A stretch of DNA of 44,688 nt from a virus. The stretch spans positions 1 through 44,688 of the IMG/VR virus record IMGVR_UViG_3300017727_002701. One strand, 5' to 3'. A program made the position numbers and the translations under genes. The notes under the pieces were generated by a model that ran no database searches, was not told where the DNA came from, and saw only the letters and a list, made by a program, of their open reading frames with translations. Positions 1-44,688 of the stretch are shown piece after piece (within the stretch, counting starts at the first letter, position 1; the number at the start of each line of letters is the position of its first letter).

Positions 1-2
1 AT

Positions 3-254
3 TCTACCCTCGTATGTAACATTAAGAGTGGCGCCATTGACTTTGCCGCGCAGTCCAACCATTATCAAGTAAACCCTTACTGGATCAATGAGCATTGGAC
101 AGGTAAAGCGCAGTCCTTCCTGAGTGAACTCTTAGAAGCAATGAAGGGTCCAGATTACTTTAATAATGATGACGCGATGACTGACTATTTCCATAGGAGT
201 CATTACACCGACATCAACATTGGTCAGTGGAACAAGGAGTATGAACTTGTTTAA
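3..254 (+). CDS. 3' end of an unrecognised phage gene (5' end outside the window)
   Basis: The frame is open from the left window edge and ends with TAA at 252-254, leaving 83 residues. The visible part is rich in aromatic and amide residues (for example NPYWINEHW) with no motif I recognise. Its end overlaps the ATG of the next gene at 241 by 14 bases, the tight packing seen throughout this genome. The other two forward frames contain stops within the first 75 bases, so this is the likely coding frame. No function is assigned. Confidence 0.6.
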   Translation, partial: STLVCNIKSGAIDFAAQSNHYQVNPYWINEHWTGKAQSFLSELLEAMKGPDYFNNDDAMTDYFHRSHYTDINIGQWNKEYELV

Positions 255-471
255 GAGTATCCCAGCAGAGGTAGCACGGACCTTCAACCGTGCAGTCACC
301 AATGAAGAGAACCTCAATGAGGATGGCTCCATTAATTGGGACTTTGTCCAAGCGGACTTCTATATAGATACCTACCTACCAGATTCGGAAACGGACCTCG
401 CGTGGGATCTCCTATTGGATACCTACCAGATGGCACCCTGGGAGAGGCGTACCATAGAGGTAGTAGTTTAG
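241..471 (+). CDS. Small hypothetical phage protein
   Basis: This encodes 76 residues from ATG 241. An AGGAG lies at 235-239, only one base from the ATG, which is unusually close. A TTG at 220 is the only upstream in-frame alternative and has no better ribosome site. The product is acidic, with an N-terminal helix-like segment followed by NEDGSINWDFVQADFYID and a run of aspartates and tryptophans. No catalytic motif is visible. It overlaps the preceding gene by 14 bases, suggesting coupled translation. I do not recognise a function; it resembles the short acidic accessory proteins common in marine T4-like phages. Confidence 0.5.
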   Translation: MNLFKSIPAEVARTFNRAVTNEENLNEDGSINWDFVQADFYIDTYLPDSETDLAWDLLLDTYQMAPWERRTIEVVV

Positions 472-578
472 GTCTAGGTGATCCGGGGTATGGGTTCCTA
501 GGACGGACCGCACCTCTTACAAGGGCATATGCATCGACTAGTGTTTTAGTTGGTAAACTTTTTTAAAATTTGCCCAGA

Positions 579-682
579 ATTTTTTTTGTGGATATTGTCC
601 TTGTAGTAATATGAGGACTCAACCGGATGCTCGGAGTATGCTAACCCTACTGCCCTATCCACACCCTAAATTTTTTTTGCGG
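579..682 (+). repeat. Pair of near-identical poly-T motifs in the gap before the ParB-like gene
   Basis: The 222-base gap 472-693 contains two copies of AATTTTTTTTGYGGA, at about 579-593 and 669-683, roughly 90 bases apart and differing at one base. The second runs into the ribosome binding site GGAGAG (681-686) of the next gene. I see no canonical sigma-70 promoter, late promoter or strong terminator hairpin in the gap. The motifs could be transcription-related or chance T-tracts. Confidence 0.3.
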
Positions 683-693
683 AGAGAAAAACC

Positions 694-1791
694 ATGTCAA
701 AGTTCCTTCTAAAGATTCAGTCTATGGGTGAAACGAAACAGTTTCTACCTGAGCATCTCGTATCATATCACCAGACATGGAGTCCTTCTATACGAGAAAC
801 ACGCCCCGAGATATTTGGGGATGAGTGCGTTGGTGGACTTCTATGGTCTACTACAGAGATTATCCCTATAGAGAAGATTAACCCTAGAATAGATGTCATT
901 GATAAGATACAGGGTGCAGTCAGAGCAGGGTTGAATCCAGAAGCACAAAACATTTCATCATCTGTACTGAACAAGGGATGGGATCTCCGTGAACTGACCA
1001 TATGTGTCTCTAGGGATACTTCTGATAGTCCATTTGATTATGTGATTCGTGAAGGGTGTACACGATACCTTACGCTTGCTGGTTTACAATTTCAAAACAT
1101 TATATGTGAAGTCTTTGATCATGTTGATACTGAAGAGGATCCAGATTACTTCTCTGTATTCATGAATGATTATGGGAATCCACGAGGTAAGTTGGATGCT
1201 CCTAGTTTACAATTATTTGTTTCTTCACAGGTTGAGCGCCAAGGGTACGATTTATCGCTCATGTCCCATAAAGAGATTATGGATGTAACAGATGATATCT
1301 TCACGCGCCTCAATAAAGAGATACCACGAAAGGTCAAGCAAGATATCCGATATGATCTGATGAAGGGTGCGGGTATTAAGCCATACGAGACTTTGGACAA
1401 AGCATCATGTGATAAGCGATTAGAACCATTGAACATTGCTTCCGAGGATACGGTGTATCTAGCCATGGGATCTGACCCCGACAACCTCAGACTGCTGACC
1501 CGATACCTAAGAAATGAACCCGAAGAGAATAAGAATAAGAAAATTGTGTTTGTTCCTTATAAGGCTTCGCTCTCTGTCGAGAATGCGGAAAAAGATTTCT
1601 ATGATTTAGCGGATGCTGGCGCAACTATGAGGCAAACACTTCGTGATCTGTATTCTTGTGTAGATCGAATAGAGAACCAGACAAGTATCTTCCCGCAACT
1701 ACCACAGTTATGGGATAAGTTTGAGAAGGGTAAGTTGATGACCATACCTGAGAATAGTACGATAGCAGAAGTGGTTGACTCTGTTGGTTGA
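694..1791 (+). CDS. Possible ParB/Sulfiredoxin-like domain protein
   Basis: This encodes 365 residues from ATG 694 behind GGAGAG at 681-686. Residues about 55-150 read like a ParB-type fold: a stretch beginning PIEKINPR, a helical segment, then WDLRELTICVSRD, YVIREGCTRYLTLAGL and a closing strand IICEVF. The VIREGCTRYLTL element resembles the idG.RR..A motif of ParB/Srx nucleases. The remaining 200 residues are helical and charged and I do not recognise them. ParB-like nucleases are common in T4-like marine phages, where they are linked to DNA binding or nicking. Its 3' end overlaps the next frame. The fold call rests on pattern resemblance only, so confidence in function is low while confidence in the gene is high. 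Confidence 0.5.
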   Translation: MSKFLLKIQSMGETKQFLPEHLVSYHQTWSPSIRETRPEIFGDECVGGLLWSTTEIIPIEKINPRIDVIDKIQGAVRAGLNPEAQNISSSVLNKGWDLRELTICVSRDTSDSPFDYVIREGCTRYLTLAGLQFQNIICEVFDHVDTEEDPDYFSVFMNDYGNPRGKLDAPSLQLFVSSQVERQGYDLSLMSHKEIMDVTDDIFTRLNKEIPRKVKQDIRYDLMKGAGIKPYETLDKASCDKRLEPLNIASEDTVYLAMGSDPDNLRLLTRYLRNEPEENKNKKIVFVPYKASLSVENAEKDFYDLADAGATMRQTLRDLYSCVDRIENQTSIFPQLPQLWDKFEKGKLMTIPENSTIAEVVDSVG

Positions 1792-1810
1792 TTATGATAC
1801 CATACTGAGT

Positions 1811-2338
1811 ATGACACCAGAATGGAACTTTGATTCTTTTGTGGAGATGTTACCCAATGAAGGCTTTCTATTAGAGATTGGAAGTTTTGTAGGCAAGTCC
1901 ACAGTCTGTTGGGCAAAAACATTCGACAAGTATAATAAAGAATGGGATATTCATACTGTAGATGCTTTTGCTGGTCAAGCACCACCCAGTCTTTATACGA
2001 GTGATGAGTCTGTTATAGAGTATATGAAACCTTTTGTGATGAGTGCTGATGACCAGATGAGTCAGTTTCTAAAGAACATAGAAGGGTATGATAATATCAC
2101 TTGGGAAAAAAGATGGATCTCGGACGGCTATGTACCACCAGTAAAGCCGACTGCAATGTTTTATGATGGAGATCACAACTACAAAGGCATGAAGGCTGTA
2201 TTTGATTGTCTTGGTGATACTCCATATATTTTTGTTGATGATTGCACACCAATGTTTCCTCAGTCTATTCAGGTGTTAGATGAGTTGAACAGAAATTATA
2301 ATATAAATGAAAATGGTATAGGAGTAGTCCATGGATAA
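1811..2338 (+). CDS. Class I SAM-dependent methyltransferase-like protein
   Basis: This encodes 175 residues from ATG 1811. An in-frame TTG at 1775 would add 12 residues and overlap the upstream gene. Near the N-terminus LLEIGSFVGKSTV matches motif I (the SAM-binding glycine loop) of class I methyltransferases. An acidic strand (HTVDAFAG) follows, and later AMFYDGDHNYKGMKA and YIFVDDC resemble the Methyltransf_24 group that acts on small molecules or sugars. Neither start has a clear ribosome site. A weak promoter-like pair (TTGACT 1775-1780, 17 bases, TACCAT 1798-1803) sits just before ATG 1811. The 3' end overlaps the next gene by eight bases. The substrate is unknown. Confidence 0.6.
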   Translation: MTPEWNFDSFVEMLPNEGFLLEIGSFVGKSTVCWAKTFDKYNKEWDIHTVDAFAGQAPPSLYTSDESVIEYMKPFVMSADDQMSQFLKNIEGYDNITWEKRWISDGYVPPVKPTAMFYDGDHNYKGMKAVFDCLGDTPYIFVDDCTPMFPQSIQVLDELNRNYNINENGIGVVHG

Positions 2339-2849
2339 TAATGCCTTGTCTTGGGAGGTAAGTGCTCCCGATGTAACCATGATGCAAAGAGAACTTCTTG
2401 AAGAAATGGAACTCAAGTGTATTGAGTTACGCCAAGACCTTGTACTGAGCGAGATGGGTGATATACAAAAGAAATATTATCCGAGTGTACCTCAGTTGTT
2501 TATCGACTTCACTTGTCCGGGTAAGACAATAGGTGTTTACATTATAGGACATATGGATGGACGTATAGCAGATATTGGACAGGGCAGAGTGATGAGCAGG
2601 ATTCGATTGAAGCGCCAGTTCCTTGTTGACAATCCACCCAAGATGGACTCTACCAAAGATTACAGGGTAGCAGAACAAATTGTAAAATATGATCCGGACC
2701 CGGAACAGTGGTGGGCGCAGTACATTCCATTCTATGGTCTTACTGCTAAAGATGAAGCGAGAGCCTATGAAGAGGTTCTGCACCAGAAGTATATAATGGA
2801 AGAGAATGCACCAATGTTTGCGTCATTGCATATGACGGGTGTAGGATAA
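2331..2849 (+). CDS. Hypothetical phage protein
   Basis: This encodes 172 residues starting at ATG 2331, inside the end of the methyltransferase-like gene. The middle contains a beta-rich stretch (PQLFIDFTCPGKTIGVYIIG) followed by a basic helix and a Trp-rich segment (DPEQWWAQYIPFYGL). No signal peptide, membrane segment or catalytic motif is visible. Transcription probably ends or weakens after it, because a canonical promoter begins seven bases after its stop codon. Function is not recognised. Confidence 0.6.
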   Translation: MDNNALSWEVSAPDVTMMQRELLEEMELKCIELRQDLVLSEMGDIQKKYYPSVPQLFIDFTCPGKTIGVYIIGHMDGRIADIGQGRVMSRIRLKRQFLVDNPPKMDSTKDYRVAEQIVKYDPDPEQWWAQYIPFYGLTAKDEARAYEEVLHQKYIMEENAPMFASLHMTGVG

Positions 2850-2855
2850 AAAGAC

Positions 2856-2884
2856 TTGACAATCCAAATACCTTCTGCTATAAT
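2856..2884 (+). promoter_or_regulatory. Sigma-70 type promoter upstream of DNA ligase
   Basis: TTGACA at 2856-2861 and TATAAT at 2879-2884 are separated by exactly 17 bases. The predicted transcript start is near 2891, giving a leader of about 50 bases with GGAGAG before the ligase ATG at 2940. It is one of several near-perfect host-type promoters in the window, consistent with early expression by unmodified host RNA polymerase. Confidence 0.8.
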
Positions 2885-2939
2885 GAAACAGTTAGGAGCC
2901 ACTCATAGTGGTCACCTATCATTTGAAAGGAGAGAGAAT

Positions 2940-4049
2940 ATGATATTTAGATTACCGACTTTGTATAAGAGAGATACAAAAGGCAAGATACGTGAATTAA
3001 CAATTGAATGGACTGATACTATTCCTGGTACTCGGTCCATTGCTGGTATTAAAGATGGCAACCTTGTTACATCTGGTTGGAATAAATCAGAAGCAAAGAA
3101 TGAGGGTAGAGCCAATGCTACTACCGCAGTCCAACAAGCAGAGAAAGAAGCCATTGCTGACTGGGAAAAGAAAGTTGAGAAAGAATACTTTGAAGATATC
3201 ACTAAGGTTGATACCTATGATAAGTTTAAACCACAACTAGCGAATGACTATACAAAGAAGCCACAATCAAATGGCATTAGTCAACCTAAGTTAGATGGTA
3301 TCAGATGTATTGCGAGAAAAGATGGACTCTATACAAGACAGGGCAAAGACATTACCACTTGTGATCATATCTTTGATTCATTGAAACCTTTCTTTGAAGA
3401 ATACCCTGATGCAATTCTTGATGGTGAATTATATAATCATGAATTGAAAGCAGACTTCAATAAAATTACGAGTCTGGTACGCCGAATCAAGCCGACACCA
3501 GAAGAAGCACAAGAGTGTCAAAGGCTTGTTGAGTATCATGTCTATGATATGTCTGGTACATCACCTTATTGGCAAGAACTAGCATTCTGGGATAGAATCA
3601 CAATTATTAAAGCACAGTCTTTTAAAAGTCCTGTTGTAGTTGTTGATACTCAAAAATGTGACAACCAAGAAGAACTTGATGAGTTATATTCTAAATACAC
3701 CGAACAGGGTTATGAAGGACAGATGGTCAGAAATGATTCTGTATACGAAAACAAAAGAAGTAATAATCTCCTCAAGAGAAAAGAGTTTATCACTGAAGAG
3801 TTTGATGTAGTAGAAGTATTAGAAGGATCTGGAAATTGGGAAGGATATGCCAAACACTTTCAACTAGAGTTGGGTGATGGTAGAACTTTCAATAGTGGTG
3901 TTAGAGGCAACCAAGCAGTCTTGAAAGAATTGCTGAATCAGCCAGTAAAACCAAATTGGGTTACCGTTAGATATTTTGAGAAAACTCCAGATGGAGTTCC
4001 AAGATTCCCTGTCGTTATTGATTGGGGTGTCGGTGCCAGAGCAGACTAA
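2940..4049 (+). CDS. ATP-dependent DNA ligase
   Basis: This encodes 369 residues from ATG 2940, preceded by AAGGAGAG at 2927-2934. A longer reading from TTG 2856 would overlap the promoter and is rejected. The nucleotidyltransferase signature KLDGIR begins at about Lys117, the lysine adenylated in ATP ligases. AILDGELYNHE (motif III), GYEGQMVR (motif IV) and LLKRKEF (motif V) follow in order. The last 80 residues fit the OB-fold domain. The N-terminal 100 residues contain RSIAGIKDGNLVTSGW and look like a WGR-type segment often fused to phage ligases. It seals nicks during replication and repair. It is followed by a cupin gene 10 bases downstream. Confidence 0.92.
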   Translation: MIFRLPTLYKRDTKGKIRELTIEWTDTIPGTRSIAGIKDGNLVTSGWNKSEAKNEGRANATTAVQQAEKEAIADWEKKVEKEYFEDITKVDTYDKFKPQLANDYTKKPQSNGISQPKLDGIRCIARKDGLYTRQGKDITTCDHIFDSLKPFFEEYPDAILDGELYNHELKADFNKITSLVRRIKPTPEEAQECQRLVEYHVYDMSGTSPYWQELAFWDRITIIKAQSFKSPVVVVDTQKCDNQEELDELYSKYTEQGYEGQMVRNDSVYENKRSNNLLKRKEFITEEFDVVEVLEGSGNWEGYAKHFQLELGDGRTFNSGVRGNQAVLKELLNQPVKPNWVTVRYFEKTPDGVPRFPVVIDWGVGARAD

Positions 4050-4059
4050 GGAGAAACAA

Positions 4060-4389
4060 ATGAAATTTATGGGAATAGATAATATCGGTAAGATAGTAAA
4101 AGATACTGATACCTATGTTGTTAAAGATCAAGTTTGTGAGGATATGGTTGTGAGTTCCACGTTACTGTATCCAGGCAAAAAAACTGGTGGTCACAAGCAT
4201 GATGACCAAGAAGAGGTTTACTTCTTTATAAAGGGTAATGGCAGAATTATCATTGATGAGGAATATGCAACACCAGTACAATCTGGAAATGTATGCTTTA
4301 TAGAGAAGGGTGAACACCACCAGGTCCTCAATGAAGGTAACGAGGATATGTATTTTATCTGTATGTTCCCTGGTAAGAGAGAACATTAA
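4060..4389 (+). CDS. Small cupin-domain protein
   Basis: This encodes 109 residues from ATG 4060 with TAAGGAG at 4048-4053; longer in-frame readings run into the ligase and lack a ribosome site. The central part has the two cupin motifs: GGHKHDDQEEVYFFIKG (metal-binding His and Glu) and later CFIEKGEHHQVLNEGNED. One cupin barrel fits the length. Such proteins are often sugar-phosphate isomerases, epimerases or ligand-binding regulators, and the sugar-metabolism genes further right make a sugar substrate plausible. It is probably co-transcribed with the ligase. The exact reaction cannot be read from sequence. Confidence 0.8.
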   Translation: MKFMGIDNIGKIVKDTDTYVVKDQVCEDMVVSSTLLYPGKKTGGHKHDDQEEVYFFIKGNGRIIIDEEYATPVQSGNVCFIEKGEHHQVLNEGNEDMYFICMFPGKREH

Positions 4390-4443
4390 TTTAAATTATT
4401 TTAAAAGCTGTTATATATCAATAACTTACAGCCAAAGAAAAAC

Positions 4444-4472
4444 TTGACAACCACCCTAAAATATCGTATAAT
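4444..4472 (+). promoter_or_regulatory. Sigma-70 type promoter
   Basis: TTGACA at 4444-4449, a 17-base spacer and TATAAT at 4467-4472. The predicted start near 4479 leaves a leader of about 27 bases that contains GAGAGG ahead of ATG 4506. It drives the run of small genes from 4506 to about 6280. Confidence 0.8.
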
Positions 4473-4505
4473 ATGTATATATTGAATGATTGAGAGAGGC
4501 TAGAT

Positions 4506-4772
4506 ATGAGTACAAGTTTTAGTGAAGAGTCCGTTGTTGCTGTAATAGAGATACCATCTATTGCTGAGTATACTGGTGGAATCCCTGCTGGTTACGACCT
4601 CGTTGAATACGAAGCTGGTACTGACCCATATCAAGAAGGTATGGTGTTGTACGGCTTTGATGAAGTTGGTATGTTTGAGTTCAACTGTCCCCAACACGCC
4701 TTTGTAAACGGTACTTTGGCTGAACTGGTTTATGACCGCAGTAAGCCTGCTAAGATTGTAAAAACTCTATGA
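4506..4772 (+). CDS. Small acidic hypothetical protein
   Basis: This encodes 88 residues from ATG 4506 behind GAGAGG at 4493-4498. It is first in a transcript from the promoter at 4444-4472. The product is acidic and beta-rich (AVIEIPSIAEYTGGIPAGYD, LYGFDEVGMFEF), without signal peptide, membrane segment or recognisable motif. Its last four bases overlap the ATG of the next gene. An early role in takeover is possible from its position, but nothing in the sequence names a function. Confidence 0.6.
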   Translation: MSTSFSEESVVAVIEIPSIAEYTGGIPAGYDLVEYEAGTDPYQEGMVLYGFDEVGMFEFNCPQHAFVNGTLAELVYDRSKPAKIVKTL

Positions 4773-5233
4773 AACTATATGTCCATGGAGGAACAAAATT
4801 TCAGCGCCATGTAGCCGATACTGCTAGTATGTATATGTGCCGGCGCCTGAAATTGACCAGATTTCCATCGTTAGAAGTTTTAGTAAAAATATGTAAAGTT
4901 CAAGATGGTCTTAATGGTCTATGTTATGTTGCAGAACACGGTGATGTATTATACAAGCCTCGTGATCTTATCGTAGAGATTGATAAAAAAGTTGATCTCT
5001 TTACATTTATTCGTACCGTATGTCATGAGTTCATCCATGTAAAGCAATATGTATTGGGTGAGATAAGAGAAGATTTAATAAGGGGTACGGCTCAGTGGAA
5101 AAAGAGTAGAGTTCCCGTATCTACTCCTTATAGAAAACAACCTTGGGAAAAAGAAGCATTTAGACTTGAAAACAAATATGCCTTAGAAGTATTAACTGAG
5201 GTAGAAATATCAATGAATGGAGAGTTATTATGA
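4769..5233 (+). CDS. HExxH putative zinc metallopeptidase-like protein
   Basis: This encodes 154 residues from ATG 4769 (ATGA overlap with the previous stop). FIRTVCHEFIHVKQYVLGE contains a zincin HExxH (His86, Glu87, His90), and PWEKEAFRLE further on could supply the third zinc ligand glutamate, as in small SprT/M-type phage peptidases. The N-terminal half is basic. Small HExxH proteins of this kind recur in T4-like marine phages, usually without a known target. It sits among small early genes, so host-protein processing is conceivable but unproven. Confidence 0.7.
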   Translation: MKLYVHGGTKFQRHVADTASMYMCRRLKLTRFPSLEVLVKICKVQDGLNGLCYVAEHGDVLYKPRDLIVEIDKKVDLFTFIRTVCHEFIHVKQYVLGEIREDLIRGTAQWKKSRVPVSTPYRKQPWEKEAFRLENKYALEVLTEVEISMNGELL

Positions 5234-5424
5234 TACGATTAGTAATTGGATTATTCTTAGTATTTGGTGCAGTTGGTGAACAAGATTTTTGGTTAGAGTG
5301 CCATCGAGCGGCTGACTGTTTAGCTGGTCCCGCACCAACTATCTCTAGTCTTGTATTATGGTCTACTGTTGGACTTGCTCTTATGGCTTGGGCGGCGGCT
5401 GACTTTAATAAGAAGTACTCATAA
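5230..5424 (+). CDS. Small membrane protein with two hydrophobic segments
   Basis: This encodes 64 residues from ATG 5230, overlapping the previous gene by four bases. Residues about 1-15 and 38-56 are hydrophobic, separated by a short loop with two cysteines (LECHRAADCLAG), and the C-terminus is charged. This predicts a two-pass inner-membrane protein with a possible periplasmic disulfide. The next gene begins at its stop codon. Holin-like or host-membrane roles are possible; no family is recognised. Confidence 0.6.
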   Translation: MIRLVIGLFLVFGAVGEQDFWLECHRAADCLAGPAPTISSLVLWSTVGLALMAWAAADFNKKYS

Positions 5425-5642
5425 TGTTGGTGCCTAGATTTGCTTTACGAGTCATCTCTTGCGATGATCCTAATAAATGGTATGCGAATAAAGTAGGACA
5501 ATTAGTTCCTTACATACCAGACCGATCTAAGTATGAGTGGAAAAGTTTACAAGATGATGGTGTCGCACCAGGACATCGATTTACAAATTTTATCACAAAG
5601 ACGGATGCCGTTCTGGAGGAACAGTACGATGAATTTGACTAA
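5424..5642 (+). CDS. Small hypothetical phage protein
   Basis: This encodes 72 residues from ATG 5424, sharing one base with the previous stop. It begins with a beta-strand-like segment (ALRVISCDD) followed by NKWYANKVGQLVPYIPD, suggesting a compact SH3-like or beta-barrel fold, but this is only an impression. It ends within the start region of the secreted protein at 5629, and GGAGGA for that gene lies inside its coding sequence. Function is not recognised. Confidence 0.55.
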   Translation: MLVPRFALRVISCDDPNKWYANKVGQLVPYIPDRSKYEWKSLQDDGVAPGHRFTNFITKTDAVLEEQYDEFD

Positions 5643-6279
5643 ACTGGCAGTAGCAACCACCGCGGTTGTTGCAAGTATTGGTGTTGCTGATTCTGTTGCA
5701 ATTGGAAAAGATGATGATTTACGCATAATGCTTGAGCAACCTTTTTATAGGGCTGAGATAGGTCAGATCAGTGAGATCAGAGGATGGGCATTACATCCAA
5801 CTGAACAAATTGATACAGTAGAAATCTATATTGATGAACAGTTCTACTCTATTGTACCTGTTGGTGGACAGCGAGGTGATGTTGAGAACGCATATCCCGA
5901 TGCAGTAAGTTCTAGATATTCTGGTTATGCACAAACAGTAAACTTCAAGAGTTTATCGCCTGGGTTTCATACCATGCAAGTTGTAGCATATACTGTTGAA
6001 GGTAGTTATAACGTTATAACGTCCGAGTTCTGTGTAGATGGATTTACTGGTGAGTTTATCAGTGATTCTTCAAGTATAAATCTACAAACAGTAGATCGAT
6101 TCCATACGGCTGAAAATGCTATGATATTAGAAGGTGTTTCAGTTGATAATGTCCTATATAATGTCGAGCTGGTATGGAACAAAGCCACACAGGGATTTAT
6201 TATTGAGCAAACTACTCCTTACGAATATATCGATGGCGATTATTCTAAGCATTGTCGAGTATGCGCTCCAGATATGTAA
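5629..6279 (+). CDS. Secreted protein with a beta-sandwich-like domain
   Basis: This encodes 216 residues from ATG 5629, chosen because GGAGGA lies at 5615-5620; an upstream in-frame extension has no such site. The first 20-25 residues form a signal peptide (NLTKLAVATTAVVASIGVA). The mature part has IRGWALHPTEQIDTVEIYID and GFHTMQVVAYTVEG, resembling Ig-like or carbohydrate-binding beta-sandwich modules of bacterial exoproteins, and two C-terminal cysteines (HCRVCAPDM). It is probably exported to the periplasm or cell surface. A role in superinfection exclusion or envelope modification is possible, but no specific homologue is recognised. Confidence 0.65.
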   Translation: MNLTKLAVATTAVVASIGVADSVAIGKDDDLRIMLEQPFYRAEIGQISEIRGWALHPTEQIDTVEIYIDEQFYSIVPVGGQRGDVENAYPDAVSSRYSGYAQTVNFKSLSPGFHTMQVVAYTVEGSYNVITSEFCVDGFTGEFISDSSSINLQTVDRFHTAENAMILEGVSVDNVLYNVELVWNKATQGFIIEQTTPYEYIDGDYSKHCRVCAPDM

Positions 6280-6307
6280 TTTTTTTGACGATAAATACGA
6301 TTGCCAC

Positions 6308-6336
6308 TTGACTTTTAAAACTGTTTAAGTTATAAT
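6308..6336 (+). promoter_or_regulatory. Sigma-70 type promoter
   Basis: TTGACT at 6308-6313, a 17-base spacer and TATAAT at 6331-6336. The transcript would start near 6343, with AGGGAG at 6350-6355 preceding the small reading frame at 6363. Confidence 0.78.
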
Positions 6337-6362
6337 GGCATATAACAATAGGGAGACGCAAA

Positions 6363-6431
6363 ATGAATATAGAAGAGATTCTTGAAGTCGGAGTAGCTGT
6401 AGCGTGTTTAGGACTTCTCGTTACACTATAA
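6363..6431 (+). CDS. Micro-ORF: 22-residue hydrophobic peptide
   Basis: ATG 6363 is eight bases after an AGGGAG and about 20 bases after the predicted start of the 6308 promoter. The peptide begins with an acidic MNIEEILEV and continues with a hydrophobic VAVACLGLLVTL, so it would be a tiny membrane peptide. A different reading frame continues directly downstream to 6555 with coding-like composition, so this may instead be the N-terminus of a longer, frameshifted gene. Confidence 0.45.
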   Translation: MNIEEILEVGVAVACLGLLVTL

Positions 6432-6555
6432 ACGTATAGTATTAAACCTATGCCTTTTGTGTCTGTGTTGGATTGTTGAAAAAGATCCAGAATTGTGTAG
6501 ACTCAAGACTCGCGGTGAACAGTCCGCTATTATTGAGTTAGAGGTAGATTTATAA
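6412..6555 (+). pseudogene. Open frame without ATG, possible frameshifted continuation of the 6363 peptide
   Basis: The frame is open from 6412 to TAA 6553-6555 and is +1 relative to the 6363 frame. It has no ATG; the first TTG is at 6457. The translation is cysteine- and leucine-rich, followed by an amphipathic charged tail (WIVEKDPELCRLKTRGEQ, then IIELEVDL) that looks like real protein. Joining the hydrophobic start at 6363 to this tail would give a membrane-anchored protein of about 64 residues. A +1 ribosomal frameshift, a one-base mutation or an assembly error would each explain it. It could also be a chance open frame. Confidence 0.35.
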
Positions 6556-6565
6556 GTTATGGGTT

Positions 6566-6573
6566 TATAAATA
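6566..6573 (+). promoter_or_regulatory. T4-type late promoter motif TATAAATA
   Basis: A perfect TATAAATA octamer lies in a non-coding gap of the + strand, 230-240 bases before the gene at 6807. T4-like phages use this -10-like motif with a gp55-type sigma factor. The gp33-like gene at 39658 shows that this phage carries the late system. The long untranslated leader is unusual. Confidence 0.5.
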
Positions 6574-6806
6574 GCATTAGAACACCCGGTTGTAGTCCTG
6601 AGTAGTAGACTCCACCCTGTACCATTTTAAACTGCTCCGTCTCCACGAAGATAAGTAGTGCCGACGTTAAACCATAGAGACCTAAGTATGTCTATAAAAA
6701 TGCTTCGGTTGCCACCTCTCTCACAACACCGGCAATCGTTATCACTGAGGGTCCTGGGCAAGACGCTTAAACTGCCCACTTTATTAATGTTCAAGTGGAG
6801 ATTATA
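6574..6806 (+). other. Non-coding leader region with inverted repeats
   Basis: No convincing gene lies between 6556 and 6806. It holds a GGTTGCC/GGCAATC inverted repeat (about 6707-6737) and a perfect TGGGCA/TGCCCA repeat (6755-6760 and 6773-6778), the latter followed by an AT-rich stretch. No tRNA cloverleaf was found. It could be a structured 5' leader or a small RNA downstream of TATAAATA at 6566. Confidence 0.35.
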
Positions 6807-7178
6807 ATGTCAGATGACACACCCAAACCAGAAGTAGAAGAAAGTGGCGAGTATGAAAACTTTCTAGGTAAGAAAGCGACTGAATACATGGCTCCTTCTT
6901 TATCTGATGTTCTTGGTGTTGATCAAGAAGATTTACGTGGTAGTGTGAACCCAGTAAAAGAACATTGGGTTGATATGCCAGAATACGAACATAAGAAAGA
7001 TGCTGGTCCACATAAGACCATATATGTTCATTTCCGCAATGAAGAAGATTACCAAGAATTTGCAAAACTAGTAGAAACTGGTTTGACTAAAAAGACAAAG
7101 AGTATTTGGTATCCGAAACAATCGATTACACCAAATTCTTTGTTACGTTGGATGCAGGAAGATTCTGATGAATCGTGA
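6807..7178 (+). CDS. Phage protein of the type often linked to ParB-like nucleases
   Basis: This encodes 123 residues from ATG 6807 with GTGGAG at 6795-6800. After an acidic N-terminus comes KEHWVDMPEYEHKK, then a strand and helix (TIYVHFRNEEDYQEFAKLVE) and TKKTKSIWYPKQ. From memory, this WV-MPEF...F-(E)EEDYQEFA-KLV...TKSIWYP pattern recurs at the C-terminus of, or next to, ParB-like nuclease and DNA-modification proteins of marine phages. Here it stands alone and overlaps the glycosyltransferase gene at 7168 by 11 bases, so the two are probably coupled in DNA modification. No catalytic residues are evident. The family link is recall, not a database result. Confidence 0.6.
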   Translation: MSDDTPKPEVEESGEYENFLGKKATEYMAPSLSDVLGVDQEDLRGSVNPVKEHWVDMPEYEHKKDAGPHKTIYVHFRNEEDYQEFAKLVETGLTKKTKSIWYPKQSITPNSLLRWMQEDSDES

Positions 7179-8106
7179 GAACCAATATCCTATTTACATA
7201 GTATCTAAGAACAGACATGAGTCCATGTTTACTTCTAGAAGTCTTGATAAGATGGACACGCAACATTACATTGCGATTGAACCACAAGACTATGATAACT
7301 ATGTTACCGCGTTAGAAGAGTTTAATATTACTACTGCAACTCTTCTCACACTTCCGTTTAGTAATCATGGTGATGGACCAGGTAGAGCCCGTAATTGGTG
7401 TTGGGACCATTCTATGAAAAACGGATTTGATGCCCACTGGGTCTTAGACGATAATATACAATCGTTTTATAGATTCAATGATAACATTAGAATACGTGTT
7501 GGCTCTAGTGTGTTCTTTAGAGTAATGGAGGATTTCTTTGACCGATACGATAATCTTTATATTGCTGGTCCTCAGTACCGCTTTTTTATTGCACCCAATC
7601 AGAGTTATCCGCCTTTTGTGGCGAACACTCGTATTTACTCTTGCCTTCTTATTAGGAATGATTGTTCTCACAGATGGCGAGGTAGATATAACGAAGATAC
7701 GGACATCTGCTTGCGAGTCCTTAAAGACGGAGACTGTACAGTCCAATTTAACGCATTCTTACAGGGCAAAGTTGCCACACAAACTGTAAAGGGTGGTAAT
7801 TCAACTGAGTTCTATCACAAGGAGGGCATGGAAGAAGGACTGAGCGAGGAACAAGTTGCTCAGAAAGTAAAAGACAAAGGTGAAAGATACAACACTGATG
7901 GCACCATAAATAAATCACAAATGCTGGAAGATATGCACCCAGATGTTGCCAGAGTAGTTTGGCGTTACGGAAGGTGGCATCATTATGTTGATTACTCACC
8001 ATTTAAGAAAAATAAACTCAGGGTAAAACAAGGAGTAAAATTACCCGAAAACAAAGTAAATAACTATGGTATGAAATTAGTTACCCTGGAAGAGAAAATA
8101 ACTTAA
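7168..8106 (+). CDS. TET-associated glycosyltransferase (GREB1-like), probable DNA base modification
   Basis: This encodes 312 residues. It opens with YPIYIVSKNRHESMFTSRSL, continues with YIAIEPQDYDNY and GPGRARNWCWDH, and then has HWVLDDNIQSFYRF with the metal-binding DDN at residues 94-96. This order matches the TET-associated glycosyltransferase (TAGT/GREB1) family, a GT-A-like group described in phages as adding sugars to hypermodified pyrimidines. NEDTDICLRVLKDGDCTVQF resembles the later acidic motif of GT-A enzymes. No TET/JBP oxygenase or hydroxymethylase is in the window, so the base precursor would have to be made elsewhere. Translation is coupled to the upstream small gene. A promoter for the next gene begins right after the stop. 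Confidence 0.75.
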   Translation: MNRENQYPIYIVSKNRHESMFTSRSLDKMDTQHYIAIEPQDYDNYVTALEEFNITTATLLTLPFSNHGDGPGRARNWCWDHSMKNGFDAHWVLDDNIQSFYRFNDNIRIRVGSSVFFRVMEDFFDRYDNLYIAGPQYRFFIAPNQSYPPFVANTRIYSCLLIRNDCSHRWRGRYNEDTDICLRVLKDGDCTVQFNAFLQGKVATQTVKGGNSTEFYHKEGMEEGLSEEQVAQKVKDKGERYNTDGTINKSQMLEDMHPDVARVVWRYGRWHHYVDYSPFKKNKLRVKQGVKLPENKVNNYGMKLVTLEEKIT

Positions 8107-8114
8107 AAAAAGGG

Positions 8115-8143
8115 TTGACAAATACTTTTATACCTGTTATAAT
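8115..8143 (+). promoter_or_regulatory. Sigma-70 type promoter
   Basis: TTGACA 8115-8120 and TATAAT 8138-8143 with a 17-base spacer. The leader is about 60 bases with GGAG close before ATG 8209. With the terminator at 8517-8541 it defines a single-gene transcription unit. Confidence 0.82.
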
Positions 8144-8208
8144 GTGTATTGTAAGTTGGAAATTTAACTTAACTATTAAACTTTATTATTGAAAAACGGA
8201 GATCGTCT

Positions 8209-8487
8209 ATGACAACTCAAACTGTAACAACTAAAACCGACCGCGTACTGGCAGCCTTCACAGCAGGTGAAGAACTCTCAGCGGGTCAATTGAAATCACG
8301 CTTTCAAGTCGGCAACCCTACCGCTACGGTATCTAGCCTACGAATGAAAGGTTATCCTATCTATCTTAACACTGGGTCGAAAGACTCGCGCGGTCGCGCT
8401 GGTGTATCTAAGTATCGATTAGGCACTCCAAGTCGTGCTGTAATCGCGGCTGGTTATCAGGCTCTAGCGGCACAAGCTAAGTCATAA
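8209..8487 (+). CDS. Small helix-turn-helix-like protein
   Basis: This encodes 92 residues from ATG 8209. After a Thr-rich start it reads TDRVLAAFTAGEELSAGQLKSRF...NPTATVSSLRMKGYPIYLN, the pattern of a winged helix-turn-helix, followed by a basic wing (KDSRGRAGVSKYRLG) and an alanine-rich C-terminus. It forms its own transcription unit with a strong promoter and a strong terminator, suggesting high expression. Similar small proteins are common in cyanophage and pelagiphage genomes and their role is not established. DNA binding or transcription regulation is inferred from the fold only. Confidence 0.7.
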   Translation: MTTQTVTTKTDRVLAAFTAGEELSAGQLKSRFQVGNPTATVSSLRMKGYPIYLNTGSKDSRGRAGVSKYRLGTPSRAVIAAGYQALAAQAKS

Positions 8488-8516
8488 TTTAGCTATCGCA
8501 CCAACTTACAGCACAA

Positions 8517-8541
8517 GGGGAGCTTCGGCTCCCCTTTTTTT
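8517..8541 (+). terminator. Rho-independent terminator
   Basis: GGGGAGC (8517-8523), TTCG tetraloop, GCTCCCC (8528-8534), then seven Ts. It is a textbook + strand terminator for the 8209 gene. It lies at the convergent junction with the minus-strand block, which ends at 8540; read on the minus strand the hairpin lacks a trailing T-tract. Confidence 0.92.
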
Positions 8542-9271
8542 ATCTTACGGTAATTGTGTTTTCTCTGGCATTTGTTGGCACACTATCTGTTACCATAATT
8601 CTACCAGCACTGTCTCCTCTGCTAGGAGATTTACTGTAGATTTTAGGAATGCCCTTTGAGTCTTTGGCGTTAGGATCGAAAACTTGATCAACCCTCCTTG
8701 CACGTAAACGGAAATATAATCTTTTTTCTTTTGCGTATTTCTTTGCTTCAGTTAATTTACCATTTGTAAATTCTAAACAGTTGGTGTTCTTATCGTATCT
8801 GGTTACTGGATCCATTGCACCAATATACATAAAGTCTATAGGTCCACCCATATCTTTATTACCGACTACAATCTTTTCTTTAAACATTCCAGCAACTTCA
8901 CCATATACGTCAGGAACTTTATCACCCGGTTCGATCTTCTTTTCTAGGTGTTTAAATGCGCCTTTCATAAATCTATCTGCCAGTCCCGGAACTGCTAGAT
9001 TGATACCCTTTAGTCCACCACCAGCAAGTGATGGTGCGGATGGACCTTTCATAGATAATCCAACTTTCTTACCGTTATGTAAAGTTAGTTGAACATCAAT
9101 ATATGGCTCCGAGCCAGATACTTGTCTTCCTTGAAACTTATCTGCTTTGGTGACATTCTTAATTGTTGTGCCACCAGCTTTGATCTTTATAGCAACCCCA
9201 TTCTTTTTAACAAGGTTGTTAATAGATGAAACAAATTTGTTTTCTTGTCTTTCTGCACTGGCTCCAGCCAT
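8540..9271 (-). CDS. Unrecognised phage protein, probably late-expressed
   Basis: This encodes 243 residues, ATG at the complement of 9269-9271, last gene of a four-gene minus-strand block. It begins with a helix, then beta-rich segments and a Gly/Pro loop (LSMKGPSAPSLAGGGLKG), followed by MYIGAMDPVTRYD and a basic RLYFRLRARRVDQVF. No signal peptide or membrane segment is visible. The basic C-terminal half could bind nucleic acid, and a fold of the nuclease type cannot be excluded, but I see no clear catalytic set. It starts one base after the coiled-coil gene ends. A TATAAATA on the minus strand at 9441-9434 could add late transcription. Confidence 0.6.
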   Translation of the reverse strand: MAGASAERQENKFVSSINNLVKKNGVAIKIKAGGTTIKNVTKADKFQGRQVSGSEPYIDVQLTLHNGKKVGLSMKGPSAPSLAGGGLKGINLAVPGLADRFMKGAFKHLEKKIEPGDKVPDVYGEVAGMFKEKIVVGNKDMGGPIDFMYIGAMDPVTRYDKNTNCLEFTNGKLTEAKKYAKEKRLYFRLRARRVDQVFDPNAKDSKGIPKIYSKSPSRGDSAGRIMVTDSVPTNARENTITVR

Positions 9272-9272
9272 G

Positions 9273-9728
9273 TTATTGTCCTGCTAGTGGGTTTTCTAAT
9301 GCGATCTCTATCTGCTCTGTTATCTGTTTGCGGATATCAATCAACTCTTTACCGGTGTCTCTCTCAAGTTCATACAAACGTTTATCGGAATCTCTGATGT
9401 CGTTTGTCAAACTGTCTTGATCACCGTCAATTCTATTTATACTTTCCCTCATAACATCTTGGTTAGTCTGCATTGATCCTATCTTAGTCTCATATGCTTC
9501 AATGATTGTATTCTGACTCTCTACAGTTTCTTCCAATACTGCAATTGATTGGTTAATTGCTGACAGATCAGGAGCAACATACTCTTGTATCTGTTCTTTC
9601 ATGTCCATGTAATCTTTATAGACCTCAAATCCTCCGTATAGAACACCAACCGCAGATGACAACGCCATCGCAATTGCTACCATTCTACCGCCTTTAAATT
9701 TGACGCCTCCTATTTCTATTTCTGCCAT
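9273..9728 (-). CDS. Membrane-anchored coiled-coil protein
   Basis: This encodes 151 residues, ATG at the complement of 9726-9728, in TAATG overlap with the upstream gene. Residues about 15-35 form one hydrophobic segment (MVAIAMALSSAVGVLYGGF). The rest is almost entirely heptad-like coiled coil (SAINQSIAVLEETVESQ...DSDKRLYELERDTGKELIDIRK). It is predicted as a single-pass membrane protein with a long cytoplasmic or periplasmic coiled coil. Similar proteins recur in marine myophages. A spanin-like or membrane-tether role is possible given its late-operon position, but is not shown by sequence. Confidence 0.65.
   Translation of the reverse strand: MAEIEIGGVKFKGGRMVAIAMALSSAVGVLYGGFEVYKDYMDMKEQIQEYVAPDLSAINQSIAVLEETVESQNTIIEAYETKIGSMQTNQDVMRESINRIDGDQDSLTNDIRDSDKRLYELERDTGKELIDIRKQITEQIEIALENPLAGQ
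9434..9441 (-). promoter_or_regulatory. Possible internal late promoter motif (minus strand)
   Basis: TATTTATA on the + strand is a perfect TATAAATA on the minus strand. It lies inside the coiled-coil gene, about 165 bases before the start of the 9271 gene. It may be chance in AT-rich DNA. Confidence 0.3.
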
Positions 9729-12103
9729 TAGTATTGACTCCTTATTAGTTGTTGTAGCGTACCGTGATTCTCTTTAGTCAGGTCATAGATCGTTCTGTTG
9801 TTATCTGATAAAGTCTTTCCCGTATACACTTGTTCTTGTAAGTAAACCATTTCACGTTCCGTTATTGCATTATTATAGTATGATGTCAAGTCTACACCAG
9901 TCGCTATTATTTCTAAAGCGGCTGTTTGCCCGATTGCGGCAGGGTTAGACTTTTCTTTCTTTGCTTCACGGTTGGCTTTAGCCATTCTTTCGGCTAGAGA
10001 CTTCTCTTGTACTACTTCATTCATAAGCATATCGGTTACTGGTTCGATGATAGCAAATCCTATAGGTGCAGAGTCGCCCAAAGCAACGTTTTGTGTAACT
10101 TGCTCTATATTCATGCTTATCTGAGTACTGGAACTTCCCTCACCTGAGTCTCCTCCGCTCTCTCCAGTGATTGCTGTGTACATTTGAGCATCACTACCAA
10201 ATATTGCGGCTGATGTGTAGTCTTGAGTACCAATATTACCGGTTTCGCTCGCTTGAAACGTTGATGAACCGTTATTTGAGCCGTCTGCAAACTGATTTGA
10301 GCCGTTATTTTGCGATCCTGACGATCCACCGCTATTTTGTTGTTGATTTTGATTTGATTGACCGGAATTTTGTTTCATATCTTGTACATTACCGTTATTT
10401 TGTCTATTATTAGAAACATTTCCGTCATTTTGACTTGACCCTGTCCCAGTATTGCCGTTACCGCCACTAGTTGATGCGCTGTTAGAAGATTTTTGCTCTA
10501 AATTTGAAATTAATTTGCTTGTTGTTGATAAAGATAGTGCTACTGCGCTTCTGTTTCCACCTTTTCTAGTTTCTTTTGGTGCTTTTGCAATCGCTTCTAC
10601 TGGTTCTAGGTCTTCTGTTAGTTCTTCATCAACTTCTTCTGGGCTTATTTCATCAATTTCTCTGTCCAACTCCAATTCTTCTTCCTCTAAAGCCCGCTCT
10701 TCATCGAATTGCTCTTCTAAACTTCTTTCGAAATCTTGAATCTCTTCAAATTGCTCTTCAAAAAATGGCTCTTCTACTATTGGTTCATTTGCTGTTGACA
10801 TTTCTTCATTTACTGGTTCTGATGTATCAGGTAATTCATCTGGTCTTATCATTACCACTGAATAGGTTCCAACTTCTTGAAAGTCATCTTCGGTGGATTC
10901 AAAATTGGGTGCGGCTTGAAAGTCGAAGTTTTCTTCATCCATTCCGCTTTCTTGAAAGACTTCTGATGTTTCTCCGTAGCTTGATACGGACCCTGTTGCT
11001 CCAAAATCTTCCTCTGCATTTCCTCCAAATTGATCTTCGGTCTCGGTATTATAGCCATAAAATTCCTCCTCTGATACTCCGAAACTATCTTCAAATGATG
11101 ATCCGTCATCCATTCCATCATCACTACCACTGGAAAATGGATCGCTGTCTTCCATACCAGTAATTTGACCATCATCTTGTCCAGTATCTGGTAACCATTC
11201 ATCATCAAAAAAGCTATCGTCAACATAGCCGGGACAAAATTCAGAAAATTGTTGGTCGTTGATACAGTCTTGATCAAATACTGCGTCATCATATCCATCA
11301 CAACCAGAATCATATAATGGATCATTTGTACATTGTTGTGCAAAATATGCGGCGGCATATCCAGTGCATGATGAGTCATTTAATGGATTAGAACAATCTG
11401 GTCCTGAAGAGTAACCACCGTCATTACCATACCACGCTCTACCACCAGGCACAGTTTCATCATGAAAGTCGATATCGAATTCGTCAAAATCAGCCTGTGC
11501 TGTGGCGAATGCTAATTGATTTAATTCATCTTTGTCTTGAGTTACGTCTCCAGTAAAGCCTACAAAAACACTATGGTTGGTAATGTCAACTTCATCATAA
11601 ATGAAATCAAATGAATTATCAGTATGAAGATTTAATTGAAATGTGTTGGTGTTGTTATTATAATATTCGTGAAGATTGTACCACAAGAATGAAGATCCTT
11701 GATCACTTGTTTCATAAAAGTAACCAGAATTTGCGCCAATAGTTTTGTCTATTAGATCAGTCCATAATGGAGCAATCATGTAGCTGTATGATCCTATGTT
11801 TGCCCTGTTAGCTAAGTCTAACCCGTTACAACACCTACTATTGTTGTAACTATTATTACCTACACCCGTTGTAGGATCATAGAACATTAAGAAACCATTA
11901 CTGGACATCCAAGTGTCAGTAAAAGTTCCTCCGTAATATGAAAAGCTGTGACCCAAGTTGATATGAACAGTACTATCATCAAATGTCGGACCATCCATAA
12001 CTTGAGTCATATCACCTGGGCTAAGTAAGTCTGGTTGTCCTAAAACTGGTAAAGGCAGTAATAGTAATAGACTTAATAAAATACTACTCGCAAACGTCTT
12101 CAT
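9728..12103 (-). CDS. Large exported protein: NIDO-like domain, Cys repeats, acidic and Asn/Ser/Gln-rich regions
   Basis: This encodes 791 residues with a signal peptide at about 1-22 (ILLSLLLLLPLPVLGQ). Residues about 30-215 contain WMSSNGFLMFYD, MIAPLWTDL, FLWYN and SVFVGFTGDV, in the order seen in NIDO (nidogen-like) domains. Residues about 230-300 carry repeats of the form C-N-D-P-x-Y-x-S-x-C-x-G-Y. A long Asp/Glu-rich stretch follows (about 300-500), then an Asn/Ser/Gln/Gly-rich linker (about 520-660) and a conserved-looking helical C-terminus (EKSLAERMAKANREAKKEK). The layout suggests a secreted or virion-surface adhesin-like protein. It overlaps the preceding Thr/Asn-rich exported gene by 20 bases, so the two are probably made together late in infection. 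No attachment or enzymatic function is proven. Confidence 0.75.
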   Translation of the reverse strand: MKTFASSILLSLLLLLPLPVLGQPDLLSPGDMTQVMDGPTFDDSTVHINLGHSFSYYGGTFTDTWMSSNGFLMFYDPTTGVGNNSYNNSRCCNGLDLANRANIGSYSYMIAPLWTDLIDKTIGANSGYFYETSDQGSSFLWYNLHEYYNNNTNTFQLNLHTDNSFDFIYDEVDITNHSVFVGFTGDVTQDKDELNQLAFATAQADFDEFDIDFHDETVPGGRAWYGNDGGYSSGPDCSNPLNDSSCTGYAAAYFAQQCTNDPLYDSGCDGYDDAVFDQDCINDQQFSEFCPGYVDDSFFDDEWLPDTGQDDGQITGMEDSDPFSSGSDDGMDDGSSFEDSFGVSEEEFYGYNTETEDQFGGNAEEDFGATGSVSSYGETSEVFQESGMDEENFDFQAAPNFESTEDDFQEVGTYSVVMIRPDELPDTSEPVNEEMSTANEPIVEEPFFEEQFEEIQDFERSLEEQFDEERALEEEELELDREIDEISPEEVDEELTEDLEPVEAIAKAPKETRKGGNRSAVALSLSTTSKLISNLEQKSSNSASTSGGNGNTGTGSSQNDGNVSNNRQNNGNVQDMKQNSGQSNQNQQQNSGGSSGSQNNGSNQFADGSNNGSSTFQASETGNIGTQDYTSAAIFGSDAQMYTAITGESGGDSGEGSSSTQISMNIEQVTQNVALGDSAPIGFAIIEPVTDMLMNEVVQEKSLAERMAKANREAKKEKSNPAAIGQTAALEIIATGVDLTSYYNNAITEREMVYLQEQVYTGKTLSDNNRTIYDLTKENHGTLQQLIRSQY

Positions 12104-13199
12104 CAGGATACTCTCTACAGAAATCTTGTTTAGCCCAAACTCTATATTCCATATTTTTGTTTGATGCTAGTTTCTTTCCATTCTGTTTGTCGAATACACC
12201 ATCTGGCATTCTTTCTGGTGATTGTTGCCATCTTTTTAATGCGGCATCACCAATCTCGCCTTGGAACGGACAAGGAGTACCTGCCATTCTCATTGCTTCC
12301 CAAACTCTTTCGTCTTGACACATTAAAGATACTGCGGCTACTTTCATGCCCATATCATACATTGTTTTGGACAGTTTGATTCTTTCACAATTCATATCTC
12401 TAACTGACTTACCAGCCGCCAATCCAAAAATCTGTGTTTGAACTGCGCCACTGACACCAGTAGTACATAAATCTTGTGAGTATGATGAACCAATGCTAGG
12501 TGCAATTGCACTAGGTGGAGGAGACTTGATAGTAGTCTCTGACTTGTTGATGTTTTCGTTTCTGTTATTATTCGTATTCTCGCTCTTTACTTCGGATGTT
12601 GATTCCGATGTAGAATTATTGTTGTTAGTGTTAGTGTTATTACTTGTGCTGTCACTATTAACACTTTGATTCACATTAGAATTAGAGTTAGAGGTAGAAT
12701 TCGAAGTTGAATTTACAGTACTATTATTTGTGTTGTTATTATTTGAAGTGCTGTTTACCGTACTATTGTTCGTATTGACATTAGTATTGTTATTTGTATT
12801 TGTGGAAGTACTTGTATTCGTATTTACGTTCGTATTGGAATTGGTATTTACGTTTGTGTTACTAGAAGTACTATTTATGGTACTATTGTTATTATTGTTA
12901 TTTGTGTTTGTGGAAGTGTTTGTATTATTGTTGGTATTGGTGCTGTTGTTCGTACTAGTATTAACATTTGTGTTAGTATTAGTATTGGTGTTCGAACCAG
13001 TGTAATTGGTTGTGTTGGTATTAGTGTTAGTATTGGTAGACGTATTTGTGTTGGTGTTCGTGTTGGTATTATTGGAAGTAACATCCGACGTGGTATCAGT
13101 CGTATTGTTAATAGTGGTAGTTGTGTCCTGCGCCAACGCCATTGTCGCAACCAACGACAATGATACAGCCAAAATAACGCCTATGTGAACGCGCTTCAT
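12084..13199 (-). CDS. Exported Thr/Asn-repeat protein
   Basis: This encodes 371 residues, start at the complement of 13197-13199 with AGGAGAG just upstream. A signal peptide (VILAVSLSLVATMALAQ) is followed by about 200 residues made almost only of Thr, Asn, Ser and Val, in short repeats such as NTNTNTST. The C-terminal 135 residues form a compact Cys-containing domain (CTTGVSG, CQDERVWEAMR, GTPCPFQG, DFCREYPDEDVCE). The repeat region is ideal for O- or N-glycosylation or for an extended stalk. It heads the minus-strand late operon (motif TATAAATA at 13326-13319) and overlaps the NIDO-like gene. Similar exported proteins occur in other marine myophages with unknown role; a surface stalk or adhesin is an inference. 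Confidence 0.75.
   Translation of the reverse strand: MKRVHIGVILAVSLSLVATMALAQDTTTTINNTTDTTSDVTSNNTNTNTNTNTSTNTNTNTNTTNYTGSNTNTNTNTNVNTSTNNSTNTNNNTNTSTNTNNNNNNSTINSTSSNTNVNTNSNTNVNTNTSTSTNTNNNTNVNTNNSTVNSTSNNNNTNNSTVNSTSNSTSNSNSNVNQSVNSDSTSNNTNTNNNNSTSESTSEVKSENTNNNRNENINKSETTIKSPPPSAIAPSIGSSYSQDLCTTGVSGAVQTQIFGLAAGKSVRDMNCERIKLSKTMYDMGMKVAAVSLMCQDERVWEAMRMAGTPCPFQGEIGDAALKRWQQSPERMPDGVFDKQNGKKLASNKNMEYRVWAKQDFCREYPDEDVCE
12570..13120 (-). repeat. Degenerate codon minisatellite in the Thr/Asn gene
   Basis: The + strand shows long runs of (T)GTT(A/G)TT- and GTATT-type units, which read on the minus strand as alternating AAT/AAC and ACT/ACA/ACG codons. Wobble positions vary, so the protein repeat is better kept than the DNA repeat. 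This suggests selection on amino-acid composition. Such tracts can change length by slippage or recombination. Confidence 0.75.
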
Positions 13200-13287
13200 G
13201 TTCTCTCCTAAAGATAAGTTTAATTACAGTCTTACTGAACTGTACCATAATCTGATCAAATCACTTATAATTAAGAGCAACTTCCGC

Positions 13288-13316
13288 TTGACATTCCTAT
13301 AGTTATACTGTATAAT
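13288..13316 (+). promoter_or_regulatory. Sigma-70 type promoter
   Basis: TTGACA 13288-13293 and TATAAT 13311-13316 with a 17-base spacer. The start near 13323 leaves a leader of about 29 bases with GAGAGG before ATG 13352. It is the likely main early promoter for the long + strand run that begins here; no other clear promoter was seen between it and 36.4 kb. Confidence 0.82.
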
Positions 13317-13318
13317 GC

Positions 13319-13326
13319 TATTTATA
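13319..13326 (-). promoter_or_regulatory. T4-type late promoter on the minus strand
   Basis: TATTTATA on the + strand gives a perfect TATAAATA on the minus strand, about 120 bases before the start codon at 13199. It would drive the minus-strand block 13199-8540. It lies two bases from the -10 box of the divergent + strand early promoter, so early and late transcription diverge from nearly the same point. Confidence 0.55.
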
Positions 13327-13351
13327 ATGAATCAATCTGTGAGAGGTCTAT

Positions 13352-13714
13352 ATGCGTATAATCCATACATACAACTCTTCAACCCGCAAAAAGAAGCCTA
13401 GAGGTAAAGGTTGGCGAGAAAGAGAAGAGGCTCATCGTAAGCATCTCAAAAAACTGGGCATCGATCCAGATGCTAAACCCAAGAAAAAAGAGTTCGTTGA
13501 ATACAAGCCAAAAACTTCTGCAAATCACCAGAGGTCTTTGGAGCACCGTGATAAATACAAGAGTAGAGATGATGTGAATGGTTCATGTCATAAGAAAGAG
13601 CAAATGGTTTATACGGGTACGTTAATTAAGGGTATAGCGACAATGCATAAATCCAATGCAGTTCCTGTAACAAACCAGAAACAAGCAGAAGAGATTTCGC
13701 GGATGGCAAAATGA
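13352..13714 (+). CDS. Small basic phage protein
   Basis: This encodes 120 residues from ATG 13352, first gene after the promoter at 13288. The N-terminal 50 residues are strongly basic (STRKKKPRGKGWREREEAHRKH), suggesting nucleic-acid binding. The C-terminal half has GSCHKKEQMVYTGTLIKGIATMHKSNAVPV, which I recall as a conserved stretch in T4-like marine phages without known function. The gene ends in a four-base overlap with the desaturase. No enzymatic motif is visible. Confidence 0.65.
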   Translation: MRIIHTYNSSTRKKKPRGKGWREREEAHRKHLKKLGIDPDAKPKKKEFVEYKPKTSANHQRSLEHRDKYKSRDDVNGSCHKKEQMVYTGTLIKGIATMHKSNAVPVTNQKQAEEISRMAK

Positions 13715-14442
13715 GAAAAGCGGTACTAAAACAAAACAACTCTTGGGCACCTATAACTTTACTTATAGGACAATTGGTCGCACAACTATCATTGATACCA
13801 ATGATCATGTATGCTCATGCATGGGAATGGATACCATTTGTAATTATGTATTGTGGCATGATGTTAGGTGTTACAATGGGATATCATCGATATTGGTCAC
13901 ACAATTCTTTTAAGTGTCCTAAATTTATAGAATACTTAATGTTATTCTTTGCTCATATTATGATGATTGGTCCCGCAATTACTTGGGCAGCCAATCACAG
14001 AGAACATCATAGATATGCTGACACAGAAAAAGATCCACACTCTCCACACCATAGAGGGTGGCTTCTTGCATACTTTGGACAAGTCCTAATTAATATCAAT
14101 TTCAAATATGCAAGAGACTTACTCAAAAAAGAATTATGCAGAGATCAAGTAAAATATTACTGGCAAGTTATAGGAGCATGGGCCGCGCTCTTGTTTGTGA
14201 TAGATCCTCTTGCTTTAATATATGCATGGTTAGCACCAGCAGGTGCCGCTAAGTTAATTGGCTCTTTGGTATTTACGTATTCCCATAGAGGTAAAGAAGC
14301 GCACAGTGATACTTGGTTAGGTCTTATAACACTCGGTGAAGGATTCCATAAAGCACACCACGATCATGGCAATAGACAAATTCTATGGCATAGATTCGAT
14401 ATTGGAGGACAGTTAATCAGACTTATTGATAAAACTGCTTAG
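13711..14442 (+). CDS. Membrane fatty acid desaturase
   Basis: This encodes 243 residues with the three histidine boxes of acyl-lipid/acyl-CoA desaturases in order and spacing: HRYWSH (His59-His64, HX4H), HREHH (96-100, HX2HH) and HKAHH (213-217, HX2HH). Four hydrophobic segments surround them. These diiron enzymes insert double bonds into fatty acyl chains in the inner membrane. The length is short for the family (usually 280-350) but all three boxes are intact. Desaturases are known auxiliary metabolic genes of marine cyanophages and would raise membrane fluidity or alter lipids during infection. It overlaps the previous gene by four bases and is followed two bases later by an unrecognised gene. 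Confidence 0.9.
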   Translation: MRKAVLKQNNSWAPITLLIGQLVAQLSLIPMIMYAHAWEWIPFVIMYCGMMLGVTMGYHRYWSHNSFKCPKFIEYLMLFFAHIMMIGPAITWAANHREHHRYADTEKDPHSPHHRGWLLAYFGQVLININFKYARDLLKKELCRDQVKYYWQVIGAWAALLFVIDPLALIYAWLAPAGAAKLIGSLVFTYSHRGKEAHSDTWLGLITLGEGFHKAHHDHGNRQILWHRFDIGGQLIRLIDKTA

Positions 14443-14444
14443 AT

Positions 14445-15143
14445 ATGAATTTTAAATATGTACCCTTTGTGGCTGATAGATTTGATTATGATTATTGTAG
14501 AACACACCCGTATCGCAATCAACTAGAAGCACATCCAATTGCAAATGAAGATGACATGGCTTTGCTCCATGAGCATCTTACGGACTGGGAAAAAGCTATT
14601 ATCATTGCAGGAAGTTATTACTTTATTTGGGATAGCTATGACCAGAAAAGAATAACAGAGCAATCGGACAAACTAATCAGCATTGAAGACTGTCAATTCT
14701 CTTCAGATGTCCATGCAAACTCTACCAGTCTTATTAAAGAGTATGTAGAAACATATCAAGGTACTTTTAGTTTCTTGATGGGTAACAATGACTACAGACC
14801 TAAAGCAGATAGCTACTTTAAACACGCACATCAACCTACAGAGATTGATGGCAAAACATACGAAGACACTTTCACGATTATCTATCCTATACATCTAGAA
14901 AATGACGTTATAGAAGAGTTCAAAATTTTCTATGTGGAAGAAGAAGGAATCTACAAGCTATTAAAAGCACCATTGACTTATCCAGAAGGAGATGTTAAAA
15001 GTATAAGATTTCCTAAAAAGGGTGAAGCACTCTTGATACACTTTAATTCATGTAAGGGTATTCATTGGATAGACGGACTTACTAATAATAATTTTATGGC
15101 TCATGCATTTGATTCTGTCAATATGAGGAAAGAACTATGCTAA
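14445..15143 (+). CDS. Hypothetical protein in the desaturase/oxygenase cluster
   Basis: This encodes 232 residues from ATG 14445. The C-terminal half is beta-rich, with FPKKGEALLIHFNSC followed by GIHWIDGLTNNNFMAHAF, vaguely like the jelly-roll end of 2OG-Fe(II) oxygenases or cupins, but I cannot identify a full metal-binding triad. The N-terminal half is acidic and helical with WEKAIIIAGSYYFIWDSYD. Its stop overlaps the following 2OG-oxygenase-like gene by seven bases. It is likely co-expressed with the desaturase and oxygenase; no function is assigned. Confidence 0.6.
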   Translation: MNFKYVPFVADRFDYDYCRTHPYRNQLEAHPIANEDDMALLHEHLTDWEKAIIIAGSYYFIWDSYDQKRITEQSDKLISIEDCQFSSDVHANSTSLIKEYVETYQGTFSFLMGNNDYRPKADSYFKHAHQPTEIDGKTYEDTFTIIYPIHLENDVIEEFKIFYVEEEGIYKLLKAPLTYPEGDVKSIRFPKKGEALLIHFNSCKGIHWIDGLTNNNFMAHAFDSVNMRKELC

Positions 15144-15838
15144 AGAAACGAGATTTGCCTGTTGTTGCTCCTATTCCAGGAATACGATTTAACTTGGATA
15201 AGATTAAAGAAGAACTTGCTAAGATAGAACATCTATGGGAAGACATCTACAAAGCTAATCCCGGCATAACAAAATTACATGATCCATCTTTTGTTGATAA
15301 TGCATATGCAAACTTAAAAGAGATTCCCCTGATGGTAATGTCACCAGAGAATATGGCAAAAGCTGATGACTTTGAACTTGAAGATTTGGGTGCTACTCTT
15401 AGAGATAGAATTCGTAATAAGAAAGCGAAGGGTGATAACTTACCACCAACTGCAAATGAGATGTTGTGGGATTATCAGACTGATGCTTGTAAGGGTACTT
15501 ACTTTGAAGAAGCATTAGCAGGACACTTTTCTGCACCAGTTTGTCGTGCTAGACTACACTTTCTTGCACCAGGTATGAGTTTACAACCACACATTGATTA
15601 TGATCCATCTTATGGTGTTAGAATAGTCTGTCCTATATCTGGTACTGACGAATGTATCAATCAGTTTTGGGTAAACGGTGAGTATCAAGAACATAATCTG
15701 CCAGCAGACGGGAGAGTTTGGTTTTTGAATACAGGATTTAAACATGGCGTAGTAAATAATGGTACCGAACCACGCATTGCATTATTAGCTACATTGAAGA
15801 GTCAGGAAGATATAGAATGTTTGAAATTAGTATCATAG
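15137..15838 (+). CDS. 2-oxoglutarate/Fe(II) oxygenase-like, Asp/Asn beta-hydroxylase type
   Basis: This encodes 233 residues. The C-terminal part has the metal-binding set HID (His152, Asp154) and His203 in FLNTGFKHGVVNNG, with Arg213 in EPRIALL placed as the 2-oxoglutarate anchor, in a jelly-roll pattern like aspartyl/asparaginyl beta-hydroxylases. GMSLQPHIDYD is typical of that family. Such enzymes hydroxylate a protein or amino-acid side chain or a small molecule. The target is unknown; the neighbouring desaturase and GNAT-like genes do not settle it. The 3' end overlaps the next gene by 22 bases. Confidence 0.75.
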   Translation: MLKKRDLPVVAPIPGIRFNLDKIKEELAKIEHLWEDIYKANPGITKLHDPSFVDNAYANLKEIPLMVMSPENMAKADDFELEDLGATLRDRIRNKKAKGDNLPPTANEMLWDYQTDACKGTYFEEALAGHFSAPVCRARLHFLAPGMSLQPHIDYDPSYGVRIVCPISGTDECINQFWVNGEYQEHNLPADGRVWFLNTGFKHGVVNNGTEPRIALLATLKSQEDIECLKLVS

Positions 15839-16461
15839 AGTATGATGGCTCTAAAATAAAAAGAGAACAGATAGAGAACTTTAGAGAGTTATCTTTTAAA
15901 GAAGGTAATGACAGTCTGGCATATGACAAATATGACCCAGACAAGACTGGTCAGACGTTTTTAAATTATGTTGATGGCAAGCTGGCTTCATTGAGTGTTA
16001 TAGAGCCAAGTCATTACACTGGTGATCCAACTGTAGCCGCAAGAGGTTGCAGACTTCACATTGCCACTGAATTTAGACCTGCTTGGTTAGGATTGCTTCA
16101 TGCACCTAAACAAATTATGTGGGCAAAAGAAAATGGGTTTAAAGTATTTTTCTTTACGCATGATATTCGTAACAGAGCAATTAATGCAATGTATCAAAAA
16201 CGAAGATTTGGTGGAGCAGTTACCGAGTTACAGAAACAGATGGAATGGATGTGGACTTCAGATTGGTATCAGGACTTGACTCTTGATACAAGGCTATTAT
16301 TTCAAGTCGATGAAAGGTCTGACTTATTACAGTATGTTTATTACTGGACACTTGAAGATGGTTATGTATGGCAACCACCAAGTAATGTTGTTTGGTATGA
16401 ACATAATGGTAGAATAAAACCTAGTGTATCAGAAAAGGAAATAATAAATGCACATAAGTGA
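15817..16461 (+). CDS. GNAT-like acyltransferase candidate
   Basis: This encodes 214 residues from ATG 15817, starting inside the oxygenase gene. The middle reads CRLHIATEFRPAWLGLLHAP, then AKENGFKVFFFTHDIRNRAINAMYQKRRF, the helix-strand-helix order of a GNAT acetyl-CoA site ending in an asparagine-rich helix. The usual Q/RxxGxG/A pyrophosphate loop is not obvious, so this is a fold-level guess. It is embedded in a run of overlapping genes and probably acts in the same pathway as its neighbours. Confidence 0.5.
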   Translation: MFEISIIEYDGSKIKREQIENFRELSFKEGNDSLAYDKYDPDKTGQTFLNYVDGKLASLSVIEPSHYTGDPTVAARGCRLHIATEFRPAWLGLLHAPKQIMWAKENGFKVFFFTHDIRNRAINAMYQKRRFGGAVTELQKQMEWMWTSDWYQDLTLDTRLLFQVDERSDLLQYVYYWTLEDGYVWQPPSNVVWYEHNGRIKPSVSEKEIINAHK

Positions 16462-17059
16462 TAAAGTTGTAGTAAGTTGGTTCAACTTTCTCAGAGATAA
16501 TGTAGATAACCCAGAAGTAACTAAAAGATATTACGAATGCTTTTGGGAAAGTCAATTAAAAAGCAAACAAATAGTATTAGACTTAATTGATTCTATGGAC
16601 ATATATCAATGTTATATTTTTGGTGGATGGTATGGGTTGTTAGCACAGATACTTACAGATTCTAGGCGATCACATCACCCCATAGTATCTGTTGATATCG
16701 ATCCTAAGTGTGAAGTTGTAATTAATCGATACTTTAATTTTGATGGTGGTATTGTTGCTAACACAGGCGATATGGCAACATATAAGTATAAGATTCGTCC
16801 TGATCTAGTTATCAATACAAGTACAGAACACGTTGATCAAAAAACTTATGATGCTTGGTATGATAATATACCATTAGATACTGAGTATATTATACAAGGT
16901 AATAATCTAGTAATACCAGAACATATCAGACTTGCAGATGACATTAATCATTTTAAAGAAATAAATCGATGCACTAAAGTTATTGAGAAGATTGTTACAG
17001 ATTGTCCTGGACCAGATGGCATCTTTCAGAGATATACTATCAAGGGCGTTAAAGTATGA
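16448..17059 (+). CDS. Methyltransferase-like protein
   Basis: This encodes 203 residues from ATG 16448, overlapping the previous gene by 14 bases. CYIFGGWYGLLAQIL stands where the class I glycine-rich motif I is expected (GGWYG). IVSVDIDPKCEVVINRYF gives the acidic residue after strand 2, and LVINTSTEHVDQKTYDAWYDNI resembles motif post-III. The family is unusual but the Rossmann pattern is clear. Its last four bases overlap the first radical SAM gene, so it is probably part of that module. Confidence 0.6.
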   Translation: MHISDKVVVSWFNFLRDNVDNPEVTKRYYECFWESQLKSKQIVLDLIDSMDIYQCYIFGGWYGLLAQILTDSRRSHHPIVSVDIDPKCEVVINRYFNFDGGIVANTGDMATYKYKIRPDLVINTSTEHVDQKTYDAWYDNIPLDTEYIIQGNNLVIPEHIRLADDINHFKEINRCTKVIEKIVTDCPGPDGIFQRYTIKGVKV

Positions 17060-18384
17060 CCCCATTGGAATATTATGAAAAGATAAAAGAAGACTATGAT
17101 AAGATTTCTCCTTCAATGTGTGTATTGAAGTGGGAACACCTAGAGATGCATTTAGGTTCTGCACAAAGTCATTCTTGCTTTCATGTTCCAATGAAACATA
17201 TAAACGAAGATGAAGACTTTCACAATACAGAACAGAAGAAAGAAGTACGTAATCAAATGCTTGATGGTGTTAGACCATCTGAGTGTTCATATTGTTGGAA
17301 AGCAGAAGATGCTGGTTCTTGGTCACCAAGAATAACACTAGCACCTATTCATACATTAAAAGATAAAGACATTATAGTAAAGACTGCATCGTTACCTAGA
17401 AATGCTGACGTATATCCAAAGTATCTAGTAATGAGTTTCAATACTAAATGTCAATTAAAATGTTCTTATTGCGGAACTCAAAGTAGTTCTTCTTGGTATG
17501 AAGAAATTAAAAATGATGGTCCATGGGATGTAATATCAGATGAAAGTTCTCGTGGATATAATTTAAATGGCAGAGAAACATTATATACAGGTGATGATAA
17601 CGCTATGACTAAAAAGTTTTGGGAATGGATAAAACAAGCAGTGATGCATCTACACACAATTAGACTTACTGGTGGTGAACCTCTGCTAAGTGAGAACACA
17701 TTTAAACTTGCTAAGTTTATTAGAAATCATCCTAACGGAGAAAATATTGAGTTTAACGTAAATAGTAATCTTTGTGTATCTGATAGACGAGTAGAAAGAA
17801 TTATCGATACAATGAAAGATATGAAAAAACCTAAAGTGTATGCTAGTATAGACAGTTGGGGACCTCAAGCAGAGTATATTAGACATGGATTAAAAGTTGA
17901 TATGTTTGAGCGCAATCTAGAAAAACTAGTAGATGCCAAGATAGACGTTGGCATTATGTCTACTTTTAACTTCATGAGTATTCCAAATTACAAAGAATTG
18001 CTTGATGTTATCTTGGACTTTAAAGGACTTTCTTGGATTAAAGGAGATGCAACTTTTCTTTTAGATACACCACATATGGTTTATCCAAAACATTTATCTG
18101 CATTGATTACAGACGATAAACAACTTGACAACCTACGTGAACTGGTGTATTATATGAGTACTCATGTAGATGACAATGATATTACTAAATTTAACTCAGG
18201 CGAGTATGCTAAGTTTGAGAGAGTACTACAGTGGGTAGAAAAAAATAGATTTACTGGTAACGAATTGATCAAACACAGAAAAGACTTCAGAGCATTTGTT
18301 GATGAACACGACAAAAGAAGAGGTACAAACTTCATCGAGACTTTTCCTGAACTAGAGTATTTTTACGAGATGTGTAATGGCTGA
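17056..18384 (+). CDS. Radical SAM protein 1 of a tandem array (type A N-terminal cysteines)
   Basis: This encodes 442 residues. The SAM/4Fe-4S motif CQLKCSYC gives Cys132, Cys136 and Cys139 (CX3CX2C), and TGGEPLL follows as the GGEP motif. An additional N-terminal set Cys22, Cys41, Cys77, Cys80 (SMCVLKWEHLE, HSCFH, ECSYCWKAED) looks like an auxiliary iron-sulfur cluster domain of the SPASM/twitch type, placed before rather than after the core. The C-terminus ends RRGTNFIETFPEL, shared with its neighbours. The reaction is unknown; such enzymes modify peptides, sugars or cofactors. The gene is coupled at both ends by short overlaps. Confidence 0.88.
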   Translation: MTPLEYYEKIKEDYDKISPSMCVLKWEHLEMHLGSAQSHSCFHVPMKHINEDEDFHNTEQKKEVRNQMLDGVRPSECSYCWKAEDAGSWSPRITLAPIHTLKDKDIIVKTASLPRNADVYPKYLVMSFNTKCQLKCSYCGTQSSSSWYEEIKNDGPWDVISDESSRGYNLNGRETLYTGDDNAMTKKFWEWIKQAVMHLHTIRLTGGEPLLSENTFKLAKFIRNHPNGENIEFNVNSNLCVSDRRVERIIDTMKDMKKPKVYASIDSWGPQAEYIRHGLKVDMFERNLEKLVDAKIDVGIMSTFNFMSIPNYKELLDVILDFKGLSWIKGDATFLLDTPHMVYPKHLSALITDDKQLDNLRELVYYMSTHVDDNDITKFNSGEYAKFERVLQWVEKNRFTGNELIKHRKDFRAFVDEHDKRRGTNFIETFPELEYFYEMCNG

Positions 18385-19762
18385 AAAAGGAACGAATGAA
18401 TATTGGATAGATGAATTAAAAGAAAAACGAATTAAGATAAATGATATAAGCCCTTCTTTTTGTTCTGCCAAATGGCTACAAACTACTCTGATGTTACAGA
18501 ATGGTTATAATCACTCATGTCACCATCCTTCACCCCATAAGATTCCCGTAGAAGAAGTTCTAGAGAATCCTGCCGCCCTGCATAATAGTCAATATAAGAA
18601 AACTCAAAGAGATAAGATGCTTTGTGGTGATAGACCTAAAGAATGTGACTATTGTTGGAAGATCGAAGACCTAGATAAAGAATACTTTTCTGATAGACAT
18701 TATAAAACTGCTGATTGGTGGGCATGGGATAAAATAGATGAGATAGCAAATAGTGATCCTTACGATGATGTATATCCTACTTATCTAGAAGTATCATTTA
18801 GTAATGCTTGTAATTTTGCCTGTGCATATTGCTCACCTGAAATATCATCTACTTGGATGCAAGACATTCAGAAAGACGGAATATATCCAGTTAAGTTTGG
18901 TTCACATGATTTGAATTATTTAAAAGAAGTTGGTAAGTTTCCATTCAAGAATAGTGAACCTAACCCATATGTTGATGCTTTTTGGAAATGGTTCCCTGAT
19001 GCATTCAAGCATCTAAAAGTATTTCGTATAACTGGTGGCGAACCTACAATGTCAAAAGATTTTTGGCGAACTGTTGATTATATTGTAGAACACCATCATG
19101 AAAATCCAGAACTTAAAATAGGAATCAATAGTAACTTAGGTACAGACCCGCGTCTGATTGAAAGACTTATTGCGTCTGTTATAAGACTTGAATCGCATGG
19201 CATTGAAGTCGAGATATTCACAAGTGCAGAAAGTACTGGTAATAAAGCGGAGTATGCCAGAGACGGTATTGTATATGATGAATGGATAGAAAACATAGAA
19301 CGTATGTTGATAGAAACCAACTGTCGAGTTGTTATAATGACAACGGTAAACATATTATCAATATCTACAATGCAAGATTTCGTTCAAGATATAATGGACT
19401 TACGTATCAAGTTTAATCAGAATTTGGCACATAATAGAATACCTTTAAGTGTAAACTACTTACGTTATCCACCACATTTACAATGTACTTTATTGTCTTC
19501 TGTTTATCGTGAAACAATGGCAAACAAACTAGAAGTATTTTGTGAGGGGTGGTTGAAGTATGATTCACCAGATAAATTTGCTAGACTCTACTTAGAAGAG
19601 TTTGATCAAATAAAACGATTGTGTGATTATCTGAGAACGGAGCCAGTCGCTGATAAATACAGAGAAGACTTTGCAAACTTTATACGTGAATATGATAGAC
19701 GTAGGGGAAAGAATTTTGAAGAAACTTTTCCTGAATTGATTACAGATATGGAGAAATGGTAA
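18377..19762 (+). CDS. Radical SAM protein 2 of the tandem array (type A)
   Basis: This encodes 461 residues. CNFACAYC gives Cys145, Cys149 and Cys152; TGGEPTMS is the GGEP motif. The N-terminal extra cysteines are Cys29, Cys48, Cys90 and Cys93 (FCSAKW, SCHHPSPHKIP, ECDYCWKIED), the same spacing as in proteins 1 and 3 of the array. SAESTGNKAEYARDGI corresponds to a conserved core segment, and RRGKNFEETFPEL closes the protein. It overlaps gene 1 by eight bases and the small 77-residue gene by seven, pointing to stoichiometric co-expression. Substrate unknown. Confidence 0.88.
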   Translation: MAEKGTNEYWIDELKEKRIKINDISPSFCSAKWLQTTLMLQNGYNHSCHHPSPHKIPVEEVLENPAALHNSQYKKTQRDKMLCGDRPKECDYCWKIEDLDKEYFSDRHYKTADWWAWDKIDEIANSDPYDDVYPTYLEVSFSNACNFACAYCSPEISSTWMQDIQKDGIYPVKFGSHDLNYLKEVGKFPFKNSEPNPYVDAFWKWFPDAFKHLKVFRITGGEPTMSKDFWRTVDYIVEHHHENPELKIGINSNLGTDPRLIERLIASVIRLESHGIEVEIFTSAESTGNKAEYARDGIVYDEWIENIERMLIETNCRVVIMTTVNILSISTMQDFVQDIMDLRIKFNQNLAHNRIPLSVNYLRYPPHLQCTLLSSVYRETMANKLEVFCEGWLKYDSPDKFARLYLEEFDQIKRLCDYLRTEPVADKYREDFANFIREYDRRRGKNFEETFPELITDMEKW

Positions 19763-19989
19763 TGGCAGTAAAATACATTCACGTTAATATGCATAAAATT
19801 CGTGCTAACAAAAAGCATGGAACAAATGAACCCGTCTTAACTGTAAAAGAAGGAAGAAAAAATACTTACGGGCATAGTGTAAAGATACATGGTCCCAGTG
19901 AGGTTATATATGGTGGTAATGATAAACCATTATTACCATGTGGTGCTAGAGTTGTTATTAAAACAGAAGCGGATGTTGACATTGACTAA
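19756..19989 (+). CDS. Conserved small phage protein inside the radical SAM array
   Basis: This encodes 77 residues from ATG 19756 (ATG 19762 is an alternative two codons on). Composition is basic and beta-rich: YIHVNMHKIRANKKHGTNEP, VKEGRKNTYGHSV, GPSEVIYGG, then PLLPCGARVVIKTE. I recall similar short proteins in other marine phages, always unassigned. Its start lies within the end of radical SAM 2 and its end overlaps radical SAM 3. Being small, basic and sandwiched between radical SAM genes, it is the natural candidate for a modified peptide substrate or partner, though it lacks a Gly-Gly leader or other RiPP hallmark. It could equally be unrelated. Confidence 0.7.
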   Translation: MVMAVKYIHVNMHKIRANKKHGTNEPVLTVKEGRKNTYGHSVKIHGPSEVIYGGNDKPLLPCGARVVIKTEADVDID

Positions 19990-21487
19990 AGATAATGATT
20001 TAATTAAATACCGTAAAGATATTCTTGATACAAAATCTAAAAGTTTTTGTGGTGCAAAATGGTATAATGCTACCACATGGCTAGGCAGTGGCACTACTGC
20101 ATCTTGCCATCACCCACCCGCTCACAAAATTCCATTAGAAGAGATTACAGTAGATCCGTCTGCTATTCATAATACAAAGCATAAGAAAGCCATGCGTAAA
20201 ATGATGCAACGTGGCGAAAGACCTAGAGAGTGTGAGTATTGCTGGAAAGTTGAAGACATGGAAACTGATGCTGTTAGTGACCGTGTATACAAGTCAATAA
20301 TCTATACTGAAGATGACTTGAAAAAAGCACATGAAATGGATTACAATGAAAGTGTTGATTTAAAAACATTTGAAATCTCTTTTGATCGTACTTGTCAATT
20401 GGCTTGTTCTTATTGTAACTCAAGTTTTAGTACTACTTGGGCAAAAGATATAACCAAAAAAGGTCCTTATCAAAATCTAGTATCTGATGGTGCTGGTGCA
20501 TTTCAACATGATGGTGCATGGGCAGAACCATATGGTAAAAGAGAAGAGAACCCATATGTAACTGCATTTTGGGAATGGTGGAATGATGGTCTATCTAAAA
20601 GTCTAGAAGAACTGCGTGTTACTGGTGGTGAGCCTTTAATGTCAGATCAAGTCTGGAAACTATTTGATTGGTTTGGTGAAAACAAAACAGATATGAGATT
20701 TGCTATTAATTCAAACTTGATGGCAAAAGATTCTCTTATTGATTCAATGATTGAGAAGACACAGAAGGTAGATCAGTTTCATCTTTATACTAGTTGTGAA
20801 GCAACCGGATTACAAGCAGATTACATTCGTGACGGTCTACATTATGAAACTTGGAAAAACAATGTTTACAAAATACTGACTCATGGTAAACTTAGTGGTT
20901 GTAATATTATGATGACCATTAATAGTTTATGCTTGTTTAGTATTACTGATTTTCTTGATGATGTATATGATATGAAAATTCATACTGGACTAAAGGCTCC
21001 TGTTGTTAGTTTGAACTTATTACGTTTTCCTAGTTTTCAGTCACCGCTTGCTTTACCAGATCATATTAAAGATCATTGTCGAAAGCAACTACAAGATTGG
21101 TGGGAAGAAAAGAAAGACTTAAAACTGTGGCATGAATTTGAGCGGGCTAGTATAGAACGTCTTATTGACTATCTTGTTACTGTTGACGCACCACACAGAC
21201 GTACAAGTGACAAGATGACATTGTGGAGAGACTTTAAAACTTTCTACGCTCAATATGATGAAAGAAGAGGGTTGTCATTATCTGTATTTCCTAAAATACT
21301 TACAGACTGGGTAGAAACTATTCCTACTACAGAAACTATTCCATTAAAAGAAATGATTGACGGAGACAGTACACGCCAATATGCTGATGATCCAGACTTA
21401 AAGAAAATTGCAGATGAGGAAGGTTGGGTTTTAAAACCAGATAGTAAAAACATTGATAAGCCTTTGGCATCATATGACGAAGAATGA
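19973..21487 (+). CDS. Radical SAM protein 3 of the tandem array (type A)
   Basis: This encodes 504 residues from ATG 19973. A longer in-frame reading from 19889 would run through most of the 77-residue gene and is disfavoured. CQLACSYC gives Cys141, Cys145 and Cys148; VTGGEPLMS is present. Extra N-terminal cysteines are Cys26, Cys45, Cys87 and Cys90 (FCGAKW, SCHHPPAHKIP, ECEYCWKVED), very close to protein 2, so the two are recent paralogues. It carries a C-terminal extension of about 60 acidic residues after RRGLSLSVFPKIL that the others lack. It overlaps the next gene by 14 bases. Confidence 0.87.
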   Translation: MLTLTKDNDLIKYRKDILDTKSKSFCGAKWYNATTWLGSGTTASCHHPPAHKIPLEEITVDPSAIHNTKHKKAMRKMMQRGERPRECEYCWKVEDMETDAVSDRVYKSIIYTEDDLKKAHEMDYNESVDLKTFEISFDRTCQLACSYCNSSFSTTWAKDITKKGPYQNLVSDGAGAFQHDGAWAEPYGKREENPYVTAFWEWWNDGLSKSLEELRVTGGEPLMSDQVWKLFDWFGENKTDMRFAINSNLMAKDSLIDSMIEKTQKVDQFHLYTSCEATGLQADYIRDGLHYETWKNNVYKILTHGKLSGCNIMMTINSLCLFSITDFLDDVYDMKIHTGLKAPVVSLNLLRFPSFQSPLALPDHIKDHCRKQLQDWWEEKKDLKLWHEFERASIERLIDYLVTVDAPHRRTSDKMTLWRDFKTFYAQYDERRGLSLSVFPKILTDWVETIPTTETIPLKEMIDGDSTRQYADDPDLKKIADEEGWVLKPDSKNIDKPLASYDEE

Positions 21488-22778
21488 GTTATCTCCATAT
21501 TTTTGTGTTGCACCCTGGACTCATACGTATGTAAGTCCTCAAGGTGAAAGGCGCTTGTGTTGTGCTAGTAGAGAAGACGCTTCTTTTCAAAAACAATATA
21601 TTGACTCTGGTGATAAAGCTGGTAAGTTCGAACCAGATACATTAAAAGAACATTGGAACAGCGAGTATATGAAAGATATACGTAAGCGTATACTTGCCGG
21701 TGAAAAGATATCCCAATGTGAGGTATGTAATAGCCAGTTATTAAATCTACATACATATAAACAGTACTTTACAGAAACATTGTTTCCACATAAAGTAGAA
21801 GATATAATTGCTAAAACTGAACCAGACGGTCATTATAATGATCTTCCTGTTTCTTATGATTACCGCATATCTAATCTATGTAACTTTAAGTGTAGAATGT
21901 GTGGGGACCAACTGTCTAGTAGTTGGGAAGCAGAAAATAAAAAGAACGGTCGCTTACAAGATCAACCTTGGTTAGAACCAGCAACTAGAAAAAATATAGA
22001 CACATTTCAAAAAGAAGTTTTAGAAGAAGAACTTCAAGCCGCAGTAGATGAAAGACGTATTGAAGAAATCTATTGGGTTGGTGGCGAACCTCTTATGTGG
22101 GAACGTCATTGGACTATATTAGAACAATTAGTTTACGATGGTCAAGCAAAAGATGTTACTCTTAGATACAACACAAATTTAAGTAGAGTATCTTATAAGG
22201 GTATAGAATTGTTTGATCTTCTTCCTAAATTTAAGCACGTTAATTTATGTGCGAGTATAGATGGAGTAGGAAAGGTTGGGGAATATATTAGAACCGGACT
22301 CAAATGGGAAGAGTGGTTGGAAAACTTCAAACGTGGTTTACCGCTTATTAATAATTTTGGTAATGATGCCATGGTCTTTGATGTTACTCTTACTACTCCA
22401 GGATTATTTGGTCTTAAAGAACTCTTTGATGTTGTTACTGAACTTAATGTAAAATCGTATTTCAAGTTTACTTTTGCATTTGATCCTAGTGTTGTTATGA
22501 GTCCTCTGTGTTTACCTAAAAGCATTTTGGAAGATACTGTACAAGAACTGCTAGAATATATCGAACCCAGAATGACAGATAAGACTCATGTTTATAAAAC
22601 ATCTCTTGTGAATCTATTGAATAGACAAACTTTTGAAGAGCAGTGGCCAGATACTTATAAACAAGGAATAAAAAGTGGCAAAGGACATATGGAGTATATT
22701 GATAGTATACGAAATGATGACCTAAATTTTAGAGATACACTTTCTAATGATGCAAAGATTTGGTGGGATTCTATATGA
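21474..22778 (+). CDS. Radical SAM protein 4 of the tandem array (type B N-terminal cysteines)
   Basis: This encodes 434 residues from ATG 21474. CNFKCRMC gives Cys136, Cys140 and Cys143; WVGGEPLMW is the GGEP motif. The N-terminus is of a second type: FCVAPWTHTYVSPQGERRLCC (Cys11, Cys29, Cys30) and CEVC (Cys82, Cys85), a SPASM-like signature seen in phage and environmental twitch-domain radical SAM proteins. SIDGVGKVGEYIRTGL matches the shared core segment. The usual C-terminal FPEL motif is weak here. It overlaps the previous gene and the following sulfotransferase-like gene. Confidence 0.87.
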   Translation: MTKNELSPYFCVAPWTHTYVSPQGERRLCCASREDASFQKQYIDSGDKAGKFEPDTLKEHWNSEYMKDIRKRILAGEKISQCEVCNSQLLNLHTYKQYFTETLFPHKVEDIIAKTEPDGHYNDLPVSYDYRISNLCNFKCRMCGDQLSSSWEAENKKNGRLQDQPWLEPATRKNIDTFQKEVLEEELQAAVDERRIEEIYWVGGEPLMWERHWTILEQLVYDGQAKDVTLRYNTNLSRVSYKGIELFDLLPKFKHVNLCASIDGVGKVGEYIRTGLKWEEWLENFKRGLPLINNFGNDAMVFDVTLTTPGLFGLKELFDVVTELNVKSYFKFTFAFDPSVVMSPLCLPKSILEDTVQELLEYIEPRMTDKTHVYKTSLVNLLNRQTFEEQWPDTYKQGIKSGKGHMEYIDSIRNDDLNFRDTLSNDAKIWWDSI

Positions 22779-23332
22779 TAGTTGTTATTGCAAATTATAG
22801 AACTGGTTCATCTACGCTGATTAAAAAGTTACATGGAGAAACTGGACTCAAGTTCTTTTCACAATATACGGGTGAATGGTGTCACGGCTTCAATGGTGGT
22901 TATAAAAAGCCAGATTCTGATATAAAATTATATAAAATAATGCCTGATAATATTGGCCATAATGAATCGTTATTTAAAAAAGAATATCTTGAATGTGCTG
23001 ATGATTTAATTTTTTGTTTAAGAAAAGACATAAGAGCCCAAGTTAATTCTATGATGTATTCTTGGGCTTTTGACTGGTGGCATCCAGGAAAAAAATTGCC
23101 AGATACAAGAAAAACACTTACCGATTATGATAATAAAGTGATAATAAGAACTATTATTAATAATCTTAAACTTCAAAAAATTTGGTATAAAGAGTTTGGT
23201 GGTAAAATTATGTTTCTTGAAGATAGAGAAGATAAACACGAAAAATATGATAAACATGATACACCAGATTTACTGGATATTCCAGACTATGATCTTGAAA
23301 TAGTAGACGCAGAGGAATATTTTAATGAGTAA
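22775..23332 (+). CDS. Sulfotransferase-like protein
   Basis: This encodes 185 residues from ATG 22775 (four-base overlap with radical SAM 4). IANYRTGSSTLIKKL at the N-terminus resembles the 5'-phosphosulfate-binding loop of PAPS-dependent sulfotransferases, and LIFCLRKDIRAQVNSMMYSW resembles the 3'-phosphate-binding segment (R...S). The C-terminus is acidic. It is short for a sulfotransferase (usually 250 or more), so it may be a minimal phage form or a P-loop relative. Its position between radical SAM genes suggests it acts on the same product, possibly a sugar hydroxyl. Confidence 0.6.
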   Translation: MIVVIANYRTGSSTLIKKLHGETGLKFFSQYTGEWCHGFNGGYKKPDSDIKLYKIMPDNIGHNESLFKKEYLECADDLIFCLRKDIRAQVNSMMYSWAFDWWHPGKKLPDTRKTLTDYDNKVIIRTIINNLKLQKIWYKEFGGKIMFLEDREDKHEKYDKHDTPDLLDIPDYDLEIVDAEEYFNE

Positions 23333-24518
23333 AACTTTTTGCCCTTTGCCATGGACACATTTAGCAACTCACCCACAAGGTGAATTGACACTTTGTTGTG
23401 AAGCAGATCATACACAAGGTATTTCTGAGTCATTTGATACAGATGAATTCAATCAAAGAAAGCCAAAAACACTACATACAACCAAATATGATTTTGACTT
23501 AATACAGAACAGTGATTCGTTTAGTAAAGTTAGAAAACAAATGCTTAATGGTGAAGAGCCTGTTCAGTGTACGAGATGTTTTGATTTAGAAAAAGTAGGA
23601 ATAAAATCAAAGAGACAGTATGAATCTGATAGATTAAACTTCAATGAATTTAGAGCGATAGAGATAACAAATAAAGACGGTACAATAAATGATGTCTCAT
23701 ATGAATTTGTTGAGTTACGTTTGGGTAATCACTGTAACTTAGCGTGTCGTTCTTGCAACCCATTGTCAACTAGCCGTTGGATAAAAGATTGGAATACTGT
23801 AAATCCAGATAACCCACTTTCTTATGATAAGAATCTTTTTAACTGGCCACTTGATACTGATTTTTGGGAAAAGTTGTTAGAACATTCTGATACTCTTAGA
23901 TATGTTTACATTAATGGAGGAGAACCACTTCTCATTGATAAACATAAACAGTTTTTAATTGATCTTGTAGAGTCTGGTAGATCGAAAGATATTACGTTAG
24001 TATATTCTACTAACTGCACAGTTATTAATCACACATATGAAGAAGTTTGGAAAAACTTTAAGCACGTACAACTTATGATATCAATCGATTGCTTAGAAGA
24101 AAGAAATTCTTTTATTAGACACCCATCAAAGTGGGATGTTATTACACAAACTTTAGAATGGATAAAAAAGGTATGTGAAGCAGATAATATTTCATATAAC
24201 ATAATGCAAACGGTATCTACATACAACATATTATACATGAAAGAGTTTCACGAATACTTTTCTTTTGCTCCATATATTTCTATGAACTTTGTTACTGATC
24301 CATCTTATCTTGATCCTGCATTGTTGCCACAAAAAATAAAAGATGCTGTTGTTGCTAAATTTCCTAATCAAACAGTAATTGATTACTTGACAAAAGGCAA
24401 AAGTTCTGATAATATGACAGAGTTTTATCAGAAGACCTTGAAAATGGATGAACTGAGAAACAATAACTTTAAACAAACTTTTCCAGAACTATACGATATG
24501 GTGTACCTTTATGTCTGA
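23325..24518 (+). CDS. Radical SAM protein 5 of the tandem array (type B)
   Basis: This encodes 397 residues. CNLACRSC gives Cys137, Cys141 and Cys144; YINGGEPLL is the GGEP motif. The N-terminal type B set is FCPLPWTHLATHPQGELTLCC (Cys6, Cys24, Cys25) plus CTRC (Cys82, Cys85). The C-terminus LRNNNFKQTFPELYDMVYLY keeps the shared FPE motif. It overlaps the sulfotransferase-like gene and radical SAM 6 by eight bases each. Substrate unknown. Confidence 0.88.
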   Translation: MSKTFCPLPWTHLATHPQGELTLCCEADHTQGISESFDTDEFNQRKPKTLHTTKYDFDLIQNSDSFSKVRKQMLNGEEPVQCTRCFDLEKVGIKSKRQYESDRLNFNEFRAIEITNKDGTINDVSYEFVELRLGNHCNLACRSCNPLSTSRWIKDWNTVNPDNPLSYDKNLFNWPLDTDFWEKLLEHSDTLRYVYINGGEPLLIDKHKQFLIDLVESGRSKDITLVYSTNCTVINHTYEEVWKNFKHVQLMISIDCLEERNSFIRHPSKWDVITQTLEWIKKVCEADNISYNIMQTVSTYNILYMKEFHEYFSFAPYISMNFVTDPSYLDPALLPQKIKDAVVAKFPNQTVIDYLTKGKSSDNMTEFYQKTLKMDELRNNNFKQTFPELYDMVYLYV

Positions 24519-25728
24519 TAAATTTTTCTGTGTAGCGCCATTCGTTCATCTATATGCTCATACGACCGGTGAAGTAAAGACTTGTTGTGTTGGCAATACT
24601 ACTTATGGTTCTTTAAAAGAAAAGACTATAGAAGAGATATGGCACAGTGATGAATATAAGACGTTGAGAAGAGATTTTATTGCGGGAGAGATTACACCTG
24701 AAATAGCAAAAAATTGTAGTACTTGTATCAATTTTGAAAACTCTAATATTCACTCTTTGAGAGAAGGTCTTAATGATGAATTCAAAGCATTTGCTGAAAT
24801 AGATGAAAATGCAGATGTAAATCTATTGTATATGGATTTTAGATTCAATAATTTTTGTAACTTCAAATGTCGTGGATGTTATCATGAATACAGTAGTTCG
24901 ATTCATAACGAAGATAAAGGTTCTTCACAAGACCTTATCTTTGCTGGTAAGACAGAAGAAGATTTGTTTGATCAAGTTTATCCTTATTTACCAGACGCAC
25001 AAAAGATTTATTTTGCTGGTGGTGAACCACTAATTCAATGGGAACATTGGAAAATATTAGACAGACTAGAAGAATTGAACCGCACTGATATGAAACTTGT
25101 ATATAATACAAATTTTAGTACCATGAAATATAAACAAAGACATATAACAGAATATTGGAAAAAGTTTAGTGATGTAAAACTCTTGTTAAGTTTAGATGGT
25201 ATGGAAAAAGGAGCAGAGTATTGGAGAAATGGTACTAAGTGGGATAAATTGGTAGAAAACATTAAGAAAGTTAAGAAAGAAACTCCGCACGTTTATATGG
25301 GAGTAACTTGTACTGTTGGATGGGCTAATCTGTATACTGCAATGGATTTTATAGATTATTGTGCTGATAGTGCGAATCCTAACGATGTAGATGATTTTAC
25401 ATTCTTAGATCCAGTAAGAATTAACATTAATGTGTTAGAACAACCAATACACTTCTCAACTCAAAGTGTTCCTGATTGGAAAAAAGAAGAACTTGAAAAA
25501 AGAATCAGAAAAACCTATGATAAATACATTAGCATGGGATTCGAAGATGATTCTTTGTTGGCTAGAAATCTTGTTGCCTTGATTAATTTTATGTGGGCAA
25601 AAGAAGGAGACTCTAGTAGAATAAAAGGGGGTTGGGACCAGATAGTAACGCGAAGAGATGAATTGAGAGATGAGAATTTCTTTGAGGCATTCCCAGAACA
25701 TATAAACATGAAAGAGATAATTGAATGA
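24511..25728 (+). CDS. Radical SAM protein 6 of the tandem array (type B)
   Basis: This encodes 405 residues. CNFKCRGC gives Cys116, Cys120 and Cys123; YFAGGEPLIQ follows. N-terminal FCVAPFVHLYAHTTGEVKTCC (Cys7, Cys25, Cys26) and CSTC (Cys69, Cys72) are type B. SLDGMEKGAEYWRNGTKW corresponds to the core segment, and LRDENFFEAFPEH closes it. The interval between the N-terminal cysteines and the core is shorter than in the type A members. It overlaps the next gene by four bases. Confidence 0.87.
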   Translation: MSDKFFCVAPFVHLYAHTTGEVKTCCVGNTTYGSLKEKTIEEIWHSDEYKTLRRDFIAGEITPEIAKNCSTCINFENSNIHSLREGLNDEFKAFAEIDENADVNLLYMDFRFNNFCNFKCRGCYHEYSSSIHNEDKGSSQDLIFAGKTEEDLFDQVYPYLPDAQKIYFAGGEPLIQWEHWKILDRLEELNRTDMKLVYNTNFSTMKYKQRHITEYWKKFSDVKLLLSLDGMEKGAEYWRNGTKWDKLVENIKKVKKETPHVYMGVTCTVGWANLYTAMDFIDYCADSANPNDVDDFTFLDPVRININVLEQPIHFSTQSVPDWKKEELEKRIRKTYDKYISMGFEDDSLLARNLVALINFMWAKEGDSSRIKGGWDQIVTRRDELRDENFFEAFPEHINMKEIIE

Positions 25729-26990
25729 GTGATGATGTAATTTTTCCTATTAAGACGGCAACTTCTTGTCAGTTTAAATGGTCTTGGAGTACAATATTTT
25801 TATCAAAGGGTACATCAACGAGTTGTCATAGATGTAACCACTGGGAATTTGATTTAAGTACCATTAAAGACTTTCATAATCTTCCTGGTAAAGTTGGTGA
25901 CAGAGAGAAGATGCTTGATGGCTTATGGCCAGGGAATGGTTGTGAGTATTGTAAAAAGATTGAAGATGCTGGTGGCTCTAGTGAGAGAACTGCTTGGATC
26001 AATAAGAAAGATTTGATACCACCAGAAATTGTTGCGGGCGATCTTAAAGCAACTAAAGTTACTCCACGTTTATTAGAAGTTTACTTTACCAACGTTTGTA
26101 ATCAAGCGTGTACATATTGTACTCCTCAGTTTAGTTCTGTTATCGAAGCAGAATATAAAAAGCATGGACCTATTGCCGCTAATCCTAGTTATATGATACA
26201 CAAAAGTGTGGATAACTATCCTCTATATCTACAAAAATTTTGGGAATGGATGGTAGAAAATTCTCATCATCTATATGAGTTTCAGACACTTGGTGGTGAG
26301 CCAATGTATCAAAAAGAATTTGATCAGTGTTTAGACTTCTTTGATAAACATCCTAATCCAAATCTTATTTGGAGAATTTTTAGTAACTTAAAACATGACG
26401 AAGAAAAATTTAAAAAGAAGATTCAAAAAGTAAATGATCTGATTGCCAAAAAGAAGATACGAGAGTTTCATATTGTTGCTAGTCAAGATTGTTGGGGACC
26501 TCAAGCAGAGTATGCCCGTTATGGAATGGACTTAAAAAATTGGGAAACAAATTTAAGATATTGTTTATCTCAAGGCGTACCAGTCAATATACATATGACG
26601 ATCAGTGCAATTACTGTACCTACTTTAGGTGATTTCATTGATAAGATTTATAGTTTGCGTCAAGAATATAAAGCTGGACTATGGATTAGTTCGAATACAA
26701 TTGTTAGACCAGAATGTTTAGATCCTTATATATTTGGCGATAAAATTGCTTTCTACTTAGAAGAAGCAATCTCTAAAATTACTGATCCCAATGATAAAGA
26801 ACAAAAAGAATGTTTAGAGGGCATTCTTAAAGGAATGAATACAAGCACTCTGAATGTACCACAAGTAATTGCATTTGAAAAATATTTAGATGCAATTGAC
26901 TTACGAAGAAATACAAACTGGAGAAAATTATATCCGGTTATAAGTGATATAGTGAAAGATGTTACGGAGAATATAATTGGCACTGGATAA
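25725..26990 (+). CDS. Radical SAM protein 7 of the tandem array (type A-like)
   Basis: This encodes 421 residues. CNQACTYC gives Cys125, Cys129 and Cys132; TLGGEPMYQ is the GGEP motif. N-terminal cysteines Cys15, Cys34, Cys37, Cys73 and Cys76 (SCQFKW, SCHRCNHW, CEYCKKIED) resemble type A. A 22-base DNA identity with radical SAM 1 (26492-26513 versus 17856-17877) encodes the WGPQAEY core segment and suggests recent common origin or exchange. The C-terminus has RRNTNWRKLYPVI instead of FPEL. It overlaps the next gene by 14 bases. Confidence 0.87.
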   Translation: MSDDVIFPIKTATSCQFKWSWSTIFLSKGTSTSCHRCNHWEFDLSTIKDFHNLPGKVGDREKMLDGLWPGNGCEYCKKIEDAGGSSERTAWINKKDLIPPEIVAGDLKATKVTPRLLEVYFTNVCNQACTYCTPQFSSVIEAEYKKHGPIAANPSYMIHKSVDNYPLYLQKFWEWMVENSHHLYEFQTLGGEPMYQKEFDQCLDFFDKHPNPNLIWRIFSNLKHDEEKFKKKIQKVNDLIAKKKIREFHIVASQDCWGPQAEYARYGMDLKNWETNLRYCLSQGVPVNIHMTISAITVPTLGDFIDKIYSLRQEYKAGLWISSNTIVRPECLDPYIFGDKIAFYLEEAISKITDPNDKEQKECLEGILKGMNTSTLNVPQVIAFEKYLDAIDLRRNTNWRKLYPVISDIVKDVTENIIGTG

Positions 26991-28587
26991 TCCTCCAATA
27001 TCTTTCGATCAAGGAGAAAAAATAATATCTTTGTTGGAGCATATGATCTGGTTGTTAGAAGATCAGAATTCCACAAAAGAGATTTCTCATAGAGAGCCTG
27101 GCACTTTGCCTATACCTGCTTTTGGTAGATATGAACGTGCTGAATATCCTGAAGTTTCTTTTAATTTATTCTTTGATAGATCCAAAGAAAGAATAGAGAA
27201 CCCAAATGGTAATGGCGAACTTCTTTATCCACCTAATGGCAGTGATAATAAAGTTTTATACGATACTATTGCACCCCTGATAGGTCACATAAACGGTACG
27301 GTTAGAATATATGATGTTAAAGACTATGAATCTGCTTCAAAAACTTTCGGTAAAAATGATGTAAACATTTATCCTATAGATTTGTGGTTAGAGTTTCCAA
27401 AAATGTTTGGTAATTGTATATCAAATATATCTGTTAAAGCAAGAGAGTTGATTGCAGATAAAAAACTCTCTTTGTTCTTACTTCTTATGGGAGAATCTTT
27501 TGGTTGTGATGAGCATCAATGGATAAAAAAACTTTCTCAGTCTATTATAGGTCATGGACTTGCTGATAGTAAAATTGCAATTTCTTGTGCTGATTTAAAA
27601 TTTAACAAAAATTATGAACAATGGTGTGAAGTGAATCCTGAAATTCCTGCACAGTTTAAATTTAAGAACATAGTTCCTTTTGAATATTTTCAGTTGTTAT
27701 ACTTAATTCAATATTTAAGCAGAACTGGTAGATGGATGCCAGAAGGTAAACCAGCAAAATATGCAACTGAAGGAACATTAAAACCTTTGTCTGAAGCAGA
27801 AGTAATGTTAAATGTTCCTAATTCAGAATCAAAGAAAAAAGATTTTATGTGTATGAATGCTAGAATAAGACCACATAGAATTGCAATGATATCGGAACTT
27901 CATAGACTAGGAATGCATGATAACTTCATTAGTTTATTATTTAGAGGTGAATCAACGGATACTATTACAGGTAGAGGAAACTTACACACGTATATCAAAG
28001 AACAATTCTTTGAAAATGAACAACAAGTCGAATGGTTTGAAACCATGTTTGTCAAAAATAGATTAAAAAGACGTATTATAATGGATGCCCATGAAGAAGT
28101 TATTAGTGATGATAGAATACTTAATAAGAAATATTTTGAAGAGTCTTACTTTAGTCTTGTAACCGAAACTAATTTTGGTTTACCTTTTTATGATAACCCA
28201 GAATTTGCTCTTTATATGCGTAAAGAACCATACAATAGAACAATGTTTATTACAGAAAAAACTTTTAAGCCTCTTGCATATTTTCATCCAATACTCATGT
28301 TAGGATCTCCTGGAACTTTGGCTTTTTTACAAGATGAGGGGTATGAGACATTTCCAGAAATGTTTGATGAGTCTTATGATTTAATGACAGATGATAAAGA
28401 AAGATTTAATGCTGTTGTTAATCAAGCATACACTTGGAGTAAAAAATCAGATGCAGATAAAAGAGAAATCTATGATAGTGTTAAGAAAAAACTACATCAC
28501 AATCATGAACATTTTATAGGCAAATATAATAACTTGAAAAGAAGACAGAATAACTATTTTAGATATATTGGAGGAGTACTCAGATGA
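26977..28587 (+). CDS. Glycosyltransferase-like protein A (first of three paralogues)
   Basis: This encodes 536 residues from TTG 26977; GGAGA at 26966-26970 with seven bases spacing supports this rare start. The C-terminal half contains NARIRPHRIAMISELHR, FSLVTETNFG, FITEKTFKPLAYFHPILMLG, GTLAFLQDEGYETFPEMFDES and a final helix. The TEKTFKP...HP...GF-TF...DESYD order recurs in the proteins at 30498 and 33962 and resembles the nucleotide-sugar half of GT-B/exostosin-like enzymes. The N-terminal 200 residues are specific to this copy. Sugar transfer is inferred; no donor or acceptor can be named. Confidence 0.6.
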   Translation: MALDNPPISFDQGEKIISLLEHMIWLLEDQNSTKEISHREPGTLPIPAFGRYERAEYPEVSFNLFFDRSKERIENPNGNGELLYPPNGSDNKVLYDTIAPLIGHINGTVRIYDVKDYESASKTFGKNDVNIYPIDLWLEFPKMFGNCISNISVKARELIADKKLSLFLLLMGESFGCDEHQWIKKLSQSIIGHGLADSKIAISCADLKFNKNYEQWCEVNPEIPAQFKFKNIVPFEYFQLLYLIQYLSRTGRWMPEGKPAKYATEGTLKPLSEAEVMLNVPNSESKKKDFMCMNARIRPHRIAMISELHRLGMHDNFISLLFRGESTDTITGRGNLHTYIKEQFFENEQQVEWFETMFVKNRLKRRIIMDAHEEVISDDRILNKKYFEESYFSLVTETNFGLPFYDNPEFALYMRKEPYNRTMFITEKTFKPLAYFHPILMLGSPGTLAFLQDEGYETFPEMFDESYDLMTDDKERFNAVVNQAYTWSKKSDADKREIYDSVKKKLHHNHEHFIGKYNNLKRRQNNYFRYIGGVLR

Positions 28588-29729
28588 GAATTGGGTTTAT
28601 TGGTTTTGGTAAATTAGGTCAGCCATGTGGAGAAGTAATTTCAGAAAAAGGACATGATGTAGTTGCATATGATGTAGCCGATGTAGACACTACTGTAGAA
28701 ATGAAAGATTCTATTGAAGAGGTTGTTAAAGATAGAAACATTGTATTCATTGCTGTGCCTACACCACATGATCCAGCATATGATGGTAGCGCACCAACAT
28801 ATCATTTACCACCAAAAGACTTTTCATATGACATTGTAATTGATGTTATAAAAGAAGCAAACAAACACATGAATAAAGATCAATTGTTGGTTCTTATAAG
28901 CACTGTGTTGCCGGGCACTGTACGTAGAGAGTTTGTACCATTAGTTACTAACACTAGGTTTGTATATAATCCATATTTAATTGCTATGGGCACAGTAGCG
29001 TGGGATATGGTAAATCCAGAAATGGTAATGATAGGAACAGAAACGGGAGAGACAACAAAAGAAGCTGGTGAACTTATTTACTTCTATGCAACTATTATGG
29101 AAAATGATCCTCGCTATGTTGTGGGTACATGGGATGAGTGTGAATGTATTAAAGTATTTTACAATACGTTTATTAGTGCCAAGATCGGTCTTGTGAACAT
29201 GATACAAGATGTTGCAGAAACACAGGGCAATATTAATGTAGACGTTGTTACCAATGCACTTAAAGATAGTACCCAAAGAATTATGGGTCCTTCTTACATG
29301 AAAGCTGGAATGGGAGATGGCGGTGCTTGTCACCCAAGAGATAATATTGCATTAAGATATATGGCAGATAATTTAGATTTGAACTATGATCTTTTTGCAG
29401 AAATAATGAAAGCAAGAGATATGCAAGCATCAAATATGGCATCGGCTATACTTAATTTAGGAGATAAGATTTACTTTACTTCAGACAGTTATAAACCAGG
29501 TGTTTCATACACTGCTGGTAGTTACAGTCTATTAGTACAAGAGTATGTAAAAGAAATGGAAGGTGAAGTGGTAGATGATATTGCAGAAGCAGATGTCATT
29601 GTTCTTGTACACCCAGAAGAAACTACGGCAGAAGAACTTGGCAAACACCAAGTTATATTTGATCCGTGGAGAAAATTCACAAGTGATACAAACAAAGTAG
29701 TACATTATGGTAATACGAGAATGCAATGA
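28584..29729 (+). CDS. UDP-sugar 6-dehydrogenase family protein
   Basis: This encodes 381 residues. The N-terminus MRIGFIGFGKLGQP is the NAD Rossmann loop. STVLPGTVRREF and ECIKVFYNTFISAKIGLVNMI match the central helices, and GDGGACHPRD places the catalytic cysteine at about 249, as in UDP-glucose/UDP-ManNAc dehydrogenases. These oxidise the C6 hydroxyl of a UDP-sugar to a uronic acid. The length is slightly under the usual 420-450. Flanked by glycosyltransferase-like and methyltransferase genes with four-base overlaps, it probably supplies a uronate donor or intermediate to that pathway. Confidence 0.85.
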   Translation: MRIGFIGFGKLGQPCGEVISEKGHDVVAYDVADVDTTVEMKDSIEEVVKDRNIVFIAVPTPHDPAYDGSAPTYHLPPKDFSYDIVIDVIKEANKHMNKDQLLVLISTVLPGTVRREFVPLVTNTRFVYNPYLIAMGTVAWDMVNPEMVMIGTETGETTKEAGELIYFYATIMENDPRYVVGTWDECECIKVFYNTFISAKIGLVNMIQDVAETQGNINVDVVTNALKDSTQRIMGPSYMKAGMGDGGACHPRDNIALRYMADNLDLNYDLFAEIMKARDMQASNMASAILNLGDKIYFTSDSYKPGVSYTAGSYSLLVQEYVKEMEGEVVDDIAEADVIVLVHPEETTAEELGKHQVIFDPWRKFTSDTNKVVHYGNTRMQ

Positions 29730-30496
29730 CTATTGAGCAAAAAATAAAAGACTATTGGAATGCTCAACCCTGTAATATCAATCATAGTAAAGAACCTTTC
29801 GGTACTGTAGAATATTTTGACAGTGTAACCACTAAACGCTACAAAGCTGAACCACATATATTAGATTTTGCAGGGTTTCATCTGTGGCGAGGCAAACGTG
29901 TTTTAGAAGTAGGATGTGGTATCGGAACTGATGCAGAGCAGTTTATGCGACACGGAGCAGAATATACTGGCATTGATATCAGTGACGAAAGTTTGCGTAT
30001 TTGTGAACAAAGGGCTGATGTACAAGGATTAAAGGGTAAGTTTATTAATCGAAGTGCTACTGAAAATCTGGAAAACCTTGGCAAGTTTGATTTGGTATAT
30101 AGCTATGGCGTATTACATCATTATCCAAACATAGAACAATCCATACAAAACATTCATGATGTGATCAATCTTAATGGAGAATTCAGATTTATGGTGTATG
30201 CTAAGGACAGTTGGAAATATTCTATGATTCGTAAAGGATTGGATCAGTTTGAAGCCCAAGCAGATTGTCCATATGCTGAAGCATTCACGAGGAATGAAAT
30301 AGAACTCTTATTGAAAGATGACTTTTGGAAAATTGAAAGGTTGCGTCAAGCACATTGTTTCATGTATAATGTAGAGAAGTACAAAAAAGGAATTTTTGAA
30401 TTTGAACCATGGTTTGAATCAATGTCTGAAGTTATGCGTGAAGCAGTAAAAGAGTACTTGGGTTGGCACCTTCTTGTTAAAACACGTAGGATTTAA
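29726..30496 (+). CDS. Class I SAM-dependent methyltransferase
   Basis: This encodes 256 residues. VLEVGCGIGTDAEQFMRHGAEYTGIDISDE is a clean motif I/II, and FDLVYSYGVLHHYPNIEQ is motif IV to post-III of Methyltransf_11-type enzymes. The N-terminus EQKIKDYWNAQPCNINHS is typical of small-molecule methyltransferases in sugar and polyketide pathways. It overlaps the dehydrogenase by four bases and ends just before glycosyltransferase-like B, so O- or C-methylation of the same sugar is likely. Confidence 0.88.
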   Translation: MTIEQKIKDYWNAQPCNINHSKEPFGTVEYFDSVTTKRYKAEPHILDFAGFHLWRGKRVLEVGCGIGTDAEQFMRHGAEYTGIDISDESLRICEQRADVQGLKGKFINRSATENLENLGKFDLVYSYGVLHHYPNIEQSIQNIHDVINLNGEFRFMVYAKDSWKYSMIRKGLDQFEAQADCPYAEAFTRNEIELLLKDDFWKIERLRQAHCFMYNVEKYKKGIFEFEPWFESMSEVMREAVKEYLGWHLLVKTRRI

Positions 30497-30497
30497 A

Positions 30498-31748
30498 ATG
30501 AAAAAAATAATTTTTTGGTATGATAAACAGGATGAAGTTAATTCATGGATTCCCGAATATGATGATTGGTTAAAAGCATCACCTGCCTTTGATAAAGCCT
30601 CTTATGATTATTGGCAAAAATGTTTGGGTATAGTAGATTACGTTGAGCCTTTAAGTAAACATCTTGATATAGAAACTCGTTTTTTATCAGATTGGGAAGA
30701 AAATGATTACTTGAACGTCTATGTACTTTCTATACAGCAACTTATTATCTCTAACTATAATGGCATGGGAACTATCATTGATACTATACCTTATAATACA
30801 CAACAACTTTTAAGAGACAAAAAATTAAAGTTGTTGATACTAAATCATAGAGAAGGATGGCCAGCAGAGAAGTTTTTACCTTCAATACAAGTACATCTTG
30901 ATTATAACAATATGCAAGATATTGATGCTTATGTTTTTACTGCTAACTTAAAAGTAGACGAGAAAATTTGGGCAAGAGATGGTATAAAAAGAATATTTAA
31001 TGTATCAGAGTTTGAAAACATTTCTTTACGACAAAATGAAACAAACGCAGAATATAAAAATAAAGAAAAACAAAATGATTATATTGCTTTAAATAGGATT
31101 GTTAGAACACATCGAATGGCATTATATAGTGAACTTGATAGACTACAACTTCTTGACAAAGGTGCTTTTAGTTTTTTAGGAGAATCTTACTTAAATAAAT
31201 ATCCCAGTGATATTGTAGAAGCAGATAAAGAAGATTACGTTGAAATTTATAAGTTGCTTAGTGGTGCTCAGTTAGATCATTTTGAAAACTTTGAAATGAA
31301 GAAGCACACAGTTGATTCAGCATATTTCTTTTCAAATGATCCTGTTAATTTATACAACACATCATATATTAACTTAATCACAGAAACTCATTTTATGGAA
31401 AACTCTGGGTTTTTAACAGAGAAAATTTTTAAGTCTTTTATTCACTATAAACCATTCTTGTTAATAGGAGAACATGGTAGTTTATCTAGATTGAGAGATA
31501 TGGGATATCATACTTTTTCTGAATTGTTTGACGAGTCTTATGATAACATCTTAAATCCAGCAGAACGTTTTAATGCGGTAATAAATCAACTTAGAAACTG
31601 GTGCGCTAAATCAAAAGATGAAAAAGATGAATTAATTAACAAAGTAGAAAACAAAGTTATCTATAATCATGATTTATTTTTTAGCGAACAGAACATAGAT
31701 AATAAAGTAAAAGAAAACAAATCAATGTTTGAACAAATGGAGAACTAA
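30498..31748 (+). CDS. Glycosyltransferase-like protein B (second paralogue)
   Basis: This encodes 416 residues from ATG 30498, with TAGG a few bases upstream; a longer reading from 30474 lacks a ribosome site. Core elements match paralogue A: LNRIVRTHRMALYSELDRL, YINLITETHF, FLTEKIFKSFIHYKPFLLIG, GSLSRLRDMGYHTFSELFDES and a C-terminal helix. The N-terminal domain reads IIFWYDKQDEVNSWIPEYDDW. It is more AT-rich than its surroundings. Function is inferred as sugar transfer, as for A. A short basic gene follows at once. Confidence 0.6.
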   Translation: MKKIIFWYDKQDEVNSWIPEYDDWLKASPAFDKASYDYWQKCLGIVDYVEPLSKHLDIETRFLSDWEENDYLNVYVLSIQQLIISNYNGMGTIIDTIPYNTQQLLRDKKLKLLILNHREGWPAEKFLPSIQVHLDYNNMQDIDAYVFTANLKVDEKIWARDGIKRIFNVSEFENISLRQNETNAEYKNKEKQNDYIALNRIVRTHRMALYSELDRLQLLDKGAFSFLGESYLNKYPSDIVEADKEDYVEIYKLLSGAQLDHFENFEMKKHTVDSAYFFSNDPVNLYNTSYINLITETHFMENSGFLTEKIFKSFIHYKPFLLIGEHGSLSRLRDMGYHTFSELFDESYDNILNPAERFNAVINQLRNWCAKSKDEKDELINKVENKVIYNHDLFFSEQNIDNKVKENKSMFEQMEN

Positions 31749-31749
31749 A

Positions 31750-31863
31750 ATGAAAGCAATCTGGGACAAAATTAGGGCGCCTTATTTGAGATGGAAACTC
31801 AAAAGAGAATACAGAAAGCGTATTAAAGAACTACAAGAAAGAGATCCTTTTATATATGACTAA
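31750..31863 (+). CDS. Small basic peptide gene (37 residues)
   Basis: ATG 31750 follows GGAG at 31739-31742, inside the end of glycosyltransferase-like B, and the frame ends within the start of the carbamoyltransferase (ATG 31856). The product is dominated by Lys and Arg (WKLKREYRKRIKELQERD), so it would be a short amphipathic basic helix. Its good ribosome site and exact fit between two genes favour it being real. No function is recognised. Confidence 0.5.
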   Translation: MKAIWDKIRAPYLRWKLKREYRKRIKELQERDPFIYD

Positions 31864-33280
31864 TAGAGTTGAATGGGGTATTAGTGCAGGTACGCATGAT
31901 GCTTCTATTACTGTAATGCGTGGTGATGAAATAATATTTGCATCTCATTCCGAAAGATACAGTAGATTAAAGAACGACAAAGATTTAGATGATAGTCTTA
32001 TAACGTCGGCGCTCAAGTGGGGTAAACCAAGTATTGTTTACTGGTACGAAAATCCATTGTTAAAATGGACAAGAAAGAAATGGGCAAAACAACCTAGAGC
32101 GTGGTTAAGTCCTAAAAAATATTTAAAACAATATGGTATTACTGCTCCTATAAAATGGGGCAATCATCATAGAAGTCATATGGCAGCCGGATATTATACT
32201 AGACCATTTGGTGATTGTGCTACTCTTGTTATCGATGCTATAGGTGAGTGGACTACTACAAGCATTTGGAATAATGAACACCTAGTTTGGTCTGATAGTT
32301 ATCCTAAATCTTTTGGACTATTCTATTCTGCATTTACAAGTAGAATTGGACTAAAGCCAAACGAAGACGAATATATTCTTATGGGTATGGCAGCCTATGG
32401 TAATCCTAATAGATTTCATTCAGAAGTATTAGATGTATGGTATTCTGATGTCAACTTACATAAGGGTGTTTCTTGGTGGATGCCAGAACTTACAGAACAA
32501 GATTATTTCGATGTAGCCGCGGCAGTACAAGCAGTTTATGAATCTGAATTTAAGATGATGCTACAAAAAGTTAAAAGAATTACAAATCAAAACAAATTAG
32601 TGTTTATGGGTGGGTGCGCTTTAAACTGTCTTGCAAATAGACTTATACCAGATTACTTTAAAGATCACTGGATAATGCCTAATCCAGGAGACGCTGGATC
32701 ATCACTGGGTGCTATTCTTGCACATAAAAAGAAAGTTGTGCCATTTACTGTATACACTGGTCATACAATATATGGTAAATACCCCGTAGTAAACTTACTT
32801 AAAGAATTGAAAGAAACTGGTATTGCTGGTGTTGCACATGGTAAAGCAGAGTTTGGTCCCAGAGCATTGGGCAATAGAAGTTTACTCGCTGACCCAAGAG
32901 GCAAAGAAATGCAAGACAAAGTAAACAAGATTAAACAACGTCAAGAGTTTAGACCATTTGCTCCTATAGTAAAACAAGAAAATGCAAGCAGATGTTTTGA
33001 TGTAGATACTAGTTTTCATTCTCCTTATATGCAACACGTGGTCAAGTGTAAAGACCCTGATAAGTACCCCGCAATTGTGCATAAAGATGGAACTAGTAGA
33101 GTACAGACTGTCACTAAAAAATCTCATAGAGGACTATATGATCTATTGACAAGGTGGGAAAGAGATACTGGTTGTCCATTGCTCTTGAATACAAGTTTAA
33201 ATATAAAGGGTATGCCTATTGTAAATTCAAGACAAGACGCAATAGATTTTGAAACGGAATATGATGTACGAGTTTTTTAA
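31856..33280 (+). CDS. NodU/CmcH/TobZ-family carbamoyltransferase
   Basis: This encodes 474 residues. WGISAGTHDASITV is the N-terminal nucleotide-fold signature. GNHHRSHMAAGYY carries the metal-binding histidines (His104, His105, His108), FMGGCALNC is at about 250, and EFGPRALGNRS (about 331-341) and LLNTSLNIKG in the YrdC-like C-terminal domain complete the family. These enzymes use carbamoyl phosphate and ATP to O-carbamoylate sugars or antibiotics. The protein is shorter than TobZ (about 570), like other phage members. Flanked by sugar-pathway genes, it most likely carbamoylates a sugar hydroxyl. Confidence 0.9.
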   Translation: MTNRVEWGISAGTHDASITVMRGDEIIFASHSERYSRLKNDKDLDDSLITSALKWGKPSIVYWYENPLLKWTRKKWAKQPRAWLSPKKYLKQYGITAPIKWGNHHRSHMAAGYYTRPFGDCATLVIDAIGEWTTTSIWNNEHLVWSDSYPKSFGLFYSAFTSRIGLKPNEDEYILMGMAAYGNPNRFHSEVLDVWYSDVNLHKGVSWWMPELTEQDYFDVAAAVQAVYESEFKMMLQKVKRITNQNKLVFMGGCALNCLANRLIPDYFKDHWIMPNPGDAGSSLGAILAHKKKVVPFTVYTGHTIYGKYPVVNLLKELKETGIAGVAHGKAEFGPRALGNRSLLADPRGKEMQDKVNKIKQRQEFRPFAPIVKQENASRCFDVDTSFHSPYMQHVVKCKDPDKYPAIVHKDGTSRVQTVTKKSHRGLYDLLTRWERDTGCPLLLNTSLNIKGMPIVNSRQDAIDFETEYDVRVF

Positions 33281-33981
33281 TGAGAATATTAGTTGCAGGT
33301 GATAGTTGGACTCATGGTTGGAATGTAGATCATTCTTGGTGGCATTATTTAGATGAAACTGATATAACTTCTGTTGCTATGTCCGGCGATAGTAACTCAA
33401 TTATCTCTCAAGAAGTTCGTAATATTTGTAGAAAAGAACCCTATGATCTTATAATTGTAGGATGGACAAGTATGTTGCGAATTCAAGATAGTCGAGGTGA
33501 TCCCGCAGTTTGGTGGGCAGAAAATATTAACGAGGATGGTTCTAAAGAATTAGATGATTTCTATCGTAACAACTCTTTGGATTATTTTCAAAATAAAATG
33601 TATGAACACATTCAACAAGTAGAATCTCTACAAACTAAAGTACTACACTTTTCTGTTTTTGGCGACAATTTTGGTAATGTCAAACATAAAATGGATATAT
33701 CTTGTTTAGAATATCTTGCGAATGACAACGGTTATAAATTCATGTATAATGTTCCAACTTTTGAATTTGGTTTATTATCAAATGAAAGAAAAGAAATATC
33801 AAAAATGTTGTTTCGTAAAAAAGAAGACGTATATCCAAATTGGGAACTTGCTCTTTTTGAAAGAGATAAAATACAATTAGATTTTCCTAAGACTGACAAC
33901 TTTCAATTTTGTGGTCATCCTAGCGAGAAAGGACATAAATTATGGGGCGCAAAAATTAACGATGCAATTCGATCATTATAA
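33280..33981 (+). CDS. SGNH/GDSL hydrolase-like protein 1
   Basis: This encodes 233 residues. VAGDSWTHGW is the GDS block with catalytic Ser9, and CGHPSEKGHKLWG (His213, His219) is the C-terminal block V with the catalytic histidine. VGWTSMLRIQD lies where the block III residues are expected. SGNH enzymes remove or transfer acyl groups, for example as sugar O-acetyl esterases. It shares a base with the carbamoyltransferase stop and overlaps glycosyltransferase-like C, so a sugar acyl group is a likely substrate. Confidence 0.75.
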   Translation: MRILVAGDSWTHGWNVDHSWWHYLDETDITSVAMSGDSNSIISQEVRNICRKEPYDLIIVGWTSMLRIQDSRGDPAVWWAENINEDGSKELDDFYRNNSLDYFQNKMYEHIQQVESLQTKVLHFSVFGDNFGNVKHKMDISCLEYLANDNGYKFMYNVPTFEFGLLSNERKEISKMLFRKKEDVYPNWELALFERDKIQLDFPKTDNFQFCGHPSEKGHKLWGAKINDAIRSL

Positions 33982-35161
33982 TTTTGTATCATGTATATAC
34001 AACGATGTTGAAACTATATTTGTTCACAATAAAGAAACTTTGGGCAATCATTATCTAGATGATAGACCAGTAGAAGAACAATACCACTGGCTTGTAGACA
34101 ATGCTTTTAACTTTCAGAGTGACACTATGATAGTGTACATTAAAGGTTACAAGTATAGCAATGGTCATTCCACTATTGTTAATCACATTAAAAAATGTTC
34201 TCCTAAAAAATTAATTGTATTTAATGATGATGCACATACACCATGGCAAGAACTTGATCTTGTTATAGATGAATTAAAAGGTAAGACTCATGAGGGTCTT
34301 CTTATTTCATACTTGATCGCAGAATCTTGTATAGAAGATTATCAGATATACGACTGTGAGTATGGGGCTTTAAGCTACTACCACAGCAACATACAAGCCG
34401 ATAGGTACCATTACTATAATATTTGGACACATTCATATGCACCACACTCTCACAATTTACTTAGAGAGTATAAACCCACTAAAGATATGCTTTACAAACT
34501 GTGTTGTTGTAGCAAAAAGCCTGATATTCATAGGGCTTTGGCAGCCATTTGTTTGGTAGATAAAGAAGATGTCAAACTAACTTATTATGAAAAACATAGA
34601 TTTCAAGAACTAGAGAGAATGATATCTTTTACGAATACTGATAAAGTTTTAAATCCTCCATTACCTACATATAAGACTTTACCAGAAAAATATAAAACTC
34701 TTATTCAGAATAACTATAAGAAGTTTTTAGAATCAGATTTAACTTGGGATGTAGGTAATATTAGTGATATAGCAGGACATGAACAAGTTAAAACTATTTC
34801 TCTTTCTAGAGACTCTTTTCTTACAGTTGTTCCAGAAACTTTATGGGATACCAGTACTAGATTTTGGTCAGAAAAAACTTTAAAGCCTATGTTAATGAAA
34901 AGACCTTTTGTTCTTTTAGCTCCAGCAAAAACATTAGACAAAGTTAGACGATTAGGATTTCAGACTTTTGGTAATTATTGGGATGAGTCTTATGATGAAG
35001 AATTAGATCATGGTAAAAGATTTGCTATGGTAATGGACATAGCAAACGATATATTAAAAAAAGATTGGGACGAATTATTGTTCTTGTTAAATGATATGGA
35101 AGGAATACTAGAACATAATAGAAAACAAGTTTGGAATTTATCTAAGAGGAAATTAATTTAA
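33962..35161 (+). CDS. Glycosyltransferase-like protein C (third paralogue)
   Basis: This encodes 399 residues from ATG 33962, inside the SGNH gene; the longer frame from 33911 has no ribosome site. CCCSKKPDIHRALAAICL replaces the usual R-P-HR segment, followed by FLTVVPETLW, FWSEKTLKPMLMKRPFVLLAP, KTLDKVRRLGFQTFGNYWDES and a C-terminal helix, the same scaffold as paralogues A and B. The N-terminal half is divergent (FVSCIYNDVETIFVHNKET). Sugar transfer is inferred. The next gene begins at its stop codon. Confidence 0.58.
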   Translation: MQFDHYNFVSCIYNDVETIFVHNKETLGNHYLDDRPVEEQYHWLVDNAFNFQSDTMIVYIKGYKYSNGHSTIVNHIKKCSPKKLIVFNDDAHTPWQELDLVIDELKGKTHEGLLISYLIAESCIEDYQIYDCEYGALSYYHSNIQADRYHYYNIWTHSYAPHSHNLLREYKPTKDMLYKLCCCSKKPDIHRALAAICLVDKEDVKLTYYEKHRFQELERMISFTNTDKVLNPPLPTYKTLPEKYKTLIQNNYKKFLESDLTWDVGNISDIAGHEQVKTISLSRDSFLTVVPETLWDTSTRFWSEKTLKPMLMKRPFVLLAPAKTLDKVRRLGFQTFGNYWDESYDEELDHGKRFAMVMDIANDILKKDWDELLFLLNDMEGILEHNRKQVWNLSKRKLI

Positions 35162-36051
35162 TGGCTGAAATGTTACATATGAAGACTAGAGTTGTAGACA
35201 TAGAGACTGTCCATGCTTATGGGTGTTCTATGCCAGCTGGTCACGAGATAACACATCCAGCAACTTTGGACAAAAAGCATAGAATTGTTCAACTTCTTGA
35301 AGGTCCAGAATTACATAGGGTAATCAGAGCCGACAAAAAAGAATGTTGGGTTGCTACTGTATGTAATAATCTAGGAGTAGATCATATTAATAATGCTAGG
35401 TATGGATTATCAAATGAACACAGTGCTTGGATTCTACTTGAAGATATAATGAAAGGAAGAATACAGAGAAATCATGCCGTATTCTTTTGTATTACTTTGT
35501 TGACCCGAGTGATGTATTTCGATCCTTTAGATGGTAAACCATTATCAAAACAGTTACACTCATGGGCTGAAGATACACCAGAAATTTTAGAACATTATAA
35601 TGACTATAAGATGTTATATAATTATTTTCTTTTGATGCAACAAATAATGCTTATGTGTAAGTCTGTTGGTGCGCCACTTTATTTCATACCCAGCTTTGAA
35701 CATCCTACTTGGAATCTAATGGCAGACTATAGACCCTATAACCCAGATGTTCTTAAAGTGCAGAAAAAGATAAAAGATGACTGGCAATTCAGAAAAATCA
35801 TTGATCTTATTGCTAGAGAAATGAATGGAATGTCTTTGTTAGTACCAGGAAAAATGCGAAATTCTTCATTTTTATGGTATACAGAAAGTTTGAATCCTAA
35901 TGTAGACCATAAAGATTTTCACGCATTAACTAAAAAAGGTATTAAATTAAGAGAAAAAACACATTCTCCAGGTCGTCATCCTAATAAATACTCACATGAC
36001 AAGTATGCAGAAGAACTAACAAAGTTGTTAAAACCAGAAAAAGCTAAATAA
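35161..36051 (+). CDS. SGNH-like hydrolase 2 (non-canonical GCS motif)
   Basis: This encodes 296 residues. AYGCSMPAGHEITHP near the N-terminus takes the place of the GDS block (GCS), and PGRHPNKYSHDKYAEEL near the C-terminus resembles block V with the catalytic histidine, as in divergent phage SGNH proteins. The middle is helical. It differs from the 33280 protein in length and motif, so the two are not recent duplicates. It closes the glycan-like block. Acyl hydrolysis or transfer on a sugar is inferred. Confidence 0.6.
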   Translation: MAEMLHMKTRVVDIETVHAYGCSMPAGHEITHPATLDKKHRIVQLLEGPELHRVIRADKKECWVATVCNNLGVDHINNARYGLSNEHSAWILLEDIMKGRIQRNHAVFFCITLLTRVMYFDPLDGKPLSKQLHSWAEDTPEILEHYNDYKMLYNYFLLMQQIMLMCKSVGAPLYFIPSFEHPTWNLMADYRPYNPDVLKVQKKIKDDWQFRKIIDLIAREMNGMSLLVPGKMRNSSFLWYTESLNPNVDHKDFHALTKKGIKLREKTHSPGRHPNKYSHDKYAEELTKLLKPEKAK

Positions 36052-36055
36052 AATT

Positions 36056-36364
36056 ATGAGCAATGTTATTCAGTTTCCAAAGATAACTAGATTGCCAGAA
36101 TATGAACCATCTGGCTATAGAATCAACTTATACACAGAGGATCAAATAGAATTGGTTCTCTTCTGTGTTAATATCTGCGAAGATCAAGATTCCACAAAAA
36201 AATACGCAAGAAAGGATCTAAAGAATATGGATCCTGTATTTGTTATGGTCCGAATGAATGTTTGTTTGGACAACAAAATCATTTCAACAAAAGCAAAGGA
36301 GGCGATATTTAAAATTGTTAATTCAATCGAAGTAATTCCTATATCATCACTACAATCACACTGA
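36056..36364 (+). CDS. Hypothetical phage protein
   Basis: This encodes 102 residues from ATG 36056. It begins SNVIQFPKITRLPEYEPSGYRI, an N-terminus often seen in short marine phage proteins, then an alternating helical pattern. No motif is recognised. It sits between the sugar block and phoH, with a 31-base gap to the latter, and I see no promoter in that gap. Confidence 0.55.
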   Translation: MSNVIQFPKITRLPEYEPSGYRINLYTEDQIELVLFCVNICEDQDSTKKYARKDLKNMDPVFVMVRMNVCLDNKIISTKAKEAIFKIVNSIEVIPISSLQSH

Positions 36365-36395
36365 CTTATTCATTAACCTAGTAGGATTACAACAT

Positions 36396-37160
36396 ATGCC
36401 CAGACGAAAATCTAATCTTCAAGTTATATCACAGTACGAAGATGAAGTTCGCCAACCCCAAAAAAACAATCAATGTAAAATTAAGATTGATGACCTCAAA
36501 ACAATAGGAGCAATGACAGAAACTCAAGGTCAATTCTTCTCACAATACTCTCAAGGTGCCCAAGCCATGTTACTTCATGGTTCAGCCGGTACAGGAAAAA
36601 CCTTCATAGCCCTCTACAAGGCATTAGAGGAAGTTCTAGATCCATCCACACAATACGAAAAAGTAGTTATTATTCGCTCGGCAGTTGCTAGCCGTGATAT
36701 CGGTCACTTGCCCGGCGATCAAGATGAGAAATCTGCTGTTTATATGCAACCATACATAGATATGTGCGAAAAACTTATTCCACAGAAGAAAGGTGCATGG
36801 AAACGACTTATCGATACTAAAGCCGTAGAATGGATGATTACCTCGTTTGTCAGAGGAATAACATTGGATGATTCTATTGTAATTGTAGATGAATGCCAGA
36901 ACATGAACGATATGGAGCTAAATTCAGTCTTGACAAGGCTGGGAGAAAATAGTAAAATAGTTTTGTGTGGTGATTTTAGACAATCAGACCTATACAAGCA
37001 TAGAGGTGATATGTCTGGATTACAGAAATTTATGGTAATTGCTGAAGATATGAAATCTTTTAAAATAATCGAATTTACTGCGGATGATATTGTAAGGAGC
37101 AAGTTTGTCCGTGAGTATATAATGGCTAGAATGCGCTATGAGGATGCACATGGTAGCTAA
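36396..37160 (+). CDS. phoH: PhoH-like ATPase
   Basis: This encodes 254 residues. Walker A GSAGTGKT is at 62-69, IIRSAVASRDIGHLPGD is a hallmark of PhoH proteins, and SIVIVDECQN is Walker B, followed by LCGDFRQSDL as a sensor motif. PhoH proteins are RNA-linked P-loop ATPases that are very common in marine phages regardless of host. In some hosts they belong to the phosphate-starvation regulon, but no Pho box is evident here. The cellular role in infection is unsettled. Confidence 0.93.
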   Translation: MPRRKSNLQVISQYEDEVRQPQKNNQCKIKIDDLKTIGAMTETQGQFFSQYSQGAQAMLLHGSAGTGKTFIALYKALEEVLDPSTQYEKVVIIRSAVASRDIGHLPGDQDEKSAVYMQPYIDMCEKLIPQKKGAWKRLIDTKAVEWMITSFVRGITLDDSIVIVDECQNMNDMELNSVLTRLGENSKIVLCGDFRQSDLYKHRGDMSGLQKFMVIAEDMKSFKIIEFTADDIVRSKFVREYIMARMRYEDAHGS

Positions 37161-37208
37161 GTTATTGATTTTGTTGACTTTAAATATTACGTAAACCGTA
37201 AAAAAAGG

Positions 37209-37237
37209 TTGACATTCGGCTATTGTTTTGCTATAAT
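37209..37237 (+). promoter_or_regulatory. Sigma-70 type promoter, apparently giving a leaderless mRNA
   Basis: TTGACA 37209-37214, a 17-base spacer and TATAAT 37232-37237. The first in-frame ATG of the following exonuclease is at 37244, six bases after the -10 box, where transcription is expected to begin. An upstream TTG-like start would lie within the promoter. Confidence 0.8.
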
Positions 37238-37243
37238 AGTCTT

Positions 37244-37906
37244 ATGAAAATATTTAATCACTTAGATTTACCAGAACTTCCTAAACTTTCCAGAAAGAAT
37301 ATCGATGGAAAGCGTATGTATTGTACCGATAGTGGTGATAGATTCCCGTCTATCACTACTGTCCTTTCATGTCGTGGCAAGAAGGGCTTGTACGAATGGA
37401 GACAGCGTGTTGGGTCTGAACAAGCAGACAAGATAAGCAAGAAAGCATCCACACGTGGTACCAAAATTCACAAGATATGTGAAGACTATATCAACAACGA
37501 ACCTCTACCAGAACTGACCCTAGTCGAACAAGAGACTTGGAACACGTTTAGACCTGTTGTAGAGCGTATCGATAACATCCATCATGTAGAACCATTCATG
37601 TTTAGTAAGCATCTTGGCATTGCTGGTCAGTGCGATTGTATTGCAGAATTTGATGGTAAGTTGTCTATTATAGACTTCAAAACCTCTCGCAGGGTAAAAA
37701 CACATAAACAGATTTCAAGTTACTTTGCACAGTGTGCCGCATATGCGATCATGTATGAAGAGTTGACTGGTATTCCTATCAACAGAACTGTGATACTGAT
37801 GTCAGTAGATGATGAACAACCATCAATTTTTATTGAAAAACGTGATAACTATGTTGATTACTTACTAGAAAGCAAAAGAATGTTTGAAGCTGGTGAGATT
37901 GACTAA
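37244..37906 (+). CDS. PD-(D/E)XK exonuclease
   Basis: This encodes 220 residues from ATG 37244. SITTVLSCRGKKGLYEWR and ASTRGTKIHKICEDYI match the N-terminal helices, and GIAGQCDCIAEFDGKLSIIDFKTSRR carries the D...(D)xK catalytic set of Cas4/RecB-like PD-(D/E)XK nucleases. The N-terminal LPELPKLSRKNIDGKRMY resembles cyanophage T4-like exonucleases, supporting this start; ATG 37316 with a GGAAAG nearby is the alternative. Its promoter is at 37209 and the ATG is almost at the predicted transcript start. It probably acts in recombination or host-DNA degradation. Confidence 0.85.
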   Translation: MKIFNHLDLPELPKLSRKNIDGKRMYCTDSGDRFPSITTVLSCRGKKGLYEWRQRVGSEQADKISKKASTRGTKIHKICEDYINNEPLPELTLVEQETWNTFRPVVERIDNIHHVEPFMFSKHLGIAGQCDCIAEFDGKLSIIDFKTSRRVKTHKQISSYFAQCAAYAIMYEELTGIPINRTVILMSVDDEQPSIFIEKRDNYVDYLLESKRMFEAGEID

Positions 37907-37929
37907 TTTAAAAGTACTAAATACTACTA

Positions 37930-38195
37930 CAGGATTTGATGAAGCGTGAATAGGAAGTTTGGACTCGGGTGCGACTCCCGACACCTCCACCATAAGCACA
38001 TTTTGACGAGTGTTCTTATGTTGGGGGTGAGTTAGGTTCGACAGGCAACTGAAAACACGTGGAGAATCGGTGCGGAAGCTACCGTGAACGCAACAAAAAC
38101 CATAAATGCCAACGATGAGGTATTTGCACTAGCCGCATAAGCTAGTCGGGGTATGGGATCCACCTTGTAATCCAACGGTCCCACTTTTATAGCAA
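37930..38195 (+). ncRNA. ssrA: Circularly permuted (two-piece) tmRNA
   Basis: The acceptor piece comes first: a T-arm (GGACTCGGGTGCGACTCCCG) and CACCTCC-A-CCA ending at 37992 with an encoded CCA. A 30-base spacer follows. The coding piece starts GGGGGTG at 38023, pairing with CACCTCC as a 7-bp acceptor stem (one G-U), then GTTAGGTTCGAC typical of tmRNA 5' ends. The tag frame runs to TAA 38138-38140 and ends ANDEVFALAA; a GCA at 38090 would extend it by ATKTIN. The stop is enclosed in a CTAGC/GCTAG stem, and GGGATCC/GGTCCC (38155-38182) forms a final hairpin. The outer limits are approximate. It would rescue stalled ribosomes with host SmpB and tag proteins for host proteases. The segment order is that of alphaproteobacterial and some cyanobacterial tmRNAs. 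Confidence 0.92.
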
Positions 38196-38210
38196 GAAAG
38201 GATAAACTAT

Positions 38211-38777
38211 ATGCTAAAATCGACTTTGCTAACAATTAGCCCTATATTAGTCACATTGTTTTATGTAAATGAGACTCAAGTAGAAGAAGTAAGGGTATAC
38301 GATACTGTAGACCCAGTTAAGATTGAGGTTATAGTTCCACAAATTGATACAAAAGAAATTCATTGCATGGCATTGAACATATATCATGAAGCGAGAAATG
38401 AGTCTGTAGATGGACAAATCGCAGTTGCAAATGTTACAATGAATCGTGCAGAAGATTCAAGATTTCCTAGTACAATATGTGGAGTTGTTTACCAGGCTAA
38501 AATGAGTAGTTGGTGGAAAGAAAAAAGAAACAAAGAAGTACCTATTAGAAATGCTTGCCAATTTAGTTGGTATTGTGACGGTAAGAGTGATGAGGTTCAT
38601 GAGATTAATGTGTACAATAAAATCTATGTAATAGCTGAAGAAGTACTTATGGGATTACATAAAGACAACACACATGGTTCAACACACTATCATGCAAACT
38701 ATGTCAACCCATATTGGGCAAGTAGTCTACAAAGAGTTGCTTATGTAGATAATCATATATTTTATAGTGGATATTAA
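38211..38777 (+). CDS. SleB-type cell wall hydrolase (putative endolysin)
   Basis: This encodes 188 residues from ATG 38211 with AAGAAAGG upstream, right after the tmRNA. A hydrophobic N-terminus (LLTISPILVTLFYV) looks like a signal anchor. Then HCMALNIYHEARNE (catalytic Glu60), QIAVANVTMNR, PSTICGVVYQ and CQFSWYCDG match the Hydrolase_2/SleB peptidoglycan-hydrolase domain. The anchor suggests export without a holin. It is the likely lysis enzyme. Confidence 0.88.
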   Translation: MLKSTLLTISPILVTLFYVNETQVEEVRVYDTVDPVKIEVIVPQIDTKEIHCMALNIYHEARNESVDGQIAVANVTMNRAEDSRFPSTICGVVYQAKMSSWWKEKRNKEVPIRNACQFSWYCDGKSDEVHEINVYNKIYVIAEEVLMGLHKDNTHGSTHYHANYVNPYWASSLQRVAYVDNHIFYSGY

Positions 38778-39665
38778 ATGAACTTTATAGTTACTGGTGG
38801 CTGCGGATTTATAGGATCACATTTGGTAGAAGCCTTAGTGGTCACTGGTAACAATGTCATTGTCGTTGACGATCAACGATCTGGAAAATTTAAAATTAAA
38901 GATGATAATGTCCAGTATGTAAAACAAGAAGTTTGTAGTGTGGATATCAAAGGTAAATGTGATGGAATAATTCATTTAGCAAATACTCCAAGAATTCGTC
39001 TTGCAAACAAAAAACCACTTCTTGCATTACGCAATGGTATTGATCCCACAATTCATGTTGCTGAAATGGCAAGAAAATTCAATTGCCCCTTGTATTTTGC
39101 CTCAAGTTCTAGTACAATATACACTGATAGAACATCTAATCCTTATACACTTTCTAAAGCAGTGAGTGAAGATATTCTTAATATGTATCAAGAACTTTAT
39201 GGAGTTACTTCACATATAATGTATTTTTATAATGTGTATGGACCAAGAGAAGCAAATTATGGTGAACATAGTACGGTAATACGATCATTTAAAACTGCTG
39301 TACAAACAGGAAACCCACTACGAATTTTTGGTACAGGAAAGAAGACTAGAGATTTTACTCATGTATACGATGTAGTAGATGGTATGTTAAATTTATTAAT
39401 GATGGAGAAAAAACCAAAACAAACACATTTTGGTAGAGGTGATCCTTACTCCATAGAAGAAATTGCAGATGCATTTAAGCACCCTGTAGTATATGAGTTT
39501 GATAGAAAAGGAGAAGCACAAGATACCATATGTGAAAAACCTTTTATGAAATCAAACTATGATGTTATTGACTACATTAAATTTTGGAAAGAAAAGTTTA
39601 ATGAAGCAAAGAAATATTTTGAAGTTAAAAATAAATTACAGGAGATAGATAAACGCAATGCCTAA
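38778..39665 (+). CDS. NAD-dependent nucleotide-sugar epimerase/dehydratase
   Basis: This encodes 295 residues, starting one base after the lysin stop. MNFIVTGGCGFIGSHLVEAL is the extended SDR Rossmann motif, SSSSTIY and NPYTLSKA give the catalytic Ser/Tyr123/Lys127 set, and YFYNVYGPREANYG is the substrate-binding segment of GalE/RmlB-like enzymes. It probably makes a sugar for the glycosyltransferase-like proteins of this genome, although it lies in the replication region. It overlaps the gp33 gene by eight bases. Confidence 0.9.
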   Translation: MNFIVTGGCGFIGSHLVEALVVTGNNVIVVDDQRSGKFKIKDDNVQYVKQEVCSVDIKGKCDGIIHLANTPRIRLANKKPLLALRNGIDPTIHVAEMARKFNCPLYFASSSSTIYTDRTSNPYTLSKAVSEDILNMYQELYGVTSHIMYFYNVYGPREANYGEHSTVIRSFKTAVQTGNPLRIFGTGKKTRDFTHVYDVVDGMLNLLMMEKKPKQTHFGRGDPYSIEEIADAFKHPVVYEFDRKGEAQDTICEKPFMKSNYDVIDYIKFWKEKFNEAKKYFEVKNKLQEIDKRNA

Positions 39666-39939
39666 AGTAGTAGATGTAAATAGCCTTTCCATGTCAGATC
39701 CATATCTGATAACAAAAGAGTTCAAGTCCTCAAATGAGTTTTCACAGCACATTGAGCGACTGGCACACAACTCGGGTAGCTTTATTGATGCTATTGTTGA
39801 TTATTGTGGTGCTAAAGACATTGATGTGGAGAGTGTAAAGAAACTATTATCTCCTTCACTGAAAGAAAAAATTAAAGCAGAAGCAGAAGATTTAAACTTA
39901 CTAAAAGGTGGTAACAAGACATTTAAGTTACCTATTTAA
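39658..39939 (+). CDS. 33: Late transcription accessory protein gp33-like
   Basis: This encodes 93 residues. SGSFIDAIVDYCGAKDIDVES and EKIKAEAEDLNLLKGG...LPI match the central helix and C-terminal tail of cyanophage T4 gp33 proteins. The gene is followed directly by gp59 and then gp32, the T4 gene order. In T4, gp33 bridges RNA polymerase and the gp45 clamp for late promoters with sequence TATAAATA, which are found in this window. Identification is from recalled pattern and synteny. Confidence 0.78.
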   Translation: MPKVVDVNSLSMSDPYLITKEFKSSNEFSQHIERLAHNSGSFIDAIVDYCGAKDIDVESVKKLLSPSLKEKIKAEAEDLNLLKGGNKTFKLPI

Positions 39940-39940
39940 T

Positions 39941-40522
39941 ATGGTAGAACCCTTTGAAGTATATAAACTTTACCTTGCACTGAAGTTACATTTCACAAAG
40001 AAAGATTACGACATTACAAAGACTAAAGGTGCAGTCAAAGTAAAGCAAGAAACATTTCTCAAACGTAAAGACCTAACTGTTATAAGAAAGTTAGCCAGAG
40101 ACTATAGTAGAAGTGAGATCATAGACTTCTTAGTAGCCAACTTTGTTAGTGGTGAAAAATGGGGTGGGTTGTTTGATGTTGAAGCCAATAGAATATACAA
40201 GCAGTGGTCTATTAGAAAATCAAAGCGGGAATATACTTTTACACAAGACGTTGATGCCTTGTTATTGGAAATGGAAAAGAATAACATAAACAATCCTTTT
40301 TATGAAAAAAGTTCTAAACACCCCTTGACTTTTAGATTATATTTTGCTAAAATGATCACAATTGAAACTCTTGTAATATTAGATAAGATTTTCAATTTCG
40401 TAGATAGCGAAACGGATGATGTTTTTATCAGTGACTTATCATTGATAGTCAAAAAGTATCGACCGTTCGTTAAGGTTACAGACAAAATGAAGTCTGTAGC
40501 ACAGTCCTTAAAACTAGTATAA
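39941..40522 (+). CDS. 59: Loader of gp41 helicase, gp59-like
   Basis: This encodes 193 residues from ATG 39941, one base after the gp33 stop. FEVYKLYLALKLHF and KKDYDITKTKGAVKVKQETF match the T4 gp59 N-terminus (VYKLYLMIKQH, KYDVIKYN), and the C-terminal half has the TIETLVILDKIFNFVDSETD element similar to FETFILLDSFLN in T4. Slightly shorter than T4 gp59 (217). It loads the replicative helicase on gp32-coated DNA. Upstream of gp32, as in T4. Confidence 0.85.
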   Translation: MVEPFEVYKLYLALKLHFTKKDYDITKTKGAVKVKQETFLKRKDLTVIRKLARDYSRSEIIDFLVANFVSGEKWGGLFDVEANRIYKQWSIRKSKREYTFTQDVDALLLEMEKNNINNPFYEKSSKHPLTFRLYFAKMITIETLVILDKIFNFVDSETDDVFISDLSLIVKKYRPFVKVTDKMKSVAQSLKLV

Positions 40523-40525
40523 ATA
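40518..40525 (+). promoter_or_regulatory. T4-type late promoter motif TATAAATA
   Basis: A perfect TATAAATA overlaps the end of gene 59 and lies 15-20 bases before the 63-residue gene at 40541. It could give late transcription of that gene and of gp32, which otherwise has an early promoter. Confidence 0.5.
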
Positions 40526-40540
40526 GGAGTATACTGTAAG

Positions 40541-40732
40541 ATGGGCAAGAAACGTAATCGCACATCCCAGTGTGGTGACGAAGAAAAGCGTGTTCGTAGA
40601 GTAGAGAGCGAGGGTAAAACCAAACTTGACAAATACAAGCACTTATTATATGATGATGGATCGTATGATGATGAAGTTTATGATGAACTATGTTACCATA
40701 CACACAAAATACATCGCAAATCAAGTACATAA
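40541..40732 (+). CDS. Small hypothetical protein between gp59 and gp32
   Basis: This encodes 63 residues from ATG 40541 after AGGAG at 40525-40529. It is basic at the start (GKKRNRTSQCGDEEKRVRR) and Asp/Tyr-rich in the middle. T4 has no gene in this place. A TATAAATA is just upstream and an early promoter candidate lies within it. No function is recognised. Confidence 0.55.
   Translation: MGKKRNRTSQCGDEEKRVRRVESEGKTKLDKYKHLLYDDGSYDDEVYDELCYHTHKIHRKSST
40626..40654 (+). promoter_or_regulatory. Candidate early promoter for gp32 inside the small gene
   Basis: TTGACA 40626-40631, a 17-base spacer and TATGAT 40649-40654 (one mismatch to TATAAT). It is about 100 bases before the gp32 start, and GGAG occurs before ATG 40753. 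Confidence 0.5.
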
Positions 40733-40752
40733 CGTAAACAGGAGAAATATAT

Positions 40753-41670
40753 ATGTCTTTTAATTCACTTTCTGACCTCCGCAATTCCCGCGGTAATTTC
40801 AACTCTTTGATGAAAGAAGTTGAAAAAATGTCCACTACTACCACAACACAATCCCGTGATGATGGTCGTGAATGGAAACCCACTGTCGATCAAGCTGGTA
40901 ATGGTTATGCTGTTATCCGATTTTTGCCTGCACCAAAAGGAGAAGATTTTCCTTGGGCAAGAATTTGGAATCACGGCTTTCAAGGACCAACTGGCAAGTG
41001 GTACATCGAAAACTCTCTGACTACTCTTGGTCAACAAGATCCAGTGTCTGAGTTAAATACTGAACTTTGGAACAGTGGCGTAGACGCTGACAAAGAAACT
41101 GCACGTAAACAGAAACGTAGACTGGCTTACTATGCAAACATTGTGGTTGTAAAAGACCCCGGTAACCCTGCGAATGAAGGACAAGTATTCCTTTATAAGT
41201 TCGGTAAGAAAATCTTTGATAAGATTTCCGAAGCAATGAAACCAGAGTTTGAAGATGAGACTCCTCTTAACCCATTTGACTTCTGGGAAGGAGTAAACTT
41301 TAAATTGAAGATTCGTCAAGTTGAGGGTTACCGAAACTATGACAAGTCTGAGTTTGAAGCATCTCCAGTTCCAGTAGCAGATAACGATGAAGGTATCGAA
41401 GCTATCTGGGCAAAGCAGTATTCTCTTGCTGAGATTACTGATCCTAAAAACTTCAAATCATACGAAGCATTGCAAACTAAATTGCAACAAGTGCTTGGTG
41501 GTAAAGCTGTCCCTGCTCCAGCGGCAAGTGTGGCTGCCCAAACTGGTGATGTTGAAGATGATCTGTTCGTAAACAACAACAAAACACCCGATCCTGCCAC
41601 AACTGTGGAATCAGCATCTACTGATGATGATGCATTATCCTACTTTTCGAAGTTGGCTGATGAGGACTAA
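40753..41670 (+). CDS. 32: Single-strand DNA-binding protein gp32-like
   Basis: This encodes 305 residues. A basic N-terminus (SLSDLRNSRGNFNSLMKEVEK) is followed by the OB-fold core: YAVIRFLPAP, WNHGFQGPTGKWYIENSLTT, YYANIVVVKDPGNPANEGQVFLYKFGKKIFDKI, WEGVNFKLKIRQVEGYRNYDKSEF, then an Ala/Pro linker and an acidic C-tail (DDALSYFSKLADED). The order follows T4 gp32. His74 corresponds to the T4 zinc ligand, but the three zinc cysteines are absent and the protein has no cysteine at all. It coats single-stranded DNA in replication, with gp59 nearby. A terminator follows. Confidence 0.93.
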   Translation: MSFNSLSDLRNSRGNFNSLMKEVEKMSTTTTTQSRDDGREWKPTVDQAGNGYAVIRFLPAPKGEDFPWARIWNHGFQGPTGKWYIENSLTTLGQQDPVSELNTELWNSGVDADKETARKQKRRLAYYANIVVVKDPGNPANEGQVFLYKFGKKIFDKISEAMKPEFEDETPLNPFDFWEGVNFKLKIRQVEGYRNYDKSEFEASPVPVADNDEGIEAIWAKQYSLAEITDPKNFKSYEALQTKLQQVLGGKAVPAPAASVAAQTGDVEDDLFVNNNKTPDPATTVESASTDDDALSYFSKLADED

Positions 41671-41692
41671 ATAGTTCTGTCAAGTGTTTAGA

Positions 41693-41719
41693 GGGGAGCC
41701 TTGCGCTCCCCTTTTTTTT
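41693..41719 (+). terminator. Rho-independent terminator after gp32
   Basis: GGGGAGC (41693-41699), a five-base loop CTTGC, GCTCCCC (41705-41711), then eight Ts. The stem is identical to the terminator at 8517. It ends the + strand operon before the B12-type radical SAM gene. Confidence 0.92.
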
Positions 41720-41732
41720 CTTTAGGGTTATT

Positions 41733-43235
41733 ATGCACGGAATAATATTTGGTGGCTTGTTAGAAGATATGGGAATGGACGCCAGTATGGTAAGCATTCG
41801 TAGATCATCTGGCGCACATAAGATTGCTACCTTTCTACGTAAACATGATTATGATATTGAGGTTGTTGATTATATTCATCGATGGTCTTTAGATCAATTA
41901 AAAGAATTCACAACAAAGAAAGTTGATAGCGAAACTCTTTTCTTTGGCTTTAGTTCTACGTTTATGATTAGTACACCAGAATTGGTTGAGTTCGTTCATT
42001 GGCTCAAAGAAAAATATCCACACATCAAACAAGTTATCGGTAGTCAGAATCAAACAATGAAAGAACTACCCTGTGATTGGTATGTATATGGGTATGGTGA
42101 GTATGCTATATTGGCTCTTATAGACCATTTCAGAGGCGGACCAGAGCCGATACACGAAGGAAATCTTATAAATGCATACACGAACTACAAGGCATTTCCT
42201 AAAGAAGACCTTTCTGTTCAGTATGAAGAACGAGATTTCATTCATGAAAGAGAGATACTATTATTAGAAATGGCGAGAGGATGTAAGTTCAAATGTTCTT
42301 TCTGTAGTTTTCCTATTCTTGGTGTGAAAGATGACCATACAACTTCAGAACAATATTTTTATGATGAGATGTTAAGAAACTATGACAAATGGGGAACTAC
42401 CCACTACATGGTTCTAGATGAAACATTTAATGATTCAAGTGATAAGATTGCTAAGTACGCGGCTGCCTGTAGAAGACTTCCATTCAAACCTAAGATGACT
42501 GCTTATATTAGAGCAGACTTGATGGTATCCAGAATACAAGATTGGGATAACTTGATAGATATGGGAATCACTTCTCATTTTTATGGTGTTGAGTCTATGC
42601 ACTTGCCTTCAGCGAAATCAATTGGTAAAGGAATGAATAGTGGCAGAATACAAGATGGTCTATTAGCAGTAGATTCTTATTTCAGAAAGAATGCTGGCTT
42701 TTATAAAGGACACATATCTTTGATTGCTGGCTTACCACACGAAACTTTAGATACACTTAGAGAAACAAAAGACTGGTTAGAAAAGTATTGGCAACAAAAT
42801 AGTTTCCATTTAAATATATTAATGATCAAAGACTTAGATAAAAATGGTACATCATTGAATCATAATTCTGCTATGGATAAAGATTGGGCAAAATTTGGAT
42901 ATGAAAGGACTACTTTCCCAGAAGAGTGTGATATAGATTGGAGTAAAAGTTTCAATCCATACTTTAAAAATCTTTATGAGTATGTGGATAATTATGAGTA
43001 TTATTTAAAATGGAAAAATCCAAATCTAAGTTTGTATGATGTTACTAAATTTGCTGTTGAAGAATGGAGTCAAGCCAAACTTAAAAATGGTATTGATCCG
43101 TTTATGTATGATAAGTTCTTTATCGATCCTACTGTTAAGTGGAGCGACTTTGCTGAATTGAATCATTTAGAAAGAAGAACAGAGCATATTAATGCTCAAA
43201 TAGATTCTTATATAGAAAGAAAATTAGTCTCTTGA
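41733..43235 (+). CDS. B12-binding-type radical SAM protein
   Basis: This encodes 500 residues. The first 135 resemble a cobalamin-binding domain (SIRRSSGAHKIATFLRKHDYDIEVVDY, then GSQNQ), followed by EMARGCKFKCSFC with Cys184, Cys188 and Cys191 (CX3CX2C) and a TIM-barrel-like core (VLDETFND, FYGVESM, ISLIAGLPHETLDTL). No DxHxxG is apparent, so cobalamin binding is unconfirmed. This family methylates or rearranges unactivated carbons, or alters tRNA. The gene starts 14 bases after the gp32 terminator with no clear sigma-70 promoter, suggesting read-through or late expression. It overlaps the convergent minus gene by 12 bases. Confidence 0.85.
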   Translation: MHGIIFGGLLEDMGMDASMVSIRRSSGAHKIATFLRKHDYDIEVVDYIHRWSLDQLKEFTTKKVDSETLFFGFSSTFMISTPELVEFVHWLKEKYPHIKQVIGSQNQTMKELPCDWYVYGYGEYAILALIDHFRGGPEPIHEGNLINAYTNYKAFPKEDLSVQYEERDFIHEREILLLEMARGCKFKCSFCSFPILGVKDDHTTSEQYFYDEMLRNYDKWGTTHYMVLDETFNDSSDKIAKYAAACRRLPFKPKMTAYIRADLMVSRIQDWDNLIDMGITSHFYGVESMHLPSAKSIGKGMNSGRIQDGLLAVDSYFRKNAGFYKGHISLIAGLPHETLDTLRETKDWLEKYWQQNSFHLNILMIKDLDKNGTSLNHNSAMDKDWAKFGYERTTFPEECDIDWSKSFNPYFKNLYEYVDNYEYYLKWKNPNLSLYDVTKFAVEEWSQAKLKNGIDPFMYDKFFIDPTVKWSDFAELNHLERRTEHINAQIDSYIERKLVS

Positions 43236-44666
43236 AATAAATCTAGCAGAACCAGGACTATCAGGAGATAAAGGATCTCCTAAACTTACTGCTACATGAA
43301 CATCTGGTGCTGGCGCTGGAGCACTATTACCACTTTGCTGATTAATAACTATAGGCTCTGCTGGCTGTTGTTGTAGTGCTTCTACTTCTTCTGTGTTTTG
43401 TTGTAGTGGAACAGAATCAACCGCTGGTTGTGTGGTAAGAGGTGTTACATTACTTCTGCTTTCAAGTTCTGATGTTATGAGTGCTTTATTCTCATCGCTG
43501 ATATCGTCATCTTTAATAATCGCTTGTAGTTGTCCTGTAGTCGCATCACCAATCATATCAGCATTTACTTCACTATTACCAATTATGTCTTTATCAAACA
43601 GACCACTATCTTTTGCGGAGCTTAAATCTTTTTTCTGTGTTGCTCTTGCTTTTATTTCGGTTTCTACAAACTCTGTAACTTGTTTAGTTGCTTCTTCAAG
43701 AAGTTCTGGCATTCTTTCTTTTACTTTAGGATCACCTTCTGGATATTCTCCATGAACTTCATTATACGCTTCTCTTGCAATTTCATAACCAGCAACACCC
43801 AAAGTACCCACAGTACCTACACCAGGAGCAAGTGCAGTAGCGGCTAGTCCTGCACCGACCATGTCACCTTCTATAAGTTTTTTCACACCTAATACACCAC
43901 CAGCAACAGTTCCTAAAAAAGGAATTGCTCGAGAAACAAGACCTGGTCCTTTTGTAGCCACAATTTTTGCAATGATAGGTCCTAAAGGAATTTTGTTTGC
44001 CACTGTACCTGCAACATTCGCAACATTTTTTGTTTTGTTTAACAAAGATTTTACTGCTGGACTAGTTGTCGTAACAGGTTTACCATCAACGCCAAGTCCC
44101 ATAACATTGCTAGTTGCTTTTTTTAAAACGTCTCCAGTTTGACTGGCTAAATTCGTAACTGGTTTGCTTGTTAGTATATCTCCGCCGGCTTTAAGTGCTC
44201 CACCAGTCATCCTTGAATTGCCTACTACTTTTACTGCTTTAGTTGAATCTAGTAGATCAAAGTCTGCTGGTTGTTGTGGTGTTGCATTAACTTCACCAGC
44301 ATTTGCTTCATTAGATCCAAACATCATATTTAATGCAGCCATCCCTGCCAAACCACCAAGAGCACCTTTACCTACGCTCTTTGCTTTTTGTGGTATTGCA
44401 GGCATAGAAAATCCTGCTTTTATTTCTTCTTCTGTTTTTTCTTTAGTTGTAAATGTTTCTTTTACTTCTGTATTTTTATTAATATCTTTTAGTTCTTCTT
44501 TGATGTCGATCAAAACATTTTCAATGTCTTGTAGTGAATCATTAGATGATTCTAATACATTTGCATTTACACTAGTATTTCTTCCATTGTTATTGGCAAG
44601 TCCTGGACTTGCTGTTACGTTTCCAACTTCACCAGGATTGTTCGATGCTAGGTTTGCTCTAGCCAT
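43224..44666 (-). CDS. Large structural-like protein, possibly incomplete at the right edge
   Basis: This encodes 480 residues from the ATG at the complement of 44664-44666. The frame stays open to the window edge (reading ...NVIPFNS before that ATG) and no ribosome site precedes the ATG, so the true start may lie beyond the window. It has a disordered N-terminus with a coiled-coil stretch (DIENVLIDIKEELKDINKN), a Gly/Ala-rich hydrophobic centre (AIPFLGTVAGGVLGVKKLIEGD) and a Gln/Pro-rich C-terminus (EALQQQPAEPIVINQQ). This layout suits a tape-measure- or baseplate-associated virion protein, but no family is firmly recognised. It is probably late, opposite to the early + strand. Confidence 0.6.
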   Translation of the reverse strand: MARANLASNNPGEVGNVTASPGLANNNGRNTSVNANVLESSNDSLQDIENVLIDIKEELKDINKNTEVKETFTTKEKTEEEIKAGFSMPAIPQKAKSVGKGALGGLAGMAALNMMFGSNEANAGEVNATPQQPADFDLLDSTKAVKVVGNSRMTGGALKAGGDILTSKPVTNLASQTGDVLKKATSNVMGLGVDGKPVTTTSPAVKSLLNKTKNVANVAGTVANKIPLGPIIAKIVATKGPGLVSRAIPFLGTVAGGVLGVKKLIEGDMVGAGLAATALAPGVGTVGTLGVAGYEIAREAYNEVHGEYPEGDPKVKERMPELLEEATKQVTEFVETEIKARATQKKDLSSAKDSGLFDKDIIGNSEVNADMIGDATTGQLQAIIKDDDISDENKALITSELESRSNVTPLTTQPAVDSVPLQQNTEEVEALQQQPAEPIVINQQSGNSAPAPAPDVHVAVSLGDPLSPDSPGSARFISRD

Positions 44667-44688
44667 AGAATTGAAAGGAATTACGTTG

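Follow-up and report, generated by a model that had tools for sequence, protein, structure and literature searches.

A 2022 publication described two-piece tmRNAs in marine T4-like phages, among them that of the OM43 phage Melnitz, which its authors assigned to the alpha type (PMC9004378). In that work, 53 of 133 unique phage tmRNA structures were two-piece, and 50 of these 53 were marine or aquatic (PMC9004378). Bacteriophages account for 79 tmRNA sequences in a 2025 database (PMC11915505). Here, we analyzed a viral DNA of 44,688 nucleotides (IMG/VR record IMGVR_UViG_3300017727_002701, positions 1 to 44,688; this whole stretch is termed the window). Its tmRNA joins this already known kind, the two-piece tmRNA of marine phages.

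Identification of the permuted tmRNA gene

ARAGORN called a single RNA gene in the 44,688 bases scanned, a permuted tmRNA (tmRNA*) at 37900-38231 with the tag ANDEVFALAA. In the Rfam search, RF04321 (tmRNA_permuted) matched 37933-38140 with 120.7 bits (E = 3.6e-23; cut-off 47 bits), and RF01850 (beta_tmRNA) matched 37904-38189 with 115.1 bits (E = 1.9e-34; cut-off 84 bits). No RNA family other than tmRNA reached its gathering score in the window. The first-pass annotation, made from the letters, had read a phage-encoded circularly permuted tmRNA here and had named these scans as the check; both the ARAGORN call and the Rfam scores bore it out. The parts of the gene are as follows.

37933-37992, + strand: acceptor piece, ending in the encoded CCA at 37990-37992 (ARAGORN, Rfam, fold; 5' end approximate)
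37933-37937, + strand: P2c 3' strand GATTT, partner 38064-38068 (alignment pairing)
37944-37948, + strand: P2b 3' strand GCGTG, partner 38056-38060 (fold, alignment pairing)
37957-37961, + strand: P2a 3' strand GTTTG, partner 38042-38046 (alignment pairing)
37965-37981, + strand: T-arm, stem TCGGG/CCCGA and loop TGCGACT (pairing in relatives)
37982-37992, + strand: acceptor 3' strand CACCTCC, discriminator A, and CCA (fold, relatives; U70 invariant)
37993-38022, + strand: intervening segment of 30 bases, hairpin-forming (fold)
38023-38029, + strand: acceptor 5' strand GGGGGTG (G1 to G7; G3 invariant), predicted mature 5' end of the coding piece (fold, relatives)
38023-38189, + strand: coding piece (ARAGORN, Rfam; 3' end approximate)
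38042-38046, + strand: P2a 5' strand CAGGC (alignment pairing)
38056-38060, + strand: P2b 5' strand CACGT (alignment pairing)
38064-38068, + strand: P2c 5' strand GAATC (alignment pairing)
38108-38140, + strand: tag reading frame ANDEVFALAA followed by TAA (ARAGORN, sequence)
38154-38183, + strand: 3' helix TGGGATC/GGTCCCA of the coding piece (sequence; modelled in beta_tmRNA)

The segments are arranged as acceptor piece with the encoded CCA, spacer, and coding piece with the tag, just as had been claimed, and the tag end given by ARAGORN was the same as that read beforehand. The acceptor stem GGGGGTG/CACCTCC, said to pair across the permutation, comprised 7 bp including the G3-U70 wobble. When the window pieces were folded as two strands without constraints, this stem, four T-stem pairs, and P2b formed; the earlier reading had staked itself on the folding of the acceptor stem and T-arm. 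Fold evidence for stems refers to the unconstrained fold, the constrained fold being left out for the stems that it imposed. Segment order, covariance score, pairing across the permutation, G3-U70, CCA, and an LAA-type tag end were all those of a permuted tmRNA, and window positions 37933-38189 are a circularly permuted two-piece tmRNA gene. At some IMG/VR loci, ARAGORN gave one-piece tmRNA calls.

Genomic context

Judging from its gene content, the source genome is a T4-like phage. PhoH, a PD-(D/E)XK exonuclease, a cell-wall hydrolase, an epimerase, gp33, gp59, and gp32 were found as T4-like neighbours; those flanking the tmRNA are listed below.

37223-37906, + strand: PD-(D/E)XK exonuclease, conserved upstream neighbour (PF12705, 2.2e-7; phrog_298, 2.9e-67)
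38211-38777, + strand: cell-wall hydrolase/endolysin (PF07486, 1.9e-25)
38778-39665, + strand: NAD-dependent epimerase, conserved neighbour (PF01370, 1.8e-33)
39658-39939, + strand: gp33 late-transcription coactivator (PF16805, 3.4e-21)
39908-40522, + strand: gp59 helicase loader (PF08993, 3e-10; phrog_269, 3.2e-47)
40753-41670, + strand: gp32 single-strand binding protein (PF08804, 3.7e-46)

All 31 loci that hold the three features, of which many are near copies, have the tmRNA between the exonuclease and gp33; 15 loci had the exonuclease and gp33 without a tmRNA. The same slot is occupied in the isolates Mosig (SAR11 phage), Melnitz (OM43 phage), and HTVC008M. The capsid protein of a 165-kb relative was nearest to those of Melnitz (69%), HTVC008M (67%), and Mosig (66.5%), and DNA similarity to isolate phages was limited to short stretches near the T-arm and acceptor. 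No plasmid match was found. Since tmRNAs are usually genes of bacteria, a misassembled contig could in principle account for the presence of one here; this explanation is barely credible, as isolate genomes and numerous independent contigs have the same phage slot and gene order.

A search of the window for a terminator between the tmRNA and the cell-wall hydrolase gene found none, and the hydrolase is probably on the same transcript as the tmRNA. No smpB was found in the 12 related records searched, some of which are fragments; hence, the tmRNA presumably uses the SmpB of its host.

Elsewhere in the window, several radical SAM proteins (17056-18384, 18377-19762, 24511-25728, and 41733-43235) and a Nol-like carbamoyltransferase (31856-33280) were observed. 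The genes of these two kinds (17056-26000, 31856-33280, and 41733-43235) are perhaps a modification or surface-sugar cluster. In Marine virus AG-345-O18, whose slot has no tmRNA, a manA RNA motif (184.7 bits) was located 5' of phoH (L210, 3120-3317).

Covariation and selection among relatives

Covariation was analyzed in 18 distinct sequences: the window, 15 IMG/VR relatives, Melnitz, and Mosig. The loci of the relatives were called independently by ARAGORN or Rfam. The acceptor stem and T-stem are fully paired (12 pairs) in 18/18 sequences, a percentage inflated by the script that picked the relatives, which set a minimum of 6 of 7 pairs for the acceptor stem and 4 of 5 for the T-stem; this filter alone cannot generate compensatory changes. 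Five of these pairs were altered on both sides; such cells numbered 33, compared with 8.4 in shuffles. Shifted pairings of the two stems failed in the 18 sequences. Acceptor pairs 4-6 varied with compensation, and the alanine identity pair G3-U70 was constant in all 18. Alanyl-tRNA synthetase requires this wobble pair.

The P2 helices were assessed in a plain MAFFT alignment of ten un-permuted sequences, which was not fitted to the structure. P2a was 100% paired with two pairs changed on both sides, P2c was 90% paired, and P2b received partial support, since MAFFT partly misregistered it across the relatives. Over the whole structure in these ten sequences, 12 pairs were changed on both sides against 6.2 in shuffles. 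The tag ANDEVFALAA was identical in contigs whose gp32 identity was as low as 76-80%.

A functionless element, either a decaying relic or a chance capture of a host ssrA, would fit the absence of the tmRNA from four contigs with nearly identical flanks (see below). This is very unlikely, because the compensatory changes, the invariant G3-U70, and the intact tags across diverged genomes show selection.

Lineage type and host

The window tmRNA scored 115.1 bits with the beta model, 84.1 with the alpha model (RF01849), and 33.5 with the cyano model of Rfam. The alpha score is above its cut-off, yet 31 bits under the beta score, and the cyano score is under its cut-off. From these model scores, the window tmRNA looks beta-type rather than alphaproteobacterial. 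The permuted form had earlier been taken to indicate an alphaproteobacterial, or less likely cyanobacterial, host; this was not supported, since beta outscores alpha and the cyano model misses its cut-off. Moreover, the tmRNA type is a poor guide to the host, as Melnitz carries an alpha-type tmRNA despite its non-alphaproteobacterial host. Two scans of genome contigs for a bacterial tmRNA with the same tag or T-arm/spacer found none; the lineage was therefore assigned from Rfam model scores instead of a tree against bacterial ssrA.

Alpha-type tmRNAs were present in the same genomic slot of other T4-like phages. In the gp32 tree, the beta-type clade of the window was nested in a supported group (99/99) that also contains clearly alpha-type phages, such as L118 with 128 bits for alpha against 60 for beta. 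The tmRNA types need several changes on this tree, although the number of switches is uncertain given the near-equal scores of some relatives with both models (e.g., L136, 74 against 69). The differences in type may have arisen through divergence in place rather than replacement.

Predicted promoter upstream of the tmRNA

A candidate promoter element precedes the acceptor piece.

37917-37923, + strand: CTAAATA, position-conserved degenerate T4-type late-promoter core (TATAAATA in many relatives)

Of 17 representatives, 13 have the T4 late-promoter core TAAATA ahead of the acceptor piece, about 40-53 bases 5' of a conserved GGAC; chance would give 2.0, and not one of 2000 dinucleotide shuffles equalled the observed count. 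ATAAATA was found in 10 of the 17 (0.8 expected). As the representatives are related, these counts are not independent events. Across the window, TATAAATA was not enriched (4 found, 6.5 expected); the motif is informative solely through its placement ahead of the tmRNA in the set of relatives. The CTAAATA of the window is weak on its own, and no good -35 consensus was found for it, so that late expression in this phage is read from its relatives.

TTGAC at a sigma-70-like distance was present in 7 of the 17 representatives, including Melnitz (0.02 expected), which makes early or constitutive expression possible; these seven phages seem to have an early-type promoter fused to a late-type one. 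The Melnitz authors described the promoter of its tmRNA as early and proposed that the tmRNA acts early, tagging host proteins for degradation so that their amino acids are recycled (PMC9004378). The seven TTGAC elements, spaced as a sigma-70 -35, and the naming of the Melnitz promoter speak for this proposal. However, these sites have the T4 late core TATAAATA or GATAAATA at their end, the Melnitz sequence called an early promoter itself contains TATAAATA, and the window lacks such a -35. In addition, tmRNA acts on any stalled ribosome, and selective tagging of host proteins needs an extra, unseen factor. We consider early tagging rather unlikely.

Presence and absence of the tmRNA cassette

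Within one clade, the tmRNA was present in contigs L155 and L157 and absent from L146, L147, L149, and L156, the absence being confirmed by Rfam in these four. The flanks of the contigs with and without it were nearly identical on both sides. The missing stretch of about 390 bases extends from just 3' of the promoter to just 5' of the ribosome-binding site of the hydrolase, and the promoter is retained in the four tmRNA-less contigs. The cassette is thus dispensable in this clade.

Such clean presence and absence in near-identical genomes would fit a trait useful in some hosts only, for example counter-defence, in which the phage tmRNA rescues ribosomes stalled when a host toxin or nuclease cuts mRNA during infection. 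We regard counter-defence as quite unlikely. A broader model can be offered tentatively: the slot that separates the late promoter from the lysis gene may be a docking site, where tmRNA cassettes are gained and lost as a unit and swapped between alpha and beta types under a late or dual sigma-70/late promoter, serving rescue or counter-defence in late infection rather than early degradation of host proteins.

Proposed function

The reading that we favour, and hold to be probable, is a functional phage-encoded two-piece tmRNA that rescues ribosomes mainly late in infection through the SmpB, AlaRS, and ClpXP of the host. Starting from the demonstrated structure, we infer its timing and benefit as follows. 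By analogy with known tmRNAs, the spacer at 37993-38022 is expected to be removed: the transcript would be cut at G1 (38023) and after the CCA (37992) with loss of these 30 bases, and the acceptor stem together with P2 would keep the two RNA pieces joined. Host AlaRS would charge the tmRNA via G3-U70, and host SmpB and EF-Tu would deliver it to stalled ribosomes. Translation would then resume on the tag ANDEVFALAA and terminate at its TAA, and the tagged chains would be degraded by host ClpXP through the LAA end. The late-type promoter on the 5' side and the cell-wall hydrolase on the 3' side suggest that the tmRNA would act chiefly late in infection and free ribosomes from broken phage messages.

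Comparison with known systems

Melnitz (MZ577097.1, 45984-46436) resembles the window in belonging to the T4-like Kyanoviridae, in carrying a permuted gene between the PD-(D/E)XK nuclease and gp33, and in having a late core upstream of the tmRNA. It differs in type and tag: the Melnitz tmRNA is alpha-scoring (106.7 bits against 25 for beta) with the tag ANDNYVPVDYALAA, whereas that of the window is beta-type with ANDEVFALAA. A glutamine riboswitch has been reported for Melnitz and Mosig and is not a required feature (PMC9004378); the window had no Rfam match to it at the gathering score anywhere along its length. SsrA of the Pelagibacter phage Mosig (MT647606.1) and that of HTVC008M share the slot and the permuted form with the window. 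Their tags are GEDNFALAA and ANFNEYALAA, respectively, both are alpha-type by Rfam score, and their hosts are SAR11. The permuted tmRNA of HTVC008M is unannotated and was located at KC465899.1 145161-145370 (L215, 1662-1871), between the exonuclease and gp33.

The betaproteobacterial permuted tmRNA, RF01850, is the best lineage-specific model for the window and scores above its cut-off; by comparison, the window tmRNA is a phage gene, matches P2 more weakly, and has no terminator hairpin at its end. The tmRNA of Alcaligenes phage vB_Af_QDWS595 is likewise permuted and scores 93.8 bits with beta_tmRNA, but this phage belongs to the Schitoviridae, and its tmRNA is located beside a tRNA array and carries the tag ANDNVYAAAA. 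That tmRNA (L214, 1438-1864) is unannotated, and the next gene is a tRNA-Stop with anticodon tta by ARAGORN, a possible ochre suppressor.

Other phage tmRNAs were noted in passing. Those at L175 67-396 and L181 4114-4434 have no encoded CCA (ACTC and ATTC) and carry the tags GTYNAPLALAA and GTYNTPLALAA, respectively. A permuted tmRNA call at L020 10039-10525 (- strand) has the odd tag EKKNDYKIIIGRPA, from which the usual LAA end is absent.

What this locus and its relatives contribute to the known kind is fourfold: an assignment to the beta type, an alanine determinant that never varies across the phages compared, a cassette present in some contigs and missing from close relatives, and a late-promoter core ahead of the gene. 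None of the four was found in the largely open-access literature searched. The host reading is corrected by these comparisons, as a permuted tmRNA here is no pointer to an alphaproteobacterium, and the covariation shows that phage two-piece tmRNAs keep the alanine-charging determinant. The natural pair with and without the cassette, together with the promoter prediction, makes the role of phage tmRNAs testable.
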